Positions 1 through 56,306 of a stretch of DNA of 56,306 nt are shown one piece after another. Numbering within the stretch: the first letter of the stretch is position 1; each line of letters starts with the position of its first letter. The notes below the pieces were generated by a model. That model ran no database searches, had not been told where the DNA came from, and was given only the letters and a program-made list of their open reading frames with translations. Made by a program: the position numbers and the translations under genes. The stretch comes from Arcobacter sp. (GTDB taxonomy: Bacteria > Campylobacterota > Campylobacteria > Campylobacterales > Arcobacteraceae). The stretch lies in NCBI GenBank assembly GCA_003252105.1, contig QKDL01000005.1, positions 1-56,306 on the forward strand. The letters are read 5' to 3'.

Positions 1-271
1 GTAAATACACCAGTTAAAAGGTCAAACTTCATTAAGTACAACATAATAAACCCAACAGGGAATAAACAAGCTCCTAATATAGGAGAACCAGATTTCATTG
101 CAACTGTAATTGCAAAAACTGCAGCTAAAGCTAAAATTGCTCCTGCCATATACGCTCTAATTAAAGTGTCCCTTGTAGACATAAAAACTTTTTGTTCACC
201 AGCATCAACCATTTTGGTTGCAAACTCAGATGGTTCTATGTTGCAAACTCAGATGGTTCTATGTAAGCCAT
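1..271 (-). pseudogene. Formate/nitrite transporter (FNT family), 5' end, disrupted by a duplication; runs off the left edge
   Basis: The minus-strand translation shows the FNT family hallmark around RDTLIRAYMAGAILALAA and a second hydrophobic stretch, so this is a FocA/NirC-type channel for formate or nitrite. The expected start is ATG at 271 with a good AAAGGAG site just upstream (about 277-284). Reading from there gives MAYIEPSEFAT and then TAG at 238-236, because a 23-bp tandem duplication (218-263) shifts the frame. If one copy is removed, the reading continues smoothly into KMVDAGEQKV. With the duplication the only in-frame start is ATG at 212, which would drop about 12 cytoplasmic residues and has no clear ribosome site. 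Its neighbours handle nitrate, so nitrite is a likely substrate, but formate cannot be excluded. The rest of the gene is outside the window. It may be a real lesion, a reversible variant or an assembly error. Confidence 0.75.
218..263. repeat. Exact 23-bp tandem duplication inside the FNT gene start
   Basis: Positions 218-240 and 241-263 are identical and directly adjacent. Because 23 is not a multiple of three, the duplication puts the first 11 codons of the FNT channel out of frame with the rest. Slipped-strand pairing could create or remove such a repeat. Confidence 0.95.
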
Positions 272-358
272 AAAATGCTCCTTTTTCTTTTTTAAATTTG
301 ATATGTTGAAATTAAACAAAGAAAAGTGAGGAAAAAAATAGGATAAATAAAGTACTCA

Positions 359-375
359 TGTATATAAAATAAACA
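359..375. promoter_or_regulatory. AT-rich motif shared with the nasA-nrtA intergenic region
   Basis: TGTATATAAAATAAACA at 359-375 differs at one base from the perfect inverted repeat at 6603-6619 (TGTATATAAAATATACA). It lies just upstream of the sensor kinase and faces the divergent FNT gene. It contains TATAAAAT, so it could be a -10 element, a regulator site or both. The sharing is seen directly; the regulatory role is inferred. Confidence 0.45.
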
Positions 376-400
376 AAAGAGGCAAAGTTTTGAAAATTTA

Positions 401-1975
401 TTGTTTTATAATAAAAAAAACAAAGGAAAGTGCATCAAAAAGTATATAACTTATATTTTTTTATTTTTTTTATTATCTCTATTTTTAATTATTGGTTTTA
501 CTATTAAAAAGTCTTATAAAGTACAAGAGAAACTTTTAGAAGATAGTTTGGAGAAAAAAGCTCTTGCAATATTTAATCTTATAGTTGATATGAGACATTG
601 GAATGCACAATTTGATGGGGTATATGTAAAAACAGAAAAACTAAAACCAAATCCATACTTAAACCCAGGGTTTATAAAATCTGAAAACAAAGATACCTTA
701 GTATGGATAAATCCTGCATTTATGACAAGACAAATCTCAAACATAGCAAGTCAAAGGGATGGCTTTAGACTTAAAATTACAAGTAATAAATTGATAAATA
801 AAAACAATGCTCCAGATGAGTATGAGAAAAAGATATTAGACTATTTTGATGAGAATCCTGAGGTTCCATATTATTGGAAAATTGAAGATAATACTTTTAA
901 GTTTATGGGGGCACTTAAAACTGAAGCTGATTGTTTAAAATGTCATGCTAAACAAGGTTATCATGTGGGTGATGTAAGGGGTGGTATTAGTGTGTTTTTT
1001 GATGCAAAACAAGAGTATACACAACTAGAAGAGATAAATAAAGATAAAACCCAAACTATAATCTATCTTATAATAGCTGCTATTGGGACACTTATAACTT
1101 TTGTAATCTATCAAACTATTAAAATAAGAGATGAGAAAAAAATCTCCTTATTAAATAAAAGTTTAGAAAGAAAAATAGAAGAGTTAGATGAGTTCAATAA
1201 AACCCTACACAATAAAGTAAATGTAGAGGTTAAAAAACAAAGGGAAAAAGAAAACCTACTAATCCAACAATCAAAACTTGCAGCCTTAGGGGAGATGATA
1301 GGAAATATTGCTCACCAATGGAGACAACCAATCAGTGCAGTTAGTGCAATAATGATGAATATAAAATGGACAGCAATCTCTCAAGGGGTTGATAAAAACT
1401 TCTTAGATGAAAGGATGAAAGAGGCAAATGACCAATTAAAATATATGTCTCAAACCATAGATGATTTTAGAAACTTTTTTAAACCAGATAAGGAAAAAGA
1501 GTATTTCAATCTAAAACTAAAAGCAAAAAAAGCGTATAAAATAGTAAAAGATACTTTAGAAAACTACAATATCAATCTACAAATAATCTGCAAAAAAGAT
1601 GAAATAATAGCCCATGGATATCCAAATGAGTTTTCACAAGTTATTTTAAATCTAATCTCAAATGCAAAAGATGTACTAATAGAAAGAAAAATTGAAAACC
1701 CTAAAATAGTTATAGATATATACGAACAAGAGGAGAAACTTTTTTGTGTAGTAAAAGATAATGCAGGTGGAATAGAGGAAAAATATATAAATAGAATCTT
1801 TGAACCATATTTTACTACAAAAGATACAGAGGGTACTGGTATTGGACTTTATATCTCAAAAGAGATTATAGAAAAACATATGTCTGGTACATTACATGTA
1901 AAAAATAGTAATGAAGGTGCAGTATTTGAGATAAGCCTTCCAAAGCCTAAGGAAAAAGAAGATGAAAGAGCTTGA
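401..1975 (+). CDS. Membrane sensor histidine kinase with a periplasmic CxxCH (DUF3365/Tll0287-like) domain
   Basis: Sensor kinase of a two-component pair. One membrane helix (about residues 16-35) is followed by a periplasmic domain of about 180 residues that contains a c-type haem motif, C178-LK-C181-H182, of the DUF3365/Tll0287-like kind. A second membrane helix (about 219-237) leads into a coiled coil, a HisKA box with phospho-acceptor H305 in AHQWRQP, and an HATPase domain with the N box, DNAGG and GTGIGL. It overlaps the response-regulator gene by 14 bp. The start is uncertain. TTG at 401 is the first start in this frame but has no ribosome site at a proper distance. TTG at 390 has AGAGG seven bases upstream, but reads into this frame only if the A8 tract at 413-420 gains one A. 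The signal is unknown; haem suggests redox, oxygen or nitrogen oxides (inference). Confidence 0.85.
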   Translation: MFYNKKNKGKCIKKYITYIFLFFLLSLFLIIGFTIKKSYKVQEKLLEDSLEKKALAIFNLIVDMRHWNAQFDGVYVKTEKLKPNPYLNPGFIKSENKDTLVWINPAFMTRQISNIASQRDGFRLKITSNKLINKNNAPDEYEKKILDYFDENPEVPYYWKIEDNTFKFMGALKTEADCLKCHAKQGYHVGDVRGGISVFFDAKQEYTQLEEINKDKTQTIIYLIIAAIGTLITFVIYQTIKIRDEKKISLLNKSLERKIEELDEFNKTLHNKVNVEVKKQREKENLLIQQSKLAALGEMIGNIAHQWRQPISAVSAIMMNIKWTAISQGVDKNFLDERMKEANDQLKYMSQTIDDFRNFFKPDKEKEYFNLKLKAKKAYKIVKDTLENYNINLQIICKKDEIIAHGYPNEFSQVILNLISNAKDVLIERKIENPKIVIDIYEQEEKLFCVVKDNAGGIEEKYINRIFEPYFTTKDTEGTGIGLYISKEIIEKHMSGTLHVKNSNEGAVFEISLPKPKEKEDERA

Positions 1976-2642
1976 AAGATTAAAAAATAAAACAATTTTA
2001 TTGGTAGAGGATGAAGATATCATAAGAGATAATATCAGCTCAATGTTAAAGTTTTTTTTCAAAGAGGTTTACACAGCAGTTGATGGATATGATGGTTTAG
2101 ATATGTATGAAGAACATCTACCAGATATCGTAATGACAGATTTAAAAATGCCAAATATGAACGGTTTTGAACTTTTACAAGAGTTAAAAAACAGAGCCTG
2201 TAGCGCTTACACAATAATAGTATCAGCACACACAGATACAGAATTTCTAATAAATGCAATCCACAATGGAGTAGATAGATATATCATAAAACCAGTAACA
2301 GAAGAGGAGCTTTTTGAAGCTTTTAAAGCCTATTTTGAAAAGATAGATAAAATTTTACCCCAAATTGTTGAGGTAACAAATGAGGTAAAAATAGATTTTG
2401 ATAACAATCTTATTATAAACAAAGAGGAAAAATTTCACACAAATAAAAAAGAAACCTTACTTTTAAAACTTCTATGTTCAGATATAAACAAAACTTTTTC
2501 TTATGAAGAGATAGAGTATCAAGTTTGGGGAAGTGAATCTATGAGTTTATCTGCTATTAGAAGTGTTGTAAGGGATTTACGAAAAAAGATTGGAAGTGAG
2601 TTTGTTGTTAATGTTTCGGGGATGGGGTATAGGCTTAGATAG
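1962..2642 (+). CDS. OmpR-type response regulator
   Basis: Partner of the upstream kinase. The receiver domain (about residues 8-122) has the acidic cluster E16-D17-E18-D19, phosphorylation site D60 in TDLKMP, S88 and K110 in the IIKP motif. A winged-helix DNA-binding domain follows (about 135-226), ending in the typical VVNVSGMGYRLR. It starts at ATG 1962 inside the end of the kinase gene, so the two are probably translationally coupled. It could regulate the flanking nitrate-uptake genes, since related AT motifs occur upstream of the kinase and in the nasA-nrtA gap, but that link is an inference. No other gene follows in the same transcript. Confidence 0.88.
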   Translation: MKELERLKNKTILLVEDEDIIRDNISSMLKFFFKEVYTAVDGYDGLDMYEEHLPDIVMTDLKMPNMNGFELLQELKNRACSAYTIIVSAHTDTEFLINAIHNGVDRYIIKPVTEEELFEAFKAYFEKIDKILPQIVEVTNEVKIDFDNNLIINKEEKFHTNKKETLLLKLLCSDINKTFSYEEIEYQVWGSESMSLSAIRSVVRDLRKKIGSEFVVNVSGMGYRLR

Positions 2643-3039
2643 GTATTGATTATTGTATTTATACATAATAAAAAATTAGATTTAAAAAAATTTACTGTAC
2701 GTCTTTACTTCTCTCGACTTTTTTTTGTGAAAAAAAAAGTAGCAAAAAAATCACCCACAGGGTTTCGAAGGCAGAAGCTCCCCCTCGCTTTTTATTTATT
2801 GTTTCTGTTTTGTAAAACTCACATAAAAATATGCTCCCAGCATATTTGTTATGCTCAAACAGTTACAAAACTTTTCCGAAACAATAAATAAACACTCGGC
2901 TTCTCAAATGCGGGAAAAGGGGATATTGACCTTTGCATTTTTTAGTACCATTTTGTTTGAATTGGTGTGATAGCATATAAATTTTAAAAATATAAAATGT
3001 TATAATAATTATATATTTAATTATTATTAAGGTATTAAT
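2643..3039. other. 397-bp intergenic region with a palindromic element and no convincing gene
   Basis: An 81-codon reading frame (2646-2891) crosses this stretch, but its product resembles no protein I know, is rich in Lys/Phe runs and is largely formed by the palindrome, so I do not call it. The region holds the large hairpin element at about 2770-2905. After it comes AT-rich sequence leading to the SEFIR gene, whose ribosome site is AAGG at 3029-3032. Confidence 0.7.
2770..2905. repeat. Large multi-stem palindromic element, REP/MITE-like
   Basis: Perfect 14-bp arms TTATTTATTGTTTC (2792-2805) and GAAACAATAAATAA (2878-2891) are followed inward by 9-bp arms GTTTTGTAA (2807-2815) and TTACAAAAC (2863-2871). 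A central hairpin ATATGCT-CCC-AGCATAT lies at 2829-2845. Looser pairing extends outward (GAAGC near 2774, GGCTTC near 2899). The nested layout looks like a folded repeat element or a structured RNA. No second copy is in this window. It may also stop transcription after the response-regulator gene. Confidence 0.6.
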
Positions 3040-4485
3040 ATGGATAATCCTAAATTATTTATCTCCTATAGTTGGAGTAATCCAGAACATGAAGAATGGG
3101 TGTTACAGCTTGCAGAAGAATTAGTTGAAAATGGTATTGATGTTAAATTAGATAAATGGGACTTAAAAGAAGGACATGATGCCTATGTTTTTATGGAGAG
3201 TATGGTTACTGATAAAAATATTCAAAAAGTTATTGTTGTATGTGATAAAATTTATGCAGAAAAAGCAGATAAAAGAAGTGGAGGTGTAGGAACAGAAGCT
3301 CAGATAATATCACAAAAAGTGTATGAACAAGTTGACCAAAATAAGTTTGTGGCAGTAATAAAAGAAAAAGATGAAGATAATAAACCTTATACTCCAACTT
3401 TTTTCAAGTCAAGGATTTATATTGATTTAAGCGATAATGATACTTATGTAAAAAATTTTGAACAGCTATTACGATGGGTATATGACAAACCAGTATATGT
3501 AAAACCACAAATTGGAAAAAAACCATCTTTTTTATCAGATGATAATCATATTTCATTAGGAACCAATTCAATATTTAAGAGAACGATTGATGCTCTTAAA
3601 AATGGTAAAAGTTATGCAGATGGTTCTCTAAATGAATATTTTAGTATATTTATTGAGAATTTAGAAAAATTTAGAATAAATAATGATTCAGATGAAAACT
3701 TTGATGAAAAAGTTATAAAGAATATTGAAGAATTTATTCCCTATAGAAATGAAATAATTGAATTATTCTTTACAATCGCACAATATAGTAATGATAAAAA
3801 ATCATATTTAAAAATACATGAATTTTTTGAAAACATATTTCCTTATACTGATAGACCAGAGCATATCAAACAATATCATTCTTTTGATTTTGATAATTAC
3901 AAATTTATAATCCAAGAATTATTTTTATATGCAATTGCAAGTTTATTAAAATATGAGTGTTTTGAGGGTGTATCATTGTTGATTAATCAAGAATATTATA
4001 ATCATTTATCAACAAATCATAATAATGATGGGATGATAACTTTTTCAGAGTTTAGAAACTATTTATATTCTTTGCAAAATAGAAATGAAAGATTAAAACT
4101 TAATAGAATATCTTTAAAGTCTGATCTACTTAAAGATAGAGTTGAGGGAACAGGAGTAAGATTTGAACAATTGATGCAAGCTGACTTAATTCTTTATTTA
4201 AAAAGTATGATTAATAAAATTAGAAAAAATGATTTTAGCCTTCAATGGTATCCTGATACATTACTTTATTCTACAAATAGAGATAGGCCATTTGAATTAT
4301 TTGCAAGAGCAAAAAATGAAGATTATATGCAAAAGTTAACTAAGATATTTGAAGTTGATAGTAAAAAAGATATAGTAAAATTTGTTGATTTGATAATTGA
4401 AGGTAATAATGTTCCTACATATGACTATTATCCGATTTCTTTAAAAAGATTGATGAATTTAGATAATCTTTATTATAAAGAATAG
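3040..4485 (+). CDS. SEFIR/TIR-domain protein, putative stand-alone defence effector
   Basis: The first ~150 residues form a SEFIR/TIR-like domain: KLFISYSWSNPEHEEW at the start, then a strand ending in VKLDKWDL, a hydrophobic KVIVVCD strand and E86 in GGVGTEAQII. That glutamate sits where TIR-type NADases have their catalytic Glu (alignment by eye). The remaining ~330 residues are largely helical by appearance and match no family I recognise; they may sense a trigger or oligomerise. There is no signal peptide or membrane segment. It is a single gene with its own upstream AT-rich region and ends in a bidirectional hairpin shared with nasA. SEFIR proteins are known in bacterial antiphage systems, so defence by NAD depletion is a reasonable inference, not shown here. 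Confidence 0.75.
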   Translation: MDNPKLFISYSWSNPEHEEWVLQLAEELVENGIDVKLDKWDLKEGHDAYVFMESMVTDKNIQKVIVVCDKIYAEKADKRSGGVGTEAQIISQKVYEQVDQNKFVAVIKEKDEDNKPYTPTFFKSRIYIDLSDNDTYVKNFEQLLRWVYDKPVYVKPQIGKKPSFLSDDNHISLGTNSIFKRTIDALKNGKSYADGSLNEYFSIFIENLEKFRINNDSDENFDEKVIKNIEEFIPYRNEIIELFFTIAQYSNDKKSYLKIHEFFENIFPYTDRPEHIKQYHSFDFDNYKFIIQELFLYAIASLLKYECFEGVSLLINQEYYNHLSTNHNNDGMITFSEFRNYLYSLQNRNERLKLNRISLKSDLLKDRVEGTGVRFEQLMQADLILYLKSMINKIRKNDFSLQWYPDTLLYSTNRDRPFELFARAKNEDYMQKLTKIFEVDSKKDIVKFVDLIIEGNNVPTYDYYPISLKRLMNLDNLYYKE

Positions 4486-4510
4486 AGAAAGTTTATTAAA
4501 CTTTCTCTAT
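4482..4510. terminator. Bidirectional terminator between the SEFIR gene and nasA
   Basis: Inverted repeat ATAGAGAAAGTTTA (4482-4495) and TAAACTTTCTCTAT (4497-4510), 14-bp arms with one base between. The stem contains both convergent stop codons. Weak A/T flanks on each side can act as U-tracts. Confidence 0.7.
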
Positions 4511-6484
4511 CTTTACAGCACTATGATTATAATCCGGCTCAAAAGATTCACTATCAAGTAAATCATTTGTCAAATAATTTATATCCCTATTACTAACAGG
4601 GACAAAAATAGTGTCCTCTTTTATATCAGGTGTGATAAGTGCTTTTGAAAAAATCTCTCCTCTTTTTGAGGAGATTTTTATCTCATCCCCATCTAAGATA
4701 CCTAGTTCTAAAGCATTTACTGGATTTATCTCACAAAAGTTTAACTCTTTGTATTTTAGTAAAGTTTTTGGAAGATTTGTTTTTGTTCCTGAGTGCCACT
4801 GGTCTCTTGTACGTCCTGTTAATAGGATAAATGGATACTCTTTTGAGGTTTTTTCACTAAATAGTTTATTTTCTACAAAAAATAGATTTGCTTTTTTATT
4901 TTCTGTTAGGAACTCACCTTTTTCGTAGATATCTTCACCCCAGATATATGGTTTCTCTTTTATTTGTTCATATGAGGTTTTGTGTATATTCATATGATCA
5001 CTTAGTTTCGTCATCTCTTGAAACTCTTCAAAGATTTGTTGAGGATTTTCGTAGTTAAAGGCAAATTTATAACCTAACTCTTGAGCTAAAAGTTGAAAAA
5101 TCTCCCAGTCAGGTTTACAATCTATTGAGGTTCTTGTTAGTTTTTCTTGTTTTGTGATTGTTCTATCAAGGTTTGTTTGAGTTCCCTCTTTTTCTCCCCA
5201 AGGTGCTGCTGGAAGTCTAATATGTGAAAATGGAGCTGTTTCAGAGTTTTCGTAGGCATTTATTTCAACTACCATTGGTATTTTTTTAAGAAGTTCTTCT
5301 GTTTTATTTCTATTTGGTAGATGATAAACTGGGTCTGTATGGCATATGATAAGTACATCAAGGTCTGCTTCTAACATTTGTGTTGCTGTAAGTCCTGGTT
5401 TATTGTCTATTTTATTTGTATTCCAAAATCTTGAGACTTTTTGGATTGATTCTTTATCAAAGCCTAGATGAACTGCAAGCATAGTTGACAGTCCCCCAAC
5501 TTCCCTACCACCCATTGCATTTGGTTGACCTGTTAGGGAAAATGGTCCATTTCCTCTTTTGAAAATCTTTCCTGTTAGAAGGTGGATATTTATAAGTGAT
5601 AAGTTTTTATCTACCCCTTGAACCGATTGGTTTAATCCCATAGTCCAAGCGGTGATAATATTTGGTGAGTCTTTAAACAGTTGCCAAAACTCTTCAAATT
5701 GTTCTTTTGAGAAACCTGTTCTTTTTAACATCTTTGTTACAGGTACTCTTTTTAGTTTATTTTTTAATAAATCAAAATTATTTACATGATTTTTTACAAA
5801 CTCATGGTTTACTAAATCTTCATCTATAATTCTTTTTGCCAAAAGATTAAAAAAGTCTATATCTCCACCTGGTTTTATAGGAAGGTGCAAATCAGCAGCT
5901 TTTGCAGTATCTGTAAATCTTGGGTCTATTACAACTATTTTTAGTCCATTTTTTTTGGCTCTTTTTATTTTGTTGTGAAATACCACATGGGCTTCTGCTG
6001 TATTTGCTCCTACTAATATAAGTAAATCTGAGTGATTAATATCATCCATACGTACAGGTACATAATCAGCTCCAAAAGCTTTTTTATATGCAACAACAGC
6101 ACTAGCCATGCAGGTTCTACTATTTGTATCTACATTGTTTGTCCCTAAAAAACCTTTACAAAGTTTATTGGCTATATAGTAGTCTTCTGTTAATAATTGT
6201 CCCGATAGATAAAATCCTATTTTATCACTAGGGGTTTGTTTTAATCTATTTGCAATAGTCTCTATTGCTTTTTGCCAGTCGGTTATTTTATATTCATTAT
6301 TTATATCATTTCTTATATGTGGTCTTAAAAGTCTAGTTGGAGTTTGAATACTTATAAGTTCTGATACACCTTTAGAACAAACTTTCCCTTCATTTATAGG
6401 ATAAGTAACATCACCAAGAAGTTTTTCTTTATCAAACTCTAATCCACATCCAACACCACAATATCCACAAACAGACTTTATCAT
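4496..6484 (-). CDS. nasA: Assimilatory-type nitrate reductase, molybdopterin catalytic subunit
   Basis: Cytoplasmic molybdenum enzyme of the NasA/NapA branch of the DMSO-reductase family, reducing nitrate to nitrite. The N-terminus has the [4Fe-4S] ligands C6-x2-C9-x3-C13-x22-C36, and the Mo-binding cysteine is C125 in SRTCMASAV, as in nitrate reductases. No Sec or the usual formate-dehydrogenase residues are seen at that place. At 662 residues it is shorter than NapA, has no twin-arginine signal, and lacks the extra C-terminal domains of some NasA proteins. The divergent nrtABD-type nitrate transporter supports nitrate over formate as substrate. ATG 6484 has AAGGAT seven bases upstream. Nitrite reductase is not in the window. 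Confidence 0.87.
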   Translation of the reverse strand: MIKSVCGYCGVGCGLEFDKEKLLGDVTYPINEGKVCSKGVSELISIQTPTRLLRPHIRNDINNEYKITDWQKAIETIANRLKQTPSDKIGFYLSGQLLTEDYYIANKLCKGFLGTNNVDTNSRTCMASAVVAYKKAFGADYVPVRMDDINHSDLLILVGANTAEAHVVFHNKIKRAKKNGLKIVVIDPRFTDTAKAADLHLPIKPGGDIDFFNLLAKRIIDEDLVNHEFVKNHVNNFDLLKNKLKRVPVTKMLKRTGFSKEQFEEFWQLFKDSPNIITAWTMGLNQSVQGVDKNLSLINIHLLTGKIFKRGNGPFSLTGQPNAMGGREVGGLSTMLAVHLGFDKESIQKVSRFWNTNKIDNKPGLTATQMLEADLDVLIICHTDPVYHLPNRNKTEELLKKIPMVVEINAYENSETAPFSHIRLPAAPWGEKEGTQTNLDRTITKQEKLTRTSIDCKPDWEIFQLLAQELGYKFAFNYENPQQIFEEFQEMTKLSDHMNIHKTSYEQIKEKPYIWGEDIYEKGEFLTENKKANLFFVENKLFSEKTSKEYPFILLTGRTRDQWHSGTKTNLPKTLLKYKELNFCEINPVNALELGILDGDEIKISSKRGEIFSKALITPDIKEDTIFVPVSNRDINYLTNDLLDSESFEPDYNHSAVKIEKV

Positions 6485-6522
6485 CTATTAATCCTTACTT
6501 TTTCCCACTTTTTTTATTTACA

Positions 6523-6528
6523 ATTATA
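6523..6528 (-). promoter_or_regulatory. Putative -10 box of nasA
   Basis: On the minus strand TATAAT is read at 6528-6523, about 39 bases upstream of the nasA ATG. The shared AT motif (6549-6562) is then centred about 40 bases upstream of the predicted transcription start, a usual activator position. Confidence 0.5.
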
Positions 6529-6548
6529 AAGTTTGAAATTATATCATT

Positions 6549-6562
6549 TATATTTTATATAC
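6549..6562 (-). promoter_or_regulatory. Copy of the shared AT motif facing nasA
   Basis: The reverse complement reads GTATATAAAATATA, identical over 14 bases to positions 6604-6617 on the plus strand. The two copies are in opposite orientation, one facing each of the divergent nitrate genes. A role as regulator site is inferred. Confidence 0.45.
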
Positions 6563-6602
6563 TGTATTATAGAATATATTTTATGTAAAATTAAGAATAA
6601 TA

Positions 6603-6619
6603 TGTATATAAAATATACA
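6603..6619 (+). promoter_or_regulatory. Perfect inverted repeat upstream of nrtA, possible operator
   Basis: TGTATATAAAATATACA has 7-bp arms around AAA. It lies about 80 bases before the nrtA start; a possible -10 (TACAAT, 6651-6656) is further downstream. A one-mismatch copy is at 359-375 and a 14-base copy at 6549-6562. It resembles the cyanobacterial NtcA site GTA-N8-TAC but has nine central bases. It could also simply contain a -10 (TATAAAAT). Confidence 0.5.
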
Positions 6620-6697
6620 AAAAGATGAATAATTTATTTTTTTTTCGTGTTACAATGCTAACATCAAAAAACTTAAAGGTAAAATTAAGGAGAGTAA

Positions 6698-8080
6698 ATG
6701 TTAAAACAGGTTTTAAAAATCGGTTTAGGTGTATCAGTTGTAGCTTCTACTTTATTAGCAGCTCCAGAAAAGACAAAGTTAAAAATAGGTTTCATTGCAT
6801 TAACTGACTGTGCTCCATTAGTTATCGCAAAAGAGAAAGGTTTTTTTAAAGCTGAAGGTTTAGATGTACATGTTGCAAAAGAGGGTGGTGGTTGGCCAGG
6901 GATACAACAAAAAGTAATCTCTGGTGAATATGATTTTTCTCATGCACTTGCAGGTATGCCAATTGCAGCAACTTTAGGAATCAATGGTGATGCTCATCTT
7001 CAAGCACTTTTATCACTTGATTTTAATGGTAATGCAATAACTTATGGTAATAAAATCATTGCAGAGATGGAAAAGTACGGTTTAGATAAAACTGCTAGAC
7101 CAGTTAGTGCTGATAGTTTAAAAAAATATATTGATGCAAAACATAAAACAGAAGGGAACAACTATCAACCACTAAACTTTGGTATGGTTCACCCAGTTTC
7201 AACTCACAACTATGAGTTAAGATATTGGATGGCTGGTTCTGGAATTAAACCAGATGAGGATACAACTATCAAACCATTTCCACCACCAACAATGCCACAA
7301 AACTTAATTGCTGGAAATATAGAAGGTTACTGTGTTGGGGAGCCTTGGAATTCAAGAATTGTACTTAAAGGTGAAGGAAGTGCACTTGTAACTAATTATG
7401 ACATTTGGAATAACAATCCTGAAAAAGTTTTACAAGCAAGAGCAGATTTTGTAAAAAAATATCCAGAAACAACAAAAGCAGTTATGAGAGCAGTGATAAA
7501 AGCTCAAATGTGGTTAGATGAATCTTGGGAAAATAGAGAAGAGGCTATTAAATATTTAGCAAAAAATAACTATGTAAAAGCACCTGTAAATGTTTTAAGA
7601 AAATCTATGTCAGGAACATTCCTTTATAACAAAGGTGTAGATTCGGCAAATCCTATGTTTAATGTATTTGCAAACTATTATGCATCTTATCCATTTTATT
7701 CACATGGTATGTGGTTTATCACTCAAATGTATAGATGGGGGCAATTAACAGAGCCTGTTGATATGAAAGCAACTATTGAAAAAGTTTATAGACCTGATTT
7801 ATTTAGTGAAGTTGCGAAAGAGGTTGGATATGAACTTCCACCAAGTCCATGGAAAAAAGATGGAGTTGATGAGTACAATAAATTTATTGATGGAAAAGTT
7901 TGGGATCCAAATAAAGCAGTTGAATATATCTATGATACATTTAAAGTGACTAATCCAGTAGTAAAAAAAGAGGATTTAGCAAAAGTAAATATGTGGAAAG
8001 TTGAAACAAAACAACCTTCTTATGTATGTCCATATGGACCAGCTGGTTGTGCAGACGAAAAGTTTGTAACAAAAAAATAA
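6698..8080 (+). CDS. nrtA: Nitrate ABC transporter, periplasmic substrate-binding protein (NrtA/CmpA family)
   Basis: Binds nitrate (possibly nitrite, cyanate or bicarbonate in related proteins) and delivers it to the permease. The N-terminus is a signal peptide ([22 protein letters not shown], cut near residue 22). The mature part begins [20 protein letters not shown], the classic NrtA opening, and continues with [11 protein letters not shown] and [16 protein letters not shown]. At 460 residues it fits the NrtA/CmpA family, which is longer than SsuA/TauA. It starts at ATG 6698 after AAGGAG. It heads the operon nrtA-nrtB-nrtD-GAF gene and is divergent from nasA. A hairpin region separates it from nrtB, which would let the binding protein be made in excess. 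Confidence 0.9.
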
Positions 8081-8087
8081 AAAGATA

Positions 8088-8187
8088 AAAGCCTAAGGGC
8101 TTTGTCTTTTAATATGCTTAGTTTGACATTTTGTCTTCTTTCTTCCTTGTGTACCCAGTCAACTAAGCATATTAAAGGACAAGCCTT
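8088..8187 (+). terminator. Two competing hairpins between nrtA and nrtB (attenuator-like)
   Basis: A short stem AAAGCC / GGCTTT (about 8088-8103) with a following GTCTTTT looks like a weak intrinsic terminator. A longer stem joins 8103-8127 to 8158-8181, with near-perfect arms around TTTAATATGCTTAGTT, and can extend outward to 8095 and 8187. The two share bases and so exclude one another. They may tune nrtB expression relative to nrtA or protect the nrtA mRNA end. Confidence 0.6.
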
Positions 8188-8208
8188 AATTAGTAAAAAA
8201 GGAAAGTA

Positions 8209-9018
8209 ATGAATAAAGAAACATTAAAAAAAATAGTTTTACCTTTTATAGTATTAGCTATTTTGATTCAAGTTTGGTCAACAGTTGCATCATATATTCC
8301 AGGTTTTCCGACACCTGCTGATACTTATGTACATGCATTTGGAGGAACTACAAGTGATGGGGATGAATTAACAGGTGTATTAAGTGACCCATTTTATGTT
8401 GAAAACCAAGATGATAAAGGTCTTTTTTGGCAACTATTAGAATCTTTAAAAAGAGTTTTTGGAGGATTTATTTTAGCAGCTATTGTAGGTATCCCTTTAG
8501 GTTTAGCTATAGGTATGAGTAAATCAATTCAATATGCCTTTGATCCATTTATACAAATTTTTAAACCAGTGTCTCCACTAGCATGGTTGCCACTTTTACT
8601 TTTCGCTTTTAAAGATATTGATAATACTGCAATGTCAACAATCTTTGTAACATCAATTTGGCCTATTATTATCAATACAGCACTTGGGGTTAAAAATGTT
8701 AGTGAAGATTATATGAATGTTGCAAAAGTATTAAGATTTACACCTATAGAAAAAATTACAAAAATCATTTTACCTGTAGCAGTGCCATATATATTTACTG
8801 GGATGAGATTGTCTTTAGGTATCGCTTGGCTTGTAATTGTAGCAGCAGAGATGCTTACGGGTGGTATTGGTATTGGATTTTGGATTTGGGATGAGTATAA
8901 CAATCTTGCATATCACAATATTATTATAGGTATTATAGTTGTTGGTGTGATTGGATTTATCCTTGATATCTTGATGGGTAAATTAGCAGATTTCTTTGAT
9001 TATAGAAAAAAAATGTAA
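8209..9018 (+). CDS. nrtB: Nitrate ABC transporter, permease
   Basis: Inner-membrane channel subunit of the nitrate importer. After the first helix there is a periplasmic loop of about 50 residues, then about five further membrane segments. The ABC permease EAA loop is around VAKVLRFTPIEKITKIILP, followed by VPYIFTGMRLSLGIAWLVIVAAEM, typical of the NrtB/SsuC/TauC family. At 269 residues it has normal family length. ATG 8209 has AAAGGAAAG upstream. The next gene, the ATPase, begins 10 bases after its stop, so they are one transcript. Assignment to nitrate rests on the neighbouring nrtA and nasA. Confidence 0.9.
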   Translation: MNKETLKKIVLPFIVLAILIQVWSTVASYIPGFPTPADTYVHAFGGTTSDGDELTGVLSDPFYVENQDDKGLFWQLLESLKRVFGGFILAAIVGIPLGLAIGMSKSIQYAFDPFIQIFKPVSPLAWLPLLLFAFKDIDNTAMSTIFVTSIWPIIINTALGVKNVSEDYMNVAKVLRFTPIEKITKIILPVAVPYIFTGMRLSLGIAWLVIVAAEMLTGGIGIGFWIWDEYNNLAYHNIIIGIIVVGVIGFILDILMGKLADFFDYRKKM

Positions 9019-9028
9019 AGGTTAGATA

Positions 9029-9829
9029 ATGAGCACAAATGAAAAATTCTTACAATTAGAAAATATAGATAAAACTTTTCCACTTCCAGGTGGCAAAGTG
9101 TATAAAGCTGTTGTTGATGTAAATATTGATATTAAAAAAAATGAGATTATCTCTATTATTGGACATAGTGGTTGCGGTAAAAGTACATTATTAAATATGA
9201 TAGCTGGACTTGATGCTCAAACAGATGGAAATATTATATTAAACAATAAAGAGATTACAGGACCAGGTCCTGAACGTGCAGTAGTTTTTCAAAACCATTC
9301 ATTACTTCCTTGGTTAACTGTGTATCAAAATATAGAGATGGCTGTAAAAAAAGTGATGCCTCAACTTTCTAAAAATGAATTAAAGCAAAGAGTTGAACAT
9401 TTTGTATCTATGGTAAATTTAGATCATGCAAAAGATAAATATCCAGGTGAGATAAGTGGGGGTATGAAACAAAGAGTAGGAATAGCTAGAGCACTATCAA
9501 TTAAACCAGATGTTTTACTTATGGATGAACCTTTTGGAGCACTTGATTCTTTAACAAGAGCAAACCTTCAAGAACACCTGATGAGAATTCAACAAAGTGT
9601 TCAAAATACTGTAATTATTATTACTCATGATGTTGATGAAGCAGTTTTATTAAGTGATAGAGTTATTATGATGACAAATGGTCCAGAAGCAACAATTGGG
9701 GAGATTTTAGAAGTAAATTTAGAAAGACCAAGAGATAGAGTAGCCTTACAAACGGATAAAGAGTATATTAGATGTAGAGAAGCAATTTTGGACTTTTTAT
9801 ATAAAAAGTTTGCAAAAGATGATGAGTAG
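9029..9829 (+). CDS. nrtD: Nitrate ABC transporter, ATP-binding protein
   Basis: ATPase that powers the importer. Walker A is GHSGCGKST (about residues 45-53), the signature is ISGGMKQRV, Walker B is VLLMDEPFGALD, and the switch histidine lies in IITHDVDEA. It is a single-domain protein of 266 residues, matching NrtD rather than the fused NrtC of cyanobacteria, although the -C name is often used for such genes. It lies 10 bases after nrtB and 5 bases before the GAF-repeat gene. Confidence 0.9.
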   Translation: MSTNEKFLQLENIDKTFPLPGGKVYKAVVDVNIDIKKNEIISIIGHSGCGKSTLLNMIAGLDAQTDGNIILNNKEITGPGPERAVVFQNHSLLPWLTVYQNIEMAVKKVMPQLSKNELKQRVEHFVSMVNLDHAKDKYPGEISGGMKQRVGIARALSIKPDVLLMDEPFGALDSLTRANLQEHLMRIQQSVQNTVIIITHDVDEAVLLSDRVIMMTNGPEATIGEILEVNLERPRDRVALQTDKEYIRCREAILDFLYKKFAKDDE

Positions 9830-9834
9830 AAATT

Positions 9835-10746
9835 ATGAAACATTTTATCAAAGCAACAGAAATCTGGGAATTAAATTCAGATAAAACAGAACTTGTATTA
9901 TCAAAAGGTATATATGAAAACTTCAAAGAGTTTGAGGAACAAAGCCATGATATCAGTTTTAAATATAGTGATGGTTTACCTGGGCGTGCTTGGGCATCTA
10001 AACATCCAATAGTTTTAAATAAACTAGATGGCAGTTTTTTCAAAAGAACTGAATTAGCAAATAAAATCAATATAACTGCTGCAATTGCCATGCCTATTTT
10101 TGCAGGACAATATCTACAATCTGTAGTTGTATTTTTATGTGGAGATAATGAAGAACAATCAGGTGCAATTGAACTTTGGCATGCAAGTCCTGATAGATTA
10201 AATGAGATGGCATTAGTTGAAGGGTATTATGGAACTATGGAAGAATTTGAATGGATTTCTAGAAATATAAAAATCATGAAATCACAAGGTTTACCAGGGA
10301 GTGTATGGAAAACAAAAATGCCTCTTATTATGAAAAACCTTGGAGAATCAGCTACCTTTATGCGTGCAAGCAAAGCTGTAAAAGCAGGGATTACAACAGC
10401 TTTGGCAATTCCTACATGGATTGATGAAAAAGATGGTTATGTTATGACTTTTCTTTCTGGTAAAAACACACCAATAGCTAGAAGATTTGAAATCTGGCTT
10501 CCTCAAAAAGATAAATTAGTATTTAGTGATGGTTATAGTATAGGTGATATAGATTTAGATGAAACCCATAAAGAAACAACTTATCAAAAAAATCAATCTA
10601 TTCTTGGGAGAGTTTGGGAATCTGGACATCCAATATTAAGTTCAAAATCTGATATGAACAATGCTCCAGGAGAGTATGATGCTGTATTAGTTCTTCCTAT
10701 ATTAGAAAATGGATTTTTTAAAGCAGGGATTGTATTTTATTATTAG
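9835..10746 (+). CDS. Protein of three tandem GAF-like repeats in the nitrate-transport operon
   Basis: Soluble 303-residue protein with three repeats of about 105 residues. Each has a short E-[IL]-W motif (residues 9-11, 113-115, 219-221) followed about 40 residues later by (L)PG-x-[AV]-W or LGRVW (48-53, 153-158, 257-261), then a hydrophobic core such as AIAMPIF, ALAIPTW or AVLVLPI. This is the pattern of small GAF sensory domains. There is no output domain, signal peptide or membrane helix. It is the last gene of the operon, five bases after the ATPase, so it probably senses nitrate or a related small ligand and acts on the transporter or on a regulator. That function is an inference. Confidence 0.7.
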   Translation: MKHFIKATEIWELNSDKTELVLSKGIYENFKEFEEQSHDISFKYSDGLPGRAWASKHPIVLNKLDGSFFKRTELANKINITAAIAMPIFAGQYLQSVVVFLCGDNEEQSGAIELWHASPDRLNEMALVEGYYGTMEEFEWISRNIKIMKSQGLPGSVWKTKMPLIMKNLGESATFMRASKAVKAGITTALAIPTWIDEKDGYVMTFLSGKNTPIARRFEIWLPQKDKLVFSDGYSIGDIDLDETHKETTYQKNQSILGRVWESGHPILSSKSDMNNAPGEYDAVLVLPILENGFFKAGIVFYY

Positions 10747-10751
10747 TTTTA

Positions 10752-10786
10752 GATGAGGTATATTATTTTAAAATAATATACTCATC
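10752..10786. terminator. Bidirectional terminator between the GAF gene and the BamB-like gene
   Basis: Left arm 10752-10769 and right arm 10770-10786 pair over 17 bases with one bulge (GATGAG-GTATATTATTTT with AAAATAATATACTCATC). The hairpin reaches into the last codons of the minus-strand gene. Confidence 0.65.
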
Positions 10787-11737
10787 ATCATAATAGATTG
10801 TATCACCTAAAGCTATAACCTTTTGTTCATTATCAAAACTAAAATCATAAATTGTATCTGTTGAAAAGTCTTCTGGAATATTGATTAAATATCCTTGTGA
10901 TTCTAAAGCATATAAAGATGTACCATATGCAAGTGAATAGATTTTTGCATATTTATATTTTTTCTTAGCTAATTCATTTAATGCAATATCTAGTTTCATA
11001 ACTTGACCATCAATAGTAGCAATATAGATTGTAGCATCATGTACAATTATATCTCTTAGATCATAATCTTTGATATTTAAAGAGTTATTTCCTACAGAGA
11101 TTATTTTATTTGGTGTAGCTGCAATTAAAGTATCGTTTACAACATCTAAGAAAATGATATTGTTAAATTGTCCATCCGCATCAACAACTATATTTTTTAT
11201 AACTTTATTGTTTCCTTGAGATACAATAACAATTTTCCCATCCAAAGTAGGGAATAAAATTAAGTTACTCATAAAATATGGATTTGCTATTCTTGTATCA
11301 TTTACAAATGAATGAGTAAAGTATTCTCTTAATAAAATCTTTTTTGTATCAGTATTAAATAATTGAATTGAATTATCTGAGAATAGAAGTGCTAATAGAT
11401 TTTTTTGTAAACTAGCTGCAACAACAACTCCTCCCACATCATAAACAACATCTTCTACCATGATTTTATCTTTATAGTTAGAAGTAATAACTTTATCATC
11501 ACTGATATTTAAGAAGTTGTATCCCTCTTTTATTTTAAATTTTGATACACCTCTTTTAGTAATAATTTCACCACTGTCTAGTGTTGCACCATCTTTATTC
11601 ATTGAGATAATATCACCATTTAATGATGCAGTTGTATTATCATAGTCTCCTACAGTATCTTCTGGTTCATAAAACTCTTTTCCAGAACACCCTGCAAAAA
11701 TAAATATAGCTAAAATTAATGTTAATAAATATCTCAT
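10763..11737 (-). CDS. Lipoprotein with beta-propeller-like repeats, BamB-like
   Basis: Predicted outer-membrane lipoprotein: a hydrophobic leader ends in the lipobox IFAGC with C17. The rest (about 300 residues) is rich in short beta-strand blocks separated by Asn/Asp/Gly turns (LLFSDNSIQLFNTDTKKIL, LDGKIVIVSQGNNKV, IDGQVMKLDIALN), consistent with a PQQ-type propeller as in BamB of the beta-barrel assembly machine. It is somewhat shorter than the enterobacterial protein. The gene upstream encodes a YfgM-like protein 12 bases away, the same order as yfgM-bamB in gammaproteobacteria, which strengthens the assignment. Sequence similarity alone is weak. Confidence 0.6.
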   Translation of the reverse strand: MRYLLTLILAIFIFAGCSGKEFYEPEDTVGDYDNTTASLNGDIISMNKDGATLDSGEIITKRGVSKFKIKEGYNFLNISDDKVITSNYKDKIMVEDVVYDVGGVVVAASLQKNLLALLFSDNSIQLFNTDTKKILLREYFTHSFVNDTRIANPYFMSNLILFPTLDGKIVIVSQGNNKVIKNIVVDADGQFNNIIFLDVVNDTLIAATPNKIISVGNNSLNIKDYDLRDIIVHDATIYIATIDGQVMKLDIALNELAKKKYKYAKIYSLAYGTSLYALESQGYLINIPEDFSTDTIYDFSFDNEQKVIALGDTIYYDDEYIILK

Positions 11738-11749
11738 TTAAAATCCTTA

Positions 11750-12319
11750 CTATTTTGTAACTAAATAGTGTTTTAGTACATTTGCTAAATTACTAACTTG
11801 TGAATTTTCAGGAATTAGTTTTAAAGCAACTTTAGCATCTTCATATTTTCCTTGTTTTGTTAGAAGAAGTGCTTTATTAAATATAGCAAACTCTTTTAAT
11901 AAAAAATCATTTTGCATAGATAATGAATTTAATTTTGCAATATCACTGTTATCTAATGCTTTTTTATATTCAGATATCTCTTTTAAATATTTTACTTGAA
12001 TATCATAGTTCTTATCTTCTATAAATTTAGCAACTTGGAATAGTTGTTCATTTTTTTCTTTTAATGCATTTAAAGCTTCTGTATCTTTAGGATTTTCTAA
12101 AACTTTTGAAAATGCAATATTTGCATCAAGTTTATTACTTGCTTGAATAGATTTTGTAACATACAAACCAATTATAACTCCTAAAACAACTATAATTGCC
12201 AAAACAATAATCATTTTATTTTTTTTATAAAATCTTTCTACTTTTACGAAGCTTTCTAAAAACTTCTCTTCACTACTTAATTCACCTTTAACATAATCAA
12301 CATTATCTTTAAGACTCAT
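11750..12319 (-). CDS. Membrane-anchored TPR-like protein, YfgM-like
   Basis: A cytoplasmic N-terminus of about 35 residues, one membrane helix (about 36-54, MIIVLAIIVVLGVIIGLYV) and a C-terminal helical domain with TPR-like pairs, for example KYEDAKVALKLIPENSQVSNLANVLKHYL. This layout and the length (189 residues) match YfgM, an accessory of the SecYEG translocon and periplasmic chaperone network. The BamB-like gene follows in the same operon. Divergent from ctpA, with the promoters in the 112-bp gap. Confidence 0.6.
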   Translation of the reverse strand: MSLKDNVDYVKGELSSEEKFLESFVKVERFYKKNKMIIVLAIIVVLGVIIGLYVTKSIQASNKLDANIAFSKVLENPKDTEALNALKEKNEQLFQVAKFIEDKNYDIQVKYLKEISEYKKALDNSDIAKLNSLSMQNDFLLKEFAIFNKALLLTKQGKYEDAKVALKLIPENSQVSNLANVLKHYLVTK

Positions 12320-12379
12320 ATAAAACCTTCTTTAAAAATTAGGTTTAAATAATACAAAAAAAATGATAAAATCTTACTT

Positions 12380-12400
12380 TTATATAAAATTTTATATAAT
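12380..12400 (+). promoter_or_regulatory. ctpA promoter -10 inside a 20-bp perfect palindrome
   Basis: TTATATAAAATTTTATATAA at 12380-12399 is a perfect palindrome. TATAAT at 12395-12400 overlaps its right half and lies 31 bases before the ctpA ATG, so it is a good -10 box. In such AT-rich sequence the symmetry may be chance. Confidence 0.55.
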
Positions 12401-12431
12401 ACCTCCTCTTATAAGATAAGAAAGGTAGATA

Positions 12432-13724
12432 ATGAATAAATTTTTATTGATAACATCTTTAGTTCTATTTTTATCTCAATCAATTACTGCAAATGAGACT
12501 GAAAAAGATAAAAACTTGAGTAGATTTGAATCTCTGTCAAAATTAACACAAGTTATTGGAACTGTTGAAAAATATTATGTAGATGATATAGAATTAGAAC
12601 AAATAGTAGAAAAAGCACTAAAAGGTTTAATGCAAGAGCTTGATGCACACTCATCATATCTTGACAAGAAATCAACAAAAGAGATGAGTATTCAAACTCA
12701 AGGTGAGTTTGGAGGTTTAGGTATTACTGTTGGTATGAGAGATGGAGCTATTACTGTTATATCTCCAATTGATGATACTCCTGCATACAAAGCAGGTATG
12801 AAAGCGGGTGATATTATTTTAAAAATTGATGATGCTTCAACACTAAATATGACACTTGATGAAGCTGTGGCTTTAATGAGAGGGAAACCAAAAACACCAA
12901 TTGAACTTACAGTAGTAAGAAAAGGTGAAAATAAACCTCTTAAAATCGATATTATCAGGGATATCATAAAAATACAATCAGTTTTTGCTAAAACTATTGA
13001 AAAGGAAGATTTACTTTATTTAAGAGTTTCTAGTTTTGATAGAAAAGTAACAAGTGATTTAAGAAAAGCTATAAAAGACAACCCAAAAGTAAAAGGTATG
13101 ATTTTAGACTTAAGAAACAACCCTGGTGGATTATTAACACAAGCTATAGGTGCTGTTGATTTGTTTGTTGACGATGGAGTTATAGTATCTCAAAAAGGGA
13201 GAGAAGCAACTGATGAAGAAAAATTTAGTGCAAAAGCTTCAAATACAGTTACTCAAGTACCTTTAGTTGTATTAGTAAATAGTGGTTCTGCATCTGCTTC
13301 TGAGATTGTAAGTGGTGCTTTACAAGACCATAAAAGAGGGGTTATAGTTGGAGAAAAAACCTTTGGAAAAGGTTCTGTTCAAGCGGTTTTACCTATTACA
13401 CAAGATAGAAGTGAAAATATAAAATTAACAATTGCAAAATATTATTTACCAAGTGGAAGAACTATTCAAGCAAAAGGAATCACACCTGATGTTTTTGCAT
13501 ATCCAGGCGAAAGTGTAACTGCAGATGATAATGATTTCAAAATAAAAGAAGCTGATTTAAAAAAACATTTAGAAGTTGAACTAGAAAAAGATAATGGCGT
13601 AAAAAACAAAAAGGTTGAAGTAAAAGATAATAAAATTATTTTACAAGAGGATGTAGCAAAAGATAACCAATTATCGATTGCAATAGGTATTTTAAAATCA
13701 TTAATAATCATTAATAAAAATTAG
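12432..13724 (+). CDS. ctpA: C-terminal processing serine protease (S41 family)
   Basis: Periplasmic tail-specific protease. A signal peptide (about residues 1-20) precedes an N-terminal helical part, a PDZ domain (about 90-170, with GGLGITVG and AGMKAGDIIL) and the S41 catalytic domain. The catalytic Ser/Lys pair is S288 in GSASASE and K313 in TFGKGSVQ, spaced by 25 residues as in E. coli Tsp. The C-terminal ~60 residues are charged and variable. At 430 residues it has the usual CtpA length. ATG 12432 follows AAAGG. purC begins eight bases after its stop, so the two may be cotranscribed. Confidence 0.93.
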   Translation: MNKFLLITSLVLFLSQSITANETEKDKNLSRFESLSKLTQVIGTVEKYYVDDIELEQIVEKALKGLMQELDAHSSYLDKKSTKEMSIQTQGEFGGLGITVGMRDGAITVISPIDDTPAYKAGMKAGDIILKIDDASTLNMTLDEAVALMRGKPKTPIELTVVRKGENKPLKIDIIRDIIKIQSVFAKTIEKEDLLYLRVSSFDRKVTSDLRKAIKDNPKVKGMILDLRNNPGGLLTQAIGAVDLFVDDGVIVSQKGREATDEEKFSAKASNTVTQVPLVVLVNSGSASASEIVSGALQDHKRGVIVGEKTFGKGSVQAVLPITQDRSENIKLTIAKYYLPSGRTIQAKGITPDVFAYPGESVTADDNDFKIKEADLKKHLEVELEKDNGVKNKKVEVKDNKIILQEDVAKDNQLSIAIGILKSLIIINKN

Positions 13725-13732
13725 GAGATTAG

Positions 13733-14686
13733 ATGAAAATAAGTGATATTGTAGCACTTGGTCTTTGGCCAGAGTCAAAGAAAACTACAACACAAAAGGG
13801 TATATCAGAGCTTGAAGATTTAGGATATAACCTATTTTATATTGGCAAAAATGCAGACCTTTATACTTGTCCAGGTGATGAAGCAAAGGTTTTATTAGTT
13901 AGAAGTGATAGATGTTCTGTATTTGATATTCCTTTAAATCTTGAAATTGAAGGGAAAGGTGTTTCTCAAACTGCTATTTCAAATAACGGTGCAAAATTTG
14001 CAAAAGAAGCAGGTATTAGAACTGCAATTTTAGATGAGACTATCGACCCATCTTTAAATATTGCTCCAAGATGTCAGTTTATGGAATTATGTAAACCACT
14101 TGAGACTGAGATTGATGGTGATATTGTACAGTTTGAGTTTATTTTTAGAAACTACTTAACAGGTTCACTTTATGATGCTTGTCAAAATGGTAAAGATCCA
14201 TATGGATTAGAATTAACTGCTGATTTACAACAATGGCATAAATTTGAAACACCAATTTTCACACCAACAACAAAAGGGGTTAAAGATGAACCTTTAAATT
14301 CAAAAATTGTAAAAGAAAAATTTCCTGAGATTATCTCTAGTATGGAAAAACTATTTAAAAATTTTACACAATATGCACTAGATAATGGAATAGTAATAGT
14401 TGATACAAAATTTGAAATTTTTATTAATTCAAAAGGTGCGTGGGTTTTAGGTGATGAAGTTTTAACTCCTGAAAGTTCAAGATTTATTTCTAAAGAGGAT
14501 TTTGATGCAGGTAATTATATCTCTATGGATAAACAAATTTTAAGAGATTTCGGGAAAGAACAAAACTGGAAAGAACAAGCAAAAAGTTTAAAAGCAGGGG
14601 AAAAATTAGAAGTAAATGTTCCTCAAGAGATAAAAGATAAAATCTTAAATGGATATACAACGATACTTAAAAGGTTAAGCAAGTAA
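13733..14686 (+). CDS. purC: Phosphoribosylaminoimidazole-succinocarboxamide synthase
   Basis: SAICAR synthase of purine synthesis: joins aspartate to CAIR using ATP. Recognised by VLLVRSDRCSVFDIPL (nucleotide-binding start), APRCQFMELCKPLE, FEFIFRNYLTGSLYDA and the end motif VDTKFEI followed by LGDEVLTPESSRF, which is the family signature. At 317 residues it is of the longer purC type rather than the ~240-residue form. The ribosome site is AGGAG just before ATG 13733. A hairpin covers its stop codon, and purS and purQ follow behind a separate promoter. Confidence 0.93.
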   Translation: MKISDIVALGLWPESKKTTTQKGISELEDLGYNLFYIGKNADLYTCPGDEAKVLLVRSDRCSVFDIPLNLEIEGKGVSQTAISNNGAKFAKEAGIRTAILDETIDPSLNIAPRCQFMELCKPLETEIDGDIVQFEFIFRNYLTGSLYDACQNGKDPYGLELTADLQQWHKFETPIFTPTTKGVKDEPLNSKIVKEKFPEIISSMEKLFKNFTQYALDNGIVIVDTKFEIFINSKGAWVLGDEVLTPESSRFISKEDFDAGNYISMDKQILRDFGKEQNWKEQAKSLKAGEKLEVNVPQEIKDKILNGYTTILKRLSK

Positions 14687-14694
14687 GCTTAACC
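14673..14694. terminator. Hairpin over the purC stop codon
   Basis: GGTTAAGC (14673-14680) pairs with GCTTAACC (14687-14694) around AAGTAA, which contains the end of purC. There is no strong T-run behind it, so it may be a weak terminator or an mRNA-stabilising hairpin. Confidence 0.45.
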
Positions 14695-14711
14695 GCTAAG
14701 GTGATTTTAGA

Positions 14712-14717
14712 TATAAT
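14712..14717 (+). promoter_or_regulatory. -10 box of the purSQ operon
   Basis: TATAAT at 14712-14717 in the context TTTTAGATATAATCGC, 27 bases before the purS ATG. A T-rich stretch upstream replaces a clear -35, as is usual in this phylum. Confidence 0.6.
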
Positions 14718-14744
14718 CGCAAAAAAATTAATTGAAGGTAATAA

Positions 14745-14990
14745 ATGAAAGCAATTGTAAATGTAGCATTAAAACAAGGTGTATTAGATGATCAAGGTAA
14801 AGCAACACACCACGCTTTAGATACATTAGGTTTTAAAAATATTGTAAAAGATGTAAGAATTGGTAAACAAATCATTATAGAATTAAATGCTGTAAATGAA
14901 GAAGAGGCAAAAGCTGAAGTTACTAAAATGTGCGAAAAACTTCTTGCTAATACAGTAATTGAAGATTACAATATAGAAATTATAGGTTAG
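14745..14990 (+). CDS. purS: Phosphoribosylformylglycinamidine synthase, PurS subunit
   Basis: Small subunit that joins PurQ and PurL in the FGAM synthase complex of purine synthesis. At 81 residues it has the standard PurS length, with the family pattern VNVALKQGVLDDQGKATHHALDTLGF near the start (shown here only as an outline: VxxKxGVLDxQGxA..ALxxLGF) and a charged C-terminal part. It lies four bases before purQ. purL is not in the window. Confidence 0.93.
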   Translation: MKAIVNVALKQGVLDDQGKATHHALDTLGFKNIVKDVRIGKQIIIELNAVNEEEAKAEVTKMCEKLLANTVIEDYNIEIIG

Positions 14991-14994
14991 TAAT

Positions 14995-15666
14995 ATGAAT
15001 GTAGCTGTATTACAATTTCCTGGAACAAATTGTGAGTATGATACTAAGTATGCTTTTGAAATGCTTGGATGTGATGTTACAATTGTTTGGCATAAAGATA
15101 TAAAACTTCCAGAAAATATTGATTTATTAGTGATTCCTGGTGGGTTTTCATATGGAGACTATTTAAGAAGTGGAGCAATTGCAAGATTTGCAAATATTAT
15201 GAACTCTGTTCAAGAGTATGCTGCAAATGGTGGTAAAATTTTAGGTATTTGTAATGGTTTCCAAATCTTGCTTGAAGCTGGACTTTTACCTGGAGCTATG
15301 AAAAGAAATGATTCATTACATTTTATTTCAAAATTCAATCATCTAAAAGTAGTAAACAATGATAATATTTTTTTATCAAAATTAAAAAAAGATGATGTTG
15401 TAAATATCCCTGTAGCTCATCATGATGGAAACTATTATATTGACGCTGCTGGATTAAAAGAGCTTGAGCAAAATGGTCAAATATTATTAAAATATTGTGA
15501 TGAATCAGGAAAAACAACAAACTTAAATGGTTCAGTTTCAAATATTGCAGGAATTTGTAATAAAGAGAAAAATATATTTGGACTTATGCCTCACCCAGAA
15601 CGTGCAATGGAAGATGTTCTTGGCTGTTCAGATGGACTAGCTATGTTAAAAGGGTTCTTAAAATAG
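14995..15666 (+). CDS. purQ: Phosphoribosylformylglycinamidine synthase, glutaminase subunit
   Basis: Class I glutamine amidotransferase that releases ammonia for FGAM synthesis. The nucleophile is C86 in GICNGFQ, and the His/Glu pair is in MPHPERAME close to the C-terminus. It opens with VAVLQFPGTNCEYD, typical of PurQ, and is 223 residues long. Its stop TAG (15664-15666) overlaps the GTG start of the next gene by one base. Confidence 0.94.
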   Translation: MNVAVLQFPGTNCEYDTKYAFEMLGCDVTIVWHKDIKLPENIDLLVIPGGFSYGDYLRSGAIARFANIMNSVQEYAANGGKILGICNGFQILLEAGLLPGAMKRNDSLHFISKFNHLKVVNNDNIFLSKLKKDDVVNIPVAHHDGNYYIDAAGLKELEQNGQILLKYCDESGKTTNLNGSVSNIAGICNKEKNIFGLMPHPERAMEDVLGCSDGLAMLKGFLK

Positions 15667-16826
15667 TGAAAAAACTATTATTACTATTTTGTATTTTATT
15701 AAACATCTTATTTGCTAATGAAAATTTTACTAGTGATGAGAGTTCAGTATTTGATCAAAATAGTAATAGTAATGGACAAATAGTAGAATCACAAGATTAT
15801 GCTGATTCTAAAAATCTTTATTTATCTTATATAAATTATCCCAAAAATGTATATAAAAACCAAAGATATGAGATAAAAGTAAAAGCTCTGATAACTAGAG
15901 ATAATTTTAATAAAATAGTTACAACTTTTGTAAATGGTTTAAATATGGAACCATTAAATCCTGAACAAGAATGGATTACTTTAGAAAATCAAAATAATAG
16001 TTTTGAAAATACTTTTTATTTTAAATCTTATGATAAAAACTTTAAACTACCAGATATTATGGTTAGTTTATACAATGATGAACAATTAGTTGAACAAAGA
16101 ATATTACCCTCTCCTGAAATCACTTTTTTAGATATTGCAAAAGGTGATAAAATCTTTTCAAATGTTATTGCAAGTAAGTTGACAATAATTGATTCAAAAA
16201 GTAAACAATATACAAATAAAGAAGCTCTTACTGTAATAGATATTCAAGGATTAAATTCAAATTTAGAGGATTTTAAAATTTCAGGTTTTGAAGAACAAGG
16301 AATTACTCTAATAGAAGATGAATATCCGAAGCAACACATGATATATTATGTTGTAATTCCAATTCATACAAAATCAATAGTTTTTAACTACTTTAATACT
16401 TTGACAAATAGATTAGAAAAAATTACAGTTAATATAAAATTTGATGAAGAATTAGTAAGTACACAAACAGATTTAAATCCTAATAATTCAAATTTTGAAT
16501 TCTATAAAAAAATTATTGTGGCTATTATTTCTTTAGTCTTTTTGATTCTTTTTATTTGGAAAAGAAATTATATATATATTATATTATTTTTAATTACACT
16601 GATATTTTTTATAATTTTTATGATGCCAAATAAAACTATAAAACTAAAACCAAATAGTGTAATCTATATTTTGCCTACTGAAAACTCTACAATATTTCAA
16701 AAAACAACAGAAGCAATAAATGTAGAAGATATGAATAGAAAAAATGGCTTTGTAAAAGTTATGTTTAGAAGTGGTGAAAACAAATATATAGGATGGGTAA
16801 AAGAGCAAGATGTTAGCAAGAATTAG
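15666..16826 (+). CDS. Exported membrane protein with C-terminal SH3-like domain, function unknown
   Basis: Not recognised as a named family. A signal peptide (about residues 1-17, ending LLNILFA) is followed by about 260 residues of periplasmic sequence rich in beta-strand patterns. Two adjacent membrane helices (about 282-297 and 301-320) precede a C-terminal domain (about 325-386) that looks like a bacterial SH3 fold (IKLKPNSVIYILP ... VKVMFRSGENKYIGWV). The layout resembles BatD-like or oxygen-tolerance proteins in outline, but I see no decisive motif. Start GTG 15666 overlaps the purQ stop; its end overlaps plsC by 17 bp, so it is translated in the purSQ-plsC-fluC transcript. Confidence 0.7.
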   Translation: MKKLLLLFCILLNILFANENFTSDESSVFDQNSNSNGQIVESQDYADSKNLYLSYINYPKNVYKNQRYEIKVKALITRDNFNKIVTTFVNGLNMEPLNPEQEWITLENQNNSFENTFYFKSYDKNFKLPDIMVSLYNDEQLVEQRILPSPEITFLDIAKGDKIFSNVIASKLTIIDSKSKQYTNKEALTVIDIQGLNSNLEDFKISGFEEQGITLIEDEYPKQHMIYYVVIPIHTKSIVFNYFNTLTNRLEKITVNIKFDEELVSTQTDLNPNNSNFEFYKKIIVAIISLVFLILFIWKRNYIYIILFLITLIFFIIFMMPNKTIKLKPNSVIYILPTENSTIFQKTTEAINVEDMNRKNGFVKVMFRSGENKYIGWVKEQDVSKN

Positions 16827-17493
16827 AGGTTTTATTGTTTTAATACAATTTTCTATTACAGTTGGTATTGTAATTGTATTTATGTATGCTTTTAGAAATC
16901 ATACTCATAAGGTTATTAAAACTTGGATGAAGATACAAATGTTTCTTTTAGGTATTAAACTTGAAGAGCATGGAAAACTTGATACTTCATGTGATATGGT
17001 TGTTTTAAATCACCAAAGTTTGTTAGATATTATAGTGATGGAATATATCCATCCAAGAGATTTAGCATGGATAGCAAAAAAGCAGATAACAGATTTAATC
17101 TTTTTTGGTCATATAATTAAAGCTCCAAGAATGATATCTGTTGATAGAGATGATAAAGCTGGTATTATATCTTTATTGAAAGATTGTAAAGATAGACTTT
17201 CAAAAGGCAGACCAATAGCATTATTCCCTGAAGGAACAAGAAGTAGTGGTAAAAAAATGTTACCATTTAAGCCAGGGGCTAAAATGATTGCAAATAAATT
17301 TAATCTAAAAATCCAACCAGCAATAATATTAAATACAAGACAAATCTTAGATTCAAAAAGTCTAAAACAAACACCAGGTATTGTAAAAGTAATCTATTTA
17401 GATCCTGTGCAAGCTGATAAGAAAACAGATTGGTTTGAAAAACTTGAAGAGGATATGAATAAAGTTTTTGAAGAAGAGATAGAAAAACTATGA
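16810..17493 (+). CDS. plsC: 1-acyl-sn-glycerol-3-phosphate acyltransferase
   Basis: Adds the second acyl chain to lysophosphatidic acid in phospholipid synthesis at the inner membrane. Motif I is NHQSLLD with H68 and D73, motif III is FPEGTRS (139-145), and motif IV contains the proline-rich VKVIYLDPV region near the end. An N-terminal membrane helix (about 8-27) anchors it. At 227 residues it has normal length. It overlaps the upstream gene by 17 bp and the downstream fluC by 4 bp. Confidence 0.92.
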   Translation: MLARIRGFIVLIQFSITVGIVIVFMYAFRNHTHKVIKTWMKIQMFLLGIKLEEHGKLDTSCDMVVLNHQSLLDIIVMEYIHPRDLAWIAKKQITDLIFFGHIIKAPRMISVDRDDKAGIISLLKDCKDRLSKGRPIALFPEGTRSSGKKMLPFKPGAKMIANKFNLKIQPAIILNTRQILDSKSLKQTPGIVKVIYLDPVQADKKTDWFEKLEEDMNKVFEEEIEKL

Positions 17494-17876
17494 GTATCTC
17501 TTGGCAAACCCTATTAGCTGTTGGATTAGGTGGTTTTTTAGGAGCAATTGCAAGAGCATATACTGTACATATAGTAAATAGAGTTTATCCTTATGAATTC
17601 CCTTTAGGTATTCTTCTCGTAAATGTAATAGGTAGTTTTATTATTGGTGTGATGTTTGCTATTTTTTTACATTATAACTTACCTGAGAATCTTAAATCAT
17701 TTATTACTACAGGCTTTTTAGGAGCTTTAACTACTTATTCAACCTTTGCAATTGAGAGTTTTTTTTTACTTCAAACTTCAATAGTATTAGGATTAACAAA
17801 TATGGCATTAAATCTATTTGGTACAATATTAGCTGCTGCTAGTGGATACAAACTTATACATTTTTTTATAAAATAG
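17490..17876 (+). CDS. fluC: Fluoride ion channel FluC (CrcB)
   Basis: Small membrane channel (128 residues, four helices) that expels fluoride. Family motifs are GGFLGAIAR near the N-terminus, LLVNVIGSFIIGV in the second helix, and GFLGALTTYSTFA with the conserved phenylalanine/threonine track. The start overlaps the end of plsC in an ATGA junction. No fluoride riboswitch was seen, as it sits inside an operon. Confidence 0.92.
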   Translation: MSISWQTLLAVGLGGFLGAIARAYTVHIVNRVYPYEFPLGILLVNVIGSFIIGVMFAIFLHYNLPENLKSFITTGFLGALTTYSTFAIESFFLLQTSIVLGLTNMALNLFGTILAAASGYKLIHFFIK

Positions 17877-17933
17877 CCCAAACATAGATTTATCAAACTA
17901 AAATCAAGAAATTTTATTTAAGCTTCAAAAAGA

Positions 17934-17939
17934 TATAAT
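17934..17939 (+). promoter_or_regulatory. -10 box of tatA-argS
   Basis: TATAAT in AAAGATATAATAAG, 31 bases before the tatA ATG, with AAGGA as ribosome site at 17960-17964. Confidence 0.6.
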
Positions 17940-17970
17940 AAGTCCTTAAATTCAAGAATAAGGATTTCAT

Positions 17971-18198
17971 ATGAGTATGCCTGGTGGTATGGAATGGGTA
18001 TTAATAGCTTTAGTTGTATTATTACTTTTCGGTGGAAAGAAAATTCCAGAGTTAGCAAAAGGTTTAGGTAGTGGTATTAAAAACTTCAAAAAAGCTGTAA
18101 AAGATGATGAAGAAGTTGCTTCAACAGATAAAAATGATGAGATAGAAAAAAAAGCTGAAACAAAAACAGAAGAAAAAAACGAAAATAAAACTGTATAG
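17971..18198 (+). CDS. tatA: Sec-independent translocase protein TatA
   Basis: Pore-forming subunit of the twin-arginine export system. A short N-terminal membrane helix ([16 protein letters not shown]) is followed by the amphipathic helix with the family signature [14 protein letters not shown], then a Lys/Glu-rich tail. The length, 75 residues, is typical. Substrates in the window are not evident. argS starts 11 bases later. Other tat genes are not present. Confidence 0.93.
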
Positions 18199-18209
18199 GG
18201 ATTTATATA

Positions 18210-19799
18210 TTGCAGAAACAAGTAAAAGATTTTATTGAAAAAGTTCTACAGACACAAATAGTTTTAGAAAAACCCAAAGATATTGCACTTGGACATTTTG
18301 CAACTCCTGTTGCATTCTCTTTAGCAAAAGAGTTAAGAAAATCTCCTATGATAATTGCAGAAGAGTTAGTATCTAAATTTGAAGATTGTGAAATGTTTGA
18401 AAAAGTTGAAGCTATAAAAGGTTTTATAAACTTCAAACTTTCAAAAGTTTATTTACAAAACTTATCAAAAGAGGCTTTAAATGCAAATGATAATTTTGCA
18501 AAAAGTGATGAGAAAAAAGAAAAAATTCTTTTGGAATATGTAAGTGCAAATCCAACTGGACCTTTACATATTGGTCATGCAAGAGGTGCTATCCTTGGAG
18601 ATACGCTAGCAAGAGTTGGACGACATATTGGTTATGATATTACAACAGAGTATTATGTAAATGATGCTGGTGCACAGATGGATATGTTAGGTCTATCTGT
18701 ATCTTTGGCTGGAAGAGATTTTATACTAAAAGAGGATGTAGAATATCCTGAAAAATATTATAGAGGTGAATATCTAGTTGATATAGCACAAAAAATCTAT
18801 GATGCACATGGAGCAGAAATATTTCATGATGAATCAAGATTTAGAGAAATGGCTGATTTTGCAAAAGAGATAGTTATGAAGATAATCATAGCTGACTTAA
18901 AAGATTTAGGTATAGAGTTTGATAATTTTATTTCAGAAGCTTCTTTATATGATGCATGGCTTGAAACAAAAGCTGTGTTACTGGAAAATGGTTCTTTATA
19001 TACAAAAGAGGATAAACTTTTCTTAAAATCAACCCTACATGGAGATGACTCTGATAGAGTAGTTGTTAGAGAAAATGGAATTCCAACATATCTAGCTGGT
19101 GATATCATCTATCATAAAAATAAATTTGACAGAGCTTATGACCATTATATAAATATTTGGGGAGCTGATCACCACGGATATATAAAAAGGGTTCATGCAG
19201 CAATAGAGTTTTTAGGGAATAGTGCAGATAAATTAGAGGTTTTATTATCTCAAATGGTTCAACTACTAAAAGGTGGAGAACCATATAAAATGAGTAAAAG
19301 AGCAGGTAATGTAATCTTAATGTCAGACGTGGTTGAAGAGATCGGACCTGATGCTTTAAGATTTGTATTTTTGACTAAAAAAAGTGATACTCATTTGGAG
19401 TTTGATATTGATAAATTGAAAAATCAAGATAGTTCAAACCCAGTATTTTATATAAATTATGCATATGCAAGAATAAATCAAGTATTTAAAAAAGCTGAAA
19501 AATCTTTTTCTGATGTGATAGATATATCATATGAAAAGTTAAATGATGATGCTTTAAATTTAGTATATGAATCTTTATTGTTACCTTCAATATTAGATGA
19601 AGCATTTTCAAAAAGAGATATGCAAAAAATAACAGATTATTTATACTCTTTAGCATCTTCGATTCATAAATTTTATAATGAATATAAAATTGTTGGTTCT
19701 GATGAAGAATTAGAGTATTTAAAGGTTTTAAGTTTAAGTGCACTGAGTATCAAAGTTGGATTAAACTTATTGGGAATAAAGGTAAAGGAGTCTATGTAA
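18210..19799 (+). CDS. argS: Arginyl-tRNA synthetase
   Basis: Class I aminoacyl-tRNA synthetase charging tRNA-Arg. The HIGH motif is HIGHARGA (about 123-130) and the KMSKS motif is KMSKRAG. The N-terminal Add-1 domain has LEKPKDIALGHFATPVAF and the C-terminal helical domain binds the anticodon. The length of 529 residues is usual for Campylobacterota. It starts at TTG 18210, with GGGA nine bases upstream; no ATG fits the conserved N-terminus. A 44-residue gene overlaps its stop codon. Confidence 0.93.
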   Translation: MQKQVKDFIEKVLQTQIVLEKPKDIALGHFATPVAFSLAKELRKSPMIIAEELVSKFEDCEMFEKVEAIKGFINFKLSKVYLQNLSKEALNANDNFAKSDEKKEKILLEYVSANPTGPLHIGHARGAILGDTLARVGRHIGYDITTEYYVNDAGAQMDMLGLSVSLAGRDFILKEDVEYPEKYYRGEYLVDIAQKIYDAHGAEIFHDESRFREMADFAKEIVMKIIIADLKDLGIEFDNFISEASLYDAWLETKAVLLENGSLYTKEDKLFLKSTLHGDDSDRVVVRENGIPTYLAGDIIYHKNKFDRAYDHYINIWGADHHGYIKRVHAAIEFLGNSADKLEVLLSQMVQLLKGGEPYKMSKRAGNVILMSDVVEEIGPDALRFVFLTKKSDTHLEFDIDKLKNQDSSNPVFYINYAYARINQVFKKAEKSFSDVIDISYEKLNDDALNLVYESLLLPSILDEAFSKRDMQKITDYLYSLASSIHKFYNEYKIVGSDEELEYLKVLSLSALSIKVGLNLLGIKVKESM

Positions 19800-19933
19800 T
19801 GAAGTGGTTTATAATTATTTTTGTAATTGTTGTAGGTATTGCAATATCAACTGGATATATGGGTGGAGCAAAAGATGCAGCTAGTAATTATAATAAACTT
19901 TTAACTGGAAAACCAACTACTGGAGAAAAATAG
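19799..19933 (+). CDS. 44-residue single-pass membrane protein, function unknown
   Basis: Reads MKWFIIIFVIVVGIAIS, a membrane helix, then a short polar tail with KLLTGKPTTGEK. The start ATG (19799-19801) overlaps the argS stop TAA by one base and has a perfect AAAGGAG at 19784-19790, eight bases upstream, which is strong evidence for translation. It ends at TAG 19933, whose bases begin the terminator stem. I recognise no family; it may be a small membrane regulator or a subunit of a larger complex. Confidence 0.7.
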   Translation: MKWFIIIFVIVVGIAISTGYMGGAKDAASNYNKLLTGKPTTGEK

Positions 19934-19958
19934 TAAAAAGTAGTATTACTTTTTACTA
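19931..19958. terminator. Bidirectional terminator between the argS operon and rsfS
   Basis: TAGTAAAAAGTA (19931-19942) pairs perfectly with TACTTTTTACTA (19947-19958) around a 4-base loop. The stem includes the stop codons of both converging genes. Confidence 0.75.
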
Positions 19959-20269
19959 TCTAACTCACTTAAAAATTCTTCAATAGTGTATTTTTCTCTA
20001 TATTTTTCACTCATTAAGTGAATAAAAATATCACCTAAATCTATAATAGTCCAATTATCATCATCATCAACTCTTAAAAACTCTTCACCAAGTGGTTTTA
20101 ATGCAGTTTTTAAATGGTTTAAAAGAGAAAATCCATGTTTTGAGTTAAGTGTAGTTGCTATAACTACATAATCAACAATATACTCTTTTGAAGTTAAATC
20201 TATAACCTCAATATTTTCTGCTTTTTTATCATCTAAGATTGATACAATTTTTTCTAATCTTTTATTCAA
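19946..20269 (-). CDS. rsfS: Ribosome silencing factor
   Basis: RsfS (YbeB/DUF143) binds ribosomal protein L14 and blocks subunit joining in starvation. Motifs IEVIDLTSKEYIVDYVVIATTLN and DDDNWTIIDLGDIFIHLM are family hallmarks; length 107 residues. It overlaps the upstream nadD by 8 bp, the usual pairing in bacteria. Confidence 0.93.
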   Translation of the reverse strand: MNKRLEKIVSILDDKKAENIEVIDLTSKEYIVDYVVIATTLNSKHGFSLLNHLKTALKPLGEEFLRVDDDDNWTIIDLGDIFIHLMSEKYREKYTIEEFLSELDSKK

Positions 20270-20813
20270 TTTTTCCTCTACCTTCCCAAATTTTTTTTAT
20301 ATCTTTTCTAATCTTTTTTGGTATGTATTTTAGATTAAAAGTATTTCTAAGTTGTGTTGAACTTATTTTTATATCAACTTTCAATCTTTTTACACCATCT
20401 TTTTGATGTTTATAACCATCTCTTGAAACAACAACAAGCTCAACTAAACTTTTAATCTTTTCATGTTCATTCCAAAGATTAAAATGTTTGTAATTGTCAG
20501 CACCTATAACCAAATATAACTTTGTTGGTTTATATTTTTTTATTATATATTCGATTGTTTCAATAGAATATACGGGTCTTTCCTGTTTTATTTCATACTT
20601 TGAAACTTTTATTAAACTTTGATTTTTAAAAAGTTTTTTTAAAAGTTTAAACCTAGTTTTTGCATCTAGAAAAGACTTAACCTTTAAAGGGTTTAAATAA
20701 GCAGGTACAACAATTAACAAATCTACATCAAGTTTTTTGAGTATTTTTTTTGCAATTGTTTGGTGACCTATATGAGGTGGGTCAAAACTACCCCCAAAAA
20801 TAGCAATTTGCAC
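20262..20813 (-). CDS. nadD: Nicotinate-nucleotide adenylyltransferase
   Basis: Makes deamido-NAD from nicotinate mononucleotide and ATP. The nucleotidyltransferase motifs are GGSFDPPHIGH (residues about 7-17) and ISSTQLRN near the C-terminus. At 183 residues it has typical length. ATG 20813 starts the transcript, with a minus-strand TATAAT at 20853-20848. It is divergent from gap. Confidence 0.93.
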   Translation of the reverse strand: MQIAIFGGSFDPPHIGHQTIAKKILKKLDVDLLIVVPAYLNPLKVKSFLDAKTRFKLLKKLFKNQSLIKVSKYEIKQERPVYSIETIEYIIKKYKPTKLYLVIGADNYKHFNLWNEHEKIKSLVELVVVSRDGYKHQKDGVKRLKVDIKISSTQLRNTFNLKYIPKKIRKDIKKIWEGRGKIE

Positions 20814-20847
20814 CTATTAATTTCCTTTAAAGATATGATTAACTTAT

Positions 20848-20871
20848 ATTATAGCAATTTTTGGATAAAAT
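20848..20871. promoter_or_regulatory. Divergent promoters of nadD and gap
   Basis: TATAAT is read on the minus strand at 20853-20848, 35 bases before nadD. On the plus strand GATAAAAT (20864-20871) lies 33 bases before the gap ATG and is a plausible -10. The two are almost back to back. Confidence 0.5.
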
Positions 20872-20904
20872 ATCCCCCAAATTATTATATACAAAAGGGT
20901 AAAA

Positions 20905-21903
20905 ATGGCTGTTAAAGTTGCAATTAATGGGTTTGGACGAATAGGTAGATGTGTTGCAAGAATAATTGAACAAAGAGAAGATATTGAGTTAGTAGCGATA
21001 AATGATACGGCAAGCCCAGAAATGTTAGAATATATTACAAAATATGATACAGTACATGGAACATTTGATGGGGAAGTTAAAGTAGAAAATGGTTTTTTAA
21101 AAATGGGAAAAATTAATGCAAAACTATATTCTACAAGAGATGCAGGGGAGTTAACATTTACTAAAGAGTGTGGAGCAGAAGTTATTTTAGAGTGTACAGG
21201 AGCTTATTTAACTCAAGAAAAATGTCAAATTCATATTGATAATGGTGCTAAAAAAGTTGTAATGAGTGCACCAGCAAAAGATAATACACCAACTTTTGTA
21301 ATGGGAGTAAATGAAAAAGATTATGAAGGACAAGCAATTATCTCAAATGCTTCTTGTACTACAAACTGTTTAGGTCCAGTTGCAAAGATAATTGATGATG
21401 CTTTTGGAATCCAAAAAGGTCTTATGACTACAATTCACTCATATACAAATGACCAAAATATTTTAGATGTAAAACATAATAAAGATAAAAGAAGAGCAAG
21501 AGCAGGGGCTCAAAATATGATTCCTACAACAACAGGAGCAGCAAAAGCAATGAAACTAATTATGCCACAATTAGATGGTAAACTACATGGACAAAGTGTA
21601 AGAGTTCCAACTCCAAATGTTTCTATGGTTGATGTTAACTTTGTAGTTAATGGTAAAACTTCTAAAGAAGAAGTTAATGCTTTATTTGAAGCAAAAGCAA
21701 AAGAATTAGCAGGGATTGTAGCTGTTGATAATGATATGATGGTATCTTCTGATTTAATTGGAAATACAAACTCAACAATTATTGCAAGTGATTTAACACA
21801 AGTAATTGGTGAAGATATGATAAAAGTAATGACATGGTATGACAACGAATGGGGATACTCTTCAAGACTTGTAGATATGGCAGTTTATGTGTCGAATAAA
21901 TAA
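20905..21903 (+). CDS. gap: Glyceraldehyde-3-phosphate dehydrogenase
   Basis: Glycolytic/gluconeogenic NAD-linked dehydrogenase. Rossmann start INGFGRIGR, acidic D34 in AINDTAS favouring NAD, catalytic C151 in SNASCTTNC and the partner histidine in TTIHSYTNDQ. Length 332 is standard. It leads the operon gap-pgk-tpiA-fabI; in this mostly sugar-independent group the enzymes probably run in the gluconeogenic direction (inference). Confidence 0.95.
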   Translation: MAVKVAINGFGRIGRCVARIIEQREDIELVAINDTASPEMLEYITKYDTVHGTFDGEVKVENGFLKMGKINAKLYSTRDAGELTFTKECGAEVILECTGAYLTQEKCQIHIDNGAKKVVMSAPAKDNTPTFVMGVNEKDYEGQAIISNASCTTNCLGPVAKIIDDAFGIQKGLMTTIHSYTNDQNILDVKHNKDKRRARAGAQNMIPTTTGAAKAMKLIMPQLDGKLHGQSVRVPTPNVSMVDVNFVVNGKTSKEEVNALFEAKAKELAGIVAVDNDMMVSSDLIGNTNSTIIASDLTQVIGEDMIKVMTWYDNEWGYSSRLVDMAVYVSNK

Positions 21904-21916
21904 GGATTAAAAGCTT

Positions 21917-23113
21917 ATGAAATTACAAGAGATTAAAAATATTGATATAGATGGTAAAAAAGTATTTATAAGATGTGACTTTAATGTTCCTATGGATGAA
22001 TATAATAACATAAGTGATGATAGAAGAATCAGAAGTGCTTTAAATACTATAAGATATTGTATTGATAGAGATTGTTCTATTATTTTAGCTTCACACTTTG
22101 GTAGACCAACAGAAGCTGCTGAAGAAAAATATTCTTTGAAGCCAATTGCTAAAAGATTACATACTCTTTTAAAACAAGAGATTAAGATGGCTAAAAATGT
22201 TGTTCAAGATGACACCTTAGAATTAGCAAAAAATCTACAGCCAGGAGAGATTTTACTTTTAGAAAACCTAAGATATAACGCTGGTGAAACTAAAAATGAT
22301 GAAGAGTTTGCTAAAAAACTTGCATCAATGGCTGAGATATATGTAAATGATGCTTTTGGAGTATCTCATAGAGCTCATGCATCAGTTGAAGCTATAACAA
22401 AATATTTCGATATGAATCATAAAGCAGCAGGTTTTTTACTTGCAAAAGAGATTAAGTTTTTTCATCATATAGTAGAATCTCCAAAAAGACCTTTTGTATC
22501 AATTGTTGGGGGATCTAAAGTATCTGGAAAACTAGAAGTTTTGCATAATCTTATAACAAAAGTTGACAAAATCTTAATTGGTGGAGGGATGGCATTTACA
22601 TTCCTAAAAGCTTTAGGATTAGAAGTTGGAAAATCTTTAGTTGAAGATGATTTAATTCCAGAAGCTATAAAAATAATGGATGAAGCTAAACAATTAGGTG
22701 TAAAACTTTATCTCCCTGTGGATGTTGTAGCAGCTGAAGCTTTTGATGCAGAAGCAATAGCAAAACTTGTGACAGTTCAAGAGATTCCAAAAAATTGGAT
22801 GGGACTTGATATAGGTCCAGCAACTGCACAAATGTTTAGATTAGCACTTTCTGATGCAAATACAATTTTATGGAACGGTCCAATGGGCGTTTATGAGATG
22901 GAAAAATTTGCAAAAGGTAGTACAAGAATAGCTAATACCGTTGCACAATCTTTTGCAACAACAGTTGTTGGAGGGGGAGATACTGCTGACTTAGTTAGAG
23001 TAACTGGGGATGAAGATGATATGACATTTATCTCTACTGGTGGAGGAGCTTCACTGGAATTAATAGAGGGAAAAATACTACCAGGTGTAAAAGCACTAGT
23101 TATTGAGGAGTAA
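21917..23113 (+). CDS. pgk: Phosphoglycerate kinase
   Basis: Transfers phosphate between 1,3-bisphosphoglycerate and ADP. The N-terminal pattern [15 protein letters not shown], the HFGRP substrate loop and the C-terminal nucleotide motif [11 protein letters not shown] followed by [15 protein letters not shown] are complete. Length 398. It starts 13 bases after gap and ends 2 bases before tpiA. Confidence 0.95.
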
Positions 23114-23115
23114 AA

Positions 23116-24792
<1,677 letters not shown>

Positions 24793-24867
24793 ATTTTATA
24801 AAAGAAGAAATTTTGATTTAAAATTTGGTGAAATTTTAAATTAAGATTTTATAAGTATAGGAAAAAA

Positions 24868-26076
24868 ATGAGTTTAAATTTTAAAGAATTAGCAAATAAA
24901 TATGGTACACCACTTTATCTATATGATTTTAATCATATCACAAATCAATACAACGAATTAAAAACAGCTTTTAGAGCTAGAAAATCTTTAGTGGCTTATG
25001 CTGTAAAAGCAAATTCAAATTTAAGTGTTATTAAACATCTAGCAAATCTTGGTGCAGGGGCAGATTGTGTTTCTATTGGTGAGGTTAAAAGAGCTATCAA
25101 AGTTGGTATCGCTCCTTATAAAATCATTTTTTCTGGTGTTGGAAAGATTGATGAAGAGATTAGAACTGCTTTAGAATTAGATATTTTGATGATAAATGTT
25201 GAATCTGATGCAGAATTACAAAGAGTTGAGTTAATTGCACGTGAGTTAGGTAAAACTGCTAGAATCTCTATAAGAGTTAACCCAAATATTGATCCACAAA
25301 CTCATCCATATATCTCAACTGGTTTACATGAAAATAAATTTGGTGTTGATATTGATACAGCAAAAAGGATGTATATTCAGTGTAAAAACTCTGAACATTT
25401 AGATCCTGTTGGTATCCATTGTCATATTGGTTCTCAATTAACACAATTAGATCCAATCAAAGAATCAGTAAAAATAGTTGCTGATTTAGTTAGAAATCTA
25501 AAAGCTATTAATATAGAGCTTTCTTTTATGGATATTGGCGGTGGATTAGGTATAGTATATGATAATGAAAAACTTATTGATACAAATGAATATGCTCAGT
25601 CAGTTTTAGAGTGTATGTTTGGTCTTGATATTACAATAGTTTGTGAACCAGGAAGATTTTTGGTTGGAAATTGTGGTACTTTTTTAACTAAAGTATTATA
25701 TGAAAAAGTAAATGGTGAAAAAAGATTTGTGATAGTTGATGGAGCTATGAATGATTTGATTAGACCAAGTTTATATAATGCTTATCATAGAATAGAAGTT
25801 TTAAATGACAATAAAGAGTTTAGTTCTTGCAATCTTGTTGGTCCAGTATGTGAAAGTGGAGATTTCTTTGGTAAAAATATAGAACTTCCTAAAACTCAAC
25901 ATAATGATTTAGTTGCTATATATTCAGCTGGAGCTTATTGTTTTACAATGGCTAGTAACTATAATACTAGAGGAAAAGTAGCAGAGGTTGCTATTGAAGA
26001 TGGACAAGATAGACTTATTAGAAAAAGAGAAGTTTTTGAAGATATAATTGCATTAGAAGAGGAGTTTATAAAATAG
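24868..26076 (+). CDS. lysA: Diaminopimelate decarboxylase
   Basis: PLP enzyme making lysine from meso-diaminopimelate. The cofactor lysine is K47 in YAVKANSN; HCHIGSQL, GGGLGI and CEPGRFLV are the other family motifs, and the active-site cysteine is in GPVCESGDFF. Length 402. It heads the group lysA-HAD-pheA, whose genes are 3 bases apart or overlapping. Confidence 0.95.
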   Translation: MSLNFKELANKYGTPLYLYDFNHITNQYNELKTAFRARKSLVAYAVKANSNLSVIKHLANLGAGADCVSIGEVKRAIKVGIAPYKIIFSGVGKIDEEIRTALELDILMINVESDAELQRVELIARELGKTARISIRVNPNIDPQTHPYISTGLHENKFGVDIDTAKRMYIQCKNSEHLDPVGIHCHIGSQLTQLDPIKESVKIVADLVRNLKAINIELSFMDIGGGLGIVYDNEKLIDTNEYAQSVLECMFGLDITIVCEPGRFLVGNCGTFLTKVLYEKVNGEKRFVIVDGAMNDLIRPSLYNAYHRIEVLNDNKEFSSCNLVGPVCESGDFFGKNIELPKTQHNDLVAIYSAGAYCFTMASNYNTRGKVAEVAIEDGQDRLIRKREVFEDIIALEEEFIK

Positions 26077-26079
26077 TCT

Positions 26080-26859
26080 ATGAAAAAGGCTTTTTTTATA
26101 GATGTACAAGGTACATTAATAGATGATGTTCAAAAGTTACCAATAAAAGGTGCTTGTGAGTTTATAGATTATCTTAATGATAATGATATTCCATATGTTG
26201 TTATTACAAATAATACGAAACATGATAGTGAACTTTTTTTAAAAGATTTAAGAGATAAAGGGCTTAATATAAAAAACTATATTGACCCTTTTTATATCTT
26301 AAAAGATATTTTAAAAGTAAAAAAAGTTGCAGCATTTGGGCAAGAATCTTTTTTAGAATTAATTGTAAAAATGGGATATGAAATCAATTTTGATGAAGCT
26401 GAAGCTTTAGTTGTATCTGTAAAAAAAGAGTATACAAATGAGGATTATGCAAATATGATTGAAGTAGCTTTAAGATGTGATACTTTGATAGGGATGCATA
26501 ATACATCAACATATAACAAAGATGGTAAAAGATACCCTGGTGTTGGTGCAATAATGAATATGGTAAAATATGCAGTTAATAAAGAGTATCAAATTGTAGG
26601 AAAGCCTAGTCTAAACTTTTTTGAAGAAGCAAGAGATATAATTAATGTTGATTTTAAAGATATAACAATCATAAGTGATGATATGATAGGCGATCTATTA
26701 GGGGCTCAAGATTTAGGGATGAAAAGTTGCTTAGTTTTGAGTGGAAAAGTAAAAAAAAGAAGTGAAATAGAAAACTCTTTACATAAAAATGAGATGCCAA
26801 ATTTTATATGTGAAGATATGAGTGATGTATTAAAACTTCTGAAAGAGGATAAAATATGA
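26080..26859 (+). CDS. HAD-IIA family hydrolase (NagD-like)
   Basis: Haloacid-dehalogenase superfamily protein of 259 residues with a C2-type cap. Motif I reads FIDVQGTLI, so the nucleophilic Asp (D8) is kept, but the usual second Asp, the acid/base residue, is Gln. Motif II is VITNNT, the lysine of motif III is in IVGKPS, and motif IV is ISDDMIGD. The Q substitution could slow phosphatase action or change the reaction. It lies between lysA and pheA (4-bp overlap with pheA). The substrate is unknown. Confidence 0.82.
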   Translation: MKKAFFIDVQGTLIDDVQKLPIKGACEFIDYLNDNDIPYVVITNNTKHDSELFLKDLRDKGLNIKNYIDPFYILKDILKVKKVAAFGQESFLELIVKMGYEINFDEAEALVVSVKKEYTNEDYANMIEVALRCDTLIGMHNTSTYNKDGKRYPGVGAIMNMVKYAVNKEYQIVGKPSLNFFEEARDIINVDFKDITIISDDMIGDLLGAQDLGMKSCLVLSGKVKKRSEIENSLHKNEMPNFICEDMSDVLKLLKEDKI

Positions 26860-27923
26860 GTGAAGCTGGTTTAGAAAAAATTAGAGAAAAACTAGATGCT
26901 ATTGATAATCAACTTTTAGAACTTTTAAATGATAGAATGGACTTAGTTCATGAAGTTGGAGTTTTAAAAGCAAAAAGTGGTGGTGCTATTTATAGACCTG
27001 AAAGGGAAAAAGCAATTATAGATAGACTTGAGAAATTAAACAAAGGTAAATTAAATAGAAGTGCAATAGAAGCTTTATTTTTAGAAATCTTTGCAATCTC
27101 AAGAAATCTTGAATTACCTGAAAATATAGCATATTTAGGTCCAGAAGGAAGTTTTACTCATCAAGCAGCAGAAGTTAGATTTGGAGCTATGAGTTCATAT
27201 TTGTCTATTGGCTCAATAAAAGGTATATTTAGAGAAGTTAGTACAAAAAAAGCAAAATATGGGGTTGTACCTATTGAAAACTCTTCAAATGGTATTGTAA
27301 GTGATACTATAAGTTGTTTAACTACATATAATCTAAAAATTATTGCTGAAGTTGTATTAAATATTCATCATACCTTGGCAACTACTTGTGATAAAGTTAC
27401 TGATATAAAAAAAATATATTCAAAAGATATTGCTTTTGAACAATGTAGTAGATTTTTACAAAATTTTGGTCTTGATGAAGTAGAACATGTATTGGTTGAT
27501 TCTACTACTAAAGCTGCTAAATTAGCTTTAGATGAACCAGGTGCAGCAGCAATCTGTCCACATGTAGGAGCAAAAATAAATAATCTTCCTATATTATTTG
27601 AAAATATAGAAGATAAAGATAATAATAAAACAAGATTTTTTATAATTAGTGATTTTGAAAATGCTCAGTCAGGACATGATAAAACATCAATTTTAGTTAA
27701 GTTACCAAATACACCTGGAACCTTAGTTGATTTTCTGACTGATTTTGATAAAGCAGGTATAAACTTAACAAAAATCAAATCACATATTGTTGAAGGGGTT
27801 TCAATATTTTTTATTGATTTTGAGGGCCATAAAGATGATGAAAATGTAAAAAATATCTTTGAAAAACATAAAGATAGTATTAAATTTTTAGGCTCATATG
27901 TAAAAGAAGTAGAAGATATTTAG
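26856..27923 (+). CDS. pheA: Bifunctional chorismate mutase / prephenate dehydratase
   Basis: Phenylalanine synthesis from chorismate. The N-terminal AroQ-type mutase (about residues 1-85, LDAIDNQLLELLNDRM and YRPEREK) is followed by prephenate dehydratase (about 95-270, YLGPEGSFTHQAA and NKTRFFI) and an ACT domain (about 275-350, LPNTPGTLVDFL) for feedback by phenylalanine. At 355 residues it has the normal P-protein length. It overlaps the HAD gene by 4 bp. Confidence 0.94.
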   Translation: MSEAGLEKIREKLDAIDNQLLELLNDRMDLVHEVGVLKAKSGGAIYRPEREKAIIDRLEKLNKGKLNRSAIEALFLEIFAISRNLELPENIAYLGPEGSFTHQAAEVRFGAMSSYLSIGSIKGIFREVSTKKAKYGVVPIENSSNGIVSDTISCLTTYNLKIIAEVVLNIHHTLATTCDKVTDIKKIYSKDIAFEQCSRFLQNFGLDEVEHVLVDSTTKAAKLALDEPGAAAICPHVGAKINNLPILFENIEDKDNNKTRFFIISDFENAQSGHDKTSILVKLPNTPGTLVDFLTDFDKAGINLTKIKSHIVEGVSIFFIDFEGHKDDENVKNIFEKHKDSIKFLGSYVKEVEDI

Positions 27924-28039
27924 TTGGGGGGCTACTTTTAATAAAGTAGATGTAGGTTTCTTTAAAGGTAGTATTACTATCTTGTCAAAAGAAGTTTGAT
28001 TAATAGTCTTTAAAATGGGACTATTTTTAAGGAAAAATA
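27924..28039. other. 116-bp gap between pheA and hisC with small hairpins
   Basis: CTACTTT (27932-27938) pairs with AAAGTAG (27943-27949) just after the pheA stop, and TAGTC/GACTA near 28004-28023 forms a second small stem. The first may be a weak terminator. No -10 stands out, so hisC may be read through from pheA. Confidence 0.35.
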
Positions 28040-29161
28040 ATGGAATTTAATAAAGTATTAGATAATTGTAAAATTTATGAAGCTGGTAAGCCAATTGAAC
28101 TTGTTGTTAGAGAGTATGGTGTTGATACAAAAGATATTATTAAATTAGCTTCAAATGAAAATCCATATGGAACTTCTCCAAAAGTTTATAAAAAAATTCA
28201 AGAATTATCAAAAAATATGTTTATGTATCCTGATGATTCAATGTATGAGTTGAAAGAAGGATTGGCTTCAAAATATAACGTTACTAGTTCAAACATTGTT
28301 ATTGGTTCAGGTAGTGATCAAATCCTTGATTTTGTTATAAAAGCTAAATGTAATGAAAATTCAAAAATTTTGATGAGTAAAACAACTTTTGCTATGTATG
28401 AGATTTATGGAAGACAAACAGGTTGTAAAATTTTAAAAACTCAAGATGATGAACATAACTTAGCTGAATTTGAAGAGATTTATAAAAAAGAGGGTGCTGA
28501 TATTATATTTTTATGTTTGCCAAATAATCCTTTGGGTGAGTGTTTAGATAGAGATGATGTATATGAGTTTCTTTCAAAAGTTGATAAAAATACACTAATT
28601 GTAGTTGATGGAGCTTATCAAGAGTATGCTTCATATAAAGATAGTAAAAAACATATTGAACCAAGTGATTTAATTGAACATTTTCCAAATGCTATTTATC
28701 TTGGGACATTTTCAAAAGCTTATGCTTTAGGTGGAATGAGAGTTGGATATGGTATTGCACAAGAGAGTGTTATAAAAACTATGTATAAATTAAGACCACC
28801 ATTTAATATCACAACATTAAGTTTAGCTGCAGCTATTGAAGCATTAAAAGATGAAGAGTTTGTATCTAAATGTATTGAATTGAATTTTAGTGAAATGAAA
28901 AGATATGAAGAGTATGCAAAACAAAAAGGATTCTCTTATATTAATAGTTATACAAATTTTATCACACTTAAATTTGACAATAAATTTATCTCTTCTGAGG
29001 TAGCTCAAAGTTTACTTGAAAGAGGAATAATAGTTAGAGATTTAACTGGCTATGGAGTAAATGCTATTAGAATAACAATAGGAACAAATACACAAAATAC
29101 AAAAGTTTTTCAAGTATTAGATGAAGTGTTAGAAGAGCTAAAAAAACAAGAGAACCTATAA
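28040..29161 (+). CDS. hisC: Histidinol-phosphate aminotransferase
   Basis: PLP aminotransferase of histidine synthesis, also able to act on aromatic amino acids in some bacteria. Signs are KLASNENPYGTSPK near the start, LPNNPLGE, and the cofactor-binding TFSKAYALGGMRVGY. Length 373. The pheA neighbour leaves open a role in phenylalanine or tyrosine transamination. ATG 28040 has AAGGAA upstream. dxs follows after 6 bases. Confidence 0.92.
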   Translation: MEFNKVLDNCKIYEAGKPIELVVREYGVDTKDIIKLASNENPYGTSPKVYKKIQELSKNMFMYPDDSMYELKEGLASKYNVTSSNIVIGSGSDQILDFVIKAKCNENSKILMSKTTFAMYEIYGRQTGCKILKTQDDEHNLAEFEEIYKKEGADIIFLCLPNNPLGECLDRDDVYEFLSKVDKNTLIVVDGAYQEYASYKDSKKHIEPSDLIEHFPNAIYLGTFSKAYALGGMRVGYGIAQESVIKTMYKLRPPFNITTLSLAAAIEALKDEEFVSKCIELNFSEMKRYEEYAKQKGFSYINSYTNFITLKFDNKFISSEVAQSLLERGIIVRDLTGYGVNAIRITIGTNTQNTKVFQVLDEVLEELKKQENL

Positions 29162-29167
29162 GAAATT

Positions 29168-30970
29168 ATGGAAATTAAAGCTAAAAACCTAAAGGAACTA
29201 GAACAAATCTGTTCAGATATTCGAGAACGAATAATTGATGTAGTTTCAAGAAAAGGTGGACACTTCTCATCTACTCTTGGTGCTGTTGAACTAACTGTAG
29301 CCATGCATAAAGTATTTGATGTGACTAAAGATCCTTTTATATATGACGTATCACATCAATGTTATGCACATAAATTGATAAATGGTAGATGGGAAGAGTT
29401 TGAAACTATTAGACAGTTTGAGGGACTTAGTGGTTTTACAAAACCAAAAGAGTCTGATGCTGACTATTTTATTGCTGGACATAGTTCTACATCAATATCC
29501 TTAGCTGTAGGTGCTGCAAAGGCTATAAAACTAAAAGGTGAGGATAGAACACCTGTAGTGATGATTGGTGATGGTTCTATGACTGCTGGAATGGTTTATG
29601 AAGCTTTAAATGAATTAGGTGATAGAAAATATCCTGTTGTAATTATCTTAAATGACAACGAGATGTCTATTGCAAAACCTATAGGTTCTATTTCTAAATA
29701 TCTATCTAAAATATTAGCTGGAAAATTTTATCAAGGTTTTAAAGAAAGAGTTGATAGAAATATAATACAACATCTACCTAATGGGGCTACATATATAGCC
29801 AAAAAGATAGAAGAGAGTATTAAACTTATCACTCCTGGTATTATCTTTGAAGAGATGGGAATAGATTATATAGGACCAATAGATGGACATAATTTAGAAG
29901 AGATAATAGAAACTTTAGAGATAGCAAAAGATATGAAAAAACCTGTTATTGTTCATGCTAAAACAGTAAAAGGTAAAGGGTATAAAATAGCAGAGGGTCA
30001 ACATGAAAAATGGCATGGAGTAGGGCCTTTTAATATAGATGATGGAGAGTTTATAAAAAAATCTTCAAAAAAATCTGCAACTGCAATATTTGCTGATGCA
30101 CTTTTAGAATTAGCAAGAAAACATGATAATATTGTTGGTGTGACAGCTGCAATGCCAAGTGGAACGGGAATAGATAAATTGATGAAGGAGTTTCCTTCTA
30201 GATTTTGGGATGTAGCAATTGCAGAACAACATGCAGTAACTTCTATGGCAGCTATGGCAAAAGAAGGTTTTAAACCATTTATTACAATTTACTCAACCTT
30301 TTTACAAAGAGGTTATGATCAAATTATACATGATGTATGTTTGATGAATTTACCTGTTGTTTTTGCAATTGATAGAGCAGGTATTGTAGGAAATGATGGT
30401 GAAACGCATCAAGGGGCTTTTGATATTTCATATTTGAGATTTATTCCAAATATGATTTTATGTGCACCCAGAGATGAAGAAACTTTAAAATATGCCTTAG
30501 AGTTTGGATATGAAGCAACATCTCCATGTGCTATTAGATACCCAAGAGGTTCTTTTAATCAATTAGAATTTGCCCCATCAGTTTTTTCTTTAGGAAAAGC
30601 AGAAGTTTTAAAAGAGGGTAGTTCAAATAAACTTTTTATAGGCTATGGTGCTGGAGTTAATAGAGCTTATGAAACTGAAAAACTACATAATGAAGATATC
30701 TCAATTGTTGATTTAAGATTTGTGAAACCACTTGATGAAAAACTTTTAGAAGAGTTATCAACAAAATATGATAATTGGTATATTTTTTCTGATTCTCAAA
30801 AACAAGGTGGAGTTGCAAGTGCAATTTTAGAATTTTTGAATAATAAAAAAATCACAAACGTAAAAATCACTTCTTTTGAATATGAAGATAATTTTATTCA
30901 ACATGGAGATACAAATTTAGTAGAGGAAAGTTTAGGTTTATTACCTAATCAATTAGTAAATAAAATCTAA
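29168..30970 (+). CDS. dxs: 1-deoxy-D-xylulose-5-phosphate synthase
   Basis: First enzyme of the MEP isoprenoid route, joining pyruvate and glyceraldehyde-3-phosphate with thiamine diphosphate. The cofactor motif is GDGSMTAGM with NDNEMS about 30 residues later; AEQHAVTSMAAMA is the transketolase-central signature, and HQCYAHKL and HSSTSISLA are other conserved parts. At 600 residues it is slightly shorter than the E. coli enzyme. Its stop codon lies in a hairpin shared with the converging secretin gene. Confidence 0.94.
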   Translation: MEIKAKNLKELEQICSDIRERIIDVVSRKGGHFSSTLGAVELTVAMHKVFDVTKDPFIYDVSHQCYAHKLINGRWEEFETIRQFEGLSGFTKPKESDADYFIAGHSSTSISLAVGAAKAIKLKGEDRTPVVMIGDGSMTAGMVYEALNELGDRKYPVVIILNDNEMSIAKPIGSISKYLSKILAGKFYQGFKERVDRNIIQHLPNGATYIAKKIEESIKLITPGIIFEEMGIDYIGPIDGHNLEEIIETLEIAKDMKKPVIVHAKTVKGKGYKIAEGQHEKWHGVGPFNIDDGEFIKKSSKKSATAIFADALLELARKHDNIVGVTAAMPSGTGIDKLMKEFPSRFWDVAIAEQHAVTSMAAMAKEGFKPFITIYSTFLQRGYDQIIHDVCLMNLPVVFAIDRAGIVGNDGETHQGAFDISYLRFIPNMILCAPRDEETLKYALEFGYEATSPCAIRYPRGSFNQLEFAPSVFSLGKAEVLKEGSSNKLFIGYGAGVNRAYETEKLHNEDISIVDLRFVKPLDEKLLEELSTKYDNWYIFSDSQKQGGVASAILEFLNNKKITNVKITSFEYEDNFIQHGDTNLVEESLGLLPNQLVNKI

Positions 30971-30985
30971 ATAGATTTTATTTAC
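30956..30985. terminator. Bidirectional terminator between dxs and the Tad secretin gene
   Basis: GTAAATAAAATCTA (30956-30969) pairs perfectly with TAGATTTTATTTAC (30972-30985), with two bases between. Both stop codons are inside the stem. Confidence 0.75.
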
Positions 30986-32504
30986 CATATAAGCTATCAA
31001 CTACCTCTTTATGTGTTGGAACTTTTTTAGTATCTTTTTTTACTTCAGTAGTTTCTTTTTCAGTATCTTCAGTATCTTCTGCATTTTTATCATCACTAAA
31101 GAAAATACTATCTTTATATTTAGATGTATCTAAAACTTTTTTTCTAGTTTTTTGAAGAAATTTATCTTGATTGTTATTAGAAGGGTCAACAATAATAGGT
31201 GTAACGAAAAATACTAATTCACTTTTACCTTCATTAAAAGCTGTACTTGTAAATAATTTCCCTAAAACAGGAATATCACCTAATAATGGTATTTTATCGA
31301 CAGTATTAGAGTTTTCATTATTTATTAATCCACCAAGTACTATAGTATGGCCATTTTGTGCTAATACATTAGTTTTTAGTTTCTTTTCAATAAAACTATA
31401 TAAACCTTCTGCTGCATCGGTATTATTCCAGTCTATATCTGTTGATTTAGTATCTATTTCTAAATCAATGAACTCATCATTCATAATATTTTTTGCTTTA
31501 AATTCTAATTGTAAACCATAATCTATTGGTTCGATAGTAGATGTTGGTAAACCTTCTGCTGTAGTAGTTTGAACTTTAATCATAATAGTACCACCAGCAT
31601 GAAATGTCGCATTTTTATTTTCTAATGTAACTAAAGTAGTTTCATCTAATACATTTGCAACTCCTTCTGAAGAAAGATATTGTAAAACTAAAGAAGTATT
31701 AAAATATTTCCCAAGATAGTTTGCAGCACCAGTTAGACCACCACTTAATGAAACAGCACTTGTAATAATACCTTTTAATGCATCATCAAGATTTAAATTT
31801 CTTTGTGCATTTACTTCATCAAAGCTACTTCCATCAATTGGCGCATTATACAATAAACCTGTATCTGCATCAGTAGCCTGGTAATAATTGTTTCTTGACA
31901 AAGTCCAGTTATTTTTTATATCCATCCCTTCATCATTATTAATTTCAACAGCATAAAGTTTTATTTTAATCATTTTTGAGGGAGTTGATGTTTCAATCAT
32001 ATCAACAAGTTGTTTTTCAACTTCTACACCAGCTTTTTTAAAGATATCTATTACAGTATCTTTTTCCCTATAATTTTTTACATGACCTTTTAAAATAATT
32101 GTATCATTTGCTTGTTGAATAATTAAATTAGGATAAGTAGATTTTACAATAGTAATAATATTATCAAGATTTTTCATAATACTAAAGTTTATTTGAATAA
32201 GTTCATTATTTTCTAAAATTACAACAGCACTTTCACTACCAATATTTTTCCCAAGAACTTTTAACATTCTTAGTGGTGCATTTTTGCTATCGATAAATTC
32301 AGCTGTGATATTTTCACTATTTGTTAGCTGAATATTTTTTATTCTATCATCAAATACAAGTGTTCTATAATTATTAATAGGTAAATATATTGTTTTATTT
32401 TCAAAATCTTTTTGATAGATAACTTTATCATTTATATCATAAGCATTTAGACTTAATATTGATATAAAAAATAAAAAAACAATTTTAAACTTAAAAAACT
32501 TCAT
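30978..32504 (-). CDS. rcpA: Tad pilus outer-membrane secretin (RcpA/CpaC type)
   Basis: Forms the outer-membrane pore for the Flp pilus. A signal peptide (about 1-21, ending LSLNA) is followed by an N-terminal pilus-domain, a BON-like region (about 105-165, with IIQQANDTIILKGHV) and the secretin core with VLDETTLVTLENKNATFHAGG and the C-terminal GLINNENSNTVDKIPLLGDIPVLGKLF pattern (family consensus here in part). The tail after residue 455 is highly charged. It is the last gene of the minus-strand block. ATG 32504 has a GAGAG ribosome site. Confidence 0.87.
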   Translation of the reverse strand: MKFFKFKIVFLFFISILSLNAYDINDKVIYQKDFENKTIYLPINNYRTLVFDDRIKNIQLTNSENITAEFIDSKNAPLRMLKVLGKNIGSESAVVILENNELIQINFSIMKNLDNIITIVKSTYPNLIIQQANDTIILKGHVKNYREKDTVIDIFKKAGVEVEKQLVDMIETSTPSKMIKIKLYAVEINNDEGMDIKNNWTLSRNNYYQATDADTGLLYNAPIDGSSFDEVNAQRNLNLDDALKGIITSAVSLSGGLTGAANYLGKYFNTSLVLQYLSSEGVANVLDETTLVTLENKNATFHAGGTIMIKVQTTTAEGLPTSTIEPIDYGLQLEFKAKNIMNDEFIDLEIDTKSTDIDWNNTDAAEGLYSFIEKKLKTNVLAQNGHTIVLGGLINNENSNTVDKIPLLGDIPVLGKLFTSTAFNEGKSELVFFVTPIIVDPSNNNQDKFLQKTRKKVLDTSKYKDSIFFSDDKNAEDTEDTEKETTEVKKDTKKVPTHKEVVDSLYGK

Positions 32505-32513
32505 TTTTCTCTC

Positions 32514-32942
32514 CTAATTTAGAGTTATATTTAGTGTACAAGTAATAGTGTCACTACTACTTTGATTGAAAACTGCTCTTGATGTAATTAATTTATTTTC
32601 ATAAAATTTAAATGAATTATTTGTTGTTTGTGTAATAAATATTACTTTATATTGATTATTAGCATTTGGAATACATATTACTGATGTATCAGCTTGACTT
32701 GGATTAAGTTGTACAATACTATTTGATCTCATTGCATTGATCTGAGTTGTTAAATCATCTCCAATCCCATTTACACCAACATAGTTTGCTCCATAATCAG
32801 ATATAGCATTCATATTGTCTCTAACACGTAATACTGTGGCATAATCTATTACAAAAAAGAATAAAGTAGCAAAGCCTACAAATAATACCATCCAAATAAA
32901 AATATTTTCAATGGCAGCTTTTTTCATTGTTGTTTTTTTCAT
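32514..32942 (-). CDS. TadE-like minor pilin
   Basis: 142-residue protein with a short basic head (MKKTTMKKA), one hydrophobic helix (about 12-32) and a periplasmic C-terminal part. The AAIENIFIW sequence right after the Lys-Lys-Ala is the likely prepilin cleavage region and keeps a Glu, but the residue before the cut would be Ala rather than Gly. Position between the CpaB-type gene and the secretin fits the TadE/TadF minor pilins of flp-tad-rcp loci. The related TadG-like gene at 39212-41656 has the same KKA-x-x-E head. Confidence 0.65.
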   Translation of the reverse strand: MKKTTMKKAAIENIFIWMVLFVGFATLFFFVIDYATVLRVRDNMNAISDYGANYVGVNGIGDDLTTQINAMRSNSIVQLNPSQADTSVICIPNANNQYKVIFITQTTNNSFKFYENKLITSRAVFNQSSSDTITCTLNITLN

Positions 32943-32945
32943 AAA

Positions 32946-34106
32946 CTATTTTAACCTTTTATATTCATCAAAACTAATTTCTCTTACATCTTTTTTCTGT
33001 ACATACGATTCATCGCAAATCATAAACCAATTTGGATTGATTTTTGATACAGAAACATAAGGTAAAACATAATTTTTATTAATTCTTTTTTTAATTTTTG
33101 CTCTTATTGATGGTGCTTTTCTTAGATAAACTGTATTTGAAGTAACCAATAATAATTTATCAGTTTTTTTACACTCTTTTTGGAATTGAGACTCTATTTT
33201 TACACTTTTTGAGGCACTTTTCTCAATATTATCCGCATAAGTGATTGTTCCAACTTTAGTTTCATATGTTGTTTCTGGTTGATACCATTTAACTGGATAA
33301 TAAACTTTTTTAGGAGTTAAAGGTTTATTTATTTTTGTACCATTTGTTAATTGTTTTTTATCATCTTTAGATAATTTCTTAGCATCATTTTCTTTTTCTA
33401 TTTTAGATTTTACCATCCACAATTGATTACCTTTATTAAAGTCATTAATAAGTGATAATAAAACATTCTCTTTTATATCTAAAATAAGTTCATCTGATTT
33501 TACATCAATAACTTCTTCAATCTCTTGTTTTCTTTCAAGTCTTTTGATTTTTTTCTTATATATTGCTTTTTCAATCTCTCTACCATCACTTAAGAAACCT
33601 AAGATTCTAATATTCTTTGCAACATATCTTACTTTGTAGTCTTTATTATCTCCTGTAGGATATACAGAGATTATTTTAATAATATCATTTGGTTTTAAAG
33701 AATAATTTGGATTTTGAAACAATTTAAAAGCCATATTGTAACTAGAATAATCGTAATCTAATATTTTACTTATTTCACGTTTAACTAATGGAGTAACAGA
33801 TAATTTTTCTTTTAGAAAATGCTCATTTTTATAGATATTCTCAACAGCATATTTATTTAAAATCTCTTGTTTAATCAAAGGTCTAGTTAATACATACTGT
33901 TTAGCTACAGTTATCTCTTTTAAGTGTTTCTCTTCAATTAATGTATTTTGTTTAATATTTTCATTTGCAACAAATATCCTAACTTGTTGACTATTTTCTT
34001 TTTTTGTCTCTTCATTTTTATTGTAAAAATAAAAAGATATACCAATTGCTGAAAGCAATAGTGATATTAAAATTAAAATTACAGCTAACTGTTTATCAAA
34101 CTTCAT
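32946..34106 (-). CDS. rcpC: Pilus assembly protein CpaB/RcpC with SH3-like tail
   Basis: One N-terminal membrane helix (about residues 8-28) and a SAF-type domain (about 42-110, IFVANENIKQNTLIEEKHLKEITVA) identify CpaB/RcpC, which works with the secretin in the periplasm. The middle is Lys-rich. The C-terminal about 70 residues (LLLVTSNTVYLRKAPSIRAKI and WFMICDESYV) look like a bacterial SH3 domain, which is not part of usual CpaB and could bind peptidoglycan (inference). Length 386. It lies 9 bases after tadC. Confidence 0.8.
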   Translation of the reverse strand: MKFDKQLAVILILISLLLSAIGISFYFYNKNEETKKENSQQVRIFVANENIKQNTLIEEKHLKEITVAKQYVLTRPLIKQEILNKYAVENIYKNEHFLKEKLSVTPLVKREISKILDYDYSSYNMAFKLFQNPNYSLKPNDIIKIISVYPTGDNKDYKVRYVAKNIRILGFLSDGREIEKAIYKKKIKRLERKQEIEEVIDVKSDELILDIKENVLLSLINDFNKGNQLWMVKSKIEKENDAKKLSKDDKKQLTNGTKINKPLTPKKVYYPVKWYQPETTYETKVGTITYADNIEKSASKSVKIESQFQKECKKTDKLLLVTSNTVYLRKAPSIRAKIKKRINKNYVLPYVSVSKINPNWFMICDESYVQKKDVREISFDEYKRLK

Positions 34107-34115
34107 ATTGTTCCT

Positions 34116-34958
34116 TTACATACCAAAATCTAGTCTTCCTGCCATCATAGGAAAAACAATAAATGCTCCTAAAGCAGGTATTACAAAAATAAAAATCACC
34201 AACATTAAATACATATTTAAAGTATTTACTTTACCTTTTACTTTATAAAATTTCTCTTGTCTCATCTCATCACTTTGTGCAGAGAAGATATTTTTTACAC
34301 CAATCCCAGCTTCTTCACTTAATATTAAAAAATCTACGATTTTTGAAATATCATCAGAATCAACTCTTTTTTTTAAGTTTTCATATGCTTTTTTTGTTGA
34401 ATAATTTGTCATTTCATATTCTAATATGGCAATTTCTTTTAATAATTCTTCATCTATAATTCCATGTGCTCTTGTTGAAACTGTAAAGAAAGCATTTTTC
34501 AATCCTCCACCAGCTTCTAATATTACATTAATTAAATCTAAAAATACACCTAAGTCATTGTTGATTTTATCAGTTCTTTCTGATTTAGAGATAGAGATAT
34601 ACATTTTACCTCCAAATATAATTGCAAGTAAGCCTACAATTACACCTATTATTCCAACATTAGTTGAAAAAAATACTGGAAATGAAATACCAATTACAAT
34701 TCCAATAAGTGCAAAAACCAATTTTCCTTCATTGTACTCTTTTTTAGTTAATCCTGCTTGGATTAATTGTAGATTTAAATCAGTTGAACTTTCAGTTTCT
34801 TTTTTACTTTTGACATTTTTTTGTTGGTCGATTATTGCTAATGCATCAAGTTTGGATAATAAGATGATTTTTTTCTTATTACCCCTTGTATCGTAAAAAT
34901 ACCAAAGCATTATACCAATTACAACTATAAATATAGGTAGAAAATATATTGCACTCAT
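34116..34958 (-). CDS. tadC: Tad pilus inner-membrane protein TadC
   Basis: Second of the paired platform proteins that hold the pilus assembly base in the inner membrane. One N-terminal helix (about 3-19), a second hydrophobic hairpin (about 80-120) and a T2SSF domain (about 135-260, with LGVFLDLINVILEAGGGLKNAF and LSEEAGIGVKNIF) are seen, plus a last helix near the C-terminus. Length 280. It lies next to tadB, as usual. Confidence 0.87.
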   Translation of the reverse strand: MSAIYFLPIFIVVIGIMLWYFYDTRGNKKKIILLSKLDALAIIDQQKNVKSKKETESSTDLNLQLIQAGLTKKEYNEGKLVFALIGIVIGISFPVFFSTNVGIIGVIVGLLAIIFGGKMYISISKSERTDKINNDLGVFLDLINVILEAGGGLKNAFFTVSTRAHGIIDEELLKEIAILEYEMTNYSTKKAYENLKKRVDSDDISKIVDFLILSEEAGIGVKNIFSAQSDEMRQEKFYKVKGKVNTLNMYLMLVIFIFVIPALGAFIVFPMMAGRLDFGM

Positions 34959-34960
34959 TA

Positions 34961-35890
34961 TTAGCCTTTAATCTTTGATAGCATACTATTAACAAATAAA
35001 CCAAAAGTTACCCAACAGATTATAAAAAACATTTGAATCTGTCCTTCACTTGAACCAAAGAAATGTTCATCAAGTACTCCATCTAAAGAACTATTTAACA
35101 TCTTATAAATAAAAAGAACAAGTCCAATAATCATATAACTTCCAACTTTTATCTCTTTTGTTGATGATATAATCTCTTGTTTTATCTCACCTTGTGCATG
35201 CAAGGCTTTTCTTAGCTTTTCTAAGGTATTTGAAAATTTACCACCTGATTGTCTACCTATTGAAACAGTTAAATAGAATATTCTAAGCTCTTTTGATTCT
35301 ACAACTGTAAACATTTTTTGAAAAGCTTTATCTTCTCCTAATATATCTTTTTCATTTAAATAAATTTCAAAAGTTTCTTTTGTAAGTTTAGATCTAGATG
35401 TTACAACAGCTTTTTTTAATGCTTGTTCAAATCCTACACCACTTTTCATCATACTTGTAACTTTATCAATGATAACTTTAAGTCCAAAATTAAACTCTTC
35501 AAGTCTTCCATCAATAATCTTTTTTAAGACTAATAATGGGAAAAAACAAAAAGCTAAAGAGCTTAAAACAAAAACAAGTGGATTTGGAATTACAAAATTA
35601 ACAAAAATACCTGCTAAAAGACCAAACATAATAGATATAAAAATAAAAACTATTTCTGAATATTGTTGAGGGAAACCAGCATAAGCTAATTTTTTACCTA
35701 ACCAATTTCTTTCTTTCTTACTAAACCTTTTTTGTTTCTTATCATCTAAAATTTCTACATTATCTTTTTTTAATAATTCTTTAATTTTATTTTTTCTATT
35801 TAATTCATAATAGTATTTATATCCTAATGAGATTACTAATACGGTTAGTATAGGAATTACAAATATTAATATTATGACTGTATTATTCAT
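34961..35890 (-). CDS. tadB: Tad pilus inner-membrane protein TadB
   Basis: Platform protein of the GspF/T2SSF family. The N-terminal helix (about 4-24), a membrane hairpin (about 80-125), the cytoplasmic T2SSF domain with KVTSMMKSGVGFEQALKKAV and VSIGRQSGGKFSNTLEKL, and a C-terminal helix pair are visible. Length 309. It is 4 bases after the ATPase gene and 2 bases before tadC. Confidence 0.88.
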   Translation of the reverse strand: MNNTVIILIFVIPILTVLVISLGYKYYYELNRKNKIKELLKKDNVEILDDKKQKRFSKKERNWLGKKLAYAGFPQQYSEIVFIFISIMFGLLAGIFVNFVIPNPLVFVLSSLAFCFFPLLVLKKIIDGRLEEFNFGLKVIIDKVTSMMKSGVGFEQALKKAVVTSRSKLTKETFEIYLNEKDILGEDKAFQKMFTVVESKELRIFYLTVSIGRQSGGKFSNTLEKLRKALHAQGEIKQEIISSTKEIKVGSYMIIGLVLFIYKMLNSSLDGVLDEHFFGSSEGQIQMFFIICWVTFGLFVNSMLSKIKG

Positions 35891-35894
35891 ATTA

Positions 35895-37496
35895 CTACTT
35901 ATTTACTTTTTGGAAATGTGGCCATTTATGGAAAAGTTGTGGATCTTTTTCTAAAAAAATATCCATAAAATTGTTTTTCCATCCACACATTTTATCAGGT
36001 AGATCTTTTTCTAACTCTTCAATTAACATAGATTTTGGCATTTCAAACTCTTTGTTAAATATTGACATATCAATATCAACTCCAAACATATTCATTTGAG
36101 CAACTGTTCTACTAGGAGTTGAAACTACTTCAAAGCTACCTCTAGTTTTTGACATATCAGTAGTATCTCTTTTAAATTCAAAAATATTGTTAAGTGAAAT
36201 TACAGCATTGTCTTCAATTCTTTTTTCAACTTCTGAAATTGTGATTAATTTTCTTGAACCATCAGGGAATCTTACTAATTGAACAATTATATCAATAGCA
36301 GAAACTATTTGTGCTCTAATAAAATTAATACTAGCAGTTGGTCTAGCCTCCAAATACATATTTTCAATTCTTACTAAAGCCTCTTTTGTATTATCAGCGT
36401 GAACTGTTGTCATAGAACCAGGGTGTCCAGTATTCATAGCATTTAACATAACTACAATCTCACCACCTCTACACTCACCAACAACAATTCTTCTTGGTGA
36501 AGATCTAAGTGCAGAACGTAATAAAAAGTCAAGTGTAATAGCACCTTTACCCTCTTCATTAGCCATTCTTGCTTCATATTGTCTTATTGAGTGACAAGGC
36601 ATTTGAGGTTGCATCTCTTTTGTATCTTCAATAACCATTAATTGTTCATTTTCATCAATAAATCTAGTCATTGCATTTAAAAAAGTTGTTTTACCACTTG
36701 ATGTACCACCAGAAACAATAATATTACATTTACCTTTTGCAACTTTTAATAAAAAGTAAGCCATTTTATAATCCATTTGCCCAGAATCTAATAAAAACTC
36801 TAATAATAATGGCAAATCATTAAACTTTCTTATAGTAATACAGCTACCATCATTAGCTGCAATAGGAGGTATTTGAACCTCTACCCTGGAACCATCTTTT
36901 AACTTACTAGACATAATAGGGTGGGCTTCATCAATTTTTCTATTATTTTCAGCAAGCATCTTATCTATTACTTTTCTTAACTCTTCTTCACTTCTAAATG
37001 TAAAAGGAGTCTCTATAGTTTTACCTTGGTAAATAATATCAATATAATCTTTTGTATTTACAATAACGTCATTTAAACCATCTTTTGCAATATTAAATAA
37101 AGCAGTAATAGGTCCATATCCAATAACATTATTTATAATAAACTCTTTTATATCATCTAAAATCTCTTTTGTAAGGTTTTTTGTTTGTTTAAATGAGAGT
37201 ATAAATTCTGGAAGAACCTCTTCAAGTGATTCTCTTGTGATTTTTTTATCTGACTTTAGATTTAACATAAATGTGTCATTGATTTCATATGTTAGCTCTA
37301 AAAGTTTTTCATCCATATAAATTTGTGGAAATTTTAAACCTACATTTTTTGTTTTTTGTTTTAATTGTTCAATCTTTTTTATAGTAATAAGGTCATTTGC
37401 TGCCTCTTCTTGCTCTTCTTCTAGTGAAGAGAAAGATTGTTTTTTTATCTCTTTTTTTTGTTCTTCTTCAGCTATTAGATTTCTTAAGTTTCTCAA
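35895..37496 (-). CDS. tadA: Tad pilus ATPase TadA (CpaF)
   Basis: Hexameric secretion ATPase powering Flp pilus assembly. Walker A is GGTSSGKT (263-270), the Asp box region has VIEDTKEMQ and the His/Arg segments are RSSPRRIVVGECRGGE and TGHPGSMTTVHAD. The N-terminal 60 residues form a charged extension, and the last ~110 residues are a variable tail. At 533 residues it is longer than many CpaF. tadZ ends two bases before its start. Confidence 0.93.
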   Translation of the reverse strand: MRNLRNLIAEEEQKKEIKKQSFSSLEEEQEEAANDLITIKKIEQLKQKTKNVGLKFPQIYMDEKLLELTYEINDTFMLNLKSDKKITRESLEEVLPEFILSFKQTKNLTKEILDDIKEFIINNVIGYGPITALFNIAKDGLNDVIVNTKDYIDIIYQGKTIETPFTFRSEEELRKVIDKMLAENNRKIDEAHPIMSSKLKDGSRVEVQIPPIAANDGSCITIRKFNDLPLLLEFLLDSGQMDYKMAYFLLKVAKGKCNIIVSGGTSSGKTTFLNAMTRFIDENEQLMVIEDTKEMQPQMPCHSIRQYEARMANEEGKGAITLDFLLRSALRSSPRRIVVGECRGGEIVVMLNAMNTGHPGSMTTVHADNTKEALVRIENMYLEARPTASINFIRAQIVSAIDIIVQLVRFPDGSRKLITISEVEKRIEDNAVISLNNIFEFKRDTTDMSKTRGSFEVVSTPSRTVAQMNMFGVDIDMSIFNKEFEMPKSMLIEELEKDLPDKMCGWKNNFMDIFLEKDPQLFHKWPHFQKVNK

Positions 37497-37498
37497 TA

Positions 37499-39085
37499 TT
37501 ATTCCTTACTTAAAAATGAAAATAGACTTTTTTTAACTTTAGCTTTATGTTTAATTTCACCAATCAACTCTTTTTGTTTTAATATCTCTTCAATAGTTTT
37601 AACAAATGGAGAGCTTGCCGATACTTGGGTTGCTAGTTCACAATAGTTCCAGCATTTACCAAGTGTTTCATAGTCATTTGGAATTTTTAGATAAACTAAT
37701 CTTTCATCTTTTGCACTTGTATTCATAATTGAATCAAAATCTGATGATGAAATCTCATTTAATGAATTAACCCTATTTACTATGAAATTAACTTTATCTT
37801 TTAATCCAGCCCTTTTCATCAATGAATAAAATGTTTTTAATTTTGAAACATGAGGCAAGGTCATCTCTGTTAAAATCCAAATTTCATTTACTAAATCATA
37901 AATTGTACTTTTTAAAGATGAAGCATCTGCTGCCCCTGTGTCAATTATAATTACATTAAAATATTCGCTAGCTTTTAAAATATAGTCTAGGAGTTTTTCT
38001 ATAAAAACATCTTTTTCTAAAATATCTCTATCAATATGTTTTTGTATCCCATTGATTGCATAAAAATTTTCTCTAATTTTTACCAAGCCAACATCAAGAT
38101 TTTTTTGAATATTAAAATCTCCAAAATTCACTAAATCAATAATAGAATGATTTGGTACAGGATTTTGTGATAAAAATAGATTACTAATTGCTTTTGTTGT
38201 TGATAAATCAACATATAAAATATTTTTATTTGGAGATTGTTGTGCTAGTATATCTGCTACATTCATAGATACAGTTGTTGTTCCTATCCCACCTGAAATA
38301 CCAGTAATTGCAAAAATCTTATTATCTAATTTATTTTTATTTATAAGTTTATGTTTTGTATCTAAAATTAGATTTTTTACATGTTCTGGTGAAAAATCAC
38401 TAATTGAAACATAACTATGAATATTAAGTTGTCCACAAAGTAAAGATAAATTATGGTCATTAGGTCCAATAACAATTACAAATTCATTAAAGTTATTGAT
38501 TATTTCTTTATCATCATTTATTAATTCATCATTTTGTACAGTATAAATAATAATATTTTTAGAGTTTTTAGCATTTAGTTTATCTGTAATTCTAGTAATA
38601 TCATGAAGTATAGTGATTTCAGCATTTAATAAAATGTCTAAATTTGTTTGTAATTTATTGGCAAACTTAATTGTACTTTTATCAGTTATTATATAAATAT
38701 TTAGTGGAGTATTTTGTGATAATAAATCTTTCTCTATCTCGAAAATATTTCTTAATGAAACTTTTACTTTCTTTAGTAAATCTTTTAAAACTTGTCTATA
38801 CCAAATTCTTTTATTAAATGTAATTTTTCCATAAATAATATCTCCTTCTTTTAAAATAATAGAATATTTATTATTCATAAAATGTATATCATCATCAATC
38901 ATATTATGACCATCAATGGTAAAGTTATAAACAAAGTTATTGAATTTAAAATCATATTTTAGGAAAGTTAATTTACCGATATTGGAGATTAGAACAAAAA
39001 GGTTTAAAATTTCAATTACATTTTCTTGTCGGATATTTAAAGCACTTTGAATATCTGTATATGTCTGGTATGTCTTATAATCCAT
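37499..39085 (-). CDS. tadZ: Tad pilus localisation protein TadZ (CpaE), ParA-like
   Basis: Polar targeting factor for the Tad machine. An N-terminal region of unknown fold (about 1-120) precedes a receiver-like domain without obvious phosphorylation residues (about 128-250), then a MinD/ParA domain from about 256 with a deviant Walker A, GISGGIGTTTVS (264-272). The lysines usual in this loop are missing, as in other CpaE/TadZ proteins. IIIDTGAADASSLK is the following ATPase motif. Length 528. It is first of the second pilus block and has its own TATAAT (39133-39128). Confidence 0.87.
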   Translation of the reverse strand: MDYKTYQTYTDIQSALNIRQENVIEILNLFVLISNIGKLTFLKYDFKFNNFVYNFTIDGHNMIDDDIHFMNNKYSIILKEGDIIYGKITFNKRIWYRQVLKDLLKKVKVSLRNIFEIEKDLLSQNTPLNIYIITDKSTIKFANKLQTNLDILLNAEITILHDITRITDKLNAKNSKNIIIYTVQNDELINDDKEIINNFNEFVIVIGPNDHNLSLLCGQLNIHSYVSISDFSPEHVKNLILDTKHKLINKNKLDNKIFAITGISGGIGTTTVSMNVADILAQQSPNKNILYVDLSTTKAISNLFLSQNPVPNHSIIDLVNFGDFNIQKNLDVGLVKIRENFYAINGIQKHIDRDILEKDVFIEKLLDYILKASEYFNVIIIDTGAADASSLKSTIYDLVNEIWILTEMTLPHVSKLKTFYSLMKRAGLKDKVNFIVNRVNSLNEISSSDFDSIMNTSAKDERLVYLKIPNDYETLGKCWNYCELATQVSASSPFVKTIEEILKQKELIGEIKHKAKVKKSLFSFLSKE

Positions 39086-39127
39086 TTTTATCCTTCAACT
39101 TTATACTTAGAGGTATAAAATAATTTA

Positions 39128-39133
39128 ATTATA
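39128..39133 (-). promoter_or_regulatory. -10 box of the tadZABC-rcpC-rcpA block
   Basis: TATAAT read on the minus strand at 39133-39128, 42 bases before the tadZ ATG and just after the terminator of the preceding gene. Confidence 0.55.
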
Positions 39134-39161
39134 ACATTTTAAAATAAAGATATATTAAAAA

Positions 39162-39199
39162 ATGCCTCGGAAAACACTTTTTATATTATTTCGAGGCAT
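39162..39199 (-). terminator. Intrinsic terminator after the TadG-like gene
   Basis: On the minus strand ATGCCTCG (39199-39192) pairs with CGAGGCAT (39169-39162), and a run of T follows at once. It divides the pilus locus into two transcripts. It is the most GC-rich stem of the window. Confidence 0.8.
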
Positions 39200-39211
39200 C
39201 TTATTTTAAGT

Positions 39212-41656
39212 TTATTTTATTATTGATACTTTAACATTATCAATCTTTACAATTTCACTATCACTTGTTACATCAAGTCCTAAAGATACTTTTATATTAC
39301 CACTTGCATCAGTTACAGCAGTAAATACATATTTTTTCGAACCTTCATTTTCCCCTGGAGACTCTTTTATAATTCGGTCATTATTTAAATCAACATAAAA
39401 AAAGTCTTGAGAGTTACCGGATGTGTCCCATCCACCAGAATATTCCATATCAAATTCAACTTTTACCTTTCTAAATTTATATTTATTTGTAAAGTTAAAG
39501 ATATGACTAGCTTCTCTCTCTTTTTTCTTTTTTGTTGTAGTAAGTTTTAATTTACCTTCACCATTATCATTTATCCAATCTACTTTTGCATCACCATTCC
39601 ATCCTTCATTATCACTATCAAAAGTGTGTAAGAAAAATGGGTAATTATTATCCGTAATAGTTAATATATATGTGTCTGTTACACTAAGGCCATCTGGATC
39701 CGTAGCCATAATTGTTATTGATATACTTTCACCTACTGTATTGTCTGGAATATTTACACTAATAATACCAGACGTTGGGTTTATATAATTAACATATGTA
39801 GCACCAACAATTGAGAATGTCAATGTATCCCCGTTAGGATCACTAAAATGTGAACTTACATCATATGTATATAGTTCATTTTCTTGTGTTTCATGGTCTG
39901 GAATTGGAGTAACAACTACAGGTGGTAAGTTATCACTTACAACTTCAATATTAAATGTTAATGAATCAGAACCGCCTCTTCCATCAGATACTGTAATAGT
40001 AATATTTGCATATGTACCAACATCAGAATCAGATGGTGTACCTGTAAGTGCTCCTGTTGATGAGCTAAATACTGCCCATTGAGGTTTATTTTCAATACTA
40101 AATGTTAATGGATCATTATCCGGATCTGAAGCTGTTGGAGTAAAACTATATGTTTGATTTATATTAATAGTTGTAAGAGGTGAACCTGAAATTACCGGAG
40201 GATCATTTACTTCTAATACATTAACAACACAATATCCATAGCCACTTCCACTTGAATTATCAGTTGATTGAACTGTAATAGTATCTTCCCCAAAAAAGTT
40301 AGCTTCAGGTGTATATTCTATAGTTCCATTTGAAGCATCACCACTTTTTACTGTTGATCCGTGGTTCGCTGAAGAATCAGTTGAAACAACTGTTCCATTA
40401 GAGTCAGATGAACTATATGTAATAGTTAAATTAGTATCTTCATCTATTGTGGCAGGACATACTTGAAGACTTACTATTGGTTTATCATTGTCATTACAAG
40501 TAAGGGAGATATTTCCATTTTCATCTGTATCAAAATCAATTAATGAATCAGGTATTACTCTTGTTGTATTTAAAAATATATCATTAAAATCTTTATCCCC
40601 ACCATTGTCTAAATCTTCCATAGCATATTGATATTCATCATTTATATCTGTTTTGCAATCGATGATATCATTTTCATCTTTTCCATCATTGTTTATTTCA
40701 ATTTTATAATCAGTAAATTGACTTGTTTTACAATAATCTAAAAAGTCATTATATGTTTTTGCTCCATTCCCTTTGAAATCACCTTTGCCATTTACAAAAT
40801 CATTATAATGATCCCATAAGTTATTAGGAATAATTTGTATATGTTCATAGTTATCACTATTTAGTTCAGTTTGTTCAAAATATATTCTACCATCACTTTT
40901 TAATGTAGTTCCACCAATTGATATTGTTGGTTGATTTTTTGCTCCAAAACAATGGTTTGATAAATTTAATATATCATTATCTCCAGGAGTATACCCTCGA
41001 TTTTTAAATTTACTAAAACCATCTGGCATTAAAAATACATAAGTAGGAGGTGATTGTATGGTACTTCCTATTTTTTGACCAATTTTAGAATAATCATCAG
41101 AATTAGCTAAAATCAATCTTGTATTTGTAACACAATTATTTTCATCTAGCTCATAAGTTCCAATCATATTGGTATATCCTGCAGATTCTCCACCATACCA
41201 GATATCAACGGTTCTAGGAGTATTTACAAATTCAGTATCAGTTATAGTTCCAATTTGAAATTTTTTTAAGCCAAAAAATTTATACCAAAAAGTAGAATAT
41301 GGGTGTGACCTAATTGTTGTTGTCACTTGATCAGGATTTCTATCATCTCCTATTCCATCATTGTTATAATCTGGAGTTATATTTTTCCATTGAAAAGATA
41401 TAAGATTGTTATTTAAAAGGTATCTTCCTGTAGGTGTTTGACTTAAAATGTCAATTGCTATAGCTTCTGCTGTACACATATCTATTTGTTGCTCATAGTA
41501 TCTTGCCATAGCTATAGAAGCCTCTTTTGCTATTTGTTTTAAATCATATATTCTATCTCTAGTATTTTTTTCATCATAAACAGTAGCAACAAATAAAGTA
41601 AATGTTGTAAGAAGTAAAAAGCCAAGCATTATCTGCTCTAACATAGCTTTTTTCAT
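39212..41656 (-). CDS. Large TadG-like minor pilin with cadherin-like repeats, probable pilus-tip adhesin
   Basis: 814 residues. The N-terminus (MKKAMLEQIMLGF, helix about 5-26) is a TadE/TadG-type membrane head. A long region of unknown fold contains a Ca-type loop DYNNDGIGDD (96-105) and a DUF4114-like segment (AMEDLDNGGDKDFNDIF, about 345-361). Then come three Ig/cadherin-like repeats: about 398-488, 488-575 (with ASDPDNDPLTFSI and TGTPSDSDVGTY) and 578-670 (FSDPNGDTLTFSI). A C-terminal beta domain follows (about 675-814, FDSDNEGWNGDAKV). Fusing adhesin modules to a pilin head suggests a surface-exposed tip or an anchored adhesin. It starts 33 bases after tadV and ends in an intrinsic terminator. 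Confidence 0.78.
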   Translation of the reverse strand: MKKAMLEQIMLGFLLLTTFTLFVATVYDEKNTRDRIYDLKQIAKEASIAMARYYEQQIDMCTAEAIAIDILSQTPTGRYLLNNNLISFQWKNITPDYNNDGIGDDRNPDQVTTTIRSHPYSTFWYKFFGLKKFQIGTITDTEFVNTPRTVDIWYGGESAGYTNMIGTYELDENNCVTNTRLILANSDDYSKIGQKIGSTIQSPPTYVFLMPDGFSKFKNRGYTPGDNDILNLSNHCFGAKNQPTISIGGTTLKSDGRIYFEQTELNSDNYEHIQIIPNNLWDHYNDFVNGKGDFKGNGAKTYNDFLDYCKTSQFTDYKIEINNDGKDENDIIDCKTDINDEYQYAMEDLDNGGDKDFNDIFLNTTRVIPDSLIDFDTDENGNISLTCNDNDKPIVSLQVCPATIDEDTNLTITYSSSDSNGTVVSTDSSANHGSTVKSGDASNGTIEYTPEANFFGEDTITVQSTDNSSGSGYGYCVVNVLEVNDPPVISGSPLTTININQTYSFTPTASDPDNDPLTFSIENKPQWAVFSSSTGALTGTPSDSDVGTYANITITVSDGRGGSDSLTFNIEVVSDNLPPVVVTPIPDHETQENELYTYDVSSHFSDPNGDTLTFSIVGATYVNYINPTSGIISVNIPDNTVGESISITIMATDPDGLSVTDTYILTITDNNYPFFLHTFDSDNEGWNGDAKVDWINDNGEGKLKLTTTKKKKEREASHIFNFTNKYKFRKVKVEFDMEYSGGWDTSGNSQDFFYVDLNNDRIIKESPGENEGSKKYVFTAVTDASGNIKVSLGLDVTSDSEIVKIDNVKVSIIK

Positions 41657-41689
41657 AGTTAACTCCTTCTTATTAACTAATAGGATTAT

Positions 41690-42121
41690 CTAAGGATATA
41701 TTCCACTAATTTCAACTATTTCTGTAAAAAAGACTGCTAAAAGTATCGCAGGAGCCATAGGTGCAGTACGTCTTCTTTTTATTTTTTGAAAAAATAACAA
41801 CAAAATCATCTGAAATATACCACAAAATAATAAAAAAATAGGGAAATATAAAGGTTGTAAGTAAATGGCAACTACCATAAAATATTTTATATCTCCACCA
41901 CCCAAAATCATTTTTGGAAACACAAATAATATTATAACAAAAAAAATAAAAATTAATAATAAAACAAAAAATGAATATAGATTTAAATTATTTTCAAAAT
42001 ATCCAAATACTAATAACATTATTGAAAGTGCTATCAAAAGTGTATTTGGGATTAATCTTTTTTTACAATCTATATAAGAGATAATTATAGAGAATATATA
42101 AAATGATAATGATGTTATCAT
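41690..42121 (-). CDS. tadV: Prepilin peptidase TadV (CpaA)
   Basis: Aspartic membrane peptidase that trims the Flp pilins. The two catalytic aspartates lie in YIDCKKRLIPN (D18) and GGGDIKY (GxGD motif), both at membrane borders. It is a short form (143 residues) without the N-methylation domain, as in Tad systems. Its ATG directly follows the flp2 stop codon. About five membrane helices are apparent. Confidence 0.88.
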   Translation of the reverse strand: MITSLSFYIFSIIISYIDCKKRLIPNTLLIALSIMLLVFGYFENNLNLYSFFVLLLIFIFFVIILFVFPKMILGGGDIKYFMVVAIYLQPLYFPIFLLFCGIFQMILLLFFQKIKRRRTAPMAPAILLAVFFTEIVEISGIYP

Positions 42122-42316
42122 TTAATTATTTGAATTAATTTCAGTTAGAACGTTTGTAATAGTAGTATTTGCTTTATCTAATGTCTCATTTTTTTTAGAG
42201 CTGGACCATTGTTCTATACCAATAATACCAATAACACTAATAACTACAAGGAGTAGAGTAACTATGATTTTATCCATAGCACCTTTTTGAGATTTTAATC
42301 TAATTAAAAATTTCAT
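42122..42316 (-). CDS. Flp-type pilin, second copy
   Basis: 64 residues: a basic head, the processing region LKSQKG/AMDKI and one long hydrophobic helix (about 17-36), then a polar tail. It shares LKSQKGAMDKI-VTLLLVV with the upstream pilin, so the two are paralogues. The +5 Glu typical of Flp pilins is not seen after the Gly; Asp stands at +3. It immediately precedes tadV. Whether it is a major or minor pilin is unknown. Confidence 0.75.
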   Translation of the reverse strand: MKFLIRLKSQKGAMDKIIVTLLLVVISVIGIIGIEQWSSSKKNETLDKANTTITNVLTEINSNN

Positions 42317-42326
42317 TTAAAACCTT

Positions 42327-42354
42327 AAAATAAGAGGTTCTAACCTCTTATTTT
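42327..42354 (-). terminator. Hairpin between the two Flp pilin genes
   Basis: AAAATAAGAGGTT (42327-42339) pairs perfectly with AACCTCTTATTTT (42342-42354). It follows the flp1 stop by one base. A short T-run makes it a partial terminator or a 3'-protecting stem, so flp1 would be made in excess over the genes behind it. Confidence 0.65.
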
Positions 42355-42355
42355 A

Positions 42356-42544
42356 CTACATATTTGTAGTTGCATTAGTGATTGCACCATTAGCAGACTT
42401 TTGTAATGTATTTTTTTGATCACCAATCCAAGTTTGAAGACCAACAACTAAACCTACACCAATAACAACAAGTAATAATGTAACAAGGATTTTATCCATT
42501 GCACCTTTTTGAGATTTTAACTTTCTTTTTAAGAAATTAAACAT
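42356..42544 (-). CDS. flp: Flp-type major pilin
   Basis: 62 residues. ATG 42544 is preferred over an upstream ATG at 42577 because AGGAG lies seven bases before it, and because the head MFNFLKRKLKSQKG then has the length seen in Flp pilins. Processing would occur after the Gly of QKG/AMDKI. A hydrophobic helix (about 19-38) and a tail ending in ITNATTNM follow. A TATAAT at 42581-42576 and the hairpin right behind the gene suggest a short abundant transcript, so this is likely the main pilus subunit. Confidence 0.82.
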   Translation of the reverse strand: MFNFLKRKLKSQKGAMDKILVTLLLVVIGVGLVVGLQTWIGDQKNTLQKSANGAITNATTNM

Positions 42545-42575
42545 TTTGAAGCTCCTATAATTAAACTTTGATATC

Positions 42576-42581
42576 ATTATA
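42576..42581 (-). promoter_or_regulatory. -10 box of the flp pilin gene
   Basis: Minus-strand TATAAT at 42581-42576 in the context AAGTTATAATGATATC, 32 bases before the flp ATG. It separates the pilus genes from the two sugar genes upstream on the same strand. Confidence 0.6.
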
Positions 42582-42594
42582 ACTTAGAAAAACT

Positions 42595-44076
42595 TTATTT
42601 TTTTATAAAAATCAAATAATTTTTGTATAATTTATGAAATTTATATCCAATTTTTGTTATATTTTCATTATTTATAACTAAATTGTTTGAAAGTCTAGAA
42701 ATTATTATTATCTCAATCTTATTAAAATCAACAAAATCAAAAAACTCTTTTTGCGTAATATTTTCTGAATTTGTTAAAAGATTAAAATAGGTATTTTTAT
42801 AATTTTGATTTTTATAATCAATCCAACCAAGAGAACAGCTTGGAATATATTTTGATGTTGGATTTTTATATATACTAACATATAATGATGTATCCATTAT
42901 AGTGTAAAGAATTCTTTTATTTTTAAACTCATCTTCTATAATGAAATTTAAATTATTTATTTCTTTTTGATATTTCTTATAAGAAATTATTTTATTTGTA
43001 AAAGAAAGTAATATCACTAATATAATAATAGAAATTGAGATAATTTTGAGCCATTTTTTATTAATATTCCCAAAATAAGATTTTTCTTTTATTAAATTAA
43101 TAATATAACTGATTGCATAATTTAAATTATGCTCATATATCAATGTATAAAATTTATGTAAAAGATTTAAAATTAGTACAAGAATCAAAGGATAAAGTAA
43201 AGTATAAAATCTTAATTGTAAAAATATTAGTGGCATAAAAAGAATTATTAATTCTATTATTTTATTTTTAGGTTTAAATACATTATATATAAGATATGAT
43301 AGGATTAATAAAAAAATTAATAGGAAATTACTACCTAGAGAGTTTTTTATTTCCATAGAAATTAAAAAAGGTCTACTTTCTTGCACAGAATGACCTTGTA
43401 ATAAAAAGTCGTTGTTTAAAATGTTTTTAGTGATATCAATATATCCATTAAAATCATAACTTAGATGAAAAATTAAACCTATCACACCTAAAACAAAAAG
43501 AAGTATAAAATCTTTATACTTTTTTAAAAAAAGTTTTAAAATACCTAAATATCCAAAATAAAACCAAAATACATAATAAAAAGGGATATATAGAATACTT
43601 ATTAAAATTATTAAAGATTTTCTTTTTATCAACATAAAATATAATAAAAACAAACCACTTAAAATATCAGGTCTCAGTGAAAAATATCTTACGCAGATAA
43701 TAGGCAAAAATAAACTAAAAAAAATAATCAAGTATTTATGAAATTCTGAATATCTATTAAAAACTATAAAGAACCATGAAGATAATGCACCATATACAAA
43801 ACTATTTACAATTACATGTACATATTGTTCACTTACAAGTAAGCCAATAGTATATAATAGTTTGTGCCACATGAACCAAGGATCATATTCATTATATAAA
43901 GAATGAATAAAAACATCTCCCCAAGATTTTAATTGGTCTTGGTTAAATGCCATTGATAAATGTCTCCATCCATCATCTAGCATTGTATATCCCATAAGAT
44001 TTGCTACAAAGTATCCAAAAATAAAAAATATAAAGTAAATATAGATATTAATATATTTAAGAAGAAGATTTTTCAT
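42595..44076 (-). CDS. Polytopic membrane protein, GT-C glycosyltransferase-like
   Basis: About ten or more membrane helices and a soluble C-terminal part of about 120 residues. After the first helix the loop reads TMLDDGWRH, an acidic pair where GT-C enzymes keep a catalytic Asp, so a lipid-linked-sugar transferase is likely but not certain. It overlaps the flavoprotein gene upstream. I chose ATG 44076 (MKNLLLKY), which has GAG close upstream; ATG 44100 is an alternative with eight more residues. The flp promoter lies just beyond its stop. The substrate is unknown. Confidence 0.6.
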
Positions 44077-45475
44077 GATACTCTTTTTCTGTATTAACAT
44101 TCCAAATTTTTTCTTTTGAAGTATTATTTATAAGTACATTCACTGCTTCAAAACTTGTCATCATAGAATGATCCATATTATTATATCTATGTTGACCGTT
44201 TCTTCCTACACAATATATATTATCTATAGAATTTAAATAGTTTTTAATTTCATCAAATCTATTATATGAACCAAAATAAGATGGATAAGCCTTTTTTACT
44301 TTTAATTGTATTGAATCTAAAACATTTTCTTTTTTTATAAGTGATAACTTTTCTAATTCAGAAATGGCAAAATTTATAAATTCTTTTTGTTTCATATTCC
44401 AAAGTTCATCATTTTCATTACAGAAATATTCTAATCCAATCCATGTAGTGTTCTCTTTTTTCACTAAAAATGGAGACCAATTATTAAAAATTTGTAATCT
44501 TCCTATTTTTACATCAGGTTCTTGAATATATATCCAGTTATCTTTTAGATTATCTAGGGTAGAGTTTTCAAGTAATAATCCTACAGTTATAAAATCTCTA
44601 TATTCTAAATCATTTGCTAATTTAATAATATCTTTTGGAGAATTAGTTATAGCATTAATTAAATCTTTTATTGGCATAGAAGAAAAAATTGCATCTGCTT
44701 CAAAACTTTTACTTTGTGTATGTATAATTGAAATTTTAGAATCTTTAGTTTCCAAATAGTTTACTTTTTCATTAAATATAATCTCTCCACCTAAATCTAA
44801 TATTTTTTGAGATACATTTTCCCAAAGTTGTCCTGGTCCTAATTTAGGGTATTTAAATTGTTCAATTAATGAGGTTTCAATATTTTTTGTGTTTAGCTTG
44901 CCCAAAGACTTTTTTAACATATGTATTAAAACAGAAGTTATTGATAGACCCTTTACTCTTTGGTGACCAAAAAGTGCATCAATCTTATTACAAGGTACAC
45001 CCCATACTTTTTGTGTATAATCTCTAAAAAAAGTTATATAAAGTTCATATCCAAATCTATTTATAAAAAAATCTTCTAGTGTTTTTTCTTCTTTTTTTAA
45101 AATTGAAGCTTTTATATAGGATAAACCAATTTTAATAAATCTTACTATACCTAAGTTTTTTATAGTTGTAGTATTTAAAGATACAGGATAGTCATAAAAT
45201 TTTCTTTCATAAAGTATTCTTGATTTTCTATCTCTAATTAAAAATTCTTCATTTAAAACTTCTTTCCACCAAGAGTTAACTTTTTCAATTTTACTAAAAA
45301 ATCTATGTCCTCCAATATCAATACGATTCCCATTATGATTATATGTTTTAGAAATCCCACCTATATATTCAGATTCCTCTAAAATAGTAACTTTAAAATT
45401 TTTTGTTTTTAATAATTCATATGCTGCAGTAAGACCTGCTGGACCTGCACCAATTATAATAATAGTTTTTTTCAT
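44057..45475 (-). CDS. FAD-dependent oxidoreductase, UDP-galactopyranose-mutase/amine-oxidase-like
   Basis: 472 residues with an N-terminal FAD fold ([18 protein letters not shown] and an acidic residue in [11 protein letters not shown]) followed by IGGHRFFSK, the region seen in UDP-galactopyranose mutases and in related flavoproteins of polysaccharide clusters. The C-terminus has [15 protein letters not shown], the second FAD contact. It may isomerise a sugar nucleotide to a furanose or oxidise it. It is divergent from the gtrA-rfbF operon and overlaps the GT-C-like gene behind it. Confidence 0.75.
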
Positions 45476-45568
45476 ATCAGACTAACTTTTAATTTTTGAA
45501 ATTATAGCTATTATTATTTAATAAGCATCTTTTATATAAAATAGACAATATATAAAAAGGTTTTATTA

Positions 45569-45943
45569 TTGAAAATAGTTAAATATTTTTTTGTTGGAGG
45601 TACAGCAGCAGTTGTAGATGTTGGCCTTTTTTTTATTTTTGCTAAGTTTTTAGGATTCAATTATTTAATAGTGGGTTTTTTTACATTTTTAATTGCTACA
45701 TTTGTAAATTATTATTTAAGTATTAAATTTGTTTTTGAAAGTGGAAAAAAGTTTAAAAAGAGAAAAGAGATATTTCTAGTATATTTAGTTAGTGCTTCAA
45801 GTTTAGGTTTAAATTTATTATTATTATATATCTTACATGAGTGGATAAAACTTGATATCGGATTTGCAAAGATTATTGTTACAGGCTTACTATTTTTTTA
45901 TAATTATGCAATTAGAAAATTTTTTATATTTACAAGAGACTAA
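45569..45943 (+). CDS. GtrA-family membrane protein (first copy)
   Basis: 124 residues, four membrane helices, with the GtrA opening KYFFVGGTAAVVDVGLFF and the ending NYAIRKFFIF. GtrA-type proteins are thought to flip polyprenyl-phosphate-linked sugars across the inner membrane. It starts at TTG 45569 with AAAAAGG eight bases upstream and is first of the operon. No GtrB partner is adjacent; a second GtrA with partner lies at 54458. Confidence 0.85.
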   Translation: MKIVKYFFVGGTAAVVDVGLFFIFAKFLGFNYLIVGFFTFLIATFVNYYLSIKFVFESGKKFKKRKEIFLVYLVSASSLGLNLLLLYILHEWIKLDIGFAKIIVTGLLFFYNYAIRKFFIFTRD

Positions 45944-45952
45944 GGAATTATT

Positions 45953-46723
45953 TTGAAAGTGTTAATTTTAGCAGGAGGTCTTGGAACTAGGCTTAGTGAA
46001 GAAACAGATATAAGACCAAAACCTATGGTTGAGATAGGTGGAAAACCAATTTTATGGCATATTATGAAAACATATTCAAAATACGGCTTTAATGAATTTG
46101 TGATTTTACTTGGATATAAAGGTTATTATATAAAAGAGTATTTTGCCAATTATTTTTTACACCAAAGTGATATTACAATTGACCTACAAAACAACAGTAT
46201 GCAAATACATGATAACCATAGTGAACCTTGGAAAGTTACACTACTCGATACGGGATTAAATAGTATGACGGGTGGAAGGGTAAAAAAGGCTCAAAAATAT
46301 GTAGGGGATGAACCTTTTTTACTAACTTATGGAGATGGAGTTAGTGATATAAATATTGATAAGTTATTAGAGTTTCATAAATTGCATGGAAAGGCTATGA
46401 CAGTTACATCATCACTTCCTGCTGGAAGATTTGGTGGTTTACATATTGAGGATAATAATAAAGTATCACAATTTTTTGAAAAACCAAAAGGTGATGGAAA
46501 CTGGGTTAGTGCGGGTTATTTTGTATGTGAACCAAAAGTTTTTGATTATATAAAAAATGGTGATGAAACAATATTAGAGTTGGAAACATTAAAAGACTTA
46601 GCGATAGATGGTGAATTATATACTTATAAACATGAAGGTTTTTGGAAACCTATGGATACCTTAAAAGATAAGTTAGATTTAAATGAGATGTGGCAAAAAG
46701 GTAAAGCACCTTGGAAAGTATAA
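45953..46723 (+). CDS. rfbF: Glucose-1-phosphate cytidylyltransferase
   Basis: Makes CDP-glucose from CTP and glucose-1-phosphate, the entry to CDP-3,6-dideoxyhexoses. The nucleotidyltransferase signature is LAGGLGTRLSEETDIRPKPM; YGDGVSDI holds the metal Asp, and the C-terminal EGFWKPMDTLKDK is typical for RfbF. Length 256. It starts at TTG 45953 with AAGGA upstream and overlaps rfbG by 13 bp. Confidence 0.93.
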   Translation: MKVLILAGGLGTRLSEETDIRPKPMVEIGGKPILWHIMKTYSKYGFNEFVILLGYKGYYIKEYFANYFLHQSDITIDLQNNSMQIHDNHSEPWKVTLLDTGLNSMTGGRVKKAQKYVGDEPFLLTYGDGVSDINIDKLLEFHKLHGKAMTVTSSLPAGRFGGLHIEDNNKVSQFFEKPKGDGNWVSAGYFVCEPKVFDYIKNGDETILELETLKDLAIDGELYTYKHEGFWKPMDTLKDKLDLNEMWQKGKAPWKV

Positions 46724-47838
46724 ATTATAAAAAACTTTTTGGTGGAATATATCTAAATAAAAAAGTTTTAGTAACAGGTCATAGTGGATTTAAAGGTTCG
46801 TGGTTTTGTAAATGGTTAGATTTAATGGGGGCTGAGGTTTTAGGTTATTCCTTAGAGCCAAATACCAATCCGAATCATTTTGAAAATTTAGATTTAAAAT
46901 GTAAATCAATTTTCTGTGATATAAAAGATTTAGAAAAGTTAAAAAATATAATTTTAGAGTTTAAACCAGAGATAATTTTTCATTTTGCGGCACAACCATT
47001 GGTTAGGATCTCTTATTTACAACCATATGAAACAATTCAAACAAATATTATAGGTAGTACAAATTTGCTTGAGATTATTAGAAAAGTAGATTTTGTAAAA
47101 GCATTTGTAAATATTACAAGTGATAAGTGTTATGAAAATAAAGAGTTAGAAAATAAAGCTTATGCTGAATCTGATAGCTTAGGAGGATATGATATTTATA
47201 GTGCTTCTAAAGCTTGTAGTGAGTTAGTAACTGCTTCATATAGAGATTCATTTTTTAATTTAGACAATTATAAAATTACACATAATATACTAATTGCAAC
47301 TTGTAGAGCTGGAAATGTTATAGGTGGAGGGGATTGGAGCTTGGATAGATTGATTCCTGATATTGTTAAGTCAATTGTTGATAAAAAAAAGGTGTTAATA
47401 AGAAATCCAAAGGCTGTTAGACCTTGGCAACATGTTTTAGAACCATTAAGTGGCTATTTGTTAGTTGGTCAATTTTTATTAGAAGAAAAAAAAGAGTTTG
47501 CAAGAGCTTGGAATTTTGGTCCCCAAATTGATTCAGAAATTTATGTTGAAGATTTAGTTAAAAAAATAAAAAAATATTGGGATAGTTTTGAGTATGAGAT
47601 TGAACAAAACAAATCAAATCCTCATGAAGCAAATTTTTTAAAACTTGATTCAAGTTTTGCCAAGAATATATTAGGTTGGAAACCTATCTTTGATATAGAA
47701 AAATGTTTAGAAAAAACAATATCTTGGTATAAAGATTTTTATGAAAAAAATAAAATAAATACAGTTGAAGATATTCAAGAGTTTATAGTAGAAGCGAAAA
47801 GAAAAAAATTAAAGTGGTGTGATGATAAAAGTAAGTGA
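46711..47838 (+). CDS. rfbG: CDP-glucose 4,6-dehydratase
   Basis: Converts CDP-glucose to CDP-4-keto-6-deoxyglucose with bound NAD. Extended SDR with VLVTGHSGFKGSWF, the sequence specific for RfbG, the S/Y/K triad including YSASK, and FHFAAQPLVR. Length 375. The start is TTG 46711, inside rfbF; no ATG matches the conserved N-terminus. Its end overlaps the thiamine-enzyme gene by 17 bp. Confidence 0.92.
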   Translation: MESINYKKLFGGIYLNKKVLVTGHSGFKGSWFCKWLDLMGAEVLGYSLEPNTNPNHFENLDLKCKSIFCDIKDLEKLKNIILEFKPEIIFHFAAQPLVRISYLQPYETIQTNIIGSTNLLEIIRKVDFVKAFVNITSDKCYENKELENKAYAESDSLGGYDIYSASKACSELVTASYRDSFFNLDNYKITHNILIATCRAGNVIGGGDWSLDRLIPDIVKSIVDKKKVLIRNPKAVRPWQHVLEPLSGYLLVGQFLLEEKKEFARAWNFGPQIDSEIYVEDLVKKIKKYWDSFEYEIEQNKSNPHEANFLKLDSSFAKNILGWKPIFDIEKCLEKTISWYKDFYEKNKINTVEDIQEFIVEAKRKKLKWCDDKSK

Positions 47839-49612
47839 TTATATAGCAAAATTTATAGCTGAACATAAAGAGATAGGAAAAGATGTTTTTATGGTTTCAG
47901 GTGGTGGGAATATGCATTTGATAGATTCCTTAGGTAGAAATGAAAAACTAAACTATGTGTGTAATCATCATGAACAAGCATGTACTTATGCAGCTGAAGG
48001 GTATGCAAGAGTTTCTAATAAGATTGGTGTTTCATATGTGACAACAGGACCTGGTGGTACAAATGCAATTACAGGAGTATATAGTGCTTGGGTTGATTCA
48101 ATACCGACACTTACAATCTCTGGACAAGTTAAATTTCAAACAACTATTGAGTCATGTAAAGAGCTTGGTTTAAGACAATTGGGAGACCAAGAGGTAAATA
48201 TAATTGATTTGGTTAAGCCAGTAACAAAATATGCTCATATGGTTACAGATAAAAACACAATCAAATATCATCTTCAAAAAGCAGTTTATGAGGCAAAAAA
48301 TAAAAGGCCTGGACCTGTATGGCTTGATATCCCTTTAGATATTCAAGGTTCAATAGTAGATGAAAATGATTTAGTAGAGTTTACTATACCAGAAGAAGAG
48401 AATTATGATACTAAACTTAATATGGTAATAAAAGAGTTAAAAACTGCAAAAAGACCTGTAATAATTGCTGGAAATGGGATTACATTGAGTGGAGCAAATA
48501 AACAGTTTGTAGAATTAATTGAAAAGTTGAAAATACCAGTTGTTAGCAGTTTTGCAAGATATGATATGTTACATGATGATTATCCTTTATGTTTTGGAAG
48601 ATTTGGTACAATTGGACAAAGAAGTGCAAACTTTATAGTACAAAATAGTGATTTGGTTATTGCAATTGGAGCAAGACTAAATATTAGAGCAATAAGTTAC
48701 AATTGGGAGTTTTTTGCAAGAGAAGCAAAAAAAATATTAGTAGATATTGATGAATCTGAATTAAATAAACCAACTTTAAATATAGATATAAAAATTCATA
48801 GTGACGCAAAATATTTTATAGAACAGTTAGATGATAATATCGATAATCTATCTTTAGATTTTACCTCATGGCTAAATAGATGTGAAAAATATAAAAAAGA
48901 TTTTCCTACTATTACAAAGGAAAGACAAGAAGTAGAAGGTTTTGTTGACTCATATAATTTCTTTGATGTTTTATCAGATATTGTAAGTGATAAAGAGGTA
49001 TTTGTTTTTGCTAATGCAACAGCAAGTGTATCATCATACCAAAGCTTAAAAACAAAAGGGACTCAAAAGATTATTGAAAATTCAGGGTGTGCAGCGATGG
49101 GTTATGATTTACCTGCAGCTATCGGTGCTTGTTATGCAAATGATAAGAATGATGTGATTTGTGTTACAGGTGATGGAAGTATCCAGATGAATATTCAAGA
49201 GTTGCAAACAATTATTCATAATAAACTACCAATAAAAATTTTTGTATTTAATAACAATGGGTATTCATCAATTAAAAATACTCAAAACAATTTTTTTAAT
49301 GGTTTTAAGGTTGGTTCTGAAATAAATAGTGGGGTTAGTTTTCCAAATATGCAAGCTATAGCAAAAGCTTATGGTTTTAAAACTTTTATTATTAAAAATC
49401 AAGAGAATCTAAAAAATAATATTGAAAATATTTTAAAAGAAAAATCTTTTATATGTGAAGTTATAATAGATCCAAATGAAAAAATGGAGCCTAAATTATC
49501 ATCCCAGATAAAACCAGATGGGAAAATGGTATCAAAACCTTTAGAGGATATGTTCCCTTTCTTACCAAGAGAAATATTTTTAGAAAATATGATTATCAAA
49601 CCTATAGATTAG
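47822..49612 (+). CDS. Thiamine-diphosphate-dependent enzyme, acetolactate-synthase-like (YerE-like candidate)
   Basis: 596 residues from ATG 47822 (a GTG precedes it). Three-domain ThDP fold: catalytic Glu51 in CNHHEQAC, substrate loop TTGPGGTNAITGVYSAWVDS, and the cofactor motif GDGS (about 450-453) with NNN about 25 residues on. It resembles acetohydroxyacid synthases, but the setting between rfbG and sugar enzymes points to sugar chemistry. In Yersinia, YerE is such an enzyme and adds a two-carbon unit from pyruvate to CDP-4-keto-3,6-dideoxyglucose. The same reaction here is an inference; another 2-keto donor is possible. Confidence 0.8.
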   Translation: MIKVSDYIAKFIAEHKEIGKDVFMVSGGGNMHLIDSLGRNEKLNYVCNHHEQACTYAAEGYARVSNKIGVSYVTTGPGGTNAITGVYSAWVDSIPTLTISGQVKFQTTIESCKELGLRQLGDQEVNIIDLVKPVTKYAHMVTDKNTIKYHLQKAVYEAKNKRPGPVWLDIPLDIQGSIVDENDLVEFTIPEEENYDTKLNMVIKELKTAKRPVIIAGNGITLSGANKQFVELIEKLKIPVVSSFARYDMLHDDYPLCFGRFGTIGQRSANFIVQNSDLVIAIGARLNIRAISYNWEFFAREAKKILVDIDESELNKPTLNIDIKIHSDAKYFIEQLDDNIDNLSLDFTSWLNRCEKYKKDFPTITKERQEVEGFVDSYNFFDVLSDIVSDKEVFVFANATASVSSYQSLKTKGTQKIIENSGCAAMGYDLPAAIGACYANDKNDVICVTGDGSIQMNIQELQTIIHNKLPIKIFVFNNNGYSSIKNTQNNFFNGFKVGSEINSGVSFPNMQAIAKAYGFKTFIIKNQENLKNNIENILKEKSFICEVIIDPNEKMEPKLSSQIKPDGKMVSKPLEDMFPFLPREIFLENMIIKPID

Positions 49613-49620
49613 GAAAAAGT

Positions 49621-50379
49621 ATGAGTTCTATATTTAATTTAAAAGATAAAGTAGCAGTAATCACAGGTGGTAGAAGAGGTATTGGATATGCTTTAGCCTT
49701 AGGTTTAGCAAAAGAGGGTGTTGATATTGTTGTTATAGGAAAATCAAAAGAAGCAGGAACAATTGAGAAGGAGATAAAAAAATATAATAGAAAGTTTATC
49801 TATATACAATGTGATTTAGCAAATAGAGATGATAGAAAAAATTTGATTGAAAAAATAGTAAATAAGATGGGTAAAATTGATATATTAATCAATAATGCAG
49901 GTGTTCAAACTTTATGTGCAGCAAAAGATTATAGTTTTTCTCAATGGGATTTTGAGATGGAGTTGATGTTAACAGCAGTTTTTGACCTTTCTTCTCAAGC
50001 TTATACATTTATGGAGAAACAAAAAAGTGGAAAAATAATTCAAATTGCATCAATAAGCTCATATCAAGGTGCAAGGAATATAATAGGATATTCAACTGCA
50101 AAACATGCTTTGATTGGGATGATTAAATGTATGTCAAATGAGTGGGCAATAGATGGTATAAATATAAATGGAATTGCACCAGGTATAATTGAAACTGATA
50201 TGAGCAAAGATACTGTGGAAGATAAACAAAAAGCAGATATATTAAAAAGTAGAATACCTTCTGGAAAATTTGGTAAACCAGAGGATATTGTAGGAACTGC
50301 TATTTATCTTTGTTCTGATGCAAGTAATCATGTGAATGGAACGGTTATTACAATAGATGGTGGATGGTTAGGTAGATAA
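49621..50379 (+). CDS. Short-chain dehydrogenase, KduD/gluconate-5-dehydrogenase-like
   Basis: 252 residues with cofactor loop TGGRRGIG (15-22), NNAG, and the catalytic S-Y157-x3-K161 set (GYSTAK). The ending TIDGGWLGR is characteristic of KduD and gluconate dehydrogenases. In this operon it may reduce the carbonyl of a branched or extended sugar, a step done by YerF in Yersinia (family differs, so this is an inference). It starts 8 bases after the ThDP gene. Confidence 0.83.
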   Translation: MSSIFNLKDKVAVITGGRRGIGYALALGLAKEGVDIVVIGKSKEAGTIEKEIKKYNRKFIYIQCDLANRDDRKNLIEKIVNKMGKIDILINNAGVQTLCAAKDYSFSQWDFEMELMLTAVFDLSSQAYTFMEKQKSGKIIQIASISSYQGARNIIGYSTAKHALIGMIKCMSNEWAIDGININGIAPGIIETDMSKDTVEDKQKADILKSRIPSGKFGKPEDIVGTAIYLCSDASNHVNGTVITIDGGWLGR

Positions 50380-50380
50380 G

Positions 50381-51397
50381 ATGAATAAAAGTGAAAAAAT
50401 CGAATCAAAAGATTTACGATGTAAAGATAGACAAGCTTTAGAGGATATAATACCTTTAAAAACCCCATTTGTTATCTATATAGACCCAACAAATTTATGT
50501 AATTTTAAATGTAAATTTTGTCCTACAGGGGACAATTCTTTATTAAAACAAGTTGGAAGAAAACATAGTTCATTATCTTTAGAAGCATTTAAAAAAATCG
50601 TTGATGATATCGCTTTGTTTAATGAACCATTAAAACTATTGAGTTTGTATAAAGATGGGGAACCATTATTAAATAAAGATTTTCCTAAAATGGTTAAATA
50701 TGCAAAAGAGAAAAAAATAGCCCAAAGAATTTGGACTAAAACTAATGGTTCATTATTTAATCCCAAGTTAAACAAAGAACTAATTGATTCAGGGATTGAT
50801 ATGATTCATATATCTATTGAAGCTACCTCTAAAGAGGGATATTTAGATATCGCAAAAGTTGATATCGATTATGAAGAGTTTAGACAAAATATTCAAAACT
50901 TATATGATAATAGAAAAGATTGCAAAATATATATAAAAATAATAGATTGTAATCTAAGTGAAGAGGATAAAAAGAAGTTTTACAAAGATTTTGAAAATAT
51001 GAGTGATTTTATAAGTGTTGAAAAACTTATGGGATGGTCATATTCAGATATAAAAGATTTTACTTTAGGGATTCAATCAGAAACTTATGATGGACTACCT
51101 TTTACTCCAAAAGAGATTTGTGCATATCCTTTTTATGTTTTAGCTGTAAATGCTGATGGCAGTGTATCAACTTGTGGTAATGATTGGGCATATAAAACAT
51201 CTGTTGGAAATATTCACAAAGAGAGTATTATAGATATATGGAATGGTGAAAAACTTTATAATATGCGAAAAATGTTTTTAACTTTTAATAGAAAAGATAA
51301 TGAAGCTTGCGCAAATTGTTATTATCTAAAGATTGTACCAGACAATATTGATGAGTATGCAGATGATATTTTAAAGAAATTGGATTTAGGTAGATAA
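50381..51397 (+). CDS. Radical SAM/SPASM enzyme
   Basis: 338 residues. The [4Fe-4S] motif is C40-x3-C44-x2-C47 (CNFKCKFC), and the C-terminal SPASM part has CAYPFYVLAVNADGSVSTCGNDW and CANCYYLKI, giving extra cluster ligands. Such enzymes occur in some O-antigen clusters with unknown substrates. It is two bases after the SDR gene and two bases before the aldolase gene, so the three are cotranslated. What bond it acts on is unknown; dehydration, epimerisation or carbon insertion are open. Confidence 0.82.
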   Translation: MNKSEKIESKDLRCKDRQALEDIIPLKTPFVIYIDPTNLCNFKCKFCPTGDNSLLKQVGRKHSSLSLEAFKKIVDDIALFNEPLKLLSLYKDGEPLLNKDFPKMVKYAKEKKIAQRIWTKTNGSLFNPKLNKELIDSGIDMIHISIEATSKEGYLDIAKVDIDYEEFRQNIQNLYDNRKDCKIYIKIIDCNLSEEDKKKFYKDFENMSDFISVEKLMGWSYSDIKDFTLGIQSETYDGLPFTPKEICAYPFYVLAVNADGSVSTCGNDWAYKTSVGNIHKESIIDIWNGEKLYNMRKMFLTFNRKDNEACANCYYLKIVPDNIDEYADDILKKLDLGR

Positions 51398-51398
51398 A

Positions 51399-52226
51399 AT
51401 GGTAAAAAACATAACACTTTTTGATTGTACATTAAGGGAGTCTGGATATCAAACAGGATGGAATTTTGATAAAAAATTTGTAAAAGATTTATATAGATTT
51501 GCTCATGGAAAAGGTATTGACTATTTGGAGTTAGGTTTTTTCCATAATATGGATGCTGATCCAAATAGAGGATTATTTAGATACTGCAGTCAAAAAAATG
51601 ATGAGATTAAGGAGATATTTGAACCAATTAAAAACTGGACAAAAATATCTTCAATGTTAGATGTGCAAAGACCTTTATCTAAACTTTTGCCAAGAAAAGA
51701 GAGTTCAATTGATACAATTAGAATAATTACAAGATCCCATGAAACAGATTTTGAAGTACTTGCAAAACATGTTGATGAGATTCAAAACTTAGGATATGAA
51801 CTTTTTATAAACTTTACAAGTGCTGGATATAACTCTTTAGAAAAAAACCAATCTTTTGCACAGTTTTGTAAAAAACATGGGGTAAAAGTTATGTATCTAG
51901 CAGATACAGAAAGTGTCTTTACAAAAGATTATTTAATAGATTCTATGGATATTATTAGAGAAGAGGGGGTTGAGGTTGGAGTTCATTTACATGATAAAAA
52001 TGGAACAGCTGAAGAGTTACTTGATGTTGCTTTATCAAAAAACTGTAAATATACCGATGCAACTTTATTAGGTCTTGGTGGAAAATGGCATGATGGTAAT
52101 ATTCCTTTGGAGTATATTATCAAAAAGATGGGAATTAGTGGTGGATATGAATTAACACAGTTAAAAACTAACCTTGTACAACAATTAATAAAATACTATC
52201 CTCATACAACAGCTATTTTGGAATAA
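51399..52226 (+). CDS. DRE-TIM metallolyase, HMG-CoA-lyase/4-hydroxy-2-oxovalerate-aldolase-like
   Basis: 275-residue TIM-barrel aldolase. It opens with FDCTLRESGYQTGW (metal ligand D9, R13), and H196-x-H198 in VHLHDKNG supply the other metal ligands; GLGGKWHDGN matches the final active-site loop. The family cleaves or makes C-C bonds by way of pyruvate or acetyl-CoA enolates. It is shorter than biosynthetic isopropylmalate or homocitrate synthases. In this operon it may supply or trim the carbon branch of a sugar, which is an inference. Confidence 0.82.
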   Translation: MVKNITLFDCTLRESGYQTGWNFDKKFVKDLYRFAHGKGIDYLELGFFHNMDADPNRGLFRYCSQKNDEIKEIFEPIKNWTKISSMLDVQRPLSKLLPRKESSIDTIRIITRSHETDFEVLAKHVDEIQNLGYELFINFTSAGYNSLEKNQSFAQFCKKHGVKVMYLADTESVFTKDYLIDSMDIIREEGVEVGVHLHDKNGTAEELLDVALSKNCKYTDATLLGLGGKWHDGNIPLEYIIKKMGISGGYELTQLKTNLVQQLIKYYPHTTAILE

Positions 52227-52227
52227 A

Positions 52228-53145
52228 ATGAATATTTTAATAACTGGTGGAAAAGGTTTTATAGCTAAAAGTTTAACTGAACAATTAACTAAAAACAATA
52301 AATATAAAATCTTTTCACCATCTTCAAAAGAGTTAAGTCTGATAAATGAAAGTGATGTAGATAATTTTATAATATCAAATAAAATTGATATTATAATACA
52401 TACAGCAAATAAAGGTGGAGGTAGAGATAGTTTAGATTTTAAAAATCTAACAGAATATAATCTAAGAATGTTTTTCAATATAGCTAAACATGAAAAAAAT
52501 GTTAAAAAAATAATAAGTTTTGGAAGTGGAGCAGAGTATGGAAAGCATAAACCAATAATTGAAGTAAAGGAGGATGAATATAGATTAGCTCAACCTATAG
52601 ATGAGTATGGTTTTTATAAATCAATCACTTCAAAATATATTGAAAAAAGTGAGAAAATAATACAACTTAGAATTTTTGCTTGTTATGGAAAGTATGAAAA
52701 CTATTTGTTGAAATTTATTACTAATTCTATAGTTAAAAATCTTTTTAAACTACCTATTATAATAAATCAAAATGTTTATTTTGATTATATGTATATTGAT
52801 GATTTAATTAAGATTGTGGATTATTTTATAAATAATGATGCAAAATATAAAGTATATAATGCCTCAAGTGGTAAAAAAGTAGATTTATTAACATTAGCAA
52901 ATACTATAAATAAAATAAGTGAATACAAATCAGAAATAGTGGTTTTAAATAGTGATTTAAACAATGAATATAGTTCAAATAATGATAGATTAAAAGGTGA
53001 AATTACAAAATTAAATTTCACTTCCCATGAAAAAGCTATAAGTGAAATGTATAAATATTTTAAATCAAATCTTTCATTTATAGATAAACAAGAGATAATA
53101 GATGATAAATATTTAGAAAATTGTAATAAGATTTGGAGAAAATAG
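52228..53145 (+). CDS. NAD-dependent epimerase/reductase (extended SDR)
   Basis: 305 residues; the nucleotide loop is GGKGFIAKSL and the catalytic pair is in YGFYKS (Y-x3-K). FGSGAEYGKH resembles the sugar-nucleotide C4 reductases RmlD, RfbJ (abequose) and similar. It directly precedes rfbH, so it is a likely last-step reductase or epimerase for the CDP-sugar. One base separates it from the aldolase gene. Confidence 0.8.
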   Translation: MNILITGGKGFIAKSLTEQLTKNNKYKIFSPSSKELSLINESDVDNFIISNKIDIIIHTANKGGGRDSLDFKNLTEYNLRMFFNIAKHEKNVKKIISFGSGAEYGKHKPIIEVKEDEYRLAQPIDEYGFYKSITSKYIEKSEKIIQLRIFACYGKYENYLLKFITNSIVKNLFKLPIIINQNVYFDYMYIDDLIKIVDYFINNDAKYKVYNASSGKKVDLLTLANTINKISEYKSEIVVLNSDLNNEYSSNNDRLKGEITKLNFTSHEKAISEMYKYFKSNLSFIDKQEIIDDKYLENCNKIWRK

Positions 53146-54468
53146 ATGGCAAGTCCAGAAGAGTTAAAAGATGAAATATTAGAAAAGGTAAAAGAATATT
53201 ACTCTTTAGTTCATGAAAAAAATAGTAAAAAAGATTTTAAGCCTGGAAATAGAATCAATTATGCAAGTAGAGTATTTGATGAAAATGAGATGATAAACCT
53301 TATTGATAGTTCTTTAGAGTTTTGGTTAACTTATGGAAGATATTCTAAAGAGTTTGAGAAAAAACTATCAGAATATTTAAATATAAAATACTCATTTTTA
53401 GTCAATAGTGGAAGTAGTGCAAACCTACTTGCTTTTTATACATTAACTTCCCCTTTATTAAAACATAGACAAATAAAAAGAGGTGATGAGGTTATAACAG
53501 TTGCAGCAGCTTTTCCCACAACCGTGTCTCCTATAGTTCAATATGGGGCTATTCCAGTATTTGTTGATATGGAGCTTGATTGTATAAATATTGATGTGTC
53601 TCAATTAGAAAATGCAGTTTCCCAAAAAACAAAAGCTGTAATGATTGCACACACTTTAGGTAATCCTTTCAATATTAAAAAAGTAAAAGAGTTTTGTGAA
53701 AAATATGAGCTTTGGCTTATTGAAGATAATTGTGATGCTTTAGGCTCTTTATATGATGGAAAACTAACTGGAACTTGGGGAGATATTGGTACAAGTTCTT
53801 TCTATCCACCACACCATATGACAATGGGTGAAGGTGGTGCTGTTTATACAAACAATCCTTTATTAAAAAAGATTATTTTAAGTATGCGTGATTGGGGTAG
53901 AGATTGCTGGTGCGAAAGTGGTGTAGATAATACATGTAACTCAAGATTTAGTCAAAAGTTTGCAGATTTGCCAGTTGGTTATGACCATAAGTATGTTTAT
54001 AGTCACTTTGGTTTTAATTTAAAAGCTACAGATATGCAAGCAGCTATTGGATGTGCACAATTGGATAAAATAGATTTTTTTACTAAAAAAAGAAAAGAAA
54101 ATTTTGAAAAGTTATATGATGGTTTAAAAGATATAAAAAAATTTGAGATAATAAAAAAGCAAGCTAATTCAAATCCAAGTTGGTTTGGATTTATGATTAC
54201 TTTAAATGATGATTTAAATTTTAGTAGAAATGATTTAGTTGAGTTCTTAGAAGATAATAATATCCAAACAAGAAATCTATTTGCTGGAAATATATTAAGA
54301 CATCCATTATTTAAAACACTAAAGCAGGGAGAAGATTATAGAAAAATTGGTGAACTTCCTAATACTGATAAGATTATGAATAATAGTTTTTGGATTGGAG
54401 TTTACCCCGCAATGGATGAAAAAGAGATTGATTTTATGATTGAAACAATAAGGAAATTTGTTGATTAA
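53146..54468 (+). CDS. rfbH: CDP-4-keto-6-deoxyglucose-3-dehydrase (E1), iron-sulfur/PMP enzyme
   Basis: Removes the C3 hydroxyl to yield the 3,6-dideoxy-4-keto sugar. Fold of the aspartate-aminotransferase family with NSGSSANLLAF and EDNCDALGS, but the cofactor lysine is replaced by His (H223 in PPHHMTMGEGG), so it uses PMP. The [2Fe-2S] cysteines C254-x-C256-x7-C264 match the known C-x1-C-x7-C pattern. Length 440. The reductase partner E3 is not in the window. Confidence 0.93.
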   Translation: MASPEELKDEILEKVKEYYSLVHEKNSKKDFKPGNRINYASRVFDENEMINLIDSSLEFWLTYGRYSKEFEKKLSEYLNIKYSFLVNSGSSANLLAFYTLTSPLLKHRQIKRGDEVITVAAAFPTTVSPIVQYGAIPVFVDMELDCINIDVSQLENAVSQKTKAVMIAHTLGNPFNIKKVKEFCEKYELWLIEDNCDALGSLYDGKLTGTWGDIGTSSFYPPHHMTMGEGGAVYTNNPLLKKIILSMRDWGRDCWCESGVDNTCNSRFSQKFADLPVGYDHKYVYSHFGFNLKATDMQAAIGCAQLDKIDFFTKKRKENFEKLYDGLKDIKKFEIIKKQANSNPSWFGFMITLNDDLNFSRNDLVEFLEDNNIQTRNLFAGNILRHPLFKTLKQGEDYRKIGELPNTDKIMNNSFWIGVYPAMDEKEIDFMIETIRKFVD

Positions 54469-54823
54469 ACAACAGTTTATTAGATTTATTTTTATTGGTA
54501 TTATGAATACCACTTTTGGTTATGGTATTTATGCTTTTTTTATTTTTTTAGGATTTGATTATAAAATAGCTGTACTTATGGGTACTATATTAGGGGTATT
54601 ATTTAACTTTCAAACAATTGGTAGATTTGTTTTTAAAAAGTATGATTATAAACTTTTTTTTAAATTTTTATTGGTTTATGTGGTAACATACTTTTTAAAT
54701 ATTTTATTTATATTTATTCTAAAATCGTTTGATTTAAACGATTATATTTCAGGATTTATTGCTTTATTTCCATTAGCGATAATCTCTTTTTTAATGAACA
54801 AATTTTTTGTATATAAGGATTAA
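54458..54823 (+). CDS. GtrA-family membrane protein (second copy)
   Basis: 121 residues with four membrane helices and the family pattern FIRFIFIGIMNTTFGYGIYAFF (written in part), ending FLMNKFFVYK. Start TTG at 54458 or 54461; the latter has AGGA at a better distance. It overlaps rfbH by 11 bp and lies two bases before a GtrB-like transferase, so it is a likely flippase for that sugar-lipid. Confidence 0.83.
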   Translation: MLIKQQFIRFIFIGIMNTTFGYGIYAFFIFLGFDYKIAVLMGTILGVLFNFQTIGRFVFKKYDYKLFFKFLLVYVVTYFLNILFIFILKSFDLNDYISGFIALFPLAIISFLMNKFFVYKD

Positions 54824-54824
54824 A

Positions 54825-55760
54825 ATGAAAAAGATTAGTGTTGTAACGCACACCTTCCATGAAGAAGAAAATGTAGAACTTTTATATAAAAAAGTAAAAT
54901 CAATTTTTGATGAAAATCTAAATAATTATACTTATGAGCATATTTTTATAGATAATGCATCAAAAGATAAAACAGTATCCATTTTAAAAGAGATTGCTAA
55001 AGTTGATAAAAATGTAAAAATTATTGTAAATTCAAGAAATTTCGGACATATGAGATCTCCTATTTATGGTTTTTTCCAAGCGAGTGGAGATGCAGTTATA
55101 ACTCTTGCTGCTGATTTTCAAGAACCACCAGAAATGATTCTAGATTTTGTAAAAAAATGGGAAGAGGGTTATGAAACAGTAATTGCAGTAAAAAAAGACA
55201 GTGAAGAAAAAAGAATGATGTTTAGAGTTAGAGAATTTTATTATTCTTTATTAAGTAAATTATCCGAAGTAAAGATTGTTAAAAATTATACTGGATTTGG
55301 TTTATATGACAGAAAAGTTGTAAATGCTTTAATGAAAATGGATGATTCTTATCCTTTTTTCAGAGGAATGGTTGCTGAAGCTGGATTTGATATTTGCGAA
55401 ATAGAATTTAATCAACCAGTAAGAATAAGAGGACTTAGTAAAAACAATTTTTATACTTTATACGATACTGCAATGTTAGGAATTATAAGTAATTCTAAAG
55501 TTCCATTAAGACTTGCAATATTTATTGGTGCATTTAGTGCAATAATCAGCTTTTTTGTAGGGGTATTTTACTTTATTGCAAAAATAGTTTATTGGGATAG
55601 CATGAGTATAGGGGTTGCTCCTTTAGTTATAGGGGGATCATTTGCATTTTCAGTATTATTGATATTCTTAGGAATTTTAGGTGAATATATAGGGGCAATT
55701 TATACACAAGTATTAAATAGACCTTTAGTATTTGAAAAAGAGAGAATTAATTTTGATTAA
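54825..55760 (+). CDS. Polyprenyl-phosphate glycosyltransferase, family 2 (GtrB/DPM1-like)
   Basis: 311 residues. The GT2 domain starts KKISVVTHTFHEEENV, followed by FIDNASKD, NFGHMRSPIYGFFQASGDAV and the catalytic AADFQEPP. Two C-terminal membrane helices (about 224-250 and 260-295) are as in GtrB. It would load a sugar from a nucleotide donor on undecaprenyl phosphate at the cytoplasmic face. ATG 54825 follows the gtrA stop by one base. Confidence 0.88.
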   Translation: MKKISVVTHTFHEEENVELLYKKVKSIFDENLNNYTYEHIFIDNASKDKTVSILKEIAKVDKNVKIIVNSRNFGHMRSPIYGFFQASGDAVITLAADFQEPPEMILDFVKKWEEGYETVIAVKKDSEEKRMMFRVREFYYSLLSKLSEVKIVKNYTGFGLYDRKVVNALMKMDDSYPFFRGMVAEAGFDICEIEFNQPVRIRGLSKNNFYTLYDTAMLGIISNSKVPLRLAIFIGAFSAIISFFVGVFYFIAKIVYWDSMSIGVAPLVIGGSFAFSVLLIFLGILGEYIGAIYTQVLNRPLVFEKERINFD

Positions 55761-55853
55761 ATTAAATGGTATAAATAATACAAATTTATAAATTTTAGTA
55801 AATAAACCTAAGAGTTCTTTTTATTAAAAAATTTGATTGGGAGATGATAAATT

Positions 55854-56306
55854 TTGACAGAAAATAAAAATAAATATATATTTAATTTTCTAATATTTTT
55901 AGCTTTTGCTTTTATCTTATTTTTTTATAGAATTAATTTATTATACTATTTTCAAGAGTTAAATCCTGATGAAGCTCAGTTTGTTTCAGCTGCAATGAGA
56001 CTATCAAAATATGGAATAGGATTTGACAAAGTTTATAATGGAAGTTCAGGTTTAGTTAATGTAATCATACTCATGTGGCCAAAATTGTTTAATATGGATA
56101 TAAATATAGCTACTGCAAGGATAACCGATTTAGTTCTATTGGTTTTTAGTTGTTATTTAGTTTTTTTAATTATAAGACAATTTACAAATTATTTATTTAG
56201 TTGTCTATTGACACTCCCTTTAGTATTTTTTTATTCTTTTTCTATTCATAAAGATTTTTTGCATTATAGTAGTGAACGTTTACCTATTTTTTTTATATTA
56301 ATATGT
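55854..56306 (+). CDS. GT-C membrane glycosyltransferase, 5' part, cut by the window edge
   Basis: 151 codons are visible: a hydrophobic N-terminal helix, then LNPDEAQFVSAAMR, where the D-E pair is the typical catalytic loop of ArnT/PMT-like GT-C enzymes, and two or more further helices. Start TTG 55854, with GGGAG about ten bases upstream. Following gtrA and the GtrB-like gene, it is probably the specific transferase that moves the lipid-linked sugar to a polymer or protein outside. A 93-bp AT-rich gap precedes it. Confidence 0.7.
   Translation, partial: MTENKNKYIFNFLIFLAFAFILFFYRINLLYYFQELNPDEAQFVSAAMRLSKYGIGFDKVYNGSSGLVNVIILMWPKLFNMDINIATARITDLVLLVFSCYLVFLIIRQFTNYLFSCLLTLPLVFFYSFSIHKDFLHYSSERLPIFFILIC

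Follow-up and report, generated by a model that had tools for sequence, protein, structure and literature searches.

A candidate Arcobacter operon for a C4-branched, CDP-linked 3,6-dideoxyhexose

An Arcobacter sp. contig (QKDL01000005.1; the window, i.e., the whole analysed stretch of 56,306 nucleotides) places genes for a CDP-ketosugar together with a thiamine-diphosphate (ThDP) enzyme, an aldolase, a radical SAM protein and two short-chain dehydrogenase (SDR) family proteins, raising the question of which sugar such a combination would make. The reading preferred here, with a probability of roughly two in three, is that the operon directs biosynthesis and export of a CDP-linked 3,6-dideoxyhexose carrying a carbon branch at C4, the donor of which is made by the aldolase.

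Organization and extent of the operon

The eight genes from rfbF to rfbH run head to tail on the + strand between positions 45953 and 54468, at the place and on the strand given by the initial annotation, in the order rfbF, rfbG, ThDP enzyme, KduD-like SDR, radical SAM protein, DRE-TIM aldolase, extended SDR (eSDR), rfbH. Their spacing is tight throughout, with gaps of -13 bases (rfbF/rfbG), -20 (rfbG/ThDP), 8 (ThDP/KduD), 1 (KduD/radical SAM), 1 (radical SAM/aldolase), 1 (aldolase/eSDR) and 0 (eSDR/rfbH). All eight were found as that annotation described them, and this is more than a chance neighbourhood, as other genomes repeat the arrangement rfbF-rfbG-ThDP-...-eSDR-rfbH. Its boundaries of 45953-54468 are right as gene positions but slightly too narrow for the set, to which a GtrA-like gene (from 54458) and a family 2 glycosyltransferase gene (GT2, from 54807) also belong: rfbH overlaps GtrA (-11), GtrA overlaps GT2 (-17), and the unit continues to 55760. 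Upstream, a first GtrA copy lies 9 bases before rfbF. The features are as follows.

45569..45943, + strand: first copy of a small GtrA-like membrane protein, which may belong to the set (PF04138, 6.1e-21)
45953..46723, + strand: rfbF, glucose-1-phosphate cytidylyltransferase (TIGR02623, 400 bits; cut-off 300)
46711..47838, + strand: rfbG, CDP-glucose 4,6-dehydratase (TIGR02622, 471 bits; cut-off 278)
47819..49612, + strand: YerE-like ThDP-dependent carboligase by sequence
49621..50379, + strand: KduD-like SDR (adh_short; best solved chain 4z9y)
50381..51397, + strand: radical SAM protein with a BtrN-type twitch domain by its cysteine pattern (Pfam Radical_SAM, PF04055, and SPASM, PF13186)
51399..52226, + strand: DRE-TIM aldolase, 275 aa, HMGL-like, proposed 4-hydroxy-2-oxo acid aldolase
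52228..53145, + strand: extended SDR, proposed acyl-branch reductase in the role of YerF (PF01370, Epimerase)
53146..54468, + strand: rfbH, CDP-4-keto-6-deoxyglucose 3-dehydratase, E1 (NF011936, 708 bits; cut-off 423)
54458..54823, + strand: GtrA-like flippase candidate (PF04138, 3.4e-13)
54807..55760, + strand: GT2 resembling PgfS/ArnC, proposed to transfer the branched sugar to polyprenyl phosphate (182 bits against NCBIfam PgfS; cut-off 500)
55854..56306, + strand: N-terminal part of a membrane protein truncated at the contig end, a possible GT-C transferase (open reading frame, assigned by eye; no match in a Pfam search)

The GT2 occurs in six of 104 genomes of the family, each of which is one of the 11 that carry the ThDP enzyme (p 3e-7, kinship ignored). 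GtrA and the GT2 appear to be devoted to export. Scans of the sequence returned 68 promoter-like sites versus 76.8 in shuffles and 4 terminator-like sites versus 2.5, and the GC content shows no sharp change across the operon.

The ketosugar genes and the ThDP enzyme

The initial annotation had recognized rfbF, rfbG and rfbH as a set for a CDP-3,6-dideoxy-4-ketohexose, and all three products score above the curated cut-offs; the closest solved relative of RfbH is the E1 enzyme 3bcx (1.2e-152). A dedicated E3 reductase is absent from the operon, and three PF00175 proteins are encoded elsewhere in the genome. At the level of families, a set predicted to supply CDP-4-keto-3,6-dideoxyglucose adjoins the ThDP gene.

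The product of the latter contains the N, M and C TPP_enzyme Pfam domains and a GDG motif, with the catalytic glutamate (Glu52) present in 102/102 aligned rows. Among solved structures its closest relative by far is the YerE-like JanthE (8rph, 7e-129), followed by the best chain of an acetohydroxyacid synthase (AHAS; 8.1e-76). This comparison indicates that the window's protein is a YerE-like enzyme. By analogy with YerE, ErwE and JanthE, it would catalyze the addition of an acyl group to a ketone. That it is instead the cell's acetolactate synthase, its surroundings being a chance neighbourhood, is scarcely credible: AHAS models are indeed its best NCBIfam matches, but its scores fall under the cut-offs of TIGR00118 (360 bits vs 538) and of the other AHAS models listed, a true AHAS is encoded at another locus of the genome (1036 and 802 bits, above cut-offs), and the gene order is conserved across phyla. 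In plasmids, the ThDP enzyme had no match at 1e-100.

The radical SAM protein and the KduD-like SDR

The radical SAM protein displays the CxxxCxxC signature of the SAM cluster (C40, C44, C47) and auxiliary cysteines in the arrangement C-x17-C-x44-C-x2-C, which is the spacing seen in BtrN. This layout suggests a BtrN-type twitch domain, for which oxidation of a cyclitol alcohol is a putative activity. The adjacent SDR scores 238 bits against TIGR01832, under the curated KduD score of 338.85, and a profile of it exceeds 120 bits in only 1/102 ThDP loci, the window itself.

Neither protein is a core part of the system, as both are missing from L010 and L035, the nearest two clusters to share the aldolase. 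Further, radical SAM homologues (1e-25) occur in 30 of 397 genomes of the phylum, own included; the nearest (43%, G292) adjoins rfbH in a genome where neither a ThDP enzyme nor an aldolase turned up, and five others (L148-L152) adjoin FkbM-type genes in stretches with no ThDP gene. Hence, the radical SAM protein need not act on the donor. The absence of both proteins from the closest clusters and the homologue beside rfbH would also suit an ordinary yersiniose-type product with a pyruvate donor, the aldolase, radical SAM and KduD-like proteins serving another part of the same glycan, a reading considered unlikely in light of the related loci described below.

The DRE-TIM aldolase

To our knowledge, yersiniose A synthesis uses pyruvate as the donor and involves no aldolase, radical SAM or KduD-like protein, and the earlier view of the aldolase as a stranger to that pathway held. 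The protein shows the Arg, acidic ligand and HxH that characterize the DRE-TIM fold, and its model matches DmpG-type aldolases. It scores 41 bits against TIGR03217 (cut-off 286), under the curated score for 4-hydroxy-2-oxovalerate aldolases (DmpG/MhpE), is 16-24% identical to the best-matching solved aldolases, a low figure, and has a glutamate (Glu14) at the metal-binding aspartate position of DmpG-type enzymes. It has no DmpG_comm match, and no acetylating acetaldehyde dehydrogenase (AcDH) is found among the operon genes. A single-sequence scan of the genome contigs returned no relative; plasmids yielded one match (24%) and phages none at 1e-10.

Aldolase, ThDP enzyme and eSDR are kept together in all three close clusters (the window, L010 and L035), and the aldolase probably makes a 4-hydroxy-2-oxo acid donor for the ThDP enzyme. 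Its gene also adjoins that of the eSDR expected to act on the branch, as it might were the aldolase to act after coupling, lengthening or trimming the acyl branch once it is part of the CDP-sugar. This is very unlikely, given that solved relatives of known function use small 2-oxo acids or thioesters and that other clusters fill this position with 2-keto acid enzymes that are not homologous to the aldolase.

Putative donor cassettes in related loci

Relatives of the ThDP enzyme were sampled as the best 80 of 334, so that pyruvate-type enzymes are under-sampled, and as 23 genomes with matches (own included), with loci read in all but G056. The resulting 102 loci represent at most 101 distinct ones, since L040 and L058 are apparently one contig. 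Many share a chassis, rfbFG-ThDP-eSDR-rfbH, with interchangeable cassettes, and the gene order is conserved in other Campylobacterota and across phyla; G303, with a ThDP protein identical to that of a Sulfuricurvum record (DYMK01000012.1), has the order of the window. In 65 of the 102 loci, a gene with the eSDR as its best hit is found no more than six genes away from that of the ThDP enzyme. Relative to the window, RfbH is 68-74% and the eSDR 48-67% identical in L010, L035-L041, L045-L048 and L051-L053 (59-61% and 49% in L042-L043), the chassis being missing from L044, L049, L050 and L054; identity of the ThDP enzyme varies with the cassette, from 64-76% (DRE-TIM or HpcH) to 35-45% (DmpG or none). 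The eSDR of L036 and a ThDP gene of L121 are each split into two frames.

Candidate 2-keto acid enzymes within five genes of the ThDP gene comprise HpcH/HpaI (52 loci), NeuB (17, possibly too high a count, as some may be ordinary nonulosonic acid synthases; that of L050 has a SAF domain), AcDH plus DmpG (4), DRE-TIM (3) and a DRE-TIM fusion (3). A DHQS-like cluster was counted in 29 loci, from clusters later used as profile seeds. L106, with HpcH as well as AcDH plus DmpG beside a second ThDP gene, was counted as HpcH. In L046, genes for an AcDH and for a 4-hydroxy-2-oxovalerate aldolase, both above curated cut-offs, lie between the ThDP gene and SDR-eSDR-rfbH-GtrA-GT2, and this locus thus appears to hold the genes for an ErwE-type donor. 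No cassette lies nearby in 23 loci, nine of them cut by contig ends (at most three genes following the ThDP gene, or at most two preceding it: L057, L069, L070, L078, L085, L107, L113, L119, L122); these nine formed their own group in the shuffle test and were excluded from the table of D123 against cassette and from the plain count of cassette changes (22). L048 was labelled no-cassette, although three genes of unassigned identity separate its ThDP gene from the eSDR gene.

Position V121 of the JanthE pocket corresponds to D123 in the window. Aspartate occupies it in 52/52 HpcH and 3/3 DRE-TIM loci. The residue is L or S in 4/4 DmpG loci, while seven no-cassette Campylobacterota loci (L042, L043, L048, L051-L054) have F or V. 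Aspartate also occurs where no HpcH, NeuB or DRE-TIM gene was found (L061 of Sulfuricurvum, L102, L131), and L048, L049 and L050 have NeuB nearby and no aspartate. With phylogeny taken into account, just 1/6 independent pairs is informative; the pattern is one of clades, and D123 was not upheld as a donor marker independent of descent. P293 (R290 in the window) was dropped as a marker, the literature tying it to FAD.

The tree bears on the yersiniose-type alternative. In its favour, the ThDP gene is followed directly by the eSDR in L051-L053, L042, L043, L172 and L174, and L061, whose ThDP enzyme is 60% identical to the window's and falls in the 21-row set around it, has no aldolase gene found beside it. 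However, five no-cassette Campylobacterota enzymes (L048, L051-L054), only 35-39% identical to the window's, group apart on a branch of their own (SH-aLRT 99), whereas the window's enzyme belongs to an 18-row set (SH-aLRT 100) of 13 HpcH-paired, 3 DRE-TIM and 2 cut loci, and the aldolase accompanies the ThDP enzyme and eSDR in each of the three close clusters.

Predicted pathway

Under the preferred reading of an aldolase-made donor, RfbF, RfbG and RfbH would produce CDP-4-keto-3,6-dideoxyglucose, while the aldolase would condense pyruvate with an aldehyde to a 4-hydroxy-2-oxo acid. The ThDP enzyme would decarboxylate this acid and add the acyl carbanion to the C4 ketone of the CDP-ketosugar; a donor of at least 5 carbons would give a product of at least 10. 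In yersiniose A synthesis a reductase, YerF, follows ThDP coupling, and the eSDR could likewise reduce the new side-chain ketone. The KduD-like SDR and the radical SAM protein might tentatively be seen as a two-gene tailoring unit that alters a hydroxyl, either on the donor acid or on the branch, through an oxidation plus a reduction or through deoxygenation. Finally, the GT2 would transfer the sugar to polyprenyl phosphate, GtrA would flip it, and a membrane transferase would add it to a surface glycan.

A bolder version is offered tentatively, with somewhat less than even odds: that the radical SAM protein and SDR remodel an aldolase-made 2-keto-3-deoxy acid before ThDP coupling (or act on the CDP-sugar after it), yielding a branched sugar of at least ten carbons not seen before, and that YerE-like enzymes use exchangeable donor cassettes (HpcH/HpaI, NeuB, DmpFG, DRE-TIM) readable from neighbouring genes. 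If a neighbouring 2-keto acid enzyme does supply the donor, the branch of many such sugars becomes predictable and each donor directly testable; the cassettes would also provide enzymes for synthesizing chiral tertiary alcohols whose side chains are long and hydroxylated. The GT2/GtrA pair suggests that such sugars reach the cell surface by way of a lipid-linked intermediate. According to a 2025 review, more than 200 YerE-like enzymes have been predicted, and sugar structures are lacking for the vast majority (PMC12247030).

Comparison with known systems

The literature surveyed includes two papers on YerE-like enzymes (PMC12247030, PMC12188165), and among its titles and abstract openings none mentions an aldolase or radical SAM enzyme in such a cluster; with subscription journals thinly covered, this absence is a poor guide to the published record. 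Several systems share parts of the window's set. The DmpG/DmpF aldolase-dehydrogenase (1nvm), pairs of which type adjoin ThDP genes in related clusters (L044-L047, L173), shares the DRE-TIM aldolase fold, but the window's aldolase is shorter, lacks DmpG_comm and a dehydrogenase partner, and has Glu for the metal-binding Asp; 3dxi, a putative aldolase domain of Bacteroides, also counts among the closest known systems. The radical SAM dehydrogenase BtrN (4m7s) has identical twitch cysteine spacing, although whole-chain similarity is weak and the partner in the window is an SDR. JanthE, which accepts 4-hydroxy-2-oxovalerate with benzaldehyde (PMC12188165), has CDG and V121 in place of the GDG and Asp of the window's enzyme. 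The yersiniose A pathway of Yersinia pseudotuberculosis (YerE/YerF) shares the ketosugar and the ThDP coupling (PMC12247030). The nearest precedent is the erwiniose pathway of Pectobacterium. According to the review, the YerE-like ErwE of that pathway attaches 4-hydroxy-2-oxo acids instead of pyruvate to the CDP-ketosugar also predicted here, as shown in vitro with a ketone analogue (PMC12247030); the consulted parts of the review mention no radical SAM or KduD step. The corresponding donor in the window is predicted from the aldolase. The initial annotation's proposal of a new extended branched sugar is supported as to a CDP-linked sugar with an extended donor, but extended branches as a kind have a precedent, as the donors of ErwE are already 4-hydroxy-2-oxo acids. 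The mechanistic class is that of YerE and ErwE, and what appears to be new is the cassette of helper enzymes, including a radical SAM enzyme.

Operon organization and ketosugar genes

The gene set originally claimed for this place was borne out, the genes lying in the expected order on the plus strand with spacings of -20 to +8 bases from rfbF through the GT2 gene.

Genes of the operon (start, strand, description, basis)
45569, +, GtrA, first copy (gene call, Pfam)
45953, +, rfbF (passes curated cut-off)
46711, +, rfbG (passes curated cut-off)
47819, +, ThDP enzyme (gene call, Pfam)
49621, +, KduD-like SDR (gene call, Pfam)
50381, +, radical SAM/SPASM protein (gene call, Pfam)
51399, +, HMGL-like aldolase (gene call, Pfam)
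52228, +, extended SDR (gene call, Pfam)
53146, +, rfbH (passes curated cut-off; nearest solved structure an E1 dehydratase)
54458, +, GtrA, second copy (gene call, Pfam)
54807, +, GT2 (gene call, Pfam)
55854, +, membrane protein, beginning only, interrupted by the contig end

The identities first given to rfbF, rfbG and rfbH likewise held, all three exceeding their cut-offs. Together with an E3 reductase, RfbF, RfbG and RfbH produce CDP-4-keto-3,6-dideoxyglucose. No E3 reductase was found among the operon genes; the genome encodes three PF00175 proteins elsewhere, and in both of the two inspected a plant-type 2Fe-2S motif can be made out by eye at the N terminus.

Affinities of the ThDP enzyme

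The best match of the ThDP enzyme among solved structures is 8rph (7e-129), followed by an acetolactate synthase (AHAS; 8e-76). The 8rph sequence is identical to that of 8rpj, the structure named in the JanthE paper (PMC12188165), and its chain carries the CDG motif described there for JanthE, whereas the window enzyme has the usual GDG. An identity as AHAS was rejected on a score of 360 bits against a curated cut-off of 538, and a different protein of the same genome exceeds two AHAS cut-offs. Since the 8rph match lies far ahead, the AHAS cut-off is missed and an AHAS-passing protein is encoded elsewhere, the enzyme is, by the sequence features tested, YerE-like. Elsewhere in the window, a 602-aa frame gives a further, weak match to TPP_enzyme_C (25 bits, 29486-29665).

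Variable putative donor cassettes in a recurrent frame

The ThDP enzyme occurs in 23 of 397 phylum genomes (E <= 1e-100) and 11 of 104 family genomes (E <= 1e-80), and the aldolase in two of 298 and two of 104, respectively, the own genome being included each time. For comparison, 102 ThDP loci were assembled from 22 of those 23 phylum loci and the top 80 among 334 named loci (L-numbers denote neighbourhoods read in other genomes).

Cassette enzymes at most five genes away from the ThDP gene, 102 loci
HpcH/HpaI-type aldolase: 52
NeuB-type synthase: 17
Acetaldehyde dehydrogenase (AcDH) + DmpG: 4 (L044-L047)
Window-type DRE-TIM: 3 (window, L010, L035)
DRE-TIM domain inside a longer protein: 3 (L082, L088, L128)
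None: 23 (9 cut by contig ends)

Ordinary nonulosonic acid synthases may account for part of the NeuB count. The comparison of gene order in other Campylobacterota proposed in the initial annotation shows that the frame rfbF-rfbG-ThDP-[cassette]-eSDR-rfbH (eSDR, extended SDR) recurs with a variable cassette.

Cassettes in Campylobacterota
None: L051-L053
AcDH + DmpG + SDR: L046, L047; L045 likewise, with two extra small genes
HAD + HpcH: L036-L038
SDR + DHQ-synthase-like + HpcH: L041; also L039 and L040, there with rfbH upstream of ThDP
FkbM + DRE-TIM: L035; L010 likewise, with an additional methyltransferase ahead of ThDP
KduD + radical SAM + DRE-TIM: window

The frame is absent from L044, L049, L050 and L054. 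Across frame-bearing loci, except L042-L043, RfbH and the eSDR are about equally similar to those of the window; ThDP identity to the window enzyme is 64-76% in loci with DRE-TIM or HpcH and 35-45% in those with DmpG or no cassette. The obvious explanation would be that a cassette is swapped along with its ThDP enzyme because it makes that enzyme's donor. The AcDH-DmpG loci support this reading: both proteins of L046 exceed the curated cut-offs of enzymes that make acetaldehyde and 4-hydroxy-2-oxovalerate, the latter an acid of the kind that PMC12247030 gives for ErwE.

The window aldolase, tried as a DmpG, missed the curated cut-off. DRE-TIM domains also occur in 532-573-aa proteins adjoining ThDP genes (L082:11781-13376, L128:6488-8206); Pfam finds nothing in the C-terminal half of the L082 protein and a sub-threshold MptE-like match in that of L128. 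Additionally, in many ThDP clusters a 3-dehydroquinate-synthase-like protein and a short SDR are found next to an HpcH or NeuB gene (e.g., L039:10019-12554, L066:10866-13570); the 3-dehydroquinate-synthase-like group spans 29 of the loci read. Given a cyclase within the donor cassette, the branch may be cyclic.

ThDP phylogeny and the pocket residue

A quick tree built from the 102 ThDP enzymes plus two further ones encoded in the own genome places the window and L035 as sisters (support 100). Along with L010, which is placed only roughly, they fall inside an 18-row set (SH-aLRT 100) otherwise comprising 13 HpcH-paired loci and two cut ones. Enclosing it is a 21-row set (99) with three more members: two HpcH loci and L061, from a Sulfuricurvum, where a HAD gene but no aldolase gene was found in the cluster. 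Because the three DRE-TIM loci sit within this 18-row, largely HpcH-paired set, the DRE-TIM aldolase seems to have taken the place of an HpcH/HpaI aldolase next to a ThDP enzyme already paired with one. With the cut loci as their own group, the tree requires 31 changes of cassette label, compared with 46.7 for shuffled labels, and none of 200 shuffles came as low; leaving the cut rows out gives 22 changes.

JanthE V121, a pocket residue according to PMC12188165, corresponds to D123 of the window enzyme. Aspartate is found here in all 52 HpcH, all three DRE-TIM, 15 of 17 NeuB and two of three DRE-TIM-fusion loci, in none of the four DmpG loci (three L, one S), and in 13 of the 23 lacking a cassette enzyme (the rest five F, three V, two I). 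Over 93 scored rows, 72 of the 75 that have an HpcH, NeuB or DRE-TIM gene no more than nine genes away carry it, as do five of the other 18 (L061, L102, L131 and two of the fusions, L082 and L088). Fisher's p for this association is 1.5e-9 with descent ignored, and an independent-pairs test found one informative pair of six; by these counts the correspondence is clade-level agreement, no more.

The radical SAM protein and the KduD-like SDR

The C-terminal domain of the radical SAM protein has four cysteines, C-x17-C-x44-C-x2-C, spaced identically to the auxiliary cysteines of BtrN. As described in PMC9012708, four cysteines bind the BtrN auxiliary cluster, which probably accepts an electron in a two-electron alcohol oxidation, while MoaA has three. 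With a BtrN-like rather than MoaA-like set, oxidation would be the first guess. Inversion or deoxygenation together with the neighbouring SDR is possible, AprD4/AprD3 being a precedent pair.

Five of the 102 loci have a gene whose best hit is the radical SAM protein: the window, L128 at 115 bits, and three weak cases at 40-45 bits, L044, L092 and L127, the last with this gene between those for ThDP enzyme and aldolase; one of the 102 scores above 120 bits with the window KduD profile. A donor role is counted against by the relative genome G292, where a 43% homologue follows rfbH and neither ThDP enzyme nor aldolase was found, and by the stretches read around other homologues, in which no ThDP gene was found. 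The G292 cluster (L147, contig C40), from the same genus, encodes RfbH and this homologue together with an SDR and with DHQ-synthase-like and CTP_transf_3 proteins, and is perhaps for another unusual dideoxysugar.

The substrate of KduD is a 2-keto-3-deoxy sugar acid, the acid class expected from such an aldolase. That the window SDR uses such a substrate is only hinted at, since it missed the curated KduD cut-off.

Putative export genes and flanks

GT2 is found in six of 104 family genomes (E <= 1e-60), all within the 11 ThDP carriers (p 3e-7, kinship uncorrected), and was not found at that threshold in the other five. Hence GtrA and GT2 behind rfbH (54458-55760) look dedicated to branched-sugar clusters. 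In four newly read relatives (L172-L175), GtrA is immediately upstream of GT2, itself <5 kb from the ThDP gene, and 35 of the 102 loci have a GT2 homologue above 250 bits, the 34 besides the window at 53-69% identity. This suggests, on the model of Gtr systems, that GT2 and GtrA act as polyprenyl-phosphate transferase and flippase of the branched sugar.

The genes to the left of the cluster (39212-42121) encode a protein of 814 aa, with domains of the Ig/cadherin-like type, and a prepilin peptidase of family A24. Proteins of 434 and 143 aa occupy the same place in genome G304 (L035:868-2617), and as their starts resemble, by eye, those of the window proteins, the two clusters seem to occupy one chromosomal site.

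Comparison with known branching pathways

The initial proposal of an operon for an unusual CDP-linked branched sugar is thus confirmed in its gene content and supported in part in its interpretation. With a probability of roughly two in three, the operon works like the ErwE (erwiniose) and YerE (yersiniose) sugar-branching systems, with the donor made by the aldolase.
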